Below, in pieces: positions 1 through 47,276 of a DNA stretch of 47,276 nt (position 1 is the stretch's first letter; every line of letters begins with the position of its first letter). Under the pieces are notes generated by a model. The model had not been told where the DNA came from, searched no databases, and was given only the letters and a program-made list of their open reading frames with translations. The position numbers and the translations under genes are program-made. This stretch comes from an uncultured Oscillospiraceae bacterium (GTDB taxonomy: Bacteria; Bacillota; Clostridia; Oscillospirales; Oscillospiraceae), in assembly GCA_947624585.1 (NCBI GenBank), contig CANQKZ010000008.1, positions 1 to 47,276 on the forward strand, written 5' to 3'.

Positions 1-265
1 CGTGTCACGGTTCCCCACGCAAGCCCCAGACGGGCGGCCCGTGGCCCCGTGTCACGGTTCCCCACGCAAGCCCCAGACGGGCGGCCCGTGGCCCCGTGTC
101 ACGGTTCCCCACGCAAGCCCCAGACGGGCGGCCCGTGGCCCCGTGTCACGGTTCCCCACGCAAGCCCCAGACGGGCGGCCCGTGGCCCCGTGTCACGGTT
201 CCCCACGCAAGCCCCAGACGGGCGGCCCGTGGCCCCGTGTCACGGTTCCCCACGCAAGCCCCAGA
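1..265. repeat. 47-bp tandem repeat array (about 5.6 copies)
   Basis: A 47-bp unit beginning CGTGTCACGGTTCCCCACGC starts at 1, 48, 95, 142, 189 and 236. The copies look identical, and the last one stops after about 30 bp. Each unit carries two short palindromes, ACGGGCGGCCCGT and CCGTGTCACGG. The array continues off the left edge of the window. Because 47 is not a multiple of 3, the open frames crossing it are shifted copies of one another and not credible genes. Exact iteration with inner palindromes is typical of an origin, a partition site or another protein-binding array. The role here is inference. Confidence 0.95.
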
Positions 266-307
266 AAGTTAACGCCAGAACGGCAACGACACCAGAGGAG
301 GTATCAC

Positions 308-457
308 ATGGACGTTGCGAAAGCGGTCCTTGATGCCCAAAACGTCAAGGAAATGACCAGACGGGCCATTAAGGTCATATTGGCAATCGACCCTATGGAT
401 CCGGTTGGCATGGAATTGGTTGAGGACTTCAAGAAAGAATACGGTGAATCCGTCTGA
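308..457 (+). CDS. small protein of unknown function, 49 aa
   Basis: ATG at 308 follows a GAGGAGGT ribosome site by five bases. The product (MDVAKAVLDAQ start, KKEYGESV end) is short, charged and probably helical, with no recognised domain. The frame is open upstream through the tandem array, but the ribosome site fixes this start. It lies between the array and the first twister ribozyme, so its mRNA probably carries the ribozyme in its 3' region. The family is not recognised. Confidence 0.6.
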   Translation: MDVAKAVLDAQNVKEMTRRAIKVILAIDPMDPVGMELVEDFKKEYGESV

Positions 458-462
458 GGGCT

Positions 463-532
463 ATGCCCTCGCCTAATGCGGCCTGATGGCTATGCCATCA
501 GACGGTCCAAAGCCCGTTAAACGCAGATGGGG
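463..532 (+). ncRNA. twister self-cleaving ribozyme A
   Basis: The sequence has the twister layout. It runs GCCTAA with the U-A cleavage step (474/475), P2 TGCG pairing with CGCA (477-480 with 522-525), a hairpin CTGATGGC/GCCATCAG, then ACGGTCCAAAGCCCGT and TTAAACGCAGA. P1 forms between CCCTC and GATGGGG with a bulge. The GGTCCAAAGCCCG core differs by one base from the plant and environmental twister core GGTCCCAAGCCCG. A second copy at 683-757 has the same core with a different hairpin. Self-cleavage is predicted from the match and has not been observed. Confidence 0.88.
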
Positions 533-539
533 CAAGTCG

Positions 540-670
540 TGCCCTATGGCTAATCCGCTCCTGAGTGGCAGCCTTGCCACACGGCTATCCTGAGCCGGGT
601 GAAAGAAATGGCCAGAGCCCTATGCGGCAATCTGCATAGGGGAGCGTGCAGAACCGGATACGGTGATTTA
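540..670 (+). other. hairpin-rich spacer between the two twister ribozymes
   Basis: No gene is visible. At least three strong hairpins follow one another: GTGGCA/TGCCAC near 564-580, CGGCT/AGCCG near 583-598, and CCCTATGC/GCATAGGG near 618-642. This tract is the body of the roughly 220-nt RNA that the two flanking ribozymes would release. A TGTTATAAAAT string at 671-681 resembles an extended -10 box, but no good -35 precedes it. Confidence 0.5.
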
Positions 671-682
671 TGTTATAAAATG

Positions 683-757
683 CTCCCCTCGCCTAATGCG
701 GCTCAATGGTGGTTTTTGCCATTGAACGGTCCCAAGCCCGTATAACGCAGAGGGGGC
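683..757 (+). ncRNA. twister self-cleaving ribozyme B
   Basis: This copy matches the twister consensus closely. P1 pairs CCCCTC (685-690) with GAGGGG (750-755), and the conserved GCCTAA follows with predicted cleavage between T694 and A695. P2 pairs TGCG with CGCA, and the invariant core GGTCCCAAGCCCG is exact (729-740 region), followed by TATAACGCAG. The internal hairpin is CAATGG/CCATTG around a TGGTTTTTG loop. Copy A uses a different stem of the same shape, so the pairing has changed on both sides together. Confidence 0.93.
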
Positions 758-1320
758 ACTGAGGAGATATAGGTGGAATACTGCCCAATCCCCATACAGT
801 GTGGCTACTGAGGGCCGTAAATCTCAGACATTGTCCACCTTGCGGACGTTAAAGCAAGGTTTGAAGGTAAATCCGACCGTCGCCGGTGCATGGGAGTTAG
901 GCCCATGGTTCGAGATTGTGAAAATCCCCGGAGGTTTGCGCCTATGAACCTAAGCGCGGCTTGCGTAACTGATGGCAGGCGTGAACGGCCCCTGATGGCA
1001 AGTAGTATCGCCCGAATCCGTCCCCACACCCGAGGGTGATGGAACGGGCATCGGTAGGGCTCCCAGGAGCATACCGACGGGCAATAGATATGAAAGCCGG
1101 ATTTGGTCGGGAGCGTGACAAAGCAAAATCAAACCCCGGAGGGCCCACACACCAGGAACGGTGTGGTTTTTGCCGGAATACGGCGACACCGCGCATGGGA
1201 CAGAGTGTTCCCATCCTCTGAGCGCCGGGCCGTCTCCCCTCACCGGGTTTATCATTGATCGAGCGCCGGGTGGTTTTTCATCCGGCGTTCCATTGAGTGA
1301 TAAACCGCTCAAATTGCTTT
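758..1320 (+). ncRNA. candidate large structured noncoding RNA
   Basis: No credible gene covers these 560 bases; the open frames on both strands lack ribosome sites and overlap one another. Hairpins are dense. They include CTGAG/CTCAG near 806-826 inside GGTGGA/TCCACC, CATGGG/CCCATG near 889-906, and GGTTC/GAACC near 907-950. Others are TCGGTA/TACCGA (1051-1077), CACACC/GGTGTG (1146-1165) and TGGGA/TCCCA (1197-1213). The last is a nested pair, GGTTTATCA/TGATAAACC (1245-1304) around CGCCGG/CCGGCG. I could not match it to a named large phage RNA such as GOLLD or ROOL. Confidence 0.45.
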
Positions 1321-1337
1321 GAAAGGGGTTATCTCAA

Positions 1338-2210
1338 ATGACAGACATGGAACGCGCCACCAAAATGGCCGAGCTCAAGGCCAAGGCGTCCGCCTTGGTA
1401 TCCGCCTACAATGAGGCCAATCAGGGTGATGGTAAGCTCGACGACATCCGCCGCATTGACGGGGAAATTGAGGAAACCGTCAACGAGTACACGGGCCTTG
1501 CCCGTGACCAGTGCTTCGCCGAGTGCATCGCCACCGGCAATCCCATGCTTGAGGCCGTCAAGCGCCTCACCTTCGAGACTATCGCCGTCAAGGACGAAAC
1601 CGTCGGCGAGGGGACCGTCAAGCTCCCCGTGCGGGTTTTGGACGAGCATCGCGAAAAGGCCATCGACCTCTACAAGCTCCACAACGCCGCCGGCGGTATC
1701 GGCGCCGACAAGAAATGGGTGGACACCGTCCAGAAGATCAATTTCCTGCTCACCGCCCAAAAGGCCATCGACCTAGGGCTCGACCCCCGTGTCGTCAACA
1801 ACAGCTACGCTATGTCGGCCATCGCCCGGGATATCGACCTCGGCAAGACGCCCACCAGCAAAACCAACATGCTCCGCACGCTCCAGGCGGCGGTTTCCGC
1901 CATGATTGGCGACGAGTATAAGGCCACGTCCCACGACGTGAATTTCCTGCTCTCCGTGTTCAGCCGCAAGAATCGCCGGGCCCTGACGGTCTCCTGCGCC
2001 ACGCATAAGTACATGCGCGGCTATATGGCGGAAATCTGCCACCGCATCGTCACCGGCGGCACCTATGCCCTGGACTACAAGCAGACAAAATCCGGCGTGG
2101 CCCCCAAGGCCAACATCGTGGACCCCAACGCCGCCCGTGAGGCGGCCAAGGCCGCCGACGCTCCCAAGGCCAAGAAATCCGCCAAAAAGGCCGCCGCTCA
2201 GGCGGCCTGA
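1338..2210 (+). CDS. phage protein of unknown function with basic Lys/Ala tail, 290 aa
   Basis: ATG at 1338 follows GAAAGGGG. The N-terminal half is charged and helical. The last 25 residues form a low-complexity Lys/Ala/Pro tail (KAADAPKAKKSAKKAAAQAA) like those of nucleic-acid-binding proteins. No catalytic motif is recognised. It is the first large gene after the noncoding block and is followed by a perfect intrinsic terminator at 2261-2294, so it may be its own transcription unit, possibly with the structured RNA as its leader. Binding to RNA or DNA is inference from the tail. Confidence 0.8.
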   Translation: MTDMERATKMAELKAKASALVSAYNEANQGDGKLDDIRRIDGEIEETVNEYTGLARDQCFAECIATGNPMLEAVKRLTFETIAVKDETVGEGTVKLPVRVLDEHREKAIDLYKLHNAAGGIGADKKWVDTVQKINFLLTAQKAIDLGLDPRVVNNSYAMSAIARDIDLGKTPTSKTNMLRTLQAAVSAMIGDEYKATSHDVNFLLSVFSRKNRRALTVSCATHKYMRGYMAEICHRIVTGGTYALDYKQTKSGVAPKANIVDPNAAREAAKAADAPKAKKSAKKAAAQAA

Positions 2211-2260
2211 GGCAATTCCCCCTACCTGGTTTTTCATCTCCCGATCGTTTCCTCCTTACG

Positions 2261-2294
2261 CCGCCGGCACCCCTAATGGGTGCCGGCGGTTTTT
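2261..2294 (+). terminator. intrinsic terminator
   Basis: A perfect 12-bp stem CCGCCGGCACCC/GGGTGCCGGCGG with a five-base loop is followed directly by TTTTT. It ends the unit containing the 290-aa protein. Confidence 0.9.
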
Positions 2295-2322
2295 CAAATC
2301 CGCGCCGAAAGGGTGATAGCGC

Positions 2323-2655
2323 TTGAAGGTTGGTTCCGTCCGTAAGCTCCCCATGCTGTCCGCCTTTGAAATCGCCATTGCGCGAGCCTCTGGAGCCACC
2401 TGGATCAGTCACGATGTGCCGACATTTCAAACCGATGTATTTGAGGCGGATGTTGTATATCTTTGGAATAAGAAGCCCAAAAAGCACGTTTGTAGTGACG
2501 GCCGCGTGATTTTTGCGGGTGAATGCTGCTATGTAAAGGGGTCCCTCCCCGCCTCCGTATTCCCATCAATCGCCCCGGGCGAATACGCCCATGTCCCCGC
2601 GAAACGACCGCCGGCATCCCCAAAGGACCCCGGCGGTTTTTCATTTTCCGGCTGA
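2323..2655 (+). CDS. hypothetical protein, 110 aa, TTG start
   Basis: The best start is TTG at 2323, after GAAAGGGTG. The product has a small Cys pair (C-S-D-G and E-C-C-Y) and no recognised domain. Its last codons run through a GC-rich hairpin with a TTTTTC tail (about 2607-2640), so the 3' end of the gene doubles as a terminator-like structure. That overlap makes the C-terminus (GGFSFSG) look fortuitous. The gene may be decaying or only weakly constrained. Confidence 0.45.
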   Translation: MKVGSVRKLPMLSAFEIAIARASGATWISHDVPTFQTDVFEADVVYLWNKKPKKHVCSDGRVIFAGECCYVKGSLPASVFPSIAPGEYAHVPAKRPPASPKDPGGFSFSG

Positions 2656-2671
2656 AAGGCGGTTTTTCAAA

Positions 2672-2938
2672 ATGACGACCGTCACCGTCTACCTCGCCCC
2701 GCTCACCGACGAGACTTTCTCCCCTGTGGTTTTTGATCTTCCCGTCGATGAGGCGGTTTTGCATCGCCAGCTCTCTCGCCCCGGCAACTACGATGACGAC
2801 CCCATCTTTTATGCCGCCAAGACCCTCGCCGGACTTGACGCCCGCACTCCCTGCGTCTGCGGTTTTTCCCTGGAGGCTCCCTTCCTCCATGATGAATGGG
2901 AAAAGGCCCGCCAGCGGTTTTTCATCTTGAAGTCTTAA
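2672..2938 (+). CDS. hypothetical protein, 88 aa
   Basis: ATG at 2672 follows GAAAGGCGGTTTTTCAAA, an odd leader in which the GGTTTTTCA motif sits between ribosome site and start codon. The product begins MTTVTVYLAPLTDETFSPVV and looks like a small alpha/beta protein. It is first in a run of short genes (2672-4378) with near-zero spacing, probably one operon. Function is unknown. Confidence 0.7.
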   Translation: MTTVTVYLAPLTDETFSPVVFDLPVDEAVLHRQLSRPGNYDDDPIFYAAKTLAGLDARTPCVCGFSLEAPFLHDEWEKARQRFFILKS

Positions 2939-2951
2939 GGAGGTTTTCCGC

Positions 2952-3143
2952 ATGACATACGATAGCTTTTGCGCCCGCGTCCGTGCCCTCGCCCGCCGCG
3001 CCGGCTTCGCCCCGGTTTTCTCCCACGAGGACGGCCGCCATATCGCCCGCTTCCCCGGCGGCGTCACCGTCACCGGCAACACCGTCTCCCCGCGGGTTTT
3101 CGTGAAATGGGGCAGCGGCCACACGGCCCTGGCCAGCATCTGA
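2952..3143 (+). CDS. hypothetical protein, 63 aa
   Basis: ATG at 2952 lies after AAGGAGGTTTTCCGC, a strong ribosome site. The product is basic at its N-terminus (FCARVRALARRAGFAPVF) with beta-rich remaining sequence (HIARFPGGVTVTGNTVSPRV). Function is unknown. It sits 13 bases after the preceding gene. Confidence 0.65.
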   Translation: MTYDSFCARVRALARRAGFAPVFSHEDGRHIARFPGGVTVTGNTVSPRVFVKWGSGHTALASI

Positions 3144-3157
3144 GGGGGCGGTTTTTC

Positions 3158-3343
3158 ATGAAAAAATCGAAGCCCTCCCTGAAGCAGCGCCTCTGCGGGG
3201 TTTTTCTCATCCTCCTTGCCGTGGTTTTTCTCCTCCTCGTCTGGTCCGCTCCCACCGTCGAGGACCGCGACGCCACCGCCGTCCTCCTCGTGCTCCCCCT
3301 TGGTTTTTATCTCCTTCTGACAAAGAAGTCCGTCATTGACTGA
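3158..3343 (+). CDS. small membrane protein, 61 aa
   Basis: ATG at 3158 is preceded by GAGGGGGCGGTTTTTC. After a basic start (MKKSKPSLKQRL) there are two hydrophobic segments, about residues 12-30 and 42-55, separated by an acidic linker (TVEDRDA). It therefore looks like a two-pass membrane protein with both ends on the cytoplasmic side. No holin family assignment is possible from sequence alone. Confidence 0.7.
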   Translation: MKKSKPSLKQRLCGVFLILLAVVFLLLVWSAPTVEDRDATAVLLVLPLGFYLLLTKKSVID

Positions 3344-3364
3344 AAACAATGGGAGGACACCGCC

Positions 3365-3499
3365 ATGTACGAATACCGCCACGTCCGCGGCCACATCGAG
3401 GTTTTCCTCCATGGGGTCTTCCAGTTTTCCGCCGACACCATGGCCGAGGCCCGCCGCCTGGTTTTTGAGCTTGAATCCGAAAAGGAGGGACGCCCGTGA
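3365..3499 (+). CDS. small hypothetical protein, 44 aa
   Basis: ATG at 3365 follows a GGGAGGACACC ribosome site. The product runs MYEYRHVRGHIEVFLHG to ESEKEGRP. Its stop overlaps the start of the next gene (GTGA), which indicates translational coupling to the HU-like protein. Such short beta-hairpin plus helix proteins (F-S-A-D-T-M-A-E-A-R-R-L) resemble fragments of HicB/Arc-like antitoxin folds, but this is only a guess. Confidence 0.6.
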   Translation: MYEYRHVRGHIEVFLHGVFQFSADTMAEARRLVFELESEKEGRP

Positions 3500-3777
3500 A
3501 CAAGGAACAGCTCGTCTCCGCTCTCGCCCGCCGCAATCACACCACCATTCCCGCCGCCCGCGGTTTTCTGGATTCCTTCACCGCCCTGGTCACGCAGTCC
3601 CTGGCCTCCGGGGAAAAGGTCCGTCTCTCCGGCTTCGGGGTTTTTGAGCCCCGCCTGTCCGCGCCCCGGACGGGCCGCAACCCCAAGACCAACACCCCCG
3701 TCCCCATCCCTTCCCGGCGCTGCGTGGTTTTTCACCCCGGCTCCGCCCTCCGCTCCGCCGTAGGAGGTGACGCCTGA
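3496..3777 (+). CDS. HU/IHF-like DNA-binding protein, 93 aa
   Basis: GTG at 3496 overlaps the previous stop. The product has the HU layout: an N-terminal helical dimerisation part (MNKEQLVSALARRN), the GEKVRLSGFGVFEPR strand pair, then RTGRNPKTNTPVPIPSRR, the DNA-gripping arm. Length matches the family (about 90 aa). HU proteins bend and compact DNA, and phage copies often serve replication or packaging. The C-terminus (GSALRSAVGGDA) is slightly shortened. Its stop TGA overlaps the next ATG. Confidence 0.93.
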   Translation: MNKEQLVSALARRNHTTIPAARGFLDSFTALVTQSLASGEKVRLSGFGVFEPRLSAPRTGRNPKTNTPVPIPSRRCVVFHPGSALRSAVGGDA

Positions 3778-4028
3778 TGTTCCACATCGGCGACCGCGTC
3801 CGGTACATAGGGGAAACCTCTCTCCATAACTGTGAGGGCACAGTTGTTTGCGCTGGTTTTAATGACGTGGGCGTCCGCTTCGATAAGCATGTGGGAGGCG
3901 GTAATCTGTATGGGAGGTGTGAAAGCAGTCACGGCGTTTGGTGCCTTTCTCACAACCTCATGCTCGTTGAACCGCCATTGTTCTCCCCCGCCCCGGAGGC
4001 GGATTTTCTCTCCGTCATCACCGACTGA
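3777..4028 (+). CDS. SH3-like small protein with shared C-terminal tail, 83 aa
   Basis: ATG at 3777 overlaps the HU stop (TGATG). The N-terminus FHIGDRVRYIGETS...GTVV is the GDRV-type small beta-barrel seen in KOW/SH3-like proteins. The C-terminus LFSPAPEADFLSVITD carries the tail motif found on about ten small proteins in this window. The core differs between members while the tail stays recognisable, so the tail probably does the shared job, such as docking to a common partner. Confidence 0.75.
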   Translation: MFHIGDRVRYIGETSLHNCEGTVVCAGFNDVGVRFDKHVGGGNLYGRCESSHGVWCLSHNLMLVEPPLFSPAPEADFLSVITD

Positions 4029-4051
4029 TTTTTCGTAAGAGGTGGTTTTTG

Positions 4052-4378
4052 ATGAACGCCGACATCCTCCGCCCCGGCCACGCCTTCCGCATCCGCACCG
4101 AGGACGACTACGCGGTTTTTGCCGACGTCGCCGACAGCGCCGGCCTCCTGTGGGCGAGCGATAAGTCGCTGAAAACGTACCGTCCTTTCAGCCTACTGCC
4201 GATCCCCCGCTACCCGGAGGGCGTTGTGGTATATGTCGATTCGGACGGTATCCGCTGGAGCGGTTACATACAGCAGAGCGGCTGGACCTACCACGAGGTT
4301 TTCGAGCTCACCGCCGACACCTCTTTTGATCCCATCCCCGAAGAAAGTTTCCTTGCCATTTTTTACACCTCCACCTGA
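4052..4378 (+). CDS. small protein with diverged shared tail, 108 aa
   Basis: ATG at 4052 is chosen over TTG at 4049; the ribosome site is AAGAGGTGG. The N-terminus ILRPGHAFRIRTEDDY is a variant of the PGDRVRI barrel opening. The C-terminus SFDPIPEESFLAIFYTST is a diverged form of the shared tail. The core has aromatic-rich strands (GIRWSGYIQQSGWTYHEV). Function is unknown. Confidence 0.7.
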   Translation: MNADILRPGHAFRIRTEDDYAVFADVADSAGLLWASDKSLKTYRPFSLLPIPRYPEGVVVYVDSDGIRWSGYIQQSGWTYHEVFELTADTSFDPIPEESFLAIFYTST

Positions 4379-4797
4379 TTTTCCATATCCCCGGCGCTCC
4401 AGGGCGCGCCCTATCAGGCTTTTCAGGTTCAACTCCTGTCGGGGATGCCAGATGTACGGCTCCACAGTCCGCCATGCGCGGAAAACGGGCCGGACGCCGC
4501 GGTGTGTGCGACCCGCCGCGTCCTATGAGCGTTCTCTTTTTTGGCGTTTTGTGTTTTGTGTTCTGACCCCGGAATAATAAAAAAAACGGTTGCGACCGGC
4601 GCACCGGCGCGAGGGGTGAAAAGTACCGTGGTTTTTCAGAGGCGGCCTGCCGGGAAAATGGCGAGGGGAGGCCGAGGCGCGCGGACGCCGCGCGGTGGCA
4701 ACGCGGACCAACTGACAGTGTCCGGGCGTTGAGTAGCCAGATTCCCAACGGCGCCTCTGAAAGATCGTATCCGACCAAGAAAAAAGGAGGGACCGCT
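4379..4797. other. noncoding spacer with tRNA-like and hairpin sequences
   Basis: No gene is visible. A tRNA-like segment is at 4387-4450. An inverted repeat CAGAGGCG/CGCCTCTG brackets about 120 bases near 4637-4761. An A-run (4577-4588) and an internally repetitive GACCGGCGCACCGGCGCGAG tract precede it. The promoter for the 207-aa gene may lie here, but I see no convincing -35/-10 pair. Confidence 0.5.
4387..4450 (+). tRNA. tRNA-like remnant or armless tRNA-like structure
   Basis: A 7-bp acceptor-like stem ATCCCCG/CGGGGAT (4387-4393 with 4440-4446) is followed by G and an encoded CCA. Just inside is a T-arm-like hairpin CAGG-TTCAACT-CCTG. Only 29 bases remain between these arms, too few for normal D and anticodon arms. 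Two small hairpins (GCGC/GCGC and GCC/GGC) fill the space. It may be a decayed tRNA or a tRNA mimic. Confidence 0.25.
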
Positions 4798-5421
4798 ATG
4801 GCTGTCCGGGTTTTTGTCAAGTACGCCGATATCTGGGGGTTTTTCAACTCCCGCCGCGACCAACTTAAAAAGGAGCAGGTCCTGATCGCCGAAAACGATG
4901 ACGGCGGTGAGATCTACCTGACCGAGCAGGATGGGCTCCCGCTTTTCACCGTCTACCTCTCCGGCGAAAAAAAATACGAGGAGGCGGCCGCCGATCGCGT
5001 AGACTGCGACTTCACCATGAACATTCTCTGTGACAGATACCTCAGCCCGAACGACGATCCCCGGCGGTTTTCGATGCCCATTGGACCTGTGGAGACGTCA
5101 CCTGCCACCGATGAACAAGAGCCCGACGACGAGGACACTCCGCCCCCTACCCTGGACGACCTGCAGATCGAACAGGAGGAACGGGAGGACGAGCTCATGA
5201 GCGCCTTTGCCGAGTTTTTGTACATCGTCACCGACGGCGGCGCCGAGGACCTGGGCGACACGGACATGGATGACGCCCTGGACCACGTCCTCCAGTACAT
5301 CTCCGACAACCTCTGCCTCCCCGTCTACCGCCCCACCGTCTACTTCGACCCCGACACCGGCTCCGCCGCCTACACCCTCTACCCCTACGCCCCCGACCCC
5401 GACGTCCACCAACTCCCATAA
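4798..5421 (+). CDS. acidic hypothetical protein, 207 aa
   Basis: ATG at 4798 follows AAAAAGGAGGG. The N-terminal 60 residues look folded (MAVRVFVKYADIWGFFNSRR). The middle is strongly acidic (EQEPDDEDTPPPTLDDLQ) and the end is Asp/Pro/Tyr-rich. No domain is recognised. Such acidity could suggest a DNA mimic or an inhibitor, which is inference only. The stop codon at 5419-5421 touches the left end of the first MITE-like element. Confidence 0.75.
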   Translation: MAVRVFVKYADIWGFFNSRRDQLKKEQVLIAENDDGGEIYLTEQDGLPLFTVYLSGEKKYEEAAADRVDCDFTMNILCDRYLSPNDDPRRFSMPIGPVETSPATDEQEPDDEDTPPPTLDDLQIEQEEREDELMSAFAEFLYIVTDGGAEDLGDTDMDDALDHVLQYISDNLCLPVYRPTVYFDPDTGSAAYTLYPYAPDPDVHQLP

Positions 5422-5583
5422 TACTTAATATCCAATTAAAATCAGCCATTCGCGGCGGTCTTTTTCGCGTCATGCGGCGTCAGCCGCCTTGGAAATACCA
5501 ATGGGTATTCCCTGCGGCGGCTTCCTTGCCTGACGCGAAAAATCCTCGCCGCTCGGTGTCTCCTTTTAATTGGATATTAGTAT
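5421..5583. mobile_element. MITE-like element, copy 1 (163 bp)
   Basis: The element is bounded by terminal inverted repeats (ATATCCAATTAAAA near 5428-5441 and TTTTAATTGGATAT near 5564-5577) extending to ATACT/AGTAT ends. Inside, two long arms with a GCGTCA/TGACGC core fold into one large hairpin. A copy about 85-90% identical by eye is at 28412-28572 in the same orientation. TA dinucleotides flank the ends, as in IS630/Tc1-type MITEs. It encodes nothing. Confidence 0.85.
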
Positions 5584-5618
5584 AGGCGGTTTTTGACCCG
5601 CCGGTCGTTTGCCAATTC

Positions 5619-5815
5619 CTTTATCGAGCATTTTTCCCGGCGGCATGTACGTCGGGAAAAATACCTTTTGTCAAATCGAGTGTGCGAGCGCAGCAAGTGC
5701 GCGAGATTTGACAGCAGAAACTCCGTCCCTGAATTCCGCGGAATTCAGGGACGGAGTTTCGCACGTTTCCCCTTGGCATTGAAAGGGCGCAGCCCTTTCA
5801 AGCCAGACTTTGTTC
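5619..5815 (+). repeat. hairpin cassette with conserved linkers, copy P
   Basis: Block 1 (5622-5659, starting TATCGAGCATTTTTCCCGGC) contains a TTTTTCCCG/CGGGAAAAA stem. It is followed by a GTCAAATC/GATTTGAC hairpin (5670-5711), a perfect 42-bp palindrome (5718-5759), block 2 (TTTCGCACGTTTCC, 5757-5770) and a TTGAAAGGGC/GCCCTTTCAA hairpin (5779-5801). Blocks 1 and 2 recur in inverted orientation at 36125-36320 with unrelated hairpins between them. No ORF fits. The cassette sits directly upstream of the ubiquitin-like module. Confidence 0.8.
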
Positions 5816-5891
5816 GCCTTTGGCCCGACCTCCACGCGGTGCGAATGGGTAACGCCAACGGGGCACATTTTTTGAAAAGGAGACCACCCAC

Positions 5892-6260
5892 ATGAAAGTC
5901 ACCATCGCAGGAAACGCCGTCGTCATCACCTCCTCCCTGAAGCTGGAGGACATCAACACCATCAAGAAGTATCGGCCCCAGGCCCTTACCCTGATGGGCG
6001 GCGACGACGGCAAGGGCGGCATCAACGCCAACGGCGCGATCTTCGCGGAGAAGAGCCGTGACGGGAACGAGTACGCCGTCATCACCATGCCCCTGGACGC
6101 CCCCGCCGGCGACATCGAGTCCGCCAAGGCCCACCTGGCCGATACCCTGGGCGACGCCGCCGCCCACCTGACCGCCCTGGAGGCCAAGCTCCCCGCCGTT
6201 CTGGAGGAGATCCGAGGCCAGCGCAAGTCCTTCATGGACGGCATCACCGTCATGGCCTGA
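5892..6260 (+). CDS. accessory protein of ubiquitin-like module, 122 aa
   Basis: ATG at 5892 follows AAAAGGAGACC. It has an N-terminal beta-rich part (MKVTIAGNAVVITSSLKLED) with a YRPQALTLMGGDDG loop, and a helical C-terminal third (LTALEAKLPAVLEEIRGQRK). From memory, similar proteins accompany ThiF/JAB/Ubl clusters in Firmicutes mobile elements related to PRTRC systems. I cannot confirm that by search. It is first in the module, 80 bases ahead of the beta-grasp candidate. Confidence 0.75.
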   Translation: MKVTIAGNAVVITSSLKLEDINTIKKYRPQALTLMGGDDGKGGINANGAIFAEKSRDGNEYAVITMPLDAPAGDIESAKAHLADTLGDAAAHLTALEAKLPAVLEEIRGQRKSFMDGITVMA

Positions 6261-6282
6261 CGGCGTCCTCACCCCCCCCGCA

Positions 6283-6307
6283 CCCCCGGGGCTTCCCGGG
6301 GGTTTTT
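6283..6307 (+). terminator. intrinsic terminator-like hairpin inside the Ubl operon
   Basis: CCCCCGGG/CCCGGGGG with a four-base loop is followed by TTTTTG. It lies between the 122-aa and 81-aa genes, so it would attenuate rather than separate two members of one functional module. Confidence 0.65.
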
Positions 6308-6340
6308 GAAAAAATTTTTGAATAAAAGGAGCTACATATC

Positions 6341-6586
6341 ATGAACATGATCAAGGTCTACTACGGCGATAACGTCAACCGCACCCCCACCATGGTGGAG
6401 AACACCACCCCCATCCACGCCTTCATGGACGCCCACGGCATGGACCGCTCCCGCACCACCCAGATGAGCGGCACCACCCTCCGCCCCGAGGACATGAACA
6501 AGACCTTCGCCGATTTCGGCTTCGGCGTCGGCGACGGCGCCACCACCGTCGTCCTCACCACCATCGCCAAGCTCGACAACGCCTAA
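6341..6586 (+). CDS. candidate ubiquitin-like (beta-grasp) protein, 81 aa
   Basis: ATG at 6341 follows AAAAGGAGCTAC. The length and pattern fit a beta-grasp fold: a first strand IKVYYGDN, a turn, a second strand, a helix (PIHAFMDAHGM), a mid loop (TTLRPEDMNKTFADFG) and a last strand (TTVVLTTIAKLD). This resembles PRTRC protein C-type Ubl proteins. The C-terminus is KLDNA with no di-glycine. Conjugation would therefore need a different terminus, as in several bacterial Ubl families, or the protein may not be conjugated. Neighbouring E1-, E2- and JAMM-like genes support the call. Confidence 0.65.
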   Translation: MNMIKVYYGDNVNRTPTMVENTTPIHAFMDAHGMDRSRTTQMSGTTLRPEDMNKTFADFGFGVGDGATTVVLTTIAKLDNA

Positions 6587-6644
6587 AACACCGCCCGCCT
6601 CGCGGGCAGTCTGGCCGATGTCCGCTGGCGCGGCGCTATGTTCC

Positions 6645-6671
6645 CGCCGGGCGGTTTTTGACCGCCCGGCG
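6645..6671 (+). terminator. strong hairpin with T5 loop
   Basis: CGCCGGGCGG and CCGCCCGGCG form a perfect 10-bp stem whose loop is the GGTTTTTGA motif itself. There is no U-tail after the second arm. It separates the Ubl candidate from the 487-aa gene. Confidence 0.5.
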
Positions 6672-6760
6672 ATTTAATGCCGGAGACTCTCGGTGGTTTT
6701 TGCGCGGCGGTTCGATCCCGCCCTCCGGCCCCATCAAATCAAAAGCGAGGTGTTTAGCCC

Positions 6761-8224
6761 GTGTTCAGAGAAAGCGTCACTTCCACCGTATTCACCTCCG
6801 AGGCCGCGGATGAGCTTTTCAAAAACATCACCGGCGAGCCCTTTGGGGGTGACTGCTCCTTCCTGTCCACCCTCCGGGCCCTGCTGGGGCCCCGCGTCCC
6901 GGCGGAGGACCGCGTCCGTCTCGTCTTCAACCGCTCCTCTCTCTCCGCGTCGTCGGTGGCGGATGAGCCTCCCGAGGACATCTTCGATTCCATCCTGGAC
7001 GGCGGCGGCATAACGGAGTGCTCCGGGGTTTTGTACATCCACAGCCTCAACGGCCTCCAGGACGACAACAAGGCCGTCATGTCCGTGATCTACGACCACT
7101 TCACCGAGGTCTACCCCAAATTCCGGCGTCTCGACAAGGTCATCGCTCTCTTCCGCCCCTCCTTCCCCCTGTACTGCTTCGTCTCGGACGAGCTGAAAAC
7201 CGTGATCCTCTTTGTGGACAGGCTGGGCACCCAGAAGCTCCACTACATCCAGTGTGCCGCGCTCCCGCTGTTCCCCTGGTATTTTGACGGGAAGGTCTCC
7301 CCGCAGGAGCTGGAGCTGATGAAGACCTTCCGGGGCGATTCCATAGCGGAGTACACCCGCGTCCTCACAGAGCTTTCCGCCGCCTACGATTTCCGTTCCG
7401 CCCGGGTCCGCAAGCTCCTGTTCGGGTTTGAGACACGCCGCAGCAAAGCGGAGCTTCAGAAGGTCACCTCGGAGATCGGGGAGTGTGACACGAAGCTCAA
7501 CCAGCTCAACGATCAGTTCGGAAGCTACATCCGGATGAGAAACGATCTTTGCGTCCGACAGCTCGGCCTGGAGCGCGTCATCGCCGAGGGAGGCGCCGAG
7601 TCCGCCCTTATGGATTATTTCCTGGGGAACCGTTCCCTCTACCTGCGGGAGGTCTCCGATTCCCAGATTACCTTCGCCGTCAAGGACTACCTCACCTACT
7701 TTGACCGCGAGCTTGCCGACAGCGTCATCCGGAACGCGAGGAGCGACGCCTACTCCTATCTCCCCTCGGGGATTTCCAAGCCGCAGGCAAAAAAGCTCCT
7801 GACCGAGATTTTTGTCTCCGACTCTCCCCGGCTTCGCGTCAAGACCTGCGCCGTCTACAGGCTCGACCTGAACGGCTCCGCCAACGGCGTTTCCGGCGCC
7901 ACATACGGCCCGGAGTTTGCCGACGCGATCCCCAACATGCACATTGAGAGATATGGCTGCCTCGGCGGGTACCACACGGTCATCAACGGGTTTTTGAAGA
8001 AGGGGGACTACATCGGCGCCGTAGAGCAGTGCGTCGCCTCCGCGAAGAACCTCAGCTTTAGCGACGGCGCCGTCATGGACAACTTCTTCCCCGCGTTTTT
8101 CAAGGGCGGCGGGTACAACAACAGATGCGTCGAGCTCCCCGACGGGTCCGTCGTGACCCCGACAGAGGCGGTGAAATGGCTTGAGTCACAAGAAAAAGAG
8201 GAAGGAGAAAAGACCGATGAGTAA
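6761..8224 (+). CDS. putative E2-like protein of the ubiquitin-like module, 487 aa
   Basis: GTG at 6761 with AAGCGAGGTG upstream. The N-terminal 210 residues look globular, and residues about 225-265 are charged and heptad-like (probable coiled coil). The C-terminal region around NMHIERYGCLGGYHTV (residues 392-406) has the His-x(n)-Cys-Leu-Gly pattern of divergent E2/UBC folds, with Cys400 as candidate acceptor. It is followed by helices (DYIGAVEQCVASAKNLS). PRTRC protein B-like proteins have comparable layouts. It overlaps the JAMM gene by eight bases. The E2 role is inference from that motif and the neighbours. Confidence 0.6.
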   Translation: MFRESVTSTVFTSEAADELFKNITGEPFGGDCSFLSTLRALLGPRVPAEDRVRLVFNRSSLSASSVADEPPEDIFDSILDGGGITECSGVLYIHSLNGLQDDNKAVMSVIYDHFTEVYPKFRRLDKVIALFRPSFPLYCFVSDELKTVILFVDRLGTQKLHYIQCAALPLFPWYFDGKVSPQELELMKTFRGDSIAEYTRVLTELSAAYDFRSARVRKLLFGFETRRSKAELQKVTSEIGECDTKLNQLNDQFGSYIRMRNDLCVRQLGLERVIAEGGAESALMDYFLGNRSLYLREVSDSQITFAVKDYLTYFDRELADSVIRNARSDAYSYLPSGISKPQAKKLLTEIFVSDSPRLRVKTCAVYRLDLNGSANGVSGATYGPEFADAIPNMHIERYGCLGGYHTVINGFLKKGDYIGAVEQCVASAKNLSFSDGAVMDNFFPAFFKGGGYNNRCVELPDGSVVTPTEAVKWLESQEKEEGEKTDE

Positions 8225-9107
8225 GTTTATCCGCGTCCCCGAGGAGGCCCTGGAGGACATCCGCACCGGCTTCGAGGCCGCCCTGTCCTCCGCAAGGTTC
8301 GCCTGTGGCAAGTTTTCCTTCAGCAAGACCTTCCCGGACATCCGCCGGGATGCCCGCATCCACTACACCCGCGAAGCGTGGGAGAAGCAGCGGCGCCTCA
8401 TTGACGTCTTTGACAAGGAGGTCGCCTGGCACGGTATCGCCTCCCGCGGCGAGGATGAGAACAGCGACGACTACTACATCTCCGACATCCTGGTCTACCC
8501 CCAGACCGTCACCGGCGCCAGCGTGGATATGGATACGGATGCGTATGCCAAGTGGATCACCGACCACCTCATGGCCGGTGACGAGCGCTTCGAGCACATC
8601 TACATGCAGGCCCACTCCCACGTCCGCATGGCCACATCCCCGTCCCCCACGGACCTCTCCCACCAGGCGGACATCCTCTCCCAGCTCAAGGACGATGATT
8701 TCTACATTTTCATGATCTGGAACAAAAACGGCTCCAACACCATCTGGATCTACGACATGAAGAAGAACGTTCTCTTTGAGGACAAGGACATCTTCGTGGT
8801 GATAGACGGAGAGCAGGCCTACGACGCCTTCATCGCCGAGGCCAAGTCCCTTGTGAAGGACAGGGTCACCACCTACTACTACGGCGGAAAATCCTCTCCT
8901 CTCATCACACCCCCCTACACGGGCGCCCCTGAGGAGAAAAAATCCTCCGTCCCCTCGGTCAACGCCTCCGAAAAACCCCGCACCCGCATCGACGCCGGCA
9001 CCCCCCACAAGCCCGTCAACACCCACTACGACGACGAGGAGGACGAGTACCTTCGCCGCATGTACGGCGACGAGTACCGCGACGCCTTCTTCTCGAGTGG
9101 GAAATAG
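8217..9107 (+). CDS. JAMM/MPN metallopeptidase (deubiquitinase-like), 296 aa
   Basis: ATG at 8217 overlaps the upstream gene, with ribosome site GAAGGAGAAAAG. Residues H133, H135, S143 and D146 fit the JAMM zinc motif H-x-H-x(7)-S-x(2)-D exactly (HSHVRMATSPSPTD). E68 in KEVAWHGI is the likely catalytic acid in the upstream strand. A disordered Pro/Glu-rich region and a DDEEDEYLRRMYGDEYRD tail follow the domain. JAMM enzymes remove or process ubiquitin-like proteins, and this is the expected partner of the Ubl and E1 genes. It ends with TAG, directly before a terminator. Confidence 0.88.
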   Translation: MSKFIRVPEEALEDIRTGFEAALSSARFACGKFSFSKTFPDIRRDARIHYTREAWEKQRRLIDVFDKEVAWHGIASRGEDENSDDYYISDILVYPQTVTGASVDMDTDAYAKWITDHLMAGDERFEHIYMQAHSHVRMATSPSPTDLSHQADILSQLKDDDFYIFMIWNKNGSNTIWIYDMKKNVLFEDKDIFVVIDGEQAYDAFIAEAKSLVKDRVTTYYYGGKSSPLITPPYTGAPEEKKSSVPSVNASEKPRTRIDAGTPHKPVNTHYDDEEDEYLRRMYGDEYRDAFFSSGK

Positions 9108-9115
9108 ATCCTTTG

Positions 9116-9137
9116 CCCGCTGACTAAGCGGGTTTTT
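9116..9137 (+). terminator. intrinsic terminator before the RT-linked RNA
   Basis: CCCGC/GCGGG stem with loop TGACTAA, then TTTTTC. The left inverted repeat of the RT-linked RNA starts two bases later, so the RNA may need its own promoter or depend on read-through. Confidence 0.7.
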
Positions 9138-9138
9138 C

Positions 9139-9438
9139 AGGTTGTAACGAATTTTCCCTTTTTCCCAGGGAGCTTCGCGCCAAAGGCCGAAGTATCGCCT
9201 TGATCGAACGACCACCCAGGGCCAAGGCAGCAATGAGGGGCCCGCGGAAGGCTTCATGGCTGAAGTCGGTACAGCAAAAGAAGCCAGGAACCACGAAATC
9301 CAAGAGTTCCGGGGTCAGGAAACCGGCACACAGGAGCCATCCGACCAAGCAAATCAGGCCCAAAGGTCGCACCGCATCCAGAGTCGAGCGCGATGTCGAT
9401 CCTAACTGCTGCAGATAATCTATATGTGGTTACAACCT
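9139..9438 (+). ncRNA. RT-linked noncoding RNA, copy 1
   Basis: A 10-bp inverted repeat AGGTTGTAAC (9139-9148) / GTTACAACCT (9429-9438) bounds 300 bases that end 42 bases before the reverse transcriptase start. Inside are a TCCC/GGGA hairpin, then CTTCG-CGCCAAAGGC-CGAAG (9173-9192), a TTGATCGAACGA motif, and a T-poor stretch containing GCCAGGAACCAC (9283-9294). The same order recurs at 12222-12534, with a compensatory change in the second hairpin (GCC/GGC becomes GTC/GAC). Terminal pairing upstream of an RT recalls retron a1/a2 repeats, but no long msd hairpin is obvious. Confidence 0.75.
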
Positions 9439-9480
9439 ACGCCTCCGGCGGTTTTTCATTTTTGGAAAGGAGGTCACCCA

Positions 9481-10637
9481 TGGTCTACATCACCGTCCAC
9501 CAATCCCCCGCCTACCATCACATCACTTTTGACGAGCTTTTTTCCCAGACCTTCTCCGAGGCCGGCCTTGTGCGCTCCAACGAGTCCAATACCCGCACCT
9601 ACCGGGCGGCGTCTGCCAGCCGGACCTTCACGGGGACCTTAAGTCCCCATTGGCTCATCGGCCGCCTTTGTGAGTTCAATGAATCCACAAAGGATCTGCG
9701 CGAGACCGCTGACCGTCACAGCCTCTACCGGCGGTTTTTCATCCCCAAACGGTCCGGCGGCCTCAGGCCCATCAACGCTCCCTGCCCCGCGCTGATGGAC
9801 GCCCTCCGCCGGCTCAAGCGGATTTTTGAGGACGACTTCCGCGCCCTCTACCACACCTGCGCCTTCGCCTACGTCAGCGGCAGGAGCGCCGTTGACGCGG
9901 TCCGCCGCCACCAGCAAAACGAGAGCCGCTGGTTTGCCAAGCTCGACATCCACGACTTCTTCGGCAGCACCACCCCGGACTTCGTCATGAAGATGTTCTC
10001 CATGGTTTTCCCCTTTTCCGAGATCGTCAAGCTCCCCCAGGGCCGTGAGGCGCTGTCCGCCGCTTTGGACCTCGCCTTCCTGGACGGCGGTCTCCCCCAG
10101 GGAACGCCCATCTCCCCGCTCATCACCAACATCATGATGATCCCGGTGGATTTTGAGCTCAGCCGCGCCCTCCGGGACCTGGGCGGCCAGCGCTTCGTCT
10201 ACACCCGCTACGCCGACGACTTCCTCATCTCCTCCCGCCAGGATTTCAGTGTGGAAAAAATTGAAAAGCTCGTCGCCGACACCCTCGGCGGTTTTTCAGC
10301 CCCCTTCCGGCTCAATGAGAAGAAGACCCGCTACGGTTCCTCCGCCGGGAGCAACTGGAACCTGGGCGTCATGCTCAACAAGGACAACAACATCACCGTC
10401 GGCTACAGGCGCAAGCGCACCCTCCAGTCCATGCTCTATAACTACATCCGCGACCGCAGCGCCGGGGTTTTCTGGACGCTGGAGGATGTCCAGCGCCTCC
10501 AGGGGGAGCTCAGCTACTGCCGCATGGTGGAGCCCGACGTCATCGATGCCGTCGTCGCCCACCTCAACGAAAAGCTGGGCGCGGACATCCGCGCTTACAT
10601 AAGCGCGGACCTGCGCTCTGCCAAAACCCTTGCGTGA
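9481..10637 (+). CDS. reverse transcriptase, 385 aa
   Basis: ATG at 9481 is set by AAAGGAGGT (9467-9475); earlier in-frame codons lie in the ncRNA. RT blocks are present in order: FIPKRSGGLRPINAP (88-101), FAKLDIHDFFGS with D156, GLPQGTPISP (204-213), YTRYADDFLIS with the YADD centre (241-251), and LNEKKTRY, with NLGVMLNKDNN and basic YRRKR after it. QGxxxSP excludes a DGR-type enzyme (IGxxxSQ). There is no maturase or endonuclease domain, so it is not an intact group II intron protein. Size and layout fit retron or defence-type RTs. It lies inside the Ubl module with its cognate RNA candidate upstream. Confidence 0.93.
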
Positions 10638-10824
10638 TTTTTGCCCGCCGTGCCTATCGGACGCTTGCCGGTTTCCCCGGCGGCCTCCCCTTCCCGCCAA
10701 CGGCGGAAGGCCCGCTCCAAATCCTTTATCCCCCTGTATACAGCTCCGCCTCATCATTAGGATCACGGCTCCGCTGTATAGACGGCAGGCAACCCCCAAA
10801 CAAAAAAAGCGAAGGAGACGTCCC

Positions 10825-11112
10825 ATGGTAGACACCAAAATTCTCAAACCCGGCGACCGCGTCCGCATCGTAGACCGCTGGCCCGCCGACGGATCGGCCG
10901 TCCAGAATCCGGAAGGTAAAATGGACCATTGGCTGGGCCAAACCATGACGGTCAAGTATGTAGGCCTCTGTACAGTCGCAATGTGTGAGGACGATGGGGA
11001 GCGGTACGGCGGAGGGTGGGCGTGGTACCCCGGCGCCATCGCCTGCGTCGTAGAGGGCACCAACTTCTCCCCCGCCTCCGAGTCCGACTTCCTCGGCCTC
11101 CTGTCCTCCTGA
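10825..11112 (+). CDS. SH3-like small protein with shared C-terminal tail, 95 aa
   Basis: ATG at 10825 follows GAAGGAGACG. The N-terminus LKPGDRVRIVDRWPADGS is nearly identical to that of the protein at 31777-32070, and both contain GKMD-x-WLG. The tail is FSPASESDFLGLLSS. The pair are clear paralogues 21 kb apart. It is probably a small beta-barrel (KOW/SH3-like) fused to the shared docking tail. Function is unknown. Confidence 0.8.
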   Translation: MVDTKILKPGDRVRIVDRWPADGSAVQNPEGKMDHWLGQTMTVKYVGLCTVAMCEDDGERYGGGWAWYPGAIACVVEGTNFSPASESDFLGLLSS

Positions 11113-11130
11113 CCGCCCCAGGCGGTTTTT
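11113..11130 (+). terminator. intrinsic terminator
   Basis: CCGCC/GGCGG with a three-base loop is followed by TTTTTG, immediately after the 95-aa gene and before the E1 gene. Confidence 0.6.
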
Positions 11131-11169
11131 GAGTTTTCCAGCCATATTCACGAAAAGGAGCTGATTTTT

Positions 11170-11847
11170 ATGATCGACCTGAGCAAATCCTACGAGTATT
11201 TCCACCCCGAATCCGTGGAGGGCCGCATCCACATCATCGGCTGCGGCTCCATCGGCGCCACCCTGGCCGAAAACCTTCTCCGCCTCGGCCTCACCAAGCT
11301 CACCCTGTGGGACTTTGACAAGGTGGAGGCCCACAACCTGGCCAACCAGATCTTCCGCCAGAAGGACATCGGCAAGCCGAAGGTGGAAGCCCTCCGGGAC
11401 ATCCTGACGGAGATCGACCCGGACTGCGCCGGGGAGCTCCGTCTCCAGCCCAAGGGCTGGGACGGCCAGCAGCTCGGCGGTTACGTCTTCCTCTGCGTGG
11501 ACAACATCGACCTCCGCCGCCGGATCGTGGAGCAGCACATGGACAGCCCCTACGTCCGTGCCATGCTGGATTTCCGCACCGGCCTGGAGTGCGCCCAGCT
11601 CTACGCCGCCGACTGGTCCGACCGCCAGATGAAGCAGAACCTCCTCAACTCCATGAGCTTCTCCCATGATGAGGCCAAGGCCGAGACCCCCGTCTCCGCC
11701 TGCGGCGTCACCCTGGGCGTGGTTTCCACCGTCCGCGCCGCCGTGGCCTTCGGCGTGGCCAACCTCGTAAACTACGTCAACGGCAAGGGCCTGAGAAAGT
11801 TCATCAACATCGACATCTTCCACTACGTCCTGGACAGCTTCCTGTAA
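11170..11847 (+). CDS. ThiF/E1-like adenylyltransferase, 225 aa
   Basis: ATG at 11170 follows AAAAGGAGC. The Rossmann nucleotide site is HIIGCGSIGATLAENL (21-36), with LWDFDKVEAHNLANQIFRQKDIGKPK (46-71) carrying the Asp, Asn, Arg/Gln and Lys that bind ATP and magnesium. CVDNIDLRR (109-117) is the second Asp motif. Cys178 in PVSACGVTLG sits where ThiF/MoeB/PRTRC ThiF proteins keep a conserved Cys. It lacks a separate Ubl-binding domain, as expected for a minimal E1. It should activate the 81-aa Ubl candidate. Confidence 0.92.
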   Translation: MIDLSKSYEYFHPESVEGRIHIIGCGSIGATLAENLLRLGLTKLTLWDFDKVEAHNLANQIFRQKDIGKPKVEALRDILTEIDPDCAGELRLQPKGWDGQQLGGYVFLCVDNIDLRRRIVEQHMDSPYVRAMLDFRTGLECAQLYAADWSDRQMKQNLLNSMSFSHDEAKAETPVSACGVTLGVVSTVRAAVAFGVANLVNYVNGKGLRKFINIDIFHYVLDSFL

Positions 11848-11881
11848 AGCACCTGGCGGTTTTTGAGAAAGGGGAGATTTT

Positions 11882-12196
11882 GTGGCGATCGACGAGCGCG
11901 CCCTTAAGCCCGGCCTTGAAGTCTACTGCTCCACACCGGCGGACAGCGCCCAGCTCCTGTCCGGACTCCATGGCCTCGGATACAAGTGGTCCTCCGGGAC
12001 AAGCCTTCTGAGAAAAGACAACGAGGGTTTTTTCGCGAGGGTTTGGGAGGGCGACGGAACATTTGTCATTCACAGCGGAAAGGCCGTCCGCTATGGCCGT
12101 GGCGACGACTCCGACAGCGTCCCCCTTTGCGAGATCCTTGCGCTCTCCTTCTCTCCCGCCCCCGAGGCGGATTTTCTCTCCCTTCTGGGCCTCTGA
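11882..12196 (+). CDS. small protein with shared C-terminal tail, 104 aa
   Basis: GTG at 11882 follows AAAGGGGAG. The N-terminus is ERALKPGLEVYCSTPADS, and the core has the strand FFARVWEGDGTFVIHS. The C-terminus LSFSPAPEADFLSLLGL is the cleanest example of the shared tail in the window. The core is unrelated in sequence to the PGDRVRIVDRW members, so the tail is attached to more than one domain type. Confidence 0.75.
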   Translation: MAIDERALKPGLEVYCSTPADSAQLLSGLHGLGYKWSSGTSLLRKDNEGFFARVWEGDGTFVIHSGKAVRYGRGDDSDSVPLCEILALSFSPAPEADFLSLLGL

Positions 12197-12221
12197 CGGC
12201 CCAAATCCAATAATTTTCCCA

Positions 12222-12534
12222 AGCGGTTTTACAATGTATAACGTCTTCCCCAAGACGTACTTCGCGTCAATGACCGAAGTAACGATTTGATCGAGCGATC
12301 CGGACGGAAATCAGCCCGACGGCAGGCCACTGCGGTACTCAAGTGACAAAGAACATCAGACAAAAAAAACCCGAGCTGCGAGACAAAAAGTACCCAAAAG
12401 ACGGGACAAGACAGAGCCCACTCAAACAAGAATAAAGACTGCGACCCGAGAGTAAACGCCGACGGAGTCGCCAAGCAATGGAGACCCAACTCCAGAAGGC
12501 TGCCAGGAACCACATTCAAGATCGTAAAACCGCT
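12222..12534 (+). ncRNA. RT-linked noncoding RNA, copy 2
   Basis: An 11-bp inverted repeat AGCGGTTTTAC (12222-12232) / GTAAAACCGCT (12524-12534) bounds 313 bases. An ACGTC/GACGT hairpin is followed by ACTTCG-CGTCAATGAC-CGAAGT (12259-12280), then TTTGATCGAGCGAT. A roughly 180-base A-rich, almost T-free tract runs to GCCAGGAACCAC (12502-12513). Order, loops and motifs match copy 1, while the end repeats differ in sequence but are again complementary. The gene after it (12556) is not an RT, so the RNA may act in trans with the RT at 9481. Confidence 0.72.
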
Positions 12535-12555
12535 CATAAGAAAGGAGCATTCCAT

Positions 12556-13011
12556 ATGACCAGAGAGGAATTTTTTTGCGACGTCACCGACTTTGCCGAC
12601 CTCAAATCCTTCTGCTACGACATGGATATCAGCCTTCTGGACGATATCTATGACGAGGGCGGACGAGACGCCGAGATCAACGATTGGCTTTGCTACAACA
12701 TCAGAGACTACGACTGGGAGGACATCCGCGACAGGCTCGCCGGCATTCCCACCGGTAACGGGTGGTTTTATGAAAACAGCTGGGACGATTGGAATGAGCT
12801 CGATGACCGCGACTTCACCTCCTATAAGCAGGAGGTCCTGGAGTATTGCGACGAGGGCTCCCTGTGGGACGACTCCGATGAGGAAAACGGAGACGACGCC
12901 ACCTACGACGGTCCCTCCTACGCTCCCTACGCCTCCCGCATTCCCAGCGACGCCTTCCCCATCCCCGCTGACACCGACTTCCTCTCCCTCCTCTCCCCCG
13001 CCATTCCCTAG
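12556..13011 (+). CDS. acidic protein with shared C-terminal tail, 151 aa
   Basis: ATG at 12556 follows AAAGGAGC. The protein is very acidic (clusters such as DDSDEENGDD and ENSWDDWNELDDRD) and helical, beginning MTREEFFCDVTDFADLKSFC. The tail FPIPADTDFLSLLSPAIP is a member of the shared set. It lies immediately downstream of ncRNA copy 2. It might be a DNA-mimic-like or adaptor protein, but no family is recognised. Confidence 0.72.
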   Translation: MTREEFFCDVTDFADLKSFCYDMDISLLDDIYDEGGRDAEINDWLCYNIRDYDWEDIRDRLAGIPTGNGWFYENSWDDWNELDDRDFTSYKQEVLEYCDEGSLWDDSDEENGDDATYDGPSYAPYASRIPSDAFPIPADTDFLSLLSPAIP

Positions 13012-13146
13012 CCCGTGGTTTTTCAGACTTCCAGCAAACCCAATACATATGCCCGTAACCTCCCCCTTGGGGGAGGTGCCGAGCGAAGCGAGGCGGAAGA
13101 GTCCCGCTTTGCGGCCTTTAAAGCCAGTTTTTAAAGGAGGTGCCCC

Positions 13147-13605
13147 ATGCCCCGTAAACGTCTCGACCTCACCGGCAAGCGCTTTGGCCGCCTGACGGTC
13201 CTTGCCCCGGCGGAGGACAAGCGCCTGCCCTCCGGGGAGACAAGCTCCCAGTGGCGCTGCCGGTGCGACTGCGGCCGTGAGACCGTCGTGGCCCGCCGGA
13301 ATCTGCGCTTTGGCGCCACCACATCCTGCGGCCGGTGCGATCCCCGCCGCCCCATGAACGCCCGCCGCCGGGACGAAGCCGTCTCCGAGAGCGCCCAGCG
13401 CGTCCATGAGCTGCCCTCGAACCCCTTCGCCGACCTTGCCAACGCCATCGTCGCCTGTGCCGCGGACGATTACCGCACCGCCCTCAAGGAGGGGGACAGG
13501 CGTTCCCTCGCGTCCCTGGAGCGGTTTTTCCACTCCCGCTGGTACGCCCTTTTGACGAGCCTTGATCCGGACCGCCTCATCTCCCGCCTCAAAGCGGAAG
13601 CATGA
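13147..13605 (+). CDS. zinc-finger DNA-binding protein related to homing-endonuclease N-domain, 152 aa
   Basis: ATG at 13147 follows AAAGGAGGTGCCCC. The N-terminal 60 residues (LTGKRFGRLTVLAP...WRCRCDCGRET...SCGRC) match the cysteine-containing module at the start of the intron endonuclease at 39616. The C-terminal half is helical and lacks an HNH or AP2 core. It may be a truncated or repurposed free-standing homing-type protein. A common Firmicutes intergenic repeat (CTCCCCCTTGGGGGAG near 13061-13076) lies in front. Confidence 0.7.
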   Translation: MPRKRLDLTGKRFGRLTVLAPAEDKRLPSGETSSQWRCRCDCGRETVVARRNLRFGATTSCGRCDPRRPMNARRRDEAVSESAQRVHELPSNPFADLANAIVACAADDYRTALKEGDRRSLASLERFFHSRWYALLTSLDPDRLISRLKAEA

Positions 13606-13638
13606 GCCTTGGCGGTTTTTCAGAAAGCGAGGTGCCCC

Positions 13639-13938
13639 ATGCCCATCCATGACTTCTCCGTCGGCGACCGCGTCCTCTGCGTCGCCGAAGCGCCAAGCAA
13701 CAACGAGTCCGTCCACGGCCTCACCGGCACGGTCGTTTCCAGAACAGAAATAAAAGGCCGCCATGGCCGGTGGCTCGGCGTCTGTTGGGATATATCCATC
13801 CCCCACGGGCATTCCTGCGACGGCGTATGCGAGGACGGCCATGGCTATTTTGTCTGGGAGGAAGATGTGACGGAAGAACCCTCCGCGGTTTTTGATATCT
13901 GCCCCGAGGACACCCTTGTCTCCCTCCTGTCCGTCTGA
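13639..13938 (+). CDS. SH3-like small protein with shared C-terminal tail, 99 aa
   Basis: ATG at 13639 follows GCGAGGTGCCCC. It opens with HDFSVGDRVLCVAEAP and contains LTGTVVS...WLGVCWDISIPHGHSCDGVCEDGHG. It is a close paralogue of the protein at 14366-14644 (FSVGDRVQYE...GHDCRGLCQNGHG). This GHxCxGxCxxGHG loop with two Cys and two His could bind a metal. The tail FDICPEDTLVSLLSV is a diverged member of the shared set. Confidence 0.75.
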   Translation: MPIHDFSVGDRVLCVAEAPSNNESVHGLTGTVVSRTEIKGRHGRWLGVCWDISIPHGHSCDGVCEDGHGYFVWEEDVTEEPSAVFDICPEDTLVSLLSV

Positions 13939-13956
13939 AAAGAAAGGAGCATCTTT

Positions 13957-14373
13957 ATGGGTTATTACACCGCCTTTTCTCTGACCGTTGACGGTCTTCG
14001 CGACAAGGACCTCCCACGCCTTAAGCGGGAGCTCACGCGTATGAACGTGTTTGACGACACCGACACCGAGCACAGCGACTGCTGGACTGCCTACGCCAAA
14101 TGGTACGACTGGGAAAAGGACATGCTCCTTCTCTCCACCCGTTTCCCCAAGGCGGTTTTTTGTCTCCATGGCGACGGTGAGGAGACCGAGGACATGTGGG
14201 ACGCCTATTTCAAAAACGGCAGGACCCAGTTCTGCCACGCCGAGATCTCCTACCCTCCCTACGACGAGGCGTCCCTCACCGACGGCGGCGTCCGCGCCGG
14301 CCCCTTCGCCCGATACAGCTATGAGAGCGACTCCGACAACTATATTCCGAGAGAGGTGCGTTTGAATGGATGA
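13957..14373 (+). CDS. conserved phage protein of unknown function, 138 aa
   Basis: ATG at 13957 follows AAAGGAGC. The pattern MGYYTAFSLTV...WTAYAKWYDWEKDMLLLSTRFP...GDGEETEDMWDAYFKNG resembles a family common in Clostridial and other phages, in which a small protein keeps KWYxWxxDMxxLS and GEExxDxW. Its role is not established. Its stop overlaps the next start. Confidence 0.75.
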   Translation: MGYYTAFSLTVDGLRDKDLPRLKRELTRMNVFDDTDTEHSDCWTAYAKWYDWEKDMLLLSTRFPKAVFCLHGDGEETEDMWDAYFKNGRTQFCHAEISYPPYDEASLTDGGVRAGPFARYSYESDSDNYIPREVRLNG

Positions 14374-14644
14374 TTTTTCTGTCGGTGACCGTGTCCAATA
14401 CGAACACCGATCTCCGGGCAGCCGCGTTCTTGTGGGCATGACCGGTACGGTGGTTGATATAAGAGGAAACTTCATCTGTGTCTGTTGGGACGATGACGTC
14501 AACGGCCACGATTGCAGAGGCCTGTGCCAAAATGGTCATGGGTGGAATGTGGCCGCTTCATCACTCAGCCGAGTAGAAACCGGCCCCTTTGCCCCCGCTC
14601 CCCTCCCCGACTTCGAGGCGCTTTTCTCCTGCACCGCACAGTAA
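14366..14644 (+). CDS. SH3-like small protein with Cys/His loop and shared tail, 92 aa
   Basis: ATG at 14366 overlaps the preceding stop and follows GAGAGGTGCG. FSVGDRVQYEHRSPGSRVLVGMTGTVVDI is the barrel start, NGHDCRGLCQNGHG the possible metal loop, and PFAPAPLPDFEALFSCTAQ the tail. It is paralogous to 13639-13938 and separated from it by one gene, which suggests a local duplication. Confidence 0.75.
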   Translation: MDDFSVGDRVQYEHRSPGSRVLVGMTGTVVDIRGNFICVCWDDDVNGHDCRGLCQNGHGWNVAASSLSRVETGPFAPAPLPDFEALFSCTAQ

Positions 14645-14674
14645 TTTTCTGCCCATGAAACGGAGGTTTCATCC

Positions 14675-15055
14675 ATGCCGATTTTCAAGTACACCATCCC
14701 CGATGAGGTAAGATCCCGCATCCCCGACTGGTTCTACTACGCCTTCGCCGGTGAGTACACCGCCGTCTGCGGCGAAGATGTCCTGTCCTCGGATGAGCTG
14801 GGGGTTTCCCGCCTTGAATACGGCGGCGGCACAGCGGGTTTTTGCGAAGCCTTCCGCGCCGTCTGCCGCCGCTTCCAAATGGACTGGCTCATCGAATATT
14901 ACGACTCCCTCCCCTGGTACGACTCCGACCTCTTCGACGCCGAGCTTGCCTCCGAAACCCTCCGCCGCTTCCGCTCCCCCACCCACGGCGCCACCCCCTA
15001 CTACCTCCACCTTCTGGAGGAGGCCAGGGCGGCGGAGCCCCCTCAAGCCACATAA
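14675..15055 (+). CDS. hypothetical protein, 126 aa
   Basis: ATG at 14675 follows CGGAGGTTTCATCC. It is a helical protein rich in Tyr, Trp and Asp (DWLIEYYDSLPWYDSDLF), with no recognised domain. It ends in EEARAAEPPQAT with no shared tail. Position in the same run of short genes suggests co-transcription. Confidence 0.7.
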   Translation: MPIFKYTIPDEVRSRIPDWFYYAFAGEYTAVCGEDVLSSDELGVSRLEYGGGTAGFCEAFRAVCRRFQMDWLIEYYDSLPWYDSDLFDAELASETLRRFRSPTHGATPYYLHLLEEARAAEPPQAT

Positions 15056-15068
15056 AGGAGGATACCCC

Positions 15069-15614
15069 ATGACAAAGCTTTCCGGCACAATCACCCCCAT
15101 CGGGACATTCGCTCTCACCTCCCCCGAGCTGCGCGTCAGCGATCCCTGCTACGATACCACCGTCTGGTGCAGCGGCTCTATCCAAAACTGCCGGACCGGC
15201 GCCTGGGAGGCGGCGGTTTTTCTGGAAGTGTATGAGTTTTGGGGCAAGCGTGTCCTTGCCCTCGCCGCCCGCCACGCCGAAACCGGCCCGGAATTTCGCG
15301 GTATCGACGATATCCGCTGGGGCGAGGACGGCTCCTGGCAGGCGTGCCCCTTCGAGGTGGGCGTGGACTCCGGCAGCGCCGGCATCTTCGACGCCGCCCA
15401 CTACCGGGAGGCTCCCACGGAGGATGACTGGGACGACCGCTGTTACCGTCTCACCGTGTCCGAGAACCGGGCCGGCGTCCTTCCCTTTGGCGTCGTCTCC
15501 ATATCCGGCTATGGCGACGGCGGCTACGAGGCGTTCTTCCACACCGCACCCGACGGCCTTGTGGATTTCATCTTCATCCTCTTCATCGAGGACGAACCCT
15601 CCGACGAGGACTGA
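15069..15614 (+). CDS. DUF4241-like protein, 181 aa
   Basis: ATG at 15069 follows AAAGGAGGATACCCC. The SDPCY motif near residue 25, the GAWEAAVFLEV strand and the VDSGSAGIFDAAHY segment match the general pattern of DUF4241-type proteins, which are widespread in bacteria and of unknown function. The end is acidic (IEDEPSDED). The assignment rests on pattern memory and should be taken as tentative. Confidence 0.65.
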   Translation: MTKLSGTITPIGTFALTSPELRVSDPCYDTTVWCSGSIQNCRTGAWEAAVFLEVYEFWGKRVLALAARHAETGPEFRGIDDIRWGEDGSWQACPFEVGVDSGSAGIFDAAHYREAPTEDDWDDRCYRLTVSENRAGVLPFGVVSISGYGDGGYEAFFHTAPDGLVDFIFILFIEDEPSDED

Positions 15615-15647
15615 CCCATTCTCCGATGATTCGAAAGGAGGTCCCCT

Positions 15648-16166
15648 ATGCTTCAAATTCGCCCCGGAGTTTTTGAAACCAATTCCAGCAGCACCCACTC
15701 CATCTGCATCGCCACAGACCGCAAGGAACCCTTGAAGCTCCAGGACCGTCTCTGGTTCGCCACAGGTAATTATGGCTGGGAATGGGAAAAGCTCGCCGAC
15801 CCGGAGGAAAAGGCGTCCTACCTATACTCCGCCATTCTGGAGGTCTATGAGCGCCGTGAGGCCGAGAAGCTCAAGAATCAGATCATGGACATGCTGGCCT
15901 CCGCCGGCGTTTCCTGCGGGTTTTCTAAAGCGAGATACCGAGACTTCGGCGGCAGCCACTGGTGCGAAAATGCCTCCGTTGGCCACGACGCAAATGGTGA
16001 GCTCAAAGAAATTGTGGGCAAAATCGTCCACAACAAGGGCCGCCTTATGCGGTTTTTGTTCTCCCCCAAAAGCTTCGTCCTCACCGGGAACGACAACGAC
16101 TGCGACGAACGCGGCGTGGGCATTGATGTAGATTACCCCCACGAGGAATACTATAAGGGAAATTGA
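15648..16166 (+). CDS. conserved 'FETNSSSTHS' phage protein, 172 aa
   Basis: ATG at 15648 follows AAAGGAGGTCCCC. The opening RPGVFETNSSSTHSICI is a recognisable signature of a family found in Clostridial phages and mobile elements. Its function is unknown, and the Ser/Thr-rich N-terminus suggests a self-processing or modification site. The C-terminus is polar with FVLTGNDNDCDERGVGIDVDYP. Confidence 0.8.
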   Translation: MLQIRPGVFETNSSSTHSICIATDRKEPLKLQDRLWFATGNYGWEWEKLADPEEKASYLYSAILEVYERREAEKLKNQIMDMLASAGVSCGFSKARYRDFGGSHWCENASVGHDANGELKEIVGKIVHNKGRLMRFLFSPKSFVLTGNDNDCDERGVGIDVDYPHEEYYKGN

Positions 16167-16176
16167 GGTGATTTGA

Positions 16177-17109
16177 TTGGAGCTTGTGGGCCATTACCGC
16201 AACGGCAACTACACCGTCCGCCTCTATGACGATGGCACCAAGGTCCGGGAGACGGACGGGGACAGCTTCATTCCGGAGTTTCCCGAATCCATGGACCTGA
16301 AGATCACCGACCGGTGCGACATGGGCTGTCCCTTCTGTCACGAGAACTCCACCCCCACGGGCGACCACGGGGACATTTTGGATCTCCCCTTCCTGGAGAC
16401 GCTCCACCCCTACACCGAGATTGCAATCGGCGGCGGCAACCCCCTGTCCCACCCGGACCTGGTCCCGTTTTTGGAGAAGCTCAAGTCCTTAAATCTCATC
16501 CCCAACATCACCGTCAACCAGAAGCACTTTCTGGAAAATCTCCCGCTCCTCCACGACCTCACGGACCGCAAGCTTATTTACGGGCTTGGCGTCTCCTACG
16601 TGACGAACGGCAGAGAAGAAGCTTTGAGAAAAGCCATGCAGGAATTTCCCAACGCCGTTCTTCATGTCATTGCCGGAATCGTTGACCCCGATGACCTCCA
16701 GTCTCTCGCCGGCCATGTTCTCAAGCTCCTCGTTCTTGGCTACAAGCCCTTCCGGCGCGGAAGTACACTGTATAACATCCTTGGCGGCACGATCAATTCC
16801 TATGTAGACGCCCTCAAGGATGTTCTCCCCGAAATCCTCCGTGACCATTGGTTCAAAGCCGTGAGCTTCGACAATCTTGCCATCCGTCAGCTCGATGTTA
16901 AAAGCCTGATGACGGATGAACAGTGGGAGAGATTCTACATGGGCGACGACGGCCAGTATACCATGTACATCGACGCCGTCAGAGGCGAATACGCCGCCAG
17001 CTCCACCTCCACCACCCGTTACCCCCTGGAACCGGATATCCGAACCATGTTCCAAACCGTCCGCTCATCCAGCGAGAAACCATCCACAACAGGCAGGAGG
17101 CAGCAATGA
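16177..17109 (+). CDS. radical SAM protein, 310 aa
   Basis: TTG at 16177 follows GAGGTGA. C47, C51 and C54 in TDRCDMGCPFCHEN form the CxxxCxxC iron-sulphur motif, and EIAIGGGNPLSHPDL (near 75-90) is the glycine-rich SAM-binding strand. The N-terminal 35 residues form a separate beta element. There is no recognisable C-terminal auxiliary cluster (SPASM) motif. Phage radical SAM proteins are known in deazaguanine and other nucleobase or peptide chemistry, but the substrate here cannot be told from sequence. Confidence 0.88.
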   Translation: MELVGHYRNGNYTVRLYDDGTKVRETDGDSFIPEFPESMDLKITDRCDMGCPFCHENSTPTGDHGDILDLPFLETLHPYTEIAIGGGNPLSHPDLVPFLEKLKSLNLIPNITVNQKHFLENLPLLHDLTDRKLIYGLGVSYVTNGREEALRKAMQEFPNAVLHVIAGIVDPDDLQSLAGHVLKLLVLGYKPFRRGSTLYNILGGTINSYVDALKDVLPEILRDHWFKAVSFDNLAIRQLDVKSLMTDEQWERFYMGDDGQYTMYIDAVRGEYAASSTSTTRYPLEPDIRTMFQTVRSSSEKPSTTGRRQQ

Positions 17110-17360
17110 AATTTATAGATGATATACTGTACCGAGTCGAAAAACGTGATACCAGGATCCTTGACTTTGTGCTCATCGTGCTGTTCATCTTTATCATGAT
17201 TATAATGATTCTTGTTTGCGTCGGTTCAGCTTTGGGCGTGGTTATCTTTTTTGTCGCATGGATTTGCGGCTGCGCCAAGCTGTCGTCCGTTCTTATCTGT
17301 GTTCTCGCTCTCGCTGTCTCTTTGTCCGTCCTCGTCGCGGGATGGTTGTGTATAAATTAA
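17106..17360 (+). CDS. two-pass membrane protein, 84 aa
   Basis: ATG at 17106 overlaps the radical SAM stop, after CAGGAGGCAGCA. A charged start (MKFIDDILYRVEKRDTR) precedes two long hydrophobic stretches, about residues 20-42 and 44-82, with Gly and Cys spacing. Two or three membrane passes are likely. A holin role is possible but unsupported. Confidence 0.75.
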   Translation: MKFIDDILYRVEKRDTRILDFVLIVLFIFIMIIMILVCVGSALGVVIFFVAWICGCAKLSSVLICVLALAVSLSVLVAGWLCIN

Positions 17361-17377
17361 AGGAGGCGGTTTTTCAA

Positions 17378-17629
17378 TTGGATGAAAAAACTCTCTACGT
17401 CATCCCGCAAAGTGGTGCCGGTTGGTACAGCGGCTATATCAAGGACTCCGCCGGTCCACGCCAGGTTTTCTCCACCAACGCCGCCCTTCTCTTTATGAGC
17501 GTCCAGCATTACACCGACGACGGTTACGCCGTCAAGTTCACAGACGCCTCTTCCCTGGGCCCCTTCCTCGACAAAAAGCCTGATTTTCTGGACCAAATGG
17601 AAACCTGGCTTCTATACGCTGAGCCGTAA
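17378..17629 (+). CDS. small protein, 83 aa, TTG start
   Basis: AAAGGAGG at 17360-17367 points to TTG at 17378. The frame is open further upstream, but there is no ribosome site there. The product begins MDEKTLYVIPQSGAGWYSGY and ends KKPDFLDQMETWLLYAEP. P-D-F-L near the end weakly recalls the shared tail. Function is unknown. Confidence 0.65.
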   Translation: MDEKTLYVIPQSGAGWYSGYIKDSAGPRQVFSTNAALLFMSVQHYTDDGYAVKFTDASSLGPFLDKKPDFLDQMETWLLYAEP

Positions 17630-17648
17630 ACGGCTGTCCAGATGATAA

Positions 17649-17717
17649 GCCACCATAGCATACCGGAAGTGCTGGAGCCGTGCGCTCTGAGTGTGGGTTC
17701 GAATCCCACTGGAGGCG
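17649..17717 (+). tRNA. tRNA-like gene, anticodon GTG (His) with C33
   Basis: The acceptor pairs GCCACCA with TGGAGGC (one A-A mismatch). The D arm is GCAT/GTGC with GG in the loop, the T arm is perfect GTGGG-TTCGAAT-CCCAC, and the anticodon stem is TGGAG/CTCTG with loop CCGTGCG. Position 33 is C instead of the near-universal U, there is no spacer base 26, and no G-1 for histidine identity. No CCA is encoded. Confidence 0.65.
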
Positions 17718-17900
17718 AAGCTGGCAGACGTGCCATCCGTGAAAGCCGGACGGATTTCACCCGATAGAGCCGACCATCGAGCGACGAGCTCAAGGGCGCG
17801 TGTAACGGCAATGAATGAAGCGCGCCAGACCTCAGGGCGCAGTTTCGTTAATCGGGGTATTCGTTTGCGGACGCATACTTGCTGCGCCCTGTCAACAATC
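17718..17900 (+). other. structured spacer between tRNA genes
   Basis: No gene is visible. Hairpins follow one another: GTGAAA/TTTCAC near 17740-17760, GGCGCG/CGCGCC near 17792-17822, and a 10-bp CAGGGCGCAG/CTGCGCCCTG pair near 17833-17891 closing a 40-base loop. The last could be the acceptor of a severely shortened tRNA-like RNA. Confidence 0.5.
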
Positions 17901-17902
17901 AG

Positions 17903-17934
17903 CCCCGTGGATTTTTCAAAGTCCACGGGGTTTT
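17903..17934 (+). terminator. intrinsic terminator between tRNA-like genes
   Basis: A perfect 9-bp stem CCCCGTGGA/TCCACGGGG around a TTTTTCAAAG loop is followed by TTTTGT. Confidence 0.85.
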
Positions 17935-17950
17935 GTGTAACGCTATCCAC

Positions 17951-18019
17951 GCCAACGCAGCTCAGCCGGTAGAGCGGCACCGCAAATGCCTGTCGCGGGT
18001 TCAAGTCCCGCCGCTGGCC
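17951..18019 (+). tRNA. tRNA-like gene, anticodon GCA (Cys) with C33
   Basis: The acceptor pairs GCCAACG with CGCTGGC (one A-C mismatch). The D arm is GCTC/GAGC with GG in the loop, and the T arm is GCGGG-TTCAAGT-CCCGC. The anticodon stem is GGCA/TGCC (4 bp) with loop CCGCAAA, giving GCA. As in the tRNA-like gene at 17649, position 33 is C and base 26 is absent. No CCA is encoded. Confidence 0.65.
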
Positions 18020-18038
18020 TTTTATAAGGAGCTTAGAA

Positions 18039-18296
18039 ATGAAACCGAAAGAAATCAAATATATCTCAGAAAACGGCAACGAATTCTCCGTCCTATATCA
18101 TCGCGTCAGGCACTGGAGGTACAGGTACTCCGGGATTTTTCAGCGCGTCATGGACAGATTCTGGTGCGGCTGGTCGGTCTGGGCAAACCGGTCCGTCCCC
18201 ATCGAGCACGGCTTTGAGCCGCTGTTCCTCATGCGCCGCTCCATGCGCTCCCGCCTGAGGTCCGCCGCCGACCGCTGGGAGGCGCGAAATCAGTGA
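18039..18296 (+). CDS. hypothetical basic protein, 85 aa
   Basis: ATG at 18039 follows ATAAGGAGC, just after the Cys tRNA-like gene. The product is rich in Arg and Trp (RHWRYRYSGIFQRVMDRFWCGW) and ends in a basic helix (RRSMRSRLRSAADRWEARNQ), which suggests nucleic-acid binding. The family is not recognised. Confidence 0.65.
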   Translation: MKPKEIKYISENGNEFSVLYHRVRHWRYRYSGIFQRVMDRFWCGWSVWANRSVPIEHGFEPLFLMRRSMRSRLRSAADRWEARNQ

Positions 18297-18370
18297 GCGG
18301 TCAGGAGAAATCACGCGTCAAAAGATGACCGCTGGATTTTGCGGTATGTAGGAGAAAGGAGGCAGTTCCT

Positions 18371-18985
18371 ATGGATGAGACTACCGGCAAGACTGTCTTT
18401 TTCACGGGGAGGCGCCCCAAGGACCTTGTCGGGTATAATCGCCGTGGCTATACCGACCTTGTAGAGTTTCTCACCGAGTATATAGGCAGCGGCTTATACC
18501 CACAGTACACGAGGTTCATCAGCGGCGGGGCGCAGGGCTTTGACCATCTCGCGTTTTGGGCCGTAGAAAAGGTCCGCCGCCGGCATAGGGGCGAGCCCAT
18601 CGAAAACATCCTGTACCTCCCCTTTCCAGGCCAGGCATCTCCGTGGTCGCCGGAGGGGGTTTTCGGGCGGCTGGAGTATAACATGATGATGTCTCACGCA
18701 AGCGCTGTGGAGTATACGTCCGAAAAAGATCCCGAAAACTACCACGCTTCGGCAAAGCTCCTGCTATGCAGGAACGACATGATGGCCTCAGACGCGTCGC
18801 TTTGCCTTGCGCTCTGGCCTCACAACGACGATTCCTGGCGCGACCCGAACCGCCGCGGCGGAACGGCAAACGCCATGCGAAACGCCCTGTCAAGAAAGCT
18901 TGCGGTTCGCATCCTGCGTTATACCATATCCGACGGCAAGGTCTTGCCCATCTGCGTAGATGAGGTAAGTCATCAGGGAGTATAA
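18371..18985 (+). CDS. SLOG-family protein (DprA/YpsA-like fold), 204 aa
   Basis: ATG at 18371 follows AAAGGAGG. VFFTGRRPKDLVGY at the N-terminus, ISGGAQGFDHLAFWAVE near residue 55 and LALWPHNDDSWRDPNRRGGTANAMRNA near residue 155 match the nucleotide-binding Rossmann fold of the SLOG superfamily (DUF1273/YoqJ-like). SLOG proteins sense or process nucleotide-derived ligands, and some are defence effectors or sensors. The ligand here is unknown. Confidence 0.82.
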   Translation: MDETTGKTVFFTGRRPKDLVGYNRRGYTDLVEFLTEYIGSGLYPQYTRFISGGAQGFDHLAFWAVEKVRRRHRGEPIENILYLPFPGQASPWSPEGVFGRLEYNMMMSHASAVEYTSEKDPENYHASAKLLLCRNDMMASDASLCLALWPHNDDSWRDPNRRGGTANAMRNALSRKLAVRILRYTISDGKVLPICVDEVSHQGV

Positions 18986-19009
18986 AAACAACGAAGGCGT
19001 GGTTTTATC

Positions 19010-19279
19010 ATGGAGAAAAATAACACTAACCTGACAACTGCAGAATTACAGCTTTGCGAATTGGTGGGCGCGAAATATATTACCGGTAATTGCGGCAGAT
19101 GTGTGGACATGGTCATCCTGTGGGATAGAAAGCCAGACGAGGAGATTGAACCTCCGTCACTTGAAACGGTCAGATACATTGTCGGTGAGAGCGGCGCAAA
19201 ACCCATAGGAATGCTTTCCATTGATTTATTTCCTTCTGTCCACGCCTATGATTGCATCTGCGTTGGCAGATCAAAGTAA
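19010..19279 (+). CDS. hypothetical protein, 89 aa
   Basis: ATG at 19010. The upstream GAAGGCGTGGTTTTATC gives only a weak ribosome site. The product contains ELQLCELVGAKYITGNCGRCVDMVILWDRKP and a short beta-rich end. Codon use here is AT-richer than in the flanking genes. Function is unknown. Confidence 0.6.
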   Translation: MEKNNTNLTTAELQLCELVGAKYITGNCGRCVDMVILWDRKPDEEIEPPSLETVRYIVGESGAKPIGMLSIDLFPSVHAYDCICVGRSK

Positions 19280-19300
19280 AGTTTTATGAGGGGTGATGCC

Positions 19301-19639
19301 ATGGTTGGCGAATATGAAGTCGTCACTTTATGTGGAAGCACGAAGTTCAAGGATGACTTCCTTAAAGCGCAGGAGTTTTTGACCTCACAGGGGAACATCG
19401 TCATTTCCGTGGGACTTTTCGGCCACGCCGACGGGAAGTACGGGCAAGAGATAACGCCTGAAGTTAAAGAAATGCTGGACGATATGCACAAGCGGAAAAT
19501 CGACATGTCAGACTCCATCATCATCATCAATAAAGATGATGACATAGGAGCAAGCACGGCCTCTGAAATCGCCTACGCTAAAGCAACCGGCAAACGTGTT
19601 GATTATATGTACCCGCACGATGAAGGTAAAATTTTGTGA
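19301..19639 (+). CDS. nucleoside deoxyribosyltransferase/SLOG-like protein, 112 aa
   Basis: ATG at 19301 is preferred to 19286 because GAGGGGTGATGCC precedes it. VVTLCGSTKFKDDFLKAQEFLTSQG is the glycine-rich nucleotide strand, and DMSDSIIIINKDDDIGASTASEIAYAKATGKRV is the acidic C-terminal half typical of small NDT/SLOG phage proteins. It probably binds or hydrolyses a nucleoside derivative. This is the second SLOG-fold protein within 1 kb. Confidence 0.8.
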   Translation: MVGEYEVVTLCGSTKFKDDFLKAQEFLTSQGNIVISVGLFGHADGKYGQEITPEVKEMLDDMHKRKIDMSDSIIIINKDDDIGASTASEIAYAKATGKRVDYMYPHDEGKIL

Positions 19640-19830
19640 AAAGATTCTTTAAAGATGCAAACACAAGTTCCCTATCTACAGAGGAAATCGATAAGTACAA
19701 AGGCGAAATCACTCGGCTAAAAGACAGTCCTGTTTGCCGCCTGAAAACTACTATGGAAGTTTCCAGAATTGGCTCTGTAGCAATGGAATCTGATAATTTC
19801 CGATTAGTAGATGGGCAGCTTGATGTCTGA
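19636..19830 (+). CDS. small hypothetical protein, 64 aa
   Basis: GTG at 19636 overlaps the previous stop (GTGA), so translation is coupled. The product MKRFFKDANTSSLSTEEIDKY to VDGQLDV has no recognised domain. It is AT-rich relative to the window. Confidence 0.5.
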   Translation: MKRFFKDANTSSLSTEEIDKYKGEITRLKDSPVCRLKTTMEVSRIGSVAMESDNFRLVDGQLDV

Positions 19831-19876
19831 CAGGAAACAAATCAAAGTCGAGTTTCGTGAGGGGGTGTGATTCGGT

Positions 19877-21028
19877 CTGAGAATAGGCATCATCGACGCG
19901 GATCTGATCGGCAGGCCGAAGCACCGGTTTCCCAATCTGGCCTGTATGAAGATCAGCGCGTCACACAAGTCAAAGGGCGATTCGGTTGAATTGTGCCAGG
20001 ATTACAGCGGTTTGGACCGTTTCGATAAGGTGTATCTGTCCAAGGTTTTCACCGACACGCAGGTCCCGGACGGAGTAATCGAACGGGAAAACGTCACGAT
20101 CGGCGGCACCGGCTTCTACTATGACAAGGCCGCCCCTCTCCTCGCCGAGGTCGAGCACATTATGCCCGACTACCATTTATATGATAGCTGGGTAGAGGAC
20201 AAGCTCCACAATGGCGGTACACGCAAGGACTATACATACTATCTCGATTACTCCATAGGGTTTTTGACTCGCGGCTGTTTCCGTCAGTGCTCCTTCTGCG
20301 TCAACCAGAACTACAAGAGCTGTTCACGCCACGCCTCCGTATATGAGTTTATGGACCCGTCCCGGCCTAAGCTCTGCTTTTTGGACGATAACTTCTTCGC
20401 CTGCCCCGATTGGCGCGGCCTGATTTCGGAGGTCAAGGAGACAGGGAAACGCTTTCAGTTCAAGCAGGGCCTTGACGAGCGGCTTCTTACGGACGACAAG
20501 ATCCACGAGTTGATGAGCTGGCCTTATGACGGGGATTACATCTTCGCCTTTGACAACATAGCGGACAGGCCGGTAATTGAGGCTAAGCTCAAACGCATAC
20601 GGGAGCTGTATCCCACAACCAAAAAGCACTTCAAGTTCTACGTCCTCTGCGGTTACGACAGAGGCGGAGTTTACGACAACGCCTTTTGGCTGCGGGACAT
20701 CCAGGACACCTTCGAGCGCGTCAAAATCCTTGCCCACTACGGGGCGCTCCCCTACATCATGCGGTTTGAGAAAGCCTATACAAGTCCTTACGCCGGGATC
20801 TACACAAGAATCGCCGGCTGGTGCAACCAGCCGAGCATCTTTAAGAAGTTTACGTTCCGAGAGTATTGCATCTGCAAGGGCATGAACTCCGGCTACAACA
20901 AGTACAAGCGTGACTATCAATCCTTTCTCGCCGACGGCGGCACAAAAGGCTCCGCCTGGCGCGACATGGAAAGCTTTTTATCTCAAGCCCCGCAGATTGC
21001 GGATAAATACTTCGACCTGGCAGGATAA
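19877..21028 (+). CDS. radical SAM protein with CTG start, 383 aa
   Basis: The frame opens after a stop at 19868. The conserved N-terminus (L)RIGIIDADLIGRPKHRFPNLACMKIS lies upstream of the first ATG (19946), and GAGGGGGTG sits nine bases before CTG at 19877, so CTG is the likely start. C134, C138 and C141 (CFRQCSFC) bind the cluster. KFYVLCGYDRGG and the C-terminal YNKYKRDYQSFL complete a layout I know from phage and Clostridial radical SAM proteins of unknown substrate. The B12-like N-terminal fold is typical of that group. Confidence 0.85.
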   Translation: MRIGIIDADLIGRPKHRFPNLACMKISASHKSKGDSVELCQDYSGLDRFDKVYLSKVFTDTQVPDGVIERENVTIGGTGFYYDKAAPLLAEVEHIMPDYHLYDSWVEDKLHNGGTRKDYTYYLDYSIGFLTRGCFRQCSFCVNQNYKSCSRHASVYEFMDPSRPKLCFLDDNFFACPDWRGLISEVKETGKRFQFKQGLDERLLTDDKIHELMSWPYDGDYIFAFDNIADRPVIEAKLKRIRELYPTTKKHFKFYVLCGYDRGGVYDNAFWLRDIQDTFERVKILAHYGALPYIMRFEKAYTSPYAGIYTRIAGWCNQPSIFKKFTFREYCICKGMNSGYNKYKRDYQSFLADGGTKGSAWRDMESFLSQAPQIADKYFDLAG

Positions 21029-21054
21029 GGGCCGAGTTTCAAAAGGAGGCCGCC

Positions 21055-21258
21055 ATGCCCAACCCCCGCTATATCCCTATAACCTCCGGTCCCGTTGACC
21101 TGTCCGCTCTCGGATTCGGCGACGAGCTTCAAATCGACTACGACCCCGCTACCGGAAATCTCCGCGTGTCGGTTTTTCAGAACAGCCGATGGCAGGACGA
21201 GGCGGTCATCCCCCTGCCCGCTCTGTTCCAAGAAGCACAGAACAGTACAAAAGTTTAG
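21055..21258 (+). CDS. small hypothetical protein, 67 aa
   Basis: ATG at 21055 follows AAAGGAGGCCGCC. It is a short beta-rich protein (LGFGDELQIDYDPATGNLRVSVFQNSRW) with a GGTTTTTCA motif in its coding sequence. Function is unknown. Confidence 0.65.
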   Translation: MPNPRYIPITSGPVDLSALGFGDELQIDYDPATGNLRVSVFQNSRWQDEAVIPLPALFQEAQNSTKV

Positions 21259-21284
21259 TTTCACTGTGAGGAAGGGAATAAAAA

Positions 21285-21767
21285 TTGACCGTTTTTGTTG
21301 AAACAGTATCCGGCAAAGGCACCAATCTGCGTGTCACTGGCGAAAAGTACGGCATAGTACACGGCAATAGCATAGAGGAGGCGTGCATGAAACTCCTCAG
21401 AAGTCTGACAAAGGACGATACCGTCTATGTTGATGCACGCAATATCGGGGCGGTGGTGGTAGACATTCTTTCCAAGTATTGTAATGTCGTGCCTGCTTAT
21501 CTCAGTAAATCCGACATGATAGGCACAAGTGGAATTGTAGCCGAACAGGTCGATAGCTTTACTCAAGTCAACAAGGATAAAGGGTACATTGGGAAGTTTG
21601 AACCTTACGCCGTCGATGTGATGGTCCACGTTGATAAAAAAATGCTGAATTGGCTCGGCATGGACAAGTTCCCCGATGACACAAAGGAACTTGCCGACGC
21701 AATACGCGAGGTGGTTTGTCTCGATTATGCATGTAATGGATGGAGGCTACATGAACGAGATTTGTAA
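21285..21767 (+). CDS. hypothetical protein, 160 aa, TTG start
   Basis: TTG at 21285 follows GAGGAAGGGAATAAAAA. VYVDARNIGAVVVDILSKYCNVVPAYL suggests an alpha/beta domain, and the remainder is mixed. It has a moderate AT-rich composition unlike most of the window. No family is recognised. Confidence 0.6.
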   Translation: MTVFVETVSGKGTNLRVTGEKYGIVHGNSIEEACMKLLRSLTKDDTVYVDARNIGAVVVDILSKYCNVVPAYLSKSDMIGTSGIVAEQVDSFTQVNKDKGYIGKFEPYAVDVMVHVDKKMLNWLGMDKFPDDTKELADAIREVVCLDYACNGWRLHERDL

Positions 21768-21939
21768 ACGTATTCAGCCCTGCGGTGGTACATGGGCATA
21801 TTGTGATGGAGATTGCGAATCTTGTACCAGGACGCATGGGTTTGTTGCAAGCACCATGACAGAGGCGGCGGACCAGAATGGCAATACCGATGAAGACGAA
21901 AGTTGGGTTTTAAACGGTGCAAACAAACTAACAAAATGA
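21751..21939 (+). CDS. Cys-rich small protein, 62 aa
   Basis: ATG at 21751 follows ATGGAGGCT and overlaps the upstream gene by 17 bases. Cysteines in CKRIQPCGGTWAYCDGDCESC are spaced like a small zinc knuckle. The C-terminal half is acidic and disordered. Function is unknown. Confidence 0.6.
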   Translation: MNEICKRIQPCGGTWAYCDGDCESCTRTHGFVASTMTEAADQNGNTDEDESWVLNGANKLTK

Positions 21940-22024
21940 TTGAAATTAACAAAGAGACTTTGCCTATTTTTGAGTCTTGTTAGTTTAATTGTTTGGGTTT
22001 TATAAAAGAGGAGGGCCATGTTTT

Positions 22025-22525
22025 ATGAACGATTTTTATAATTCTGTCATGTCCCATGAAAAGTTTTATTCCCTAATGTATTCCCCATATCTCAGCAAGT
22101 ACAGTCCGCTTGAGGAACAGATCGTTGAGGTCAAGACCTCCGATATATGTTGGGCGAAGGACGGCTCGTCTTTTATTTGGATCTGGGGTTATCCCGGTCC
22201 AGACTATAACGAGTACACACCTCAAACATACGGGAAAGGCTGGGCGTTTACAAAAGAAGAAATCATCCAGTCATGGGCAATGGATGCACAGCAAACAGCC
22301 TTTTGCCCCGAGTGCCGTGAGTACACGGAATACGTAACCGTTGATCCAGTTCATCGTGAAATCACCGTATATGGCATCACTTTCACCTACGTCCACCAGT
22401 CCGCCCACTGCGTCAAATGCGGTGCGGAGGTCTACGTTCCATCCATCAACGACGCAAACGAGGAAGCCCGCGGGACTGCCTATCGCAAGGCAGAACAAGG
22501 AGTGACATCTGAATGTCAAATTTAG
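22025..22525 (+). CDS. YgiT/MqsA-type zinc-ribbon protein, 166 aa
   Basis: ATG at 22025 follows GAGGAGGGCCATGTTTT. C94, C97, C129 and C132 (FCPECREY...HCVKCG) make a four-Cys zinc ribbon. YVTVDPVHREITVYGITFTYVHQSAHCVKCGAEVYVPSINDAN matches the N-terminal domain of MqsA-like antitoxins. The first 85 residues are unrelated, and no HTH follows, so it is not a full antitoxin. It overlaps the next gene by 13 bases. Confidence 0.72.
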   Translation: MNDFYNSVMSHEKFYSLMYSPYLSKYSPLEEQIVEVKTSDICWAKDGSSFIWIWGYPGPDYNEYTPQTYGKGWAFTKEEIIQSWAMDAQQTAFCPECREYTEYVTVDPVHREITVYGITFTYVHQSAHCVKCGAEVYVPSINDANEEARGTAYRKAEQGVTSECQI

Positions 22526-22728
22526 AGAAATACCTCGACATCCTCCGTCGATACCGTGCCGGAGAATTTGGCGAGGAGCATTTGACCTTGCGCGACATCC
22601 TGATTCGGGCCGGTGAGCCGAATCTCCTCCAAGAAATGACCGCCGAGGAACTGTCCGCTTTGTCCGCAGAGAGCACGACTCCCGCTCTCAAAGCTCTTTT
22701 CATAAAATTGCGCGATATGAAAGTGTGA
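22513..22728 (+). CDS. small helical protein, 71 aa
   Basis: ATG at 22513 follows CAAGGAGTGACATCTGA inside the previous gene, so the pair is coupled. The product MSNLEKYLDILRRYRAGEFG...LIRAGEPNLLQEMTAEELSALS looks like a helical or HTH-like protein. Following an MqsA-type zinc protein, it could replace the missing half of an antitoxin, but this is conjecture. Confidence 0.65.
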   Translation: MSNLEKYLDILRRYRAGEFGEEHLTLRDILIRAGEPNLLQEMTAEELSALSAESTTPALKALFIKLRDMKV

Positions 22729-22736
22729 TTTGACGC

Positions 22737-22766
22737 AAAAAACCGGCTCTGCCAAAGCAGAGCCGG
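22737..22766 (-). terminator. intrinsic terminator on the minus strand
   Basis: On the minus strand, CCGGCTCTG/CAGAGCCGG with a six-base loop is followed by TTTTTT. It ends the small antisense transcript predicted from the promoter at 22969-22997. Confidence 0.75.
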
Positions 22767-22777
22767 GAAAATCAGCC

Positions 22778-22873
22778 TTAAATATTGAGATTTTCGAAAA
22801 GACATTCAATTATTTTAACTATAAGATTGGCAATAACACCAATCAAAAGCTAAGTTAAATGCTCAATACCCAT
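22778..22873 (-). pseudogene. toxin-like hydrophobic micro-ORF interrupted by TAG
   Basis: On the minus strand AAAGGAGGAG precedes ATG at 22873. The frame reads MGIEHLT, then TAG (22850-22852), then LLIGVIANLIVKIIECLF ENLNI before TAA at 22778. A hydrophobic helix with a charged end is typical of type I toxins or holin-like peptides. Promoter, ribosome site and terminator are all in place. Either the amber codon is read through, a TTG at 22846 serves as start, or the gene is broken. TAG is a normal stop in other genes here. Confidence 0.4.
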
Positions 22874-22968
22874 ATTGGGCTCCTCCTTTCTACCGAACTA
22901 TGTCGGCCATGATAATGTGTCGCCGACAGTTCGATTATCCGGAGGGCTCATCTGCTGATTTTTGGCTT

Positions 22969-22997
22969 ATTATAGCACACTGGCGCAGAAAATGCAA
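22969..22997 (-). promoter_or_regulatory. sigma-A promoter on the minus strand
   Basis: Read on the minus strand: TTGCAT, 17-base spacer, TATAAT with an extended TGC in front. It would drive a roughly 225-nt transcript ending at the terminator at 22737. A TGTCGGC/GCCGACA hairpin lies in its leader (22901-22928). Confidence 0.65.
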
Positions 22998-23052
22998 CAA
23001 ACTCCGAGGCGCCTTGAGCCCCGTTATTTTACATGAACCTGGAGGTGACCCC

Positions 23053-23469
23053 ATGCCCAAGAAACCGCCCACAATTCCCCCGTTTTCCCAAAACATCAGC
23101 GCCGTGTGTGAGCTGATGGATGCCGCCGTCAAGGACTACGCCTGGAGCGGCGACCAGGTCCACCGTATGGATGAGCTCACCCAGGACTACCTTCATAAGC
23201 TGGAGCTGGATGGGCTCGACTACTCCGAACGGGCCAAAGTCGCCACCAAAATCACAAAATGCCGCCAGCTCCGCCGCGCCCACAAGGACACCTGTGAGAT
23301 ACTGGAGCCGTTGGTGCAGTTTCTCAACAGCGACAAAGGCCGCAATATGATGAACCTCCTCCGGGAGGCCCTCGGAAAAACCCGCCGCGCCGAGAGCCGC
23401 ATGGAAAACCGTACATACTACCCGCGGGTTTTGCGGGAGAAAGAAAAAGATGGAGGTGCGCCCGGATGA
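23053..23469 (+). CDS. helical hypothetical protein, 138 aa
   Basis: ATG at 23053 follows TGGAGGTGACCCC. It is almost entirely helical and charged (MDELTQDYLHKLELDGLDYSERAKVATKI) with a basic C-terminus. Its stop overlaps the macro-domain start, so it heads the NAD cluster. The family is not recognised. Confidence 0.7.
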   Translation: MPKKPPTIPPFSQNISAVCELMDAAVKDYAWSGDQVHRMDELTQDYLHKLELDGLDYSERAKVATKITKCRQLRRAHKDTCEILEPLVQFLNSDKGRNMMNLLREALGKTRRAESRMENRTYYPRVLREKEKDGGAPG

Positions 23470-23960
23470 TAAAGGAGATCCCCGGCGACATCCTGACCCC
23501 TGCCCCGCCCGGTTCCCCGCCCACCCTCGTCTGCCACCAGGTCAACTGCCGCGGCGTCATGGGCCACGGCCTGGCCCTCCAGATCCGTGAGCGCTACCCC
23601 GTGGTTTTTGAGTCCTACCGCAAAAAGTGTGCCGCCAACGCCCTGTTCGGCGGCAAGCCCCGTGACCTTCTTGGCCAGATTCAGGTCATCCCGCTCCTTC
23701 AGGAGGCCGGCTTTGCGGTGGTCAACGTCTTCGGCCAGGACAAGTACGGCCGTGACCGCTGTCACACAGACTACACGGCTCTCCGCCGGGCGTTTTCCAC
23801 CCTCGCCGCCCGCTTCCCCCAGGCCGTGGTCCGCCTCCCCTACAAATTTGCCTGCGGCCTCGCCGGCGGCGACTGGGACACCGTCTACGGCATCATTCTG
23901 GACGAGCTGGAGGGCAAGGTCCGCCAGGTCGAGATTTGGAGACTGAGAGAAAGGAGCTGA
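23466..23960 (+). CDS. macro-domain protein, 164 aa
   Basis: ATG at 23466 overlaps the previous stop. IKEIPGDIL at the N-terminus, CHQVNCRGVMGHGLALQIRERYP (the ADP-ribose loop with Asn and Gly-x-Gly), and VVNVFGQDKYG...TDYTALRRAF are the macro-domain hallmarks, with RLPYKFACGLAGGDWDTVYGII as the second loop. Size is typical of a single domain. Macro domains bind or hydrolyse ADP-ribose derivatives. Position beside NAD genes suggests scavenging ADP-ribose or reversing ADP-ribosylation. Confidence 0.92.
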   Translation: MIKEIPGDILTPAPPGSPPTLVCHQVNCRGVMGHGLALQIRERYPVVFESYRKKCAANALFGGKPRDLLGQIQVIPLLQEAGFAVVNVFGQDKYGRDRCHTDYTALRRAFSTLAARFPQAVVRLPYKFACGLAGGDWDTVYGIILDELEGKVRQVEIWRLRERS

Positions 23961-23964
23961 TGAC

Positions 23965-24246
23965 TTGAAAATATTTATTGATCTCTCGTATACTACCCAT
24001 CTCGGCGAGCCCACTTTTCTTGCGAAGGTCCTCACGACCAAGGGGTGGGGCGTTATGACGGCAAAAGACATCCTGTCCGTTTGGAATGGGCTCAAGCCCT
24101 ATTGCAGACAGGAGGACAAACTCTTTATCACCGCCGAGGATGGTGGTTATGGCCTCTGCAACTGTGCTAGAGCGGACGGCTTCCGCGCCTCCGCCATCGT
24201 CAGTGATACCCTCCGTTCCGTGCTTATCCACAAAAATCGCCCATGA
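23965..24246 (+). CDS. hypothetical protein, 93 aa, TTG start
   Basis: TTG at 23965 follows GAAAGGAGCTGATGAC. The product MKIFIDLSYTTHLGEPTFLAK has a strand-helix start and a KLFITAEDGGYGLCNCARADG middle. No domain is recognised. It lies between macro and nicotinamidase genes. Confidence 0.65.
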   Translation: MKIFIDLSYTTHLGEPTFLAKVLTTKGWGVMTAKDILSVWNGLKPYCRQEDKLFITAEDGGYGLCNCARADGFRASAIVSDTLRSVLIHKNRP

Positions 24247-24301
24247 CCATTTCCCCCCCCCCTAGGCGGTTTTTCATATTTCAATCAAAGGAGCGTGACC
24301 C

Positions 24302-24850
24302 ATGAAAGTTCTCGTCGTCGTAGACATGCAAAACGATTTCATCACCGGCGCCCTCGGCACCCCGGAGGCCCGGGCCATCGTCCCCCGTGTGGCCCAAAAA
24401 ATCCGGGAATTTGACGGTGATTTTATAGCCGTCACGAGGGACACCCACTACAAGGAATATCTCGAAACCCAGGAGGGGCGGAACCTCCCTGTGGCGCACT
24501 GTGTGAAGTACTCCGATGGCTGGGACATTGCGCACGAGATCAGTGACGCGCTGTTCTCCTCCCTCTCTGATGACCCGGTGGTTTTTGACAAGCCAACCTT
24601 CGGCTCCGTTGAGCTCTGCAATCATTTGGCGGACCTGCACGCCGGCAGCTTCATCAGCAGCATCGAGCTCGTCGGCCTCTGCACCGACATCTGCGTCATT
24701 TCCAACGCCCTGCTGCTCAAGGCGGTTTTGCCGGAGGTCCCCATCACCGTGGACGCCTCCTGCTGCGCCGGCGTCACCCCGGAAAGCCACCGCAACGCCC
24801 TGCGCGCCATGGAGATGTGCCAAATAAAAATCATCAATGAGGAGGCGTGA
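24302..24850 (+). CDS. isochorismatase-family hydrolase, nicotinamidase-like, 182 aa
   Basis: ATG at 24302 follows AAAGGAGCGTGACCC. D8 (VVVDMQNDF), K97 and C131 (LCTDICVISNA) form the catalytic triad of the family, and D47, H49 and H66 are at metal-site positions as in PncA. Nicotinamidase turns nicotinamide into nicotinate and ammonia. Next to NAMPT-like and NadE genes this function is likely, though other amidases share the fold. Confidence 0.85.
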   Translation: MKVLVVVDMQNDFITGALGTPEARAIVPRVAQKIREFDGDFIAVTRDTHYKEYLETQEGRNLPVAHCVKYSDGWDIAHEISDALFSSLSDDPVVFDKPTFGSVELCNHLADLHAGSFISSIELVGLCTDICVISNALLLKAVLPEVPITVDASCCAGVTPESHRNALRAMEMCQIKIINEEA

Positions 24851-24853
24851 CCC

Positions 24854-25663
24854 GTGGTTTTTCTCAACGACAAGCCCGTCGCAGTGTCCTCCTTCCCCGA
24901 CGGTACACCCCTTCTCCGCTTTGATGTGAACGACGCGGGCGTGGGGTTTTTCATTATCCGCTGGCTATACGACAGCGACGCCGAGTGCATGACGGTCTGG
25001 CACCTGGTCCGCCACCTCCGCAGCAAGATCAATATGGCATACATCGGTTTAGACCTCCCTTACATCCCCAACGCCCGGATGGACCGGGTCAAATCCCCCG
25101 ACGAGGTCTTCACCCTCAAGTGGTTCGCGGAGTTTTTGAACGCCCTCAAGCTTGACCGTGTGCGGGTCTTGGACCCCCACTCCAACGTCTCCGCCGCCCT
25201 CATCGACCGCGTGAAGATCGACACACCAGAGCCTTACATCCAAAAAGCCTTAGACGAGATCCCGGCCTCCGACGGGCTGGTTTTTTGTTACCCGGACGAG
25301 GGCGCCGCCAAGCGCTATTCCGGGCTTTTTGAGCGCGAATACGTCTTCGGCATCAAGCACCGGGACTGGCGCACCGGCAGGATCGAGCGTCTGGAGATCA
25401 CCACCCCGGAGAAAGTGAAAGGCCGTGACGTGCTCATCGTAGACGACATCTGTTCCCACGGCGGCACCTTCACCTTCACCGCAAAGGCCCTGAAAGCGGC
25501 CGGCGCCAACCATATTTATCTCTACGTCACCCACTGTGAAAACACGATTTTCCAGGGCTCCGTTCTGACCGACGGCCTCATCGACCGGGTTTTCACCACC
25601 AACAGCATCTTCCGTGGCACGCACGACAACATCACGGTTTTCGAGGTGAACGACGATGATTGA
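24854..25663 (+). CDS. PRPP-synthetase-like enzyme (possible ADPR-pyrophosphate synthetase), 269 aa
   Basis: GTG at 24854, three bases after the previous stop, with GGAGGCGTGACCC upstream. DLPYIPNARMDR (68-79) and the PRPP loop DVLIVDDICSHGGTF (192-206) are clear. At 269 aa it is shorter than bacterial Prs (about 315). It overlaps the NAMPT-like gene by eight bases. In published NARP1 phages such a Prs homologue pyrophosphorylates ADP-ribose. Whether this enzyme acts on ribose-5-phosphate or ADP-ribose cannot be read directly from the sequence. Confidence 0.88.
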   Translation: MVFLNDKPVAVSSFPDGTPLLRFDVNDAGVGFFIIRWLYDSDAECMTVWHLVRHLRSKINMAYIGLDLPYIPNARMDRVKSPDEVFTLKWFAEFLNALKLDRVRVLDPHSNVSAALIDRVKIDTPEPYIQKALDEIPASDGLVFCYPDEGAAKRYSGLFEREYVFGIKHRDWRTGRIERLEITTPEKVKGRDVLIVDDICSHGGTFTFTAKALKAAGANHIYLYVTHCENTIFQGSVLTDGLIDRVFTTNSIFRGTHDNITVFEVNDDD

Positions 25664-27170
25664 CTACAACCCTCTCCTGTGTCTCGATTTCTACAAGACG
25701 GCCCACGCCGCCCAGTACCCACAGGGCCTCACAAAGATGGTCTCCTACTACACGCCCCGCATGTCCCGCCTCGCCGACACGGACAAGGTCACCATGTTCG
25801 GCCTCCAGGCGTTCATCCAGGACTACCTGATAGACGCCTTTAACCGGTGGTTTTTCAGCCGCGATGTGGAGGTCGTGGTTTCCGAGTATAAGCGTGTCCT
25901 CAACGCCACCATCGGCACGGACGGCGTGGGCGAGGCCCGCGTCCGGGCCCTCCATGAGCTCGGCTACCTCCCCCTCCTCATCCGCGCCGTCCCGGAGGGC
26001 GTCCGCACCGACATCCACGTCCCGCAGATCGAGATCTCCAACACCCACCCCCAGTTTGTGTGGCTGGTGAACACCATCGAGACCATGCTCTCCGCCACCA
26101 TGTGGCACACCCAGGTTTCCGCCGAGGTTGGCTGGCGCTATCGCCAGATCGTCAACGAGTACGCCCAGCGCACCTGCGACGACACCGTATCCCGGGCGCG
26201 CCTTTTGGGCGATTTTTCCATGCGTGGCCAGGAGAGCGTGGAGTCCGCCACCAAAAGCTCCGCCGCCTTCTGCCTGAGCTTCCTCAACACCGCCACCGTC
26301 CCGGCAATTTTGTGGCTTGAAAAGCACTACGACTGCGACTGCACAAAAGAGCCCGTGGCCTACGGCGCCCTCTCCACGGAGCACAGCGTCATGTGCTCCA
26401 ACTTCGCCGTGGACGGCGACGAGGAGATTCACATCCGCCGCCTGCTCACGGAAATCTACCCCCACCAGAGCTTCTCCATGGTCGGCGACAGCTACGATTA
26501 CTGGCGTCTGGTGCGGGAAATTTTGCCTCGCCTCAAGGACGAGATCCTCGCCCACGACGGGTGCCTCTCCATTCGCGGCGACAGCGGCGACCCGGTGGAG
26601 GTCGTCACCCAGACGGTTTTTGACCTCTGGGAGATTTTCGGCGGCACGGTGAACAGCAAGGGCTATAAAGTTCTGGACCCCCACGTCAAGGCCCTCTACG
26701 GCGACAGCATCACGCCCCAGCGCTGCGAGGCGATCTACGCCATTCTGGAGAAGAACGGCTTTGCCGTCAACAACGTCTCCCTAGGCGTCGGTTCCTTCTC
26801 CATGCAGTGCCTGGAGGAATGGTATGAGGACGTTGACGCCCCGTACCCCCGGCAGCGTGTTGCCTACGCCCCCTATACCCGCGACACCTTCGGCATCGCC
26901 GTCAAGGCCACCTACGCCGAGGACGAGACCGGCCGCCCCATCATGATCTACAAAGACCCCAAGACCGACAGCGCCCACTTCAAGAAGTCCCAGCGCGGCT
27001 GCTGCCGGGTTTTTAAGACGGAAACCGGCTATGCCTACGAGGACGGCCTCACCTGGCGGGAATCCATGAAGAGCGGCAACGAGCTGCGCCCCGTCTTCGC
27101 CAACGGTAAATTCATCCGCCACTATACCCTGGCCGAGGTCCGCGAGAATCTCCACCATGGCGGTTTTTGA
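25656..27170 (+). CDS. nadV: nicotinamide phosphoribosyltransferase-like protein (NadV/Namat), 504 aa
   Basis: ATG at 25656 overlaps the Prs-like gene. Family features in order are DFYKTAHAAQYP, YYTPRMSR, FSMRGQESVES, ALSTEHSV, SMVGDSYDYW, IRGDSGDPVEVV, YGDSITPQR, and GVGSFSMQ with KDPKTDSAHFKKSQRG. Full length for NAMPT. The classical reaction is nicotinamide plus PRPP to NMN. In NARP1 the homologue joins nicotinamide to ADP-ribose pyrophosphate to give NAD+ directly. The tight coupling to the Prs-like gene favours that pathway. Confidence 0.93.
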   Translation: MIDYNPLLCLDFYKTAHAAQYPQGLTKMVSYYTPRMSRLADTDKVTMFGLQAFIQDYLIDAFNRWFFSRDVEVVVSEYKRVLNATIGTDGVGEARVRALHELGYLPLLIRAVPEGVRTDIHVPQIEISNTHPQFVWLVNTIETMLSATMWHTQVSAEVGWRYRQIVNEYAQRTCDDTVSRARLLGDFSMRGQESVESATKSSAAFCLSFLNTATVPAILWLEKHYDCDCTKEPVAYGALSTEHSVMCSNFAVDGDEEIHIRRLLTEIYPHQSFSMVGDSYDYWRLVREILPRLKDEILAHDGCLSIRGDSGDPVEVVTQTVFDLWEIFGGTVNSKGYKVLDPHVKALYGDSITPQRCEAIYAILEKNGFAVNNVSLGVGSFSMQCLEEWYEDVDAPYPRQRVAYAPYTRDTFGIAVKATYAEDETGRPIMIYKDPKTDSAHFKKSQRGCCRVFKTETGYAYEDGLTWRESMKSGNELRPVFANGKFIRHYTLAEVRENLHHGGF

Positions 27171-27186
27171 GTTTAAGGAGGAACCA

Positions 27187-27948
27187 ATGTCTGACATGAA
27201 CGAAACAAAAGACCGGATCGTCCAATGGATACGCTCCTACTTCAAGGAAAACGGCCCCCAGTGCTTCGCCGTCGTCGGCATCTCCGGCGGCAAGGACTCC
27301 AGTGTCACCGCAGCCCTCTGCGCCGAAGCCCTCGGCCCCAAGCGGGTTTTTGGGGTTTTGATGCCTCAGGGGGACCAGCCGGATATTGCCGACAGCTACC
27401 TCCTGGTGAAGCATCTCGGCATCCCCTACACGGAGATCGACATCGGCGAGGCGTGCGCCCTTCTCTGCCGCTCCGTCCGCCACGGCCTCGGTGCGGTAAC
27501 CGAGCAGACGAAAATAAACCTCCCAGCCCGTGTCCGCATGGCCACCCTCTACGCCGTGGCCCAGTCCCTCTCCCAGGGCGGCCGCGTCGCCAACACCTGT
27601 AACCTCTCCGAGGATTACGTGGGCTATTCCACCAAGTTCGGCGACAGCGCCGGGGATTTTGCCCCCTTGGCCACCCTCACGGTCCACGAGGTCGTGGAGC
27701 TCGGCCACGTCCTCGGCCTCCCCGCCCGCCTTGTGGACAAGCCCCCTTCCGACGGCCTGTGCGGCAAGACGGACGAGGACAACCTGGGCTTCACTTATGC
27801 CCAACTGGACGCCTATATCCGCTCCGGCGCCAGCGGCGACCCGGAGGTGGACAAGAAGATCGCGTCCCTCCACGCCAAAAACCTCCACAAGCTCCTGCCC
27901 ATGCCGCGCCCCGATCTCTGGATTTCCCCTAGAAAGGGCGCCATATGA
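27187..27948 (+). CDS. nadE: NAD+ synthetase, ammonia-dependent, 253 aa
   Basis: ATG at 27187 follows AAGGAGG; the earlier ATG at 27157 lies inside the preceding gene. GISGGKDSS (31-39) is the ATP-pyrophosphatase loop. TCNLSEDYVGYSTKFGDSAGDFAPLATLTV and LPARLVDKPPSDGLCGKTDEDNLGFTYAQLD complete the NadE pattern. There is no glutaminase domain. It amidates nicotinate adenine dinucleotide to NAD+. No nicotinate phosphoribosyltransferase is visible in the window. Confidence 0.95.
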   Translation: MSDMNETKDRIVQWIRSYFKENGPQCFAVVGISGGKDSSVTAALCAEALGPKRVFGVLMPQGDQPDIADSYLLVKHLGIPYTEIDIGEACALLCRSVRHGLGAVTEQTKINLPARVRMATLYAVAQSLSQGGRVANTCNLSEDYVGYSTKFGDSAGDFAPLATLTVHEVVELGHVLGLPARLVDKPPSDGLCGKTDEDNLGFTYAQLDAYIRSGASGDPEVDKKIASLHAKNLHKLLPMPRPDLWISPRKGAI

Positions 27949-28271
27949 GCAAATTTTCCGGAAAGTGCGACTTCTGCGACGAGATCGCCATCCACGGCCT
28001 CGACCACATCCTCCGCTGTGACGTCTACGTCGGCAGCTCCCGGACGCCCCTGCGCCTGACGTGCCTGGCCGACTGCGTCCCCTACTACCCCTATATAGTT
28101 TCCGTCGCCGCCCACGACAACGTCCGCAATCGCGGCGTCATCTGCCTTACGGAGCGCTCCTGGGTAGACATCGAGGAGGAGCGCGATGGCCACCACCCCA
28201 TCCACGACTACTACCGCCAAGCCCTGGCGGAGGAGCTTGCGAAAATCGGAAAGGAGGCGCCCTATGTCTGA
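27945..28271 (+). CDS. hypothetical protein, 108 aa
   Basis: ATG at 27945 overlaps the NadE stop. FSGKCDFCDEIAIHGLDHILRCDVYVG has a CxxC pair plus further Cys and His that might hold zinc. The rest is alpha/beta. Coupling to NadE suggests membership of the same operon. Function is unknown. Confidence 0.7.
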   Translation: MSKFSGKCDFCDEIAIHGLDHILRCDVYVGSSRTPLRLTCLADCVPYYPYIVSVAAHDNVRNRGVICLTERSWVDIEEERDGHHPIHDYYRQALAEELAKIGKEAPYV

Positions 28272-28425
28272 CCTCACTCTCATCTACGACGAAACGAACA
28301 GCCCCAAGCGGATCTATCACATCCGCACAGACTCCCACGGCTACCCCGCGTTTTTGATCTACCACAACGGCCAGTGGCTCTACGTCTCCGCCAAGCACTT
28401 CAAGCCGTCTTATACTAATATCTAA
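28264..28425 (+). CDS. small hypothetical protein, 53 aa, end altered by MITE
   Basis: ATG at 28264 overlaps the upstream gene after GAAAGGAGGCGCCCT. The product has strands RIYHIRTDSHGYPAFLIYHNGQW. Its last codons (YTNI and stop) come from the left end of MITE copy 2, so the original C-terminus was replaced by insertion. Confidence 0.65.
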   Translation: MSDLTLIYDETNSPKRIYHIRTDSHGYPAFLIYHNGQWLYVSAKHFKPSYTNI

Positions 28426-28572
28426 TTAAAACAAGCCATTCGCGACGGTCTTTTTCGCGTCATGCTGCGTCAGCCGCCTTGGGAATACATACAGTATTCC
28501 CTGCGGCGTCTTCCTTGCCTGACACGAAAAATCCTCGCCGCTCGGTGTCTCCTTTTAAATAGATATTAGTAT
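28412..28572. mobile_element. MITE-like element, copy 2 (161 bp)
   Basis: Ends ATACTAATATCT (28412 onward) and AGATATTAGTAT (to 28572) are inverted repeats. The interior closely matches copy 1 (5421-5583), including GGTCTTTTTCGCGTCA and ATCCTCGCCGCTCGGTGTCT. A central GGGAATAC/GTATTCCC-type hairpin differs between copies on both arms. It provides the stop codon of the upstream gene. Confidence 0.88.
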
Positions 28573-28573
28573 T

Positions 28574-28625
28574 ACGGAGAACCCCTATGAAACCTGACTT
28601 TCATAGGCGTCTCTCCGTGGTTTTT
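28574..28625 (+). terminator. intrinsic terminator after MITE copy 2
   Basis: A two-part stem, ACGGAGA/TCTCCGT outside and CCTATGAAA/TTTCATAGG inside, is followed by GGTTTTTC. It ends the NAD operon. The following 28630-28735 contains a CCCCTCCC/GGGAGGGG hairpin common in gut Firmicutes and no gene. Confidence 0.75.
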
Positions 28626-28744
28626 CATCTCCCCGTCAATGCTCCCTACGGGAGGCCCCTCTTTTAGCCCCTCCCTTTGGGAGGGGGCAGGGGGTGGGCG
28701 TTTTCTGAAGGGCATTCTTCACCAGACTAAAAAGGAGGTCCGTC

Positions 28745-29017
28745 ATGGTTCCCATCAAAAATCTTCACCCCGGCGACCGCGTCAAAATCGTTGACAAATT
28801 TAAACCGTTTGGCTCATACCGGTACGCCAATCCCGTCCCGGATATGGAACAATGGCTTGGAAAAATTATGACGGTCAACGTACTAGAAAAAAATATCGCA
28901 AGGATGGAGGAAACCTGTTGGGTGTGGGATCCGGGAATGCTGGACTACATCGTTGAAGACACTCTAATCGTCCCCGCCTCCGAGGCGGATTTTCTCTCCC
29001 TTCTGGCAAGTGCCTGA
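28745..29017 (+). CDS. SH3-like small protein with shared C-terminal tail, 90 aa
   Basis: ATG at 28745 follows AAAAGGAGGTCCGTC. LHPGDRVKIVDKFKPFGSY and WLGKIMTVNV mark it as a paralogue of the proteins at 10825 and 31777. The tail is LIVPASEADFLSLLASA. The next gene, 18 bases on, is another member. Confidence 0.8.
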   Translation: MVPIKNLHPGDRVKIVDKFKPFGSYRYANPVPDMEQWLGKIMTVNVLEKNIARMEETCWVWDPGMLDYIVEDTLIVPASEADFLSLLASA

Positions 29018-29034
29018 CAGAAAGAGGTGACCAC

Positions 29035-29328
29035 ATGGTTGATATAGAAGCACTCTCCCCCGGTATGCTCGTCAAGATCGTGGACCGTTGGCCAGAATCG
29101 CACGATGTACATATAAACCAAATGGAAGATCTGCGCGGCAGTATCGGTGAGGTCATTTCCGTTGACACCGAAAGTGTGTTTGATGAGCCCGTCGCCATCT
29201 TGTGTACGGAAAACCCCAGGCAGCGCTGGGCGTACACAGGCCATATGATCGACTGCATCATATCCTCCCCCAACGAGCCCTTCTCCCCCGCCCCGGAGGA
29301 GGACCTGCTCGCCCTTCTTCGCGCTTAA
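29035..29328 (+). CDS. SH3-like small protein with shared C-terminal tail, 97 aa
   Basis: ATG at 29035 follows AAAGAGGTGACCAC. It opens with ALSPGMLVKIVDRWPESHD and contains LRGSIGEVISVD. The tail is PFSPAPEEDLLALLRA. With the preceding gene it forms a tandem pair. Confidence 0.8.
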   Translation: MVDIEALSPGMLVKIVDRWPESHDVHINQMEDLRGSIGEVISVDTESVFDEPVAILCTENPRQRWAYTGHMIDCIISSPNEPFSPAPEEDLLALLRA

Positions 29329-29339
29329 AATAACTGACG

Positions 29340-29362
29340 CCCGCGGCTCCCCGCGGGTTTTT
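29340..29362 (+). terminator. intrinsic terminator
   Basis: CCCGCGG/CCGCGGG with a four-base loop then TTTTTC, directly after the tandem tail-protein pair. Confidence 0.85.
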
Positions 29363-29386
29363 CATTTTTGTTTTCGAGGTGATTTT

Positions 29387-30394
29387 ATGCCCATCGACAT
29401 CGACGCCCTTCTTCAGGACGCGCCGGACAACTTCGTGATTCAGAACGCCTTGGAAAAGTGCGTGGACGTGGTTTCTCACCATCAGAAGATCATGTGTTCC
29501 GTATCGGGGGGGGCGGACAGTGATGTGATGCTGGACATGCTCCTCCGGTGCGGCGCCCGCGGCAAGACGGACTTTGTCTTCTTCAACACCGGCCTTGAGT
29601 ACCACGCCACCCTGGAGCACCTGGACGACCTGGAGAAGAAGTACAACATCAAGATCCTCCGGGAGAAGCCCCAGAAATCCATCCCTCAGTCCGTCAAGGA
29701 GTTTGGCGTTCCTTTTTGGAGCAAGTTTGTTTCGGAGTACATAAACCGTTTTCAATCACACACGTTTCAATGGGATGATCTCCCTTACAAGGAGCTCGTT
29801 GAAAAATATCCAAAATGTAAAAGCGCGATCAACTGGTGGTGCAATAGAATGGGCGGCGATCAGGTTTTCGGGAAAACAACGCAATATGTTATCGAACGCG
29901 CTCCATATCTAAAGGAATTTATGATAGCCAACCACCCAACTTTTAAGGTCTCCTCCAAGTGCTGCCAGTACGCCAAAAAGGAAGCCAGCAAACAATTCGA
30001 AAAGGCCGGCGGCTATGATCTCAAGTGTATGGGCGTTCGTAAGGCAGAGGGCGGTGCACGTGCGACTGCTTTCAAGAATTGCTTCTCCGAGGGCCATCAC
30101 ATCGACAACTTCCGCCCCATTTGGTGGTTTCGCGACTCCGACCGGGCGGAGTACTGCGCCCACTACGGCGTTGTCCACAGCCGTTGCTACACAGAGTACG
30201 GCCTTGTCCGCACAGGATGCGTCGGCTGCCCGTTTGGAAAACGGTTTGAGGACGAACTATCGGTTATAAAAGCCCACGAGCCCAAGCTCTACGCCGCCGC
30301 CCTGGCGGTTTTTGGTCCCGCCTACGACTACACCCGCCGGTACTTAGAATACCGCGAAAAGAAGAAACAGGAAGCCAAATCCAAGCCCGCGTGA
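29387..30394 (+). CDS. PAPS-reductase-like adenine nucleotide alpha hydrolase, 335 aa
   Basis: ATG at 29387 follows CGAGGTGATTTT. SVSGGADSD (38-46) is the PP-loop, and VFFNTGLEYHATLEHL is the second strand of the PAPS-reductase family. CVGCPFGKRFEDEL near the C-terminus gives a Cys pair. Phage relatives are of unsettled function. The fold is shared by PAPS reductases, DndC-type DNA phosphorothioation proteins and tRNA thiolases. Cys-rich SSKCCQYAKKEASKQFEK in the middle may hold a cluster. Confidence 0.85.
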   Translation: MPIDIDALLQDAPDNFVIQNALEKCVDVVSHHQKIMCSVSGGADSDVMLDMLLRCGARGKTDFVFFNTGLEYHATLEHLDDLEKKYNIKILREKPQKSIPQSVKEFGVPFWSKFVSEYINRFQSHTFQWDDLPYKELVEKYPKCKSAINWWCNRMGGDQVFGKTTQYVIERAPYLKEFMIANHPTFKVSSKCCQYAKKEASKQFEKAGGYDLKCMGVRKAEGGARATAFKNCFSEGHHIDNFRPIWWFRDSDRAEYCAHYGVVHSRCYTEYGLVRTGCVGCPFGKRFEDELSVIKAHEPKLYAAALAVFGPAYDYTRRYLEYREKKKQEAKSKPA

Positions 30395-30421
30395 CCACGG
30401 CGTCTCCTCCGTGGTTTTTTT
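30395..30421 (+). terminator. intrinsic terminator
   Basis: CCACGG/CCGTGG with an eight-base loop followed by TTTTTTT. Confidence 0.85.
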
Positions 30422-30449
30422 ATCTTTTCCTCCATAAGGTGGTGATCTC

Positions 30450-31058
30450 TTGCCCAAAGTCAGCATCTCCCCCGGCAACTCCAAGCTCGGCGCCATCCCC
30501 AGCGTCTCCCTCCCCTCTGTCCTCACCTGCCGCACGGACTGCGCCTGCCGCCAAAAATGCTACGCCCGGAAGCTGGAGCGCCTGCGCCCCTCCGTGGCCA
30601 ACGCCTACAAAAATAACCTGGAGCTCCTCCGCGCAGACCCCGATACATATTGGCGCGAGGTGGAAGGCGCGGTCATGATGTCGCGGTTTTTCAGATTCCA
30701 CGTCTCCGGCGACATCCCTGACGCCCCTTACTTTCTCCGTATGGTGGAGGTCGCCCGCCGTAACCCCCACTGCCAAATCCTCTGCTTCACCAAAAAGTTC
30801 GCCATCGTCAACGCCGCCGTGAAGACCGGCCTCTGCGAGATCCCGCCCAATCTCCACATCATCTTCAGCGCCTGGAAGGGCCTCCAAATGGACAACCCCT
30901 ATGCCTTCCCGGAGGCCCACGTCCGCTACCGGGACGGCGCCACCACCGCCCGCTCCGATGCCCTCCCCTGCGGCGGCAACTGCGCCGAGTGCGCCGTCAC
31001 CGACGGCGGCTGTTGGACCCTAACCCCCGGCCAGCAGGTGGTTTTCAACGAACACTGA
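30450..31058 (+). CDS. gene product 88 family protein, 202 aa
   Basis: TTG at 30450 follows AAGGTGGTGATCTC. VSISPGNSKLGAIPSVSLPSVLTC, the Cys cluster CRTDCACRQKCYARK, FRFHVSGDIPDAPYFLRMVEVARR, and the end CGGNCAECAVTDGGCW match the gp88 domain family known from mycobacteriophages and Clostridial phages. The conserved cysteines suggest metal binding. The biochemical role is not known. Confidence 0.82.
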   Translation: MPKVSISPGNSKLGAIPSVSLPSVLTCRTDCACRQKCYARKLERLRPSVANAYKNNLELLRADPDTYWREVEGAVMMSRFFRFHVSGDIPDAPYFLRMVEVARRNPHCQILCFTKKFAIVNAAVKTGLCEIPPNLHIIFSAWKGLQMDNPYAFPEAHVRYRDGATTARSDALPCGGNCAECAVTDGGCWTLTPGQQVVFNEH

Positions 31059-31180
31059 CGTCCTCGCGGAACACGCTTAACCTCCCCGCCGCGCAAGCGC
31101 GGCGGCTCAGGCGCTGTGTTCGCTCGTCCTCTCCCCACGCAATCTCCGATTGCGCGGGGACCCCAAAATTAAGAGAACGG
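31059..31180 (+). other. hairpin-rich spacer
   Basis: A GAACAC/GTGTTC stem encloses a perfect CCGCCGCGC/GCGCGGCGG hairpin. This is followed by a CCCC-CGCAATC/GATTGCG-GGGG hairpin near 31133-31160. No U-tail follows. It could be an mRNA processing or stability element ahead of the phosphoesterase gene. Confidence 0.6.
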
Positions 31181-31189
31181 AGGCTCCCT

Positions 31190-31771
31190 ATGCCCAAAAC
31201 CTTCTACCTCGCCGACTGGCACTACGGCCACGCCAATATCCTCGCCTACGACGACCGGCCCTTCCGGACGGTAGACGAGATGAACGCGGCCCTTGTGGAC
31301 CGCTGGAATCGCGCCGTCTCCCCCGACGATTTCGTCTATATCCTCGGCGATATGTTCTGGTGCGGCCAGCGGGACGCCATTCCCATCCTGGACGCCCTGC
31401 ACGGCCGCAAGGTCCTTGTGCGCGGCAACCACGACCGGGTGGGCGACGACTTCTCCCGGCGGTTTTTGAAAATCTGCGACTACCTGGAGGTCGAGGACGA
31501 TGGCCGCCACATCGTCCTGTGCCACTACCCTATTCCCTGCTTTAATAACCACACCCTCCCTAGCTGGTTCCACTTCTACGGCCATGTCCACAACTCCTTT
31601 GAGTGGAAGATGACCGAGCACTCCGCCCGCCTCATGCGTGACCTCTATATGCGTCCCTGTACGATGATCAACGTGGGCGTCATGATGCCCTGGATGGACT
31701 ATGCCCCACGCACCTTCAGCGAAATCCTCCACGGCGCCGCGGCCTACGACAGACAAACAGAAAAGGAGTGA
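31190..31771 (+). CDS. calcineurin-like metallophosphoesterase, 193 aa
   Basis: ATG at 31190 follows ACGGAGGCTCCCT. The motifs are LADWHYGHANI (D9, H11), LGDMFW (D54), VRGNHDR (N80, H81), LCHYP and FYGHVHN, which together supply the two-metal site. The family cleaves phosphoesters. Small phage members act on nucleotides or RNA ends, including 2',3'-cyclic phosphates in some cases. The true substrate is unknown. Confidence 0.93.
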   Translation: MPKTFYLADWHYGHANILAYDDRPFRTVDEMNAALVDRWNRAVSPDDFVYILGDMFWCGQRDAIPILDALHGRKVLVRGNHDRVGDDFSRRFLKICDYLEVEDDGRHIVLCHYPIPCFNNHTLPSWFHFYGHVHNSFEWKMTEHSARLMRDLYMRPCTMINVGVMMPWMDYAPRTFSEILHGAAAYDRQTEKE

Positions 31772-31776
31772 CCGCC

Positions 31777-32070
31777 ATGGTAGATATCAGCACTCTCAAC
31801 CCCGGCGACCGCGTCCGCATCGTAGACCGCTGGCCCGCCGACGGATCAGCGAGGCAGAATCCGGATGGGAAAATGGATAAATGGCTGGGCAGTGTTATGA
31901 CGGTCAGTGGGGTCGGTAATGACTTCGTCAAGATGCTGGAGGATTGCAATGATAGGAACAGCTGGCGCGGCTGGGCTTGGAACTCTTTCACAATCGCCTA
32001 CGTGATAGAGGATGACGCCGATTTTTCTCCCGCCCCCGAGTCCGACTTCCTCTCCCTCATCGCCCCTTAA
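31777..32070 (+). CDS. SH3-like small protein with shared C-terminal tail, 97 aa
   Basis: ATG at 31777 follows AAAAGGAGTGACCGCC. LNPGDRVRIVDRWPADGSARQ and GKMDKWLGSVMTV are nearly the same as in the 10825 protein, at DNA level as well. The tail is DFSPAPESDFLSLIAP. It is a clear duplication within the genome. Confidence 0.82.
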   Translation: MVDISTLNPGDRVRIVDRWPADGSARQNPDGKMDKWLGSVMTVSGVGNDFVKMLEDCNDRNSWRGWAWNSFTIAYVIEDDADFSPAPESDFLSLIAP

Positions 32071-32195
32071 ACGGGCCCTGTTGGAAAAAAATCTCCGCCT
32101 CGACCGCCTGTGCCGCAACGCTTTTCGGCCCCCTTGATGGGCTGTAGGTATGCAGCCAAATCATCTCGCGGCCGCATTTTGAAAGGAGCCTGCCC

Positions 32196-32402
32196 ATGGA
32201 TCTTCCAAAGAACGAGCCCGTCTGGGAGCGCCTCCTGGACCGCACCGGCCGTCCGCGGTTTTTCATCACCAGCCGCCCCGCGCGGGACGTATACTTCCTA
32301 TATGAGGCGGCCCCGGGCGGTTTTTCAAAGCTCGGCCGCGCCCGCACGCCGCCGGAGCTCAAGGAAAAATATCGCGTACAGGAGGCGCTTGACGACGTGT
32401 AA
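32196..32402 (+). CDS. small hypothetical protein, 68 aa
   Basis: ATG at 32196 follows GAAAGGAGCCTGCCC. The product MDLPKNEPVWERLLDRTG to KYRVQEALDDV carries two GGTTTTTCA motifs in different frames. The 125-base spacer in front has a GGCTG/CAGCC hairpin. Function is unknown. Confidence 0.6.
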   Translation: MDLPKNEPVWERLLDRTGRPRFFITSRPARDVYFLYEAAPGGFSKLGRARTPPELKEKYRVQEALDDV

Positions 32403-32435
32403 CGAAATTATCTATCAAAGCGGCGGCGGAACGGC

Positions 32436-32464
32436 TTGAAAACCGCCCTCCGCCGTGATAAAAT
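32436..32464 (+). promoter_or_regulatory. candidate sigma-A promoter
   Basis: TTGAAA, 17-base spacer, TAAAAT, starting about 28 bases before the ribosome site of the 32499 gene. A CGGCGGA/TCCGCCG hairpin overlaps the spacer. Confidence 0.45.
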
Positions 32465-32498
32465 AGGCAAAAACAACCTATAAAAAGGAGTTGATTTC

Positions 32499-32879
32499 TT
32501 GAGCGATGCCGCCGACAAGGGCTGTCTCTCCGACGACCGCATGGAGGAGCTTCTGGATGCCCTCTGCGAGCAGATCGCGCTTGACGAGAGCCGTCCCTCC
32601 GTAGTGGACCCGGAGCGATACAGCCAAATGAACGAAGCCTACAGGATCCTGCGCGCCCTCACCCAGGACGTTCGCGGGCTTCATCTCACCTATGAGCTCA
32701 ACAAGCCCTTCCCGTCCACCGGCTCCATCACCCTGGAGGGGAAAATGATCTGGGTCCGCGGCTCCAAGTGGTTTTTGAAGGCCGCGAAGCTCGCGGATAA
32801 TTTTGAGGTCTACCCGCTCACCAACGGCCGGGTCCGCATGAGCTTCTGCTTCAACGACCTGACCACACCCATCCAGTAA
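32499..32879 (+). CDS. hypothetical protein, 126 aa, TTG start
   Basis: TTG at 32499 follows AAAAAGGAG. The N-terminal half is helical and acidic (DDRMEELLDALCEQIALDESR), and the C-terminal half is beta-rich (ITLEGKMIWVRGSKWFLKAAK). It heads a short operon of four genes to 34102. The family is not recognised. Confidence 0.7.
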   Translation: MSDAADKGCLSDDRMEELLDALCEQIALDESRPSVVDPERYSQMNEAYRILRALTQDVRGLHLTYELNKPFPSTGSITLEGKMIWVRGSKWFLKAAKLADNFEVYPLTNGRVRMSFCFNDLTTPIQ

Positions 32880-32888
32880 GGAGGCGCC

Positions 32889-33245
32889 ATGAAAGACATA
32901 GCCTGGTATAAGGACACCGCCGACCTCGTCAATGAAGCCTCCGCCGCGTTCGGCCCCTCCGTCGTCCTGAACGCCCAGCGCCTCGGCCTTCTCAGCCGGA
33001 TCTGCGCCATGGTGGACGACTACGCCCGCTGTGTGGAGGCCAAGACCGTGGACGTGTCCGTGGACGAGGAGACCCGCACCCTGGTTTTTGCCGTTTGCAG
33101 CGACGAGCTCATCGTCGAGCCCGGCCCATCCGCCGTGTTTTTCCCCCTGGTCTCCGCCTCGGACGCCTTTCGTTTCTCCCAATCCGGCGGCGACCTGCTC
33201 ACCGAGTTTTTCATAGAAGGATTGTGGGCTGACCGGGATGGATAA
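32889..33245 (+). CDS. hypothetical protein, 118 aa
   Basis: ATG at 32889 follows AAGGAGGCGCC. A helical start (DIAWYKDTADLVNEASAAFG) is followed by strands (KTVDVSVDEETRTLVFAVCSDELIVE). The stop overlaps the next start. No domain is recognised. Confidence 0.7.
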   Translation: MKDIAWYKDTADLVNEASAAFGPSVVLNAQRLGLLSRICAMVDDYARCVEAKTVDVSVDEETRTLVFAVCSDELIVEPGPSAVFFPLVSASDAFRFSQSGGDLLTEFFIEGLWADRDG

Positions 33246-33468
33246 CGAACGGCGCAAAACTCTCCGGGAGGTCTCCCGCGTCCTCTCCTCCGCCGCCTTC
33301 ACGGTGGAGCGCGTCTGCGACCGGGAGTCCGACTGCCTGGAAAATTACCCGGAAAATCTCCAGGGCACCGAACGATACGAAAAAATGGAACGCGCCGTGG
33401 ACAGCCTCACCGAAGCGTCCGAAAAGCTGGACGAAGCCATGACCTGTATCCTGGCGGCCCTGGAATAA
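33238..33468 (+). CDS. small helical protein, 76 aa
   Basis: ATG at 33238 overlaps the previous gene by eight bases. It is all helical and charged (RKTLREVSRVLSSAAFTVERVC and ERAVDSLTEASEKLDEAMTC) and a likely coiled coil. Function is unknown. Confidence 0.65.
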   Translation: MDNERRKTLREVSRVLSSAAFTVERVCDRESDCLENYPENLQGTERYEKMERAVDSLTEASEKLDEAMTCILAALE

Positions 33469-33490
33469 AAAATGTTAAAGGAGACAACCC

Positions 33491-34102
33491 ATGCTTGATT
33501 TTTTCCTTGCCCTTCTCGGCACCGGCTTTTACAGCGCCAAAGCCATCGGCAAAAAGGTGGACGACGCGGCGTATAAGCAAAAGAAGGAGGAGGACGGCAT
33601 CGCCCGCAACAAGGTGGAGATCCCATGGATTCACTCCGTCACCGACTACGACCTTGAAAAACAGTACAATTCCATGATGGACAATCCGTCAGACCGCCCG
33701 GAGCTTTGGGAAAAGATCCGTCCTGTTGCCGAGGGAATCGTAGACTCCACTCCGGAGAAGGAGCTTTTTGCCAACCTTGGCCCCACACCCAGCTATTATC
33801 ACAGCCGCCGGGAATACCTCATGAAGGTGCTCTGTGCCTCAAGGGAAAGTGTTCTCAGGATCATGCTTGCCTTCCACGGGAAAGTCCCGGAACAGGACGC
33901 TCGAATGGGCGTATTCAAACGGCTTAGCTTTGACGACTATCCAACTAATCCAGGCATCTCCGGTTCAGAATCGCCGCATAATGCGGCGATTCTACGCTGG
34001 ACAGAGCAGGAGCTCCGTCGTCACGGTGTCCAATGCACATTGTGTAGCGCCGGTAAGAAATACGAGGGCAGATATCCCACTCTTTACTGGCGGATCATCT
34101 AA
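33491..34102 (+). CDS. hypothetical protein with N-terminal hydrophobic segment, 203 aa
   Basis: ATG at 33491 follows AAAGGAGACAACCC. The first 17 residues (MLDFFLALLGTGFYSAK) are hydrophobic and followed by a charged helix (KKVDDAAYKQKKEEDG), so it may be membrane-anchored. The remainder is soluble and ends CSAGKKYEGRYPTLYWRII. Function is unknown. Confidence 0.65.
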   Translation: MLDFFLALLGTGFYSAKAIGKKVDDAAYKQKKEEDGIARNKVEIPWIHSVTDYDLEKQYNSMMDNPSDRPELWEKIRPVAEGIVDSTPEKELFANLGPTPSYYHSRREYLMKVLCASRESVLRIMLAFHGKVPEQDARMGVFKRLSFDDYPTNPGISGSESPHNAAILRWTEQELRRHGVQCTLCSAGKKYEGRYPTLYWRII

Positions 34103-34113
34103 AACAAAACCCA

Positions 34114-34146
34114 GCGGGCCGCCTATCCGGGGCGGCCCGCTTATCA
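34114..34146 (+). terminator. intrinsic terminator
   Basis: A perfect 10-bp stem GCGGGCCGCC/GGCGGCCCGC is followed by TTATCATT. It closes the operon that starts near 32499. Confidence 0.8.
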
Positions 34147-34209
34147 TTCTGTCAAAAGTAAAGTATCGGCAACTACTTTTTTATATTCAAAAAAACTTTC
34201 TATTTTCTC

Positions 34210-34238
34210 TTGACAAAGCTATGATGCTGTATTATCAT
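34210..34238 (+). promoter_or_regulatory. sigma-A promoter
   Basis: TTGACA, 17-base spacer, TATCAT, in an AT-rich 100-base stretch. It drives the 106-aa gene at 34298. Confidence 0.8.
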
Positions 34239-34297
34239 AGATGCATACTCGATTTTAAAGTATTGTTTAACCCACTATTAAGGAGGTCGCCTGCGAT

Positions 34298-34618
34298 ATG
34301 AAAACACGTCTGTCCCTCGGTGAGTTTCGCTCCTACTTATCCGGGCGCCGCCTGTCCAAAATCTCCTATCTGTCGGAGGATCAACCCTTCCAAAGCGGCC
34401 CCTGCCGGTTTTCTCTATCCTTTTCGACCGTCGCCGTCTCCGAACAGCCGAACCTGGTGGTTTTGAAGCGCAAAGACGGAGATATGCTCTGGTTCTCCCA
34501 CGTCCGCTCCGTGGAAGTCGATGAGGATTCCTCCGTCCTCGGTACAGTCTTTCGCGTCCTGTGCGATTTCCCCGAGGCTGCCGCCAAAAAGCGCCCCTAT
34601 ATCCTCATAGCATCATAA
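34298..34618 (+). CDS. hypothetical protein, 106 aa
   Basis: ATG at 34298 follows AAGGAGGTCGCCTGCGAT and has its own promoter. MKTRLSLGEFRSYLSGRRLSKISYLSEDQPF and an LVVLKRKDGDMLWFSHVRSVEVDE core suggest a small beta-barrel. Its 3' end overlaps tail-to-tail by 14 bases with the integrase-like gene on the minus strand. Confidence 0.7.
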   Translation: MKTRLSLGEFRSYLSGRRLSKISYLSEDQPFQSGPCRFSLSFSTVAVSEQPNLVVLKRKDGDMLWFSHVRSVEVDEDSSVLGTVFRVLCDFPEAAAKKRPYILIAS

Positions 34619-35558
34619 AGGCCAGCTTCCACCGCCTGTAGTCCTCCATATATTGGCGCTCAAATTTCATTTTTACCGTCCTGTCCCGGGTCGTCGAATA
34701 AAGCCCCTCCGCCTTTCCCTTGGCGACCTGCCGGTCAGCCTGTTCGGAGAAATCCACGGGCAGCCCGGCTCTTTCGTTCTCATATGTCCTGTAAAAGAGC
34801 CCCGACATTTCCACTCGCTGATAACTCATGTGCATATCCGTTCGCCCCTCCTCAACAGCGACGGCGTTTTTCAGGGACAATGCCCTTCTGAGTCCCAGGA
34901 CCCGCACGTCTCCCTTGAATCCCCGCAGGAGCAGGTCCCCAGGTGTCCTGTCTTTTACCACATCCTTATAATTTGGGTGCCGGTACACGATGGTGGGCAA
35001 GCAGGCCGCCATCTGAAAGGCCGGGATAGCCTCCCGATACAGCGGGTAGCTCTCCCCCTCGTGCAGGATACGCTGGTTTTGGAAATCCACCTCCGCCGAT
35101 TGCACCTTCACCGCCTCATCCTCGTCCATCCCGGCAAAGCCCATCCAATAAAAGCACCGGTAGAGGTTGTCCACCGTCCCGTCTTCCTCCGGCTCAAAGA
35201 TCTGATTCAGAGTCTTCTGGAGATGCACCGGTCCCGTCACCATCCTGGTCCGCACGTTTTCAAGCCCCGAGGGCATCACCTCCAGCATCCCCTGGCAGGC
35301 TCCCGGCACGCGGTTAGCGATGCACCACCCCACGTAGCGGCGCAAAAGTCCGATTACCGCCAGCCGGCTGTACGATCTGTACCCCGTCACGGTCTCTATA
35401 ACGGGGGCCAGCTCCTCCGCGTTCCTGGTACATAGGTCCGCACCCCAGCTTTCCTCATAGGACTCCAGGCTGTTGAACGTCTGCCTGGCACGTTTGGCTA
35501 CGGTGTCACTGCGCGTATACTCCCGGATGAACCTTTTTTTAAGCTCTTCGTTGTACAT
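34605..35558 (-). CDS. integrase-like/phage regulatory protein, 317 aa
   Basis: ATG at 35558 on the minus strand. The first 100 residues (LKKRFIREYTRSDTVAKRARQTFNSLESYEESWGADLC, RLAVIGLLRRYVGWCIANRVPG) form a SAM-like core-binding domain as in tyrosine recombinases. A diverged catalytic-like part follows (WMGFAGMDEDEAVKVQSAEVDF, YQRVEMSGLFYRTYENERAG). The usual RHRY set is not complete, so recombinase activity is doubtful. Similar proteins are common in Clostridial prophages. Confidence 0.7.
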   Translation of the reverse strand: MYNEELKKRFIREYTRSDTVAKRARQTFNSLESYEESWGADLCTRNAEELAPVIETVTGYRSYSRLAVIGLLRRYVGWCIANRVPGACQGMLEVMPSGLENVRTRMVTGPVHLQKTLNQIFEPEEDGTVDNLYRCFYWMGFAGMDEDEAVKVQSAEVDFQNQRILHEGESYPLYREAIPAFQMAACLPTIVYRHPNYKDVVKDRTPGDLLLRGFKGDVRVLGLRRALSLKNAVAVEEGRTDMHMSYQRVEMSGLFYRTYENERAGLPVDFSEQADRQVAKGKAEGLYSTTRDRTVKMKFERQYMEDYRRWKLAFMML

Positions 35559-35567
35559 AGAGGTCCC

Positions 35568-36002
35568 TCACGCCGCCTTGGCCGCCATAGCGGCCGCCTT
35601 TTTCCAAACCGCCACCAGCATTTCCAAATCCAGATACGCGATAGCACAGCTGGCAAGGACGCTTGCCTCGGCGACCTTCCGCATATAGGCGTCAGGCAGA
35701 GTCGTCAGATACCCCATCACCCGCTCCTTGGACATACACTCCGGGTTTTCACACAGGACCACACTGTCCTTCAAAAGCCCGGAATCGCAGGCCCGCACCA
35801 GCACATGGGTCGGCTGCCCGACCTTTTTTACAGCGCTCGTCAGCGGCAGAGCCACAATGTTCGGGCTGTGTGCGTTCCCGATGTTGTTCTGGAAAACGAC
35901 CCCAGGCCTCACCCCGTTCTGCTCACTCCCGATGCCCTCAAACCGCATCAGGTACACCTCGCCGATCCGCATCTCCCGCTTTTTCTCATCCCGGTTTTCC
36001 AT
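35568..36002 (-). CDS. MazF/PemK-family toxin-like protein, 144 aa
   Basis: ATG at 36002 on the minus strand, with GAGAGGAGAGCGAAT upstream. MRIGEVYLMRFEGIGSEQNGVRPGVVFQNNIGN is the MazF/PemK opening, and NIVALPLTSAVKKVGQPTHVLV and SVVLCENPECMSKERVMGYL continue the fold. These are mRNA interferases. No cognate antitoxin is recognisable next to it. The downstream integrase-like gene is ten bases away and co-transcribed. Confidence 0.88.
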   Translation of the reverse strand: MENRDEKKREMRIGEVYLMRFEGIGSEQNGVRPGVVFQNNIGNAHSPNIVALPLTSAVKKVGQPTHVLVRACDSGLLKDSVVLCENPECMSKERVMGYLTTLPDAYMRKVAEASVLASCAIAYLDLEMLVAVWKKAAAMAAKAA

Positions 36003-36020
36003 ATTCGCTCTCCTCTCTCA

Positions 36021-36047
36021 CCGCGCGGTCTTCCGCGCGGGTTTTTT
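36021..36047 (+). terminator. intrinsic terminator, + strand
   Basis: CCGCGCGG/CCGCGCGG with a four-base loop followed by GTTTTTT on +. It lies in the leader of the minus-strand toxin gene, where it would block antisense + transcription, and forms the same hairpin in the toxin mRNA leader. Confidence 0.75.
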
Positions 36048-36074
36048 ATGGGGTTTGCTATGTCCTGTGATGCG

Positions 36075-36103
36075 AGTATAGCAGATTTTTCCCGCGGTGT
36101 CAA
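36075..36103 (-). promoter_or_regulatory. strong sigma-A promoter, minus strand
   Basis: Read on the minus strand: TTGACA, exactly 17 bases, TATACT. It drives the toxin/integrase-like pair with a leader of about 65 bases. Confidence 0.85.
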
Positions 36104-36124
36104 GGCAATTATATTAGTCGAAAC

Positions 36125-36335
36125 GAAACTGGCAGAAAAAGGCCAACGGCCTTTTTCTGCCAAAGGAAACGTGCGAAAAGCCTCCGTACACGCCTGCGGG
36201 CGCGTGTCGAAGGCCAACCGCCCCGCAGGGGCGGCTCTTAGGCCGGAGACGAGCTGGCACGGCCGAAGGCCGTGACTGAGGGGTTTCCGACGTACATGCC
36301 GCCGGAAAAAATGCTCGATAGGCGAATTTTTCCCC
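36125..36335 (-). repeat. hairpin cassette with conserved linkers, copy N
   Basis: On the minus strand, block 1 (36284-36320) repeats TATCGAGCATTTTTTCCGGC...GTACGTCGGAAA, and block 2 (36158-36179) repeats TTTTCGCACGTTTCC-TTTGGCA. Between and after them are hairpins unrelated to copy P: CACGGCC/GGCCGTG, CCGCCCC/GGGGCGG, ACACGC/GCGTGT, and a perfect GGCAGAAAAAGGCC/GGCCTTTTTCTGCC. The block 1 stem has changed on both sides relative to copy P. It lies upstream of the ERF gene. Confidence 0.8.
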
Positions 36336-36373
36336 AAGTTTGGTTCTATCAAAGAAATTTTAGGAGGTTTTCT

Positions 36374-37078
36374 ATGTCCGATTCAACACCCGGCATGAAC
36401 ATCTACCAGAAGCTCGCGGAGATCCGCAAGCAGGTGGAGGTCATGCGCAAAACAAAAAAGGGCTTCAACTTTACCTACGTCCCGGAGGACGAGATTCTGG
36501 CCAAGGTCACGGTGTACATGCGGCGCTTTCACCTCTCCCTCGTCCCCTCGATCAGCGCCGGCACCACCGAGGTGAACCCCATCTCCTACACCAAGACCCG
36601 CGTAGACAAGACCGGCAAGCCTTACACAGAAGAAATTAACGAGGTCATCGTCAAGTCCGAGATGACCTGGACCTGGATCAACAACGACAACCCGGAGGAG
36701 CGCGTCGTGGTTCCCTGGGTCATGGTCGGCCAACAGGGGGACGCCTCCCAGGCCTTCGGCTCCGGCCTCACCTACTCAAGCCGCTACTTCCTCCTGAAGT
36801 ATTTCAACGTCGCCACCTCCGACGACGACCCGGACAAGTTCCGCGACAAGCAGAAAAAGGCCGAGGCAGCGGAGGACGCCCTGGTTGCCGAGGCCATCAT
36901 CCGCGATTTTGACGTCCTGGTCCGCTCCCATCTCGCCGCGCATCCGGAAGCCAAGGAGGAGGTCAAGAAGTTCATCACCGGGTATGTGAAGAACGGCGAC
37001 TATTTCACGATCTCTCAATCCGCCGTGGCCTCCAGGCTCATGTCGGATTTCCGGGATAAATATAAAGTGAAGGAGTGA
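36374..37078 (+). CDS. erf: ERF-family single-strand annealing protein, 234 aa
   Basis: ATG at 36374 follows TTAGGAGGTTTTCT. NIYQKLAEIRKQVEVMRKTKKGFNFTYVPEDEILAKV and the GQQGDASQAFGSGLTYSSRYFLLKYFNV block are ERF hallmarks, and DDDPDKFRDKQKK follows. ERF proteins anneal complementary single strands in phage recombination. The SSB-like gene follows directly, as is usual. Confidence 0.95.
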   Translation: MSDSTPGMNIYQKLAEIRKQVEVMRKTKKGFNFTYVPEDEILAKVTVYMRRFHLSLVPSISAGTTEVNPISYTKTRVDKTGKPYTEEINEVIVKSEMTWTWINNDNPEERVVVPWVMVGQQGDASQAFGSGLTYSSRYFLLKYFNVATSDDDPDKFRDKQKKAEAAEDALVAEAIIRDFDVLVRSHLAAHPEAKEEVKKFITGYVKNGDYFTISQSAVASRLMSDFRDKYKVKE

Positions 37079-37083
37079 TCTCT

Positions 37084-37464
37084 ATGGGTTTCAGAACAGG
37101 CGCGTATGCCAAGATCTGGGACGTGTCCCCCATGAGCGACACAAGCACCAAGCTCCGGCTCTCTGTCAGCCGGAAGAACAAGAAGACCGGCGAGTTTGAG
37201 GAGGATTTTTCCGGCTTTGTCCTCGCCATTGGCACCGCCAACGCCGCTAAGGCCGCGAAGCTCTCCAAGGGTGACCGCATCAAGCTGGGCGACGTGGACG
37301 TGTCCACCAAGTACGATAGGGACAGCAAGACCACCTACGTCAACTACAAGCTCTTTTCCTTCGACCTCTCCGACGCCCCCGCCGGCAATAACGCCGGCCT
37401 CTACGAACCTCCCCAGCCGGACGTGGACAGCGGAGACGCCGACGACGGCCACCTCCCCTTTTAA
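37084..37464 (+). CDS. SSB-like single-stranded DNA-binding protein, 126 aa
   Basis: ATG at 37084 lies after GAAGGAGTGATCTCT. The core (TGAYAKIWDVSPMSDTSTKLRLSVSRKNKKTGEFEE...GDRIKLGDVDVSTKYDRDSKTTYVNYKLFSF) fits an OB fold. The end DVDSGDADDGHLPF is the acidic, hydrophobic-tipped tail by which SSBs recruit partners. Sequence is diverged from housekeeping SSB. Confidence 0.82.
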   Translation: MGFRTGAYAKIWDVSPMSDTSTKLRLSVSRKNKKTGEFEEDFSGFVLAIGTANAAKAAKLSKGDRIKLGDVDVSTKYDRDSKTTYVNYKLFSFDLSDAPAGNNAGLYEPPQPDVDSGDADDGHLPF

Positions 37465-37489
37465 TAGCGGCCATACGCAGGCATAACCG

Positions 37490-38278
37490 ATGGACAAATG
37501 TCCTGTTGACGATCCGCGCGGTATGGTCTGGAGCTACTCCCGGGCCCGCTCCTTCGAGGACTGCCCCTACCGGTGGTTTTTGAGATACATAAAGTCCCCT
37601 CCCGAGGCGCCCCGGGACACTTTTTTTGCCTCCTACGGCCACTTCCTCCATGGGCTTTTGGACTCCTGGTACAAAAGCCCGCCGGAGGCTAAGCCGGACC
37701 TGCGCCTTGCCTACCTCACCCGTTTTCGGGAGGAGGTCCGCGGAACCCCACCCAGCGAAAAGGTTTTTGAGACATACTTTAAGGACGGTCTTTCCTACGT
37801 CTCCGGCTTCAAACCCTTCCCCTTCCGCCCCATCGGAACGGAGGTGGAGGTCCGCTATACGCTGGACGGCCTACCCATGCGCGGTTTTCTGGATTTTTTA
37901 GGGCGCGGGGAGGACGGCTCATTGGCGCTGGTGGACCACAAATCCCGTGCCCTCCGCCCCCGGAGCCGCCGGGCAGCCCCCACCAAAAACGACCTGGAGC
38001 TGGACGCCTATTTTCGCCAGCTCTATCTTTATGCCCCGGCTGTGGAGCAGACCTTCGGGGAAAAGCCAAAAACGCTGTGCCTCAACTGTTTTCGCACGGG
38101 GTCCCTGATTACGGAGCCATTCGACCCCTCCGCCTTTGACCGGGCCAAATCCTGGTTTTTCTCCTGCGTAGACCGCGCCTCTCACGAGCGCGACTTTCCG
38201 CCGCGCCCGGAGTGGTTCAAATGCAACTTCCTGTGCGAGTACGCCGCCGACTGTGAATACTTTAATTTAATTAAATAG
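37490..38278 (+). CDS. PD-(D/E)XK nuclease (RecB/Cas4-like), 262 aa
   Basis: ATG at 37490; the preceding AGGCATAACCG is a weak ribosome site. VWSYSRARSFEDCPYRWFLRYI is the helical motif with a first Cys, GFLDFLGRGEDGSLALVDHKS carries the catalytic Asp, Asp and Lys, and YFRQLYLYAPAV is the QxxxY helix. FKCNFLCEYAADCEYF at the C-terminus supplies three more Cys, giving a likely 4Fe-4S cluster as in Cas4/AddB. It likely works with ERF and SSB as a recombination exonuclease. Confidence 0.88.
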   Translation: MDKCPVDDPRGMVWSYSRARSFEDCPYRWFLRYIKSPPEAPRDTFFASYGHFLHGLLDSWYKSPPEAKPDLRLAYLTRFREEVRGTPPSEKVFETYFKDGLSYVSGFKPFPFRPIGTEVEVRYTLDGLPMRGFLDFLGRGEDGSLALVDHKSRALRPRSRRAAPTKNDLELDAYFRQLYLYAPAVEQTFGEKPKTLCLNCFRTGSLITEPFDPSAFDRAKSWFFSCVDRASHERDFPPRPEWFKCNFLCEYAADCEYFNLIK

Positions 38279-38298
38279 AAGGAAAGGAGGCTCAAAGC

Positions 38299-39321
38299 TT
38301 GCGAGCTGAAGAAAATTTTGCCCGCGTAGAGAGTGAGTCCGGCATCATCGCCACCCTCGTAAAGCACCCCGAGTTTTCGTTCTACTCAGAAAATCTTCTC
38401 CCCAATCACTTCTTTGACGAGGACAACCGCTGTATCTACGCCGCCATCTGCGAGCTTGCCAGAAGCGGCGTCAAGACGGTGGACCCCTACAACATCATGG
38501 AGGTTTTGGGGAAAAGCCCCGCCACACGGCGGGTTTCCGACCGCCTGAGCGTGGACTCCCTCTATACCCTCATGGAGGTGAGCGACAGCATCTGCCGCCA
38601 CTCGGTGGAGGAGTATAGGCTCCTGGTCTCCAACGTCCTGGAGGCCGCCATGCGCCGGGACCTCTACCGGCGCCTCCGGGAGTGTGAGGACGTCTGCATG
38701 GACGCCTCCCAGAAGGACGTGGAGAGCCGCGTCAGCAAGCTCCTGGACGACGTGCTGGTCAGCTACTCCAGCGTCGTGGATATCCCCCAGTTCAAGGACG
38801 TGGTGGACGACTGCTACGCCCTCATCAAGAGCCGCCAGGCCGAGGGCTACGCCGGCATCCCCTTTAAATTCCCGGCGCTCAACGAGTACGCCACCATCGA
38901 GCGCGGCGAGCTTTTCATCTTCGGCGCGGAGCAGAAGCAGGGCAAGAGCATGATGCTTTTAAACTGCGCCGTGGATCTCCTAAAGCGCGACCAGGCGGTT
39001 TTGTATCTGGACAGTGAACTCAACACCCGCCTTTTTACAGCCCGCATCCTCGCCCACCTCACCGGCATCGAATACAAGGCTCTTGTCTCCGGCCGGTACG
39101 ACGAGGAGGGCGAGCGCCGTATCCAGGCGGCCATTGCCTGGCTCAAGACCCGCCGCTTCACCCACATCTACATCCCCCTCTTCGACCCCCAGAGCATCTA
39201 CGCCGCCGTCAAAAAGGTCTACCACACCCAGGGCCTCGACGTCCTCATCGTGGATTATTTCAAGGGTCGGGGCGAAGGCGACGCCTTCGACAGCTATCAA
39301 GAGCTCGGCCGATTTGTGGAT
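38299..39321 (+). CDS. dnaB: DnaB-like replicative helicase, exon 1 (341 codons)
   Basis: TTG at 38299 follows GGAAAGGAGG. The N-terminal domain (ESESGIIATLVKHPEFSFYSENLLPNHFFDEDNR) is followed by the RecA-like core with Walker A FGAEQKQGKSMML (about 207-219) and Walker B VLIVDYFKG (about 315). The exon stops after ELGRFVD at codon 341, where a group I intron begins. The reading frame joins perfectly to 40263, giving a 443-residue helicase. Unspliced translation would add RRRVHVKLI and stop. Confidence 0.93.
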
Positions 39322-40262
39322 AGACGCCGTGTCCACGTAAAACTCATTTAATTGCTGGAAACCCCTAAGAGCCGCGCAAACCACAACGTGAGGATGAAAT
39401 AAGCCTGGCCGTGATGGTTTAAAGATTGCGCGGATTGGGCAATCAGCAGCCAAGGCCCGAACAGGGCAGGGTCCAACGACCATCCCTACGGGGAGTAGGG
39501 CGCAAGTGCGCCCGAAACAATGAGCATTGATGATATGGTCTGATCTCCTGTGAAAACAGGAGCTGCATACGCAGGGCGCCGGGTAACGCCGGAATACCGT
39601 GAAAGGAGGTTATATATGGAAGACGAAATGATTGGAAAAGTCTTCGACCATCTCTCTGTTGTAGAGAGACTGGAAGATTACGTAACACCGACCGGGGGAA
39701 AACACAAACGGTACTTATGCAAATGTTCTTGCGGCAAAGAAACAGCGGTCCTCAAAGAGTACCTTACGTCCGGGCGCCAAAAGTCATGCGGATGCCAAAG
39801 GGGTCGAGAGATAACGCACGGTCACACAAGCACAAGGATTTATAGAATTTGGGCCAACATGGTTAACCGATGCACCAATCCGAACAATCCGGCCTACCAC
39901 AATTACGGTGGGCGTGGCATAACGGTTTGCGACGAGTGGAGAAAATTTGAGCCTTTTCTGGCATGGGCTGAATCTTCTGGATATTCTGACCAGCTAACAA
40001 TAGATCGGATCGACAATGAGTCCGGGTATTATCCTGAGAATTGCCGGTGGGTCAACGACTTCACTCAGGCAAACAACAAGCGAAGCAACCGTTTCGTCGA
40101 ATACGGCGGTCAAAGCATGACGCTTGCAGACTGGTCTAGGGCCGTCGGCATACCATATAAAACCCTCCATAGACGCCTTGTGGCATCTGGTTGGGACGTA
40201 GAACGCGCCTTGACACAGAAGCTCAGAAAAGGAAAGTCAACGGTTTGCCAAACACAAAACTG
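39322..40262 (+). ncRNA. group I intron in the DnaB gene
   Basis: The exon end GTGGAT (39316-39321) pairs with intron GTCCAC (39331-39336), placing U-G at the 5' splice site. The intron ends in G40262 just before ATGGTCAAG. Core-like segments GGGCAATCAGCAGCCAAG (39437-39454) and GTCCAACGACCATCC (39471-39485) and a GATATGGTCTGATC P9-like segment near 39531 follow the group IA order. Removal of 941 nt restores the DnaB frame (FVD-MVKNQICG). It carries its own homing endonuclease gene. Confidence 0.9.
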
Positions 40263-40263
40263 A
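39616..40263 (+). CDS. intron-encoded HNH/AP2-type homing endonuclease, 215 aa
   Basis: ATG at 39616 follows GAAAGGAGGTTATAT. The N-terminal Cys module (IGKVFDHLSVVERL...YLCKCSCGKE...KSCGCQ) resembles the protein at 13147. The central RIYRIWANMVNRCTNPNNPAYHNYGGRGI...CDEW...LTIDRIDNESGYYPENCRWVNDFTQANNKRSN is the nuclease core of this intron-associated family. A helical MTLADWSRAVGIPYKTLHRRL end looks like HTH DNA binding. The stop codon overlaps the 3' splice site. Confidence 0.9.
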   Translation: MEDEMIGKVFDHLSVVERLEDYVTPTGGKHKRYLCKCSCGKETAVLKEYLTSGRQKSCGCQRGREITHGHTSTRIYRIWANMVNRCTNPNNPAYHNYGGRGITVCDEWRKFEPFLAWAESSGYSDQLTIDRIDNESGYYPENCRWVNDFTQANNKRSNRFVEYGGQSMTLADWSRAVGIPYKTLHRRLVASGWDVERALTQKLRKGKSTVCQTQN

Positions 40264-40571
40264 TGGTCAAGAACCAAATCTGCGGGGACATGAACATCGC
40301 CGGGATCGGCGCGGCTCAGGCCACCGCCGCCGGAAAGCTGGCTGACAGCGCCAAAATTGCCCGCAACGCCTCCACCATCGCCATGATCACCGACAAGACC
40401 GCCGACGAGGTAGCCGCCGACGGTCCCGAGTGCGGCAACAAGAAGCTCCGTGTGGTCTACAACCGCAACGGGATGCAGATGTCTGAGGGCGAATACATAG
40501 ACCTCCGCTTCGACGGCAACCACATCCTCTACGAAGAGGCCAAACAGCACATCCCCGACTCGCCCTTTTAA
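40263..40571 (+). CDS. dnaB: DnaB-like replicative helicase, exon 2
   Basis: After splicing the frame continues MVKNQICGDMNIAGIGAAQATAAGKLADSAKIARNAST to the stop at 40571. The GAAQ and ADSxKIAR motifs contact DNA and nucleotide in DnaB (H4 and arginine-finger region). The intron thus interrupts the most conserved part of the helicase. ATG at 40263 has no ribosome site, so this is an exon rather than a separate gene. Confidence 0.92.
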   Translation: MVKNQICGDMNIAGIGAAQATAAGKLADSAKIARNASTIAMITDKTADEVAADGPECGNKKLRVVYNRNGMQMSEGEYIDLRFDGNHILYEEAKQHIPDSPF

Positions 40572-40583
40572 GGAGGTGACACC

Positions 40584-41207
40584 ATAAAAAAAATATTTTC
40601 GTTCTTACTCACTCTTTTCCTATCCGCCGCTTTGCTCGACCCGGTTTCCGCCGGAACGGAGACCGGCGGCGATGGAAGCGCTTTGCGCGCACGTCAGGAC
40701 GAAGTACACGCGGCGGCGGAGCTTCTGCGTGCGCTTGGTATCCCGGAGGATGACCCCGCCATCCTGGCGCTCCAGGAGGAGTGGTGGCGGTGCCAGGCGC
40801 GGCTCTATCCGTGCTTTACCGAGGATGAGGTCGTCATGCTGGCAAAGACCATATATGGCGAGGCCGGAAGCGTCAAGAGCCTTACAGAACAGGCCTGCGT
40901 AGCCTGGACGGTCTGCAACCACGTGGACGAGCCCACCTTACGCGTAAGCTCCATTAAAGAGGCGCTTTTGAAACCGAATCGGTTCTATTACCGGTCATGG
41001 TTTCCGGCCACACAGGAGCTTCTTTGGCTCGCCCGCGATGTCCTGGAGCGGTGGAACATGGAAAAGTTGGGCTATGCCGGCCCCGGCCGCGTCCTCCCCT
41101 CCGATTACCTCTACTACTCCGGGGACGGCAAGCACAATTATTTCCGCAACGCCTACCGAGGCGGCGCCCGCTGGGACTATTCCCTCCCCAGCCCCTATCT
41201 TACATAA
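40584..41207 (+). CDS. SleB-type cell wall hydrolase with signal peptide and ATA start, 207 aa
   Basis: AAGGAGGTGACACC lies just before ATA at 40584, and in that frame the product begins (M)KKIFSFLLTLFLSAALLDPVSAG, a textbook signal peptide. The first standard start is TTG at 40632, which would cut it off. FTEDEVVMLAKTIYGEAGSVKSLTEQACVAWTVCNHV carries the catalytic Glu (YGEA) of SleB/CwlJ hydrolases, followed by NRFYYRSWFP and YYSGDGKHNYFRN. Exported endolysin or spore-cortex-like lytic function is expected. Confidence 0.85.
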   Translation: MKKIFSFLLTLFLSAALLDPVSAGTETGGDGSALRARQDEVHAAAELLRALGIPEDDPAILALQEEWWRCQARLYPCFTEDEVVMLAKTIYGEAGSVKSLTEQACVAWTVCNHVDEPTLRVSSIKEALLKPNRFYYRSWFPATQELLWLARDVLERWNMEKLGYAGPGRVLPSDYLYYSGDGKHNYFRNAYRGGARWDYSLPSPYLT

Positions 41208-41224
41208 AAAGGAGGTGATTATTT

Positions 41225-41398
41225 GTGCCCGCGTTTTACATCCTTCTCATCCTCTGCGCCGCCCTGACGGTCCTGTCCCTCGCCCCTTACTATAAGAAGA
41301 TCGGCGGGTTTTTCAAGGACATGTTCACCGCCGCTCAAGACGCCGTCCACGAGGATGACGAGGCGGACGGCCCCAGCGATAACGATTCTAAAGAATAA
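41225..41398 (+). CDS. small single-pass membrane protein, 57 aa
   Basis: GTG at 41225 follows AAAGGAGGTGATTATTT. AFYILLILCAALTVLSLAP is one membrane helix. KKIGGFFKDMF follows, and an acidic tail VHEDDEADGPSDNDSKE ends it. It sits between the hydrolase and SPFH genes and may assist either at the membrane. Confidence 0.75.
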   Translation: MPAFYILLILCAALTVLSLAPYYKKIGGFFKDMFTAAQDAVHEDDEADGPSDNDSKE

Positions 41399-41413
41399 AA
41401 GGAGAGTTTCATT

Positions 41414-42373
41414 ATGAGAAAAGGTATGATCGGCCTGATTGCCACCATTGTGATCGCCATTTTGGCCCTGATCCTCGGTCTCATGTGTACCGAGCGCATC
41501 CCCGCCGGCTATGTGGGCGTGGTCTACAACATGAACGGCGGCATCGAGGACAAGGTGCTGACCCAGGGCTGGCACATGATTTCCCCCACAAAGCATGTCA
41601 CGGAGTATTCCATCGGCATCGAGCAGAGCTATCTGACCGCCGGTAAAAACGGCGACAGCCCCGACAACGACAGCTTCGAGGTCCCCAGCTCGGACGGCAA
41701 GGGCCTCACGGTGGATCTGACCTTCACCTACCGTTACGACGCGGACTGCGTCTCTGAGACCTTCGTCCGCTTCAAGGGCCAGTCCGGCAAGGACATCCTC
41801 GTCTCCTTCATCAAGCCCAATATCATCTCTTGGACAAAGGAGGTCACCGCCCGCTATCCCGTGGAGGAAATGCTGGCCGAGAAGCGCGTAGATCTGAACA
41901 CGGAGCTCACCGAGTATTTGGCCTCCAAATTCGCGCCCTACGGCATTATCATCGAGAACGCCACCCTCATCGACATAAACCCCGACGAGACCACTCGCGC
42001 CGCCATCCAGCAAAAGATCGACGCCCAGTATAAGCAGGCCGAGACGGTCATCGCCGCCGAGACCGCCAAAATTGAGGCCGAGCGCGACAAGGAGGTCGCC
42101 CTTATCGCGGCCCAGAAGCAGCAGGAGGCCGCCAAGATCGAGGCGGAGGCCAAGATCGCCATTGCCGAAGCGGAGGCGGAGGCCGCCCGCATCAAGGCGG
42201 AGGCGGACGCCGAGGTCACCCGCATCAAGGCGGAGGCAGAGGCCGAAGCCAACCGTGAGATCGCCGCCTCCCTGACGCCCGAGTTCATCGAAAAGATCAA
42301 ATACGAGCAATGGAACGGCCAGCTCCCCACCGTCACCGGCGACGCCACCCCCTTCATCACCCTGGACCCGTAA
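41414..42373 (+). CDS. SPFH/prohibitin-family membrane protein, 319 aa
   Basis: ATG at 41414 follows AAAGGAGAGTTTC. An N-terminal membrane anchor (IGLIATIVIAILALILGL) precedes the SPFH domain (ERIPAGYVGVVYNMNGG, LTVDLTFTYRYD, EKRVDLNTELTEYLASKFAPYGIIIENATLIDI). A long Ala/Glu/Lys coiled coil (about 205-290) follows. The family scaffolds membrane complexes. Jumbo and Clostridial phages often carry it near replication or lysis genes. Confidence 0.92.
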   Translation: MRKGMIGLIATIVIAILALILGLMCTERIPAGYVGVVYNMNGGIEDKVLTQGWHMISPTKHVTEYSIGIEQSYLTAGKNGDSPDNDSFEVPSSDGKGLTVDLTFTYRYDADCVSETFVRFKGQSGKDILVSFIKPNIISWTKEVTARYPVEEMLAEKRVDLNTELTEYLASKFAPYGIIIENATLIDINPDETTRAAIQQKIDAQYKQAETVIAAETAKIEAERDKEVALIAAQKQQEAAKIEAEAKIAIAEAEAEAARIKAEADAEVTRIKAEAEAEANREIAASLTPEFIEKIKYEQWNGQLPTVTGDATPFITLDP

Positions 42374-42391
42374 TAGAAAAGGAGCTCGTCC

Positions 42392-43387
42392 ATGTCCACC
42401 GGTGAAATCGACCTTTCCACTCTCATCGACTCCATCGACATCCTCGACTACATCTCTCAGTTCACAGATTTCACCGAAAAGAACGGGGAATACTGGGCGC
42501 TCTCCCCTCTTAAGGAGGAAAAAACGCCCTCCTTCTCCGTTCGCCGGGAGACGAACAGCTTTTTTGACTTCGCCTCCGGCGTCGGCGGCAACGTCTTCAC
42601 CTTCGTCCGCCACTTTTTCAAGTGCGGTCCCGCCGAGGCGGTGGACAAGCTCCGCTCCTACGCCGGCGTGACGGAAAAGGTCGTCCGTCCCCGCCGCATG
42701 GCCGCCTTTGAGGTGGCGCGGCGCTTTCAAGCCCCCTCCAAGGGGCCGCCCAAGGGAAAAACAAAGCCCCTGCCGGACGATCACATGGAGCAATTTGAAC
42801 GCGCGCCGGAAAAGCTGGCGGTCTGGGAGGCCGAGGGCATTTCCCCGGCCTCCCTGGAGAAATTTCAGGTCCGTTACGACCGCTTTTCCGACCGCCTCGT
42901 CTACCCCATCCGTTCCCCGGACGGGAAGATCGTCAACGTGGGCGGCCGGACTCTCGACCCGGACTGGAAGGAGAAAAAACTCCGAAAATACACCTACTTC
43001 TACCCCTGGGGCGAGATGAAAGCCATCTACGGGCTGGCGGAAAACCGCGAGGAGATTCTCCGAAAGGGCGAGATCATCCTCTTCGAGGGCGCCAAGTCCG
43101 TCCTCCTGGCCGACACCTGGGGGATCGGCAACACAGGCGCCCTTTTGACCTCCCATCTGAATCCCCATCAGATGCTCCTCTTAGCCCAGCTCGGCGTCCG
43201 GGTGGTTTTTGCCCTGGATAAGGAGATCGACATCCGCCAGGACCGGAACATTCAGCGCTTAAAGCAGTTTGTGGGCGTTGAATACCTCTTCGACACTGAG
43301 AACCTTCTGGACGCCAAGGACAGCCCCGTAGACAAGGGGCGCGATGTCTTCCAAAAACTATATGAAAGGAGGCTCGTATGGCAGTAG
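42392..43387 (+). CDS. dnaG: DnaG-like primase lacking zinc ligands, 331 aa
   Basis: ATG at 42392 follows AAAAGGAGCTCGTCC. The CHC2 region reads EYWALSPLKEEKTPSFSV and FFDFASGVGGNVFTFVRHFF (33-73). The fold is recognisable, but the Cys and His zinc ligands are Ser, Lys and Ala/Val. TOPRIM motifs ILFEGAKSVLL (about 229-239) and VVFALDKEID (about 271-280) remain. It primes replication with the DnaB helicase. It overlaps the polymerase gene by ten bases. Confidence 0.9.
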   Translation: MSTGEIDLSTLIDSIDILDYISQFTDFTEKNGEYWALSPLKEEKTPSFSVRRETNSFFDFASGVGGNVFTFVRHFFKCGPAEAVDKLRSYAGVTEKVVRPRRMAAFEVARRFQAPSKGPPKGKTKPLPDDHMEQFERAPEKLAVWEAEGISPASLEKFQVRYDRFSDRLVYPIRSPDGKIVNVGGRTLDPDWKEKKLRKYTYFYPWGEMKAIYGLAENREEILRKGEIILFEGAKSVLLADTWGIGNTGALLTSHLNPHQMLLLAQLGVRVVFALDKEIDIRQDRNIQRLKQFVGVEYLFDTENLLDAKDSPVDKGRDVFQKLYERRLVWQ

Positions 43388-46300
43388 AAGGTCAATACAC
43401 CGTCTACCATCTCCACAGCGACCTGAGCAACGGCGTCACCAACATCGACAGCATCACCAAGTACAAGGAATACATAGACGCGGCCGCCGCGTGCGGCATG
43501 AAAGCCCTTGCTTTCAGTGAGCACGGCTCCCTTTTTGAGTGGTGGCACAAGAAAACCGCTATAGAGGCAGCCGGCATGAAGTACATCCACGCCGTGGAAG
43601 CCTATCTCACGGCCACGCTGGAGGAAAAGGTCCGGGATAACTACCACTGCGTCCTGATTGCCAGGAACTACGCCGGTTTTCTGGAGCTCAACCGCCTGGT
43701 GAGCCGGAGCTTTGACCGAAAGGACAACCACTTTTACTATGTCCCGCGTATCTCTTTCGACGAGCTCTTCCACACGTCGGACAACATCCTCTTCACCACC
43801 GCCTGTGTGGGCGGGGTTTTCGGCAAGGGGGATGAAAAGGCGCAAAAGGACTTCCTGGAGTTCATGTCCGGGAATAAGACGAGGTGCTTTTTCGAGATCG
43901 GCCACCACATGGACCCTAAACAGGCGGCCTACAACCAGAAAATGCTCAAGCTCAGCCGGCAATACGGCGTCCCCCTGATCACCGGTACGGACACCCACGT
44001 CCTGAACGCCGAGCACGAGCGCGGCAGGAGCGTCCTTCAGGCGGCCAAGGGCATCCATTTTGACGGTGAGGAACAGTGGGACCTGAAATTCAAGACCTAT
44101 CCGGAGCTCGTGGAAGCTTACCGCCGCCAAAACTCCCTCCCGGAGGCCGCCTGGATGGAGGCCATCGCCAACACCAACGTCCTGGCGGACCTGGTGGAGC
44201 CCTTCACCCTGGACCGGGGCACCAAATACCCCCATATCTACGCTGACCCAGAGCGCACCTTCCGGGAGAAGATCGACGCCGCCGTCAAAACCCACCCCTA
44301 CGCCCTTAAAAACCACACCATGGAGGAGCTCACAAAGGCCATCGACAGCGAAATGGAGGTTTACAAGGCCACGAAGTCCATCGACTTCATGCTCCTTCAG
44401 ACCTACCTCCGGGAGTGGGAGCGTAAACAGGGCATCCAATGCGGCTACGGCCGCGGTTCCGTCTCCGGAAGCATGATCGCCTACCTCCTGGGCATCACCC
44501 AAATGGACAGTCTCCGCTTCGGCCTCAACTTTTTCCGCTTCATGAACCCCTCCCGCGTCACCAACGCCGACATCGACACCGATTACTCCGGCCACGACCG
44601 GGACCGGGTCAAGGAATTTCTCCTCCGGGACAAGATGGACCTCCCAAACATAAGCTCGGCGGAGATCATCACCTTCAACACTATCGCCACCAAGGGCGCC
44701 GTCCGGGACGTATGCCGCTCCCTCTATAAGGACGACCCCAAAGTCAATTATCTGGAGCTCTCGGACAAAATCAGCGCCCTGGCGGAGGCCAACGAGGACC
44801 AGGCTCGTAAGCTCTACCCGGCGGTTTTTGAGCTGGTGGACATCGTCAGCGGCACCATCGTCAGCATCGGCACCCACCCCAGCGGCGTCCTCATCAGCGA
44901 CCTCCCCATCGACGAGACCATCGGCCTTTGCACCGTCTCCACCTCCGACTACCCGGTCTCCATGATCAACATGAAGGAGCTGGACGACCTGATGTACGTG
45001 AAACTCGACATCCTCGGTCTCGACAACATCGGCGTGGTCAACGAGACCTGCAAAATGCTGGGGATCGAGCGCCTCACGCCGGACAATGTGGACCTGGAGG
45101 ACGAGGCCGTGTGGAAAAGCATCCGCGACGACACCACCCTCATCTTCCAGTGGGAATCCGATTCCGCCCAGGCATACATAAAAAAGTTCATGTCCGATGA
45201 GACAATCTCCATCGTCCGCGAGAAGATCCCGAACTTCTCCATGGAGAAGTGGCTGACCTTCGGCAACGGCCTCATCCGGCCCAGCTGTGCCAGCTTCCGG
45301 GACAACGTGGCCAAGGGCGAGTTTTACGACAACGGTTTCAAGGAACTCAATGATTTTCTGGCCCCCGAGGCGGGCCGTATCGCCATGCAGGAGACGATCA
45401 TGCGGTTTCTTGTAAAATTCTGCGGCTACACGGACGCCGAATCCGACAACGTCCGCCGGGCCGTCGCCAAGAAAAAGGGTACCGCCGAGCTTCTGCCGGA
45501 GATAGAGCGGCGCTTCATTGAGTACGCTCCGGCCCACTACGACATCACCCCCGAGCGGTGCGCCGAGGTCATCAAGCCCTTCATCAAGATCATCGACGAC
45601 GCCTCCGCCTACGGCTTTTCCTGGAACCACTCGGAGCCGTATTCTATCCTGGGTTACGTCTGCGGGTATCTCCGGTACTACCATCCCCTGGAGTTTTTGA
45701 CCGCCGCCCTCAATATCTTCGGCGACAACATGGACAAGACCGCCGCCATCACCTCCTACGCCAACAAGGTGGGCATCCGCGTGACGCCCCCGAAGTTCGG
45801 CCTGTCCAGAAGCGGCTATATCTGCGACCGGGAGAGGAACGTCATCGCCAAGGGCCTCACCTCGGTCAAGTTTATGAACGCCCAGATCGCCGACGAGCTC
45901 TATACCCTGGCCCGCCAGAAGACCTACACGAGCTTCATGGACCTCCTCTCAGGCATTGAGACACGCACCTCCCTCAACTCCCGCCAGCTGGATATCCTCA
46001 TCAAGATCGACTTCTTCTCGGATTTTGGCAACCAACGGGAGCTTCTACGGATGACGGACCTGTTCACCGGCCTATACAACCACGGCGCGGCCAAGCAGAT
46101 CAAAAAGTCCGCCGTAGCCGGTTCTCCCCTGGAGCCCATCATCCAAAAATACGCCGTGGGCACCACCAAGTCCGGCGGCGAGGCCAAGAGCTACACCCTC
46201 CTGGACGTGCCCAGCATCCTCCGGGAAACGGAGGATGCCATCCGCGCCCTCCACATGGAGGACTTGAGCGACACCGTGAAGATCCGCAACTTCTACGACG

Positions 46301-46575
46301 TGATGGGTTATGTTGGCTACGTCTCCGGGGAGGAGCGCGACCGTCGCAAGCTCTACATCACGGGCCTGCGCCCCCTCCGCCGCAAAGCGGACGGCAAGAC
46401 CTGGGCTTACAGCGTCTTCACCAAGTCCGTTGGCAGCGGCAAGGAGAGCCGCTTCACTCTGCTAAAGTCCATCTACGACAAATCCCCCATCCATGAGGGG
46501 GACCTCATCTATTGCCGCCGCTTTTCCCGTGACGGCGTCTATTTCCGCCTGGTCGAATACAACCGGGCCGTCTAG
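43378..46575 (+). CDS. dnaE: DNA polymerase III alpha subunit, DnaE-type, 1065 aa
   Basis: ATG at 43378 follows GAAAGGAGGCTCGT. A PHP domain comes first (YTVYHLHSDLSN with H11, H13 and D15; FSEHG; TGTDTHVLNAEHE). The palm follows with CGYGRGSVSGSMIAY and NADIDTDYSGHDRDR (D398, D400 and D402). Then come thumb, fingers (VRRAVAKKKGT, SWNHSEPYSILGYVCGYLRYYHPLE) and a C-terminal OB-like part (YVGYVSGEERDRRKLYITGL). Full length for a phage DnaE. Main replicative polymerase. It ends with TAG. Confidence 0.96.
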   Translation: MAVEGQYTVYHLHSDLSNGVTNIDSITKYKEYIDAAAACGMKALAFSEHGSLFEWWHKKTAIEAAGMKYIHAVEAYLTATLEEKVRDNYHCVLIARNYAGFLELNRLVSRSFDRKDNHFYYVPRISFDELFHTSDNILFTTACVGGVFGKGDEKAQKDFLEFMSGNKTRCFFEIGHHMDPKQAAYNQKMLKLSRQYGVPLITGTDTHVLNAEHERGRSVLQAAKGIHFDGEEQWDLKFKTYPELVEAYRRQNSLPEAAWMEAIANTNVLADLVEPFTLDRGTKYPHIYADPERTFREKIDAAVKTHPYALKNHTMEELTKAIDSEMEVYKATKSIDFMLLQTYLREWERKQGIQCGYGRGSVSGSMIAYLLGITQMDSLRFGLNFFRFMNPSRVTNADIDTDYSGHDRDRVKEFLLRDKMDLPNISSAEIITFNTIATKGAVRDVCRSLYKDDPKVNYLELSDKISALAEANEDQARKLYPAVFELVDIVSGTIVSIGTHPSGVLISDLPIDETIGLCTVSTSDYPVSMINMKELDDLMYVKLDILGLDNIGVVNETCKMLGIERLTPDNVDLEDEAVWKSIRDDTTLIFQWESDSAQAYIKKFMSDETISIVREKIPNFSMEKWLTFGNGLIRPSCASFRDNVAKGEFYDNGFKELNDFLAPEAGRIAMQETIMRFLVKFCGYTDAESDNVRRAVAKKKGTAELLPEIERRFIEYAPAHYDITPERCAEVIKPFIKIIDDASAYGFSWNHSEPYSILGYVCGYLRYYHPLEFLTAALNIFGDNMDKTAAITSYANKVGIRVTPPKFGLSRSGYICDRERNVIAKGLTSVKFMNAQIADELYTLARQKTYTSFMDLLSGIETRTSLNSRQLDILIKIDFFSDFGNQRELLRMTDLFTGLYNHGAAKQIKKSAVAGSPLEPIIQKYAVGTTKSGGEAKSYTLLDVPSILRETEDAIRALHMEDLSDTVKIRNFYDVMGYVGYVSGEERDRRKLYITGLRPLRRKADGKTWAYSVFTKSVGSGKESRFTLLKSIYDKSPIHEGDLIYCRRFSRDGVYFRLVEYNRAV

Positions 46576-46586
46576 GAGGTGACCGC

Positions 46587-46994
46587 ATGAAACACTTTGA
46601 GGAGCCTTTAAACGGCGAGACTCTGTCTGACGCAATTCGTAAGTGCAGCTCCAGGGAGGGCTACCAGAGCGCTGTGGTCTTTGAATCCGTCTCCCGCATG
46701 ACAGAGTTTTTTGAGACGCTCCAAGCAGCGTTGCGCGATGAGTTTATTTTTGAAAAGTTTACACCTACGATCCAAGGCTTCGAGGAGACTGTATATATTC
46801 TGGCCAACAAAGTGCGCGGTTGCCTTTTAGAGATCATGACCAGGAGATATTTTGAAAGGGTCATCTCCTCGCAATATTTTAGGGCGAACTATGACACGGT
46901 CCTATTCGACACTGACGGCCCGGACAGTCTCATCGCCCCCAACCCCGCCCTCGACGATTTCTTCGCCTCCCTGACCGTGGTGGACAAGCGATGA
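46587..46994 (+). CDS. hypothetical protein with tail-like C-terminus, 135 aa
   Basis: ATG at 46587 follows TAGGAGGTGACCGC. The core is mixed alpha/beta (GYQSAVVFESVSRMTEFFETLQAALRDEF). The segment SLIAPNPALDDFFASLTVVDKR near the end matches the shared tail pattern but is followed by six more residues. Function is unknown. Confidence 0.7.
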   Translation: MKHFEEPLNGETLSDAIRKCSSREGYQSAVVFESVSRMTEFFETLQAALRDEFIFEKFTPTIQGFEETVYILANKVRGCLLEIMTRRYFERVISSQYFRANYDTVLFDTDGPDSLIAPNPALDDFFASLTVVDKR

Positions 46995-47027
46995 AACAGG
47001 AATTTCATACATACAAGGAGGAATCAA

Positions 47028-47276
47028 ATGCCTGTCAATAGAGGGCTTTTCTCCAGCGCCACAGACCTGTGGGAAACACCGCAGGCGTTCTTCGATAACC
47101 TCGACGCGGAATTTCACTTCACCTTAGATGCGTGCGCCCTGCCGGAAAACGCCAAGTGCCCCGTCTACTATATCCCGGAGGAGGACGGGCTTTCCCAGCC
47201 TTGGGAGGGCGTCGTCTGGTGCAACCCTCCCTACGGGCGGCAAATCGGTCAATGGGTCCGCCGGGCCTATCTATCC
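47028..47276 (+). CDS. phage DNA N6-adenine methyltransferase, N-terminal part
   Basis: ATG at 47028 follows AAGGAGGAATCAA. LFSSATDLWETPQAFFDNLDAEFHFTLDACA is the opening of Dam-like phage methyltransferases, and VVWCNPPYGR is the catalytic N-P-P-Y. The gene runs off the right edge after 83 codons. Such enzymes protect phage DNA from restriction. Confidence 0.93.
   Translation, partial: MPVNRGLFSSATDLWETPQAFFDNLDAEFHFTLDACALPENAKCPVYYIPEEDGLSQPWEGVVWCNPPYGRQIGQWVRRAYLS

Follow-up and report, generated by a model that had tools for sequence, protein, structure and literature searches.

A large phage clade carries a retron-related reverse transcriptase (RT) together with several RNAs that resemble templates, have middles that almost all differ, and are tied to ubiquitin-like genes. 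The window, that is, the whole stretch of DNA analysed, comprises 47,276 nucleotides of contig CANQKZ010000008.1 from an uncultured Oscillospiraceae bacterium and holds two of these RNAs. The best explanation, to which we assign a probability of roughly 65%, is a phage system for reverse transcription that is retron-like and multi-template. What is new is the presence of several template-like RNAs per RT and of an unalignable middle that, in two sets of phages, has diverged far more than its flanks. Retrons are bacterial defence systems; to our knowledge, none has several RNAs per RT, each having one template RNA.

If these RNAs are templates of the RT, the phages make varied small DNAs. Their copying would reveal a viral use of retron-type DNA, tie reverse transcription in prokaryotes to ubiquitin-like conjugation, and provide a natural example of one RT with many templates, useful for in-cell DNA production.

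Two RNA copies and their family

The initial annotation had described two RNAs bounded by inverted repeats near the RT gene, and both are present (Table 1). They have a 39-nt core pattern in common: the window contains it at exactly these two places, none of 100 shuffles has it, and the 3.28-Mb genome holds no further instance. The two common hairpins, one with a compensatory change, are likewise seen in both copies, GCC/GGC in hairpin 2 of one copy being GTC/GAC in the other. Folding of the single copies gives a stability above that of shuffled sequences for copy 2 (z −2.86) but not for copy 1 (z −0.85, with 20 of 100 shuffles equally good). Two further elements are shared by the window copies. 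The GATCGA motif is found in both but is not conserved across the wider family, where only part of TTGA is kept (judged by eye on 60 of the 150 rows), and GCCAGGAACCAC occurs in both copies at differing places (9283 and 12502) but was not noticed as a feature of the wider RNA family.

Table 1. Positions of the RNA elements and associated genes in the window
Feature	Position	Strand	Evidence or note
o5892, conserved neighbour	5892..6260	+	75/100 loci; seemingly fused with Ubl as one ORF in some relatives
Ubiquitin-like protein (Ubl)	6341..6586	+	Predicted SUMO/Ub-like fold; homologues in 76/100 loci
Protein B	6761..8224	+	80/100 loci; C-terminal part weakly RWD/E2-fold-like, invariant H394 and C400
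JAB/JAMM protease-like protein	8214..9107	+	85/100 loci; HxH...SxxD invariant
RNA copy 1, candidate msr-msd-like template RNA, 300 nt	9139..9438	+	Closing repeat, shared core, covariance model 62.4 bits
a1-like 5′ repeat, copy 1 (AGGTTGTAAC)	9139..9148	+	Pairs 10/10 with 9429–9438
G after a1, copy 1, candidate priming guanosine	9149	+	G in 144/150 family copies
Hairpin 1, copy 1	9155..9171	+	Folding, family covariation
Hairpin 2, copy 1	9173..9192	+	Folding, shared core, family covariation
Variable middle, copy 1, candidate template	9212..9428	+	12.8% T over the 218-nt stretch 9211–9428
G before a2, copy 1, candidate first templated base	9428	+	G in 120/125 family copies
a2-like 3′ repeat, copy 1 (GTTACAACCT)	9429..9438	+	Pairs with a1-like repeat
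RT of NWNLG clade, 385 aa, YADD, retron-related	9480..10637	+	ORF, profile and tree evidence
ThiF/E1-like protein	11170..11847	+	90/100 loci
RNA copy 2, 313 nt	12222..12534	+	Closing repeat, shared core, covariance model 49.0 bits
a1-like repeat, copy 2	12222..12235 (extended arm; shorter form 12222–12232)	+	Pairs with 12521–12534
G after a1, copy 2	12236	+	Family conservation
Hairpin 1, copy 2	12242..12257	+	Folding, family covariation
Hairpin 2, copy 2	12260..12279	+	Folding, shared core, family covariation
Variable middle, copy 2	12299..12520	+	8.5% T over the 223-nt stretch 12298–12520
a2-like repeat, copy 2 (preceding base G at 12520)	12521..12534	+	Pairing with a1-like arm

A covariance model, which had been proposed as a check for linkage to this RT clade, finds homologous RNAs next to related RTs of phages, in the same orientation as the RT. 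A collection of 124 RT loci was reduced to 103 at 92% identity and, with L122, L124 and L125 omitted, to 100. Across these, the model has 171 matches at E ≤ 1, every one on the RT strand, and a broader model at E ≤ 10 places 241 of 244 matches on that strand, the three on the minus strand having E values of 6.9–9.8. In 48 loci whose RTs are more distant and mostly retron-like, a description that applies to them collectively rather than one by one (42 of the 50 references carry NAxxH, and L194 is annotated as a retron), the covariance model has no match at E ≤ 1. RNA copies were found in three of four loci held out of the model (L193 at E 0.012); none was found in L177. Among 34 genomes of the same genus, the RNA occurs in three, all within the four RT carriers, and in none of the 30 RT-less genomes (at most 134 candidates scored per genome). 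With the first model at E ≤ 0.01, 13 of 31 whole phage records had no match, and in L012 the gap before the RT is only 48 nt. Diverged look-alikes before the RT can be seen by eye in several of the 13 records.

The frame of the RNA covaries. Its hairpins show 575 two-sided changes, compared with 155 in shuffles, and for the closing repeats the true partner scores at least 20 in 69% of 146 cases, compared with 2.9% for swapped repeats. A G lies directly 3′ of the a1-like repeat in 144 of 150 copies and directly 5′ of the a2-like repeat in 120 of the 125 that are complete (a2 score of at least 16 and span of 200–400). The median length is 303 nt (5–95%, 274–354, spans outside 200–400 being excluded). 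In a set of 172 copies from 79 loci, taken from the best 150 matches of each of two model searches, one to eight RNAs are found per locus. The 5′ domain ends at most 420 nt upstream of the RT in 61 copies, 59 start at most 450 nt downstream of it, and 52 lie away from it, some of them adjoining tRNA genes. Only three of the 172 fall inside a plus-strand ORF of at least 120 aa, compared with 520 of 860 random points. The observation made on the window RNAs is real and general across related phage loci, and the analysis shows the RNA family, its structure, linkage, synteny and variability.

Inverted-repeat bounds could also be chance repeats, or be left over from a group II intron or a transposable element. 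We regard this reading as hardly tenable and, in our view, refuted by the linkage and covariation statistics; in addition, the group II maturase profile gives the RT 84 bits, far under its cut-off of 300, and the two window RNAs have no Rfam intron match.

The layout is that of a retron RNA, with a1, a candidate priming G, two hairpins, a candidate template and a2. As in retrons, the RNA adjoins the RT, is closed by inverted repeats, and has a G beside a1 and two hairpins. PMC8989520 describes retron ncRNA as closed by inverted repeats a1/a2, and PMC12887533 reports that in Retron-Eco8 the branching base is a G, the msr has two stem loops and the DNA begins with dC. By likeness to Retron-Eco8, C would be expected as the first DNA base for the phage RNA too.

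A retron-related reverse transcriptase

The favoured start of the RT ORF is an ATG preceded by AAAGGAGG. YADD is unchanged across 11 aligned RTs. The nearest relatives of the phage RT are retron RTs and, by profile, those of retrons I-A / II-A (St85, Ec78 and Ec83 RT families): it matches PADLOC RT_II-A (1e-47) and NCBIfam retron_St85_RT (1.1e-51; 175.8 bits, below the NCBIfam cut-off of 235), and a PDB search gives the Ec83 retron RT (1.9e-39). The phylogeny that had been called for gives a retron-related clade of its own: in a quick tree with a short reference set, its 32 rows group with an SH-aLRT of 98 and are separated from 47 reference rows with an SH-aLRT of 93. In retron RTs, the NAxxH and VTG motifs mark regions X and Y, respectively. 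By simple pattern counts, NAxxH is present in two of 102 clade RTs, compared with 42 of 50 references, and VTG in one of 102, compared with 33 of 50. The RT is closest to retron RTs and yet, unlike them, forms a separate clade that mostly lacks both motifs.

Defence-associated RTs such as DRT2, DRT3 and DRT9 also have a neighbouring ncRNA, and the locus had initially been read as either retron-like or DRT-like. In a DRT-like system, the RNA would serve as a template, but its copying would follow DRT2/DRT9-type defence in being primed by protein, untemplated or rolling, with the closing stem doing no more than holding the RNA. The upstream position of the ncRNA, the absence of a classical retron effector and a weak Drt2 match (2.7e-11; 43.3 bits, cut-off 390) are consistent with this. 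Nevertheless, retron models score the RT far above DRT models (Drt3a gives 28.4 bits, cut-off 200), the a1-G...G-a2 layout points to retrons, and an open frame through the middle finds little backing, fully open plus-strand frames numbering 43 against 32.7 in shuffles, with none in either window copy. In contrast to DRT2, DRT3 and DRT9, the phage RT is only distantly related to theirs and its RNA layout differs from the DRT layout as generally known. The retron-like half of the early reading fits, and the DRT-like half, which fits less well, seems unlikely.

Variable middles and how they might be copied

Unlike the template of retrons, which typically folds into a stable hairpin in the msd, the middle of these RNAs is variable and has no conserved hairpin or helix above swapped or shuffled controls, the folding test covering 60 middles. 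Almost no two copies have middles that can be aligned. Two sets of near-identical phages show 74% and 50% identity in the middle, compared with 97–98% in the flanks; when 13 copies were compared between phages that are nearly identical, the middle was about as conserved as the flanks in 11 of them. The T-poor middle that had been noted is real in both window copies, which are among the seven lowest, but the median over 125 copies is 20.4% T. Across the family, only the first ~40 nt past the 5′ domain are T-poor (8.9% and then 15%, compared with 25% in the loci).

Such divergence between near-identical phages is also what a diversity-generating retroelement, or other retrohoming, might leave if the RNA middle were copied into a target. 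Even so, this is very improbable, as no template/variable repeat pair was found: the window middles have no other copy in their own genome (best other E 0.62 for copy 1 and 0.34 for copy 2), and the loci compared hold no clear target, their matches being short and weak or lying in near-identical contigs. Moreover, the changes lack adenine specificity, and none of the commonest neighbours, assessed without profiles, was recognised as a DGR accessory gene.

Alternatively, the RNAs could be structured molecules that are bound by the RT or other proteins and never copied, for instance to regulate the RT or host factors or to act as their decoys, with the middle as a passive spacer. A middle without conserved structure or sequence suits this reading, as do the copies away from the RT, some by tRNA genes. 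Yet the length and the T-poor start are kept, the end bases conserved at either side are those of a retron RNA, and YADD is invariant in the aligned RTs. In addition, divergence so far beyond that of coding flanks is unexpected in a passive spacer, although this comparison leaves neutral drift and recombination aside. On balance, we consider uncopied RNAs improbable.

For the retron-like, multi-template system, we infer from these patterns that the RNAs are transcribed, primed, copied and functional. Each ~300-nt RNA would be closed by the a1/a2 stem, and this stem and the two hairpins would be recognised by the RT. Priming would occur from the 2′-OH of the conserved G behind a1, and copying would begin at the conserved G ahead of a2, so that the first DNA base would be C. 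Copying of the variable middle would yield single-stranded DNA attached to the hairpin part. A single RT may serve one to several RNAs and could consequently produce several different small DNAs per phage. The fast-changing middle in some lineages would fit an arms-race role for these DNAs, such as that of a decoy or sensor directed at the defences of the host or of rival phages.

The ubiquitin-like gene cassette

The RNAs had been presented as duplicated, phage-carried and set within a ubiquitin-like module, and all of this is borne out: there are often several RNAs per RT, and genes for Ubl, B, JAB and ThiF accompany the RT in 72 of the 76 loci of sufficient length. No near-universal neighbour family was found beyond this cassette. 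In further contrast to retrons, the loci are phage-borne, carry one to eight RNAs and are linked to the Ubl cassette, with no known effector recognised beside the RT (effector profiles were run on part of the neighbours).

The plasmid PRTRC cassette has successive genes for ThiF, JAB, Ubl and protein B, and the phage cassette is similar in gene content and order. Its members nevertheless fail the PRTRC profiles: ThiF matches PRTRC_ThiF weakly (1.3e-4; 21.4 bits, cut-off 144.75), and Ubl, B and JAB have no PRTRC match. Among the titles listed, none makes a link between RTs and PRTRC apparent. There is also a likeness to Bil/CBASS-type E1-E2-JAB-Ubl operons, as the Ubl model matches bacterial E1-E2-Ubl and Ubl-deubiquitinase structures (8tyz, 8tyx) and ThiF matches PADLOC E1-E2 profiles. 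Unlike those operons, the phage cassette is linked to an RT, and its E2 is only a candidate.

The Ubl/JAB/E1 cassette is a likely partner of the retron-like system, as effector or regulator. More tentatively, each phage might carry an array in which retron-like cassettes keep their frame fixed while their payload is actively diversified, so that one RT would yield a changing set of single-stranded DNAs working with ubiquitin-like conjugation. Either the RT or partner of the payload would be tagged, or the DNA would be sensed, in what would amount to a viral diversifying DNA-decoy or DNA-sensor system. The carriers form a phage family found mostly with gut bacteria. In the window, ThiF follows the RT, whereas it precedes the RT in 71 of the 72 loci holding all four genes.

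Association of the RNA family with the reverse transcriptase

Both RNAs named in the initial annotation are real, with the reverse transcriptase (RT) gene situated between them, and they form part of a family that extends beyond this pair. A single-protein query found 11 relatives of the RT in virus and genome contigs, and an alignment query found 379 stretches encoding a relative, of which the best 80 were taken. Genome contigs held at least 567 such stretches; the best 80 comprised the clade-like loci L094-L125 and 48 more distant ones. The resulting RT set numbered 124 loci, or 103 without near-copies.

A covariance model of the RNA 5′ domain, built from 29 sequences that included both window copies, was searched against both strands of 100 loci (1.48 Mb), where all 171 matches at E≤1 lie on the strand of the RT. 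By eye, several loci without a match show diverged look-alike elements in a gap some 300 nt long ahead of the RT, but L012 offers no space for one. A broader model of 58 sequences, 18 of them from look-alikes in loci without a first-model match, gave 244 matches at E≤10: 241 share the RT's strand, and the 3 on the opposite strand all have E>6.8. Training sequences match their own model by construction. In independent checks, no RNA match at E≤1 came from the 48 loci whose RTs are more distant. Of four further loci identified only through their protein, L175 and L176 each contain a pair of copies, L193 contains one (E 0.012), and L177 has none. In a genus survey of 34 genomes, the RNA occurs in three, all among the four carrying the RT. 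Of 31 whole phage records, 18 contain a match at E≤0.01, at about 15 kb or less from the RT where positions were compared, the remaining 13 being mostly distant branches.

Combining the best 150 matches of each model yields at least 172 copies in 79 of the 100 loci: one copy in 26 loci, two in 24, three in 23, four in 4, five in 1 and eight in 1. Thus, 53 of the 79 have two or more, counts being lower bounds for cut loci. In 61 copies, from 61 of the 96 loci whose sequence extends that far, the 5′ domain ends no more than 420 nt ahead of the RT; 59 of the 172 begin at most 450 nt behind the RT, and the other 52 are placed elsewhere. Plus-strand ORFs of at least 120 aa contain 3 of 172 copy midpoints versus 520 of 860 random points. 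Phage tRNA and tmRNA genes are close to, or surround, some copies in L025 (2446-5310), L095 and L006.

The best-scoring profiles for the RT are retron RTs. In a quick tree with one long outgroup, its clade (31 rows plus L193; SH-aLRT 98) stands apart (SH-aLRT 93) from 47 reference rows that were judged retron-like by motif, not typed one by one. Most clade RTs have other residues in place of the retron motifs NAxxH and VTG; at the VTG place, NLG stands in 74 of 102 and a variant of NLG in 14 others. The RT of L007 (6001-7368) carries an insert of about 80 aa close to its first conserved motif.

RNA anatomy and the variable middle

Full RNAs have a median length of 303 nt. In 150 aligned matches, an alignment fitted to the covariance model, 85.0% of cells in the two hairpins are paired and 575 two-sided changes occur; shuffles give 60.7% and 155, and values are far lower in slid versions. 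In a MAFFT-only alignment of 58 sequences, hairpin 2 has 110 two-sided changes versus 28.8. The closing repeats match within a copy but differ between copies: 69% of 146 own pairs score at least 20, against 2.9% of swapped pairs, and the own pair beats all 20 swaps in 87 of 146 copies and fails to do so in 59. A G directly follows the 5′ repeat in 144 of 150 copies and directly precedes the 3′ repeat in 120 of 125.

The two hairpins, the repeats within each copy and both G residues resemble retrons. The RNA of retron Eco8 contains a branching G and two msr stem loops, and its DNA begins with dC (PMC12887533); retrons generally start from a guanosine beside the a1/a2 repeats (PMC8989520). This agreement is the chief ground for the retron-like reading. 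Membership tests do not file the system as a retron; it has the build of something that works like one. The simplest account would be a putative retron-like system whose single RT copies more than one RNA.

Similar middles (E<1e-3) are confined to two pairs among the 125 complete RNAs. No strong coding signal or common fold was found in the middles, and neither window copy's middle occurs a second time in its own genome. Some short words are enriched, for instance GCAGCAGG (15 middles versus 1.2 expected); family-wide, only the first 40 nt or so are T-poor. In 13 copies from seven pairs of near-identical phages, the middle is conserved about as well as the flanks in 11 and less in two. Among the loci L091, L092 and L215, identity is 96-98% in the flanks and nearly complete in the frames, with middle identities of 74% (L091/L215), 53% (L092/L215) and 50% (L091/L092) against a shuffled baseline of 43%; in L091/L215, transversions make up 29 of 50 changes in the middle versus 8 of 41 in the flanks. 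Copy 3 of L019/L022 has a 65% identical middle (28 transversions in 71 changes) and 99% identical flanks. Either fast substitution or exchange with relatives outside the sample could have produced these diverged middles.

Gene neighbourhood and phage setting

Across the 100 loci, the neighbours are ThiF (90), JAB (85), B (80), Ubl (76) and o5892 (75); no other family is nearly so frequent, the next reaching 31 loci. Of the 76 loci whose upstream sequence exceeds 5.5 kb, 72 have Ubl, B, JAB and ThiF together, none on the opposite strand, and 71 of the 72 follow the order Ubl-B-JAB-ThiF-RT; the window departs from this order, with ThiF after the RT. Structural matches of the predicted Ubl model (pLDDT 85.7) include SUMO, ubiquitin and bacterial Ubl proteins; the C-terminal consensus of Ubl is KADNA, not GG, and JAB keeps HxH...SxxD. 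The Ubl cassette may be an effector or regulator. In L008, L055, L061, L075 and L082, the o5892 and Ubl profiles match one ORF, and the two seem to be fused.

The window is one whole contig encoding phage-type DNA polymerase, primase and DnaB-like helicase. A PF03237 search found no terminase on it, own-genome matches being on contigs C65, C249, C1 and C19 only. Since 17 of 19 virus records holding RT relatives have a terminase match at E≤0.001 (11 above the family's cut-off), the RT/RNA system belongs to tailed phages. The window encodes an Erf-like annealing protein, as do 12 of the 19 related phage records; a role of the predicted DNAs in recombination is therefore possible, and not specific.

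Features of the window
Position	Strand	Feature
863-933		RAGATH-16 RNA (74.4 bits)
9480-10637	+	RT (YADD)
10825-11112, 28745-29017, 29035-29328, 31768-32070		Multi-copy protein family of about 90 aa
near 9450, 11120, 11855, 13020, 13613		GCGGTTTTT-like motif
25656-27948		Nicotinamide phosphoribosyltransferase and NAD synthetase
36272-38278		Erf-like single-strand annealing protein and exonuclease
38299-40263		DnaB-like helicase ORF with group I intron at its end, then HNH endonuclease ORF
39246-39562		Group I intron
39550-40263		HNH endonuclease ORF, after intron and helicase ORF

The genes for nicotinamide phosphoribosyltransferase and NAD synthetase lie side by side and may form an NAD salvage pair, and the 90-aa family is multi-copy in several relatives too. 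After the RAGATH-16 RNA, about 400 nt up to 1337 appear by eye hairpin-rich and non-coding, followed by the next ORF. The GCGGTTTTT-like motif recurs along the strand, by eye standing between a stop codon and the ribosome site of the next gene.
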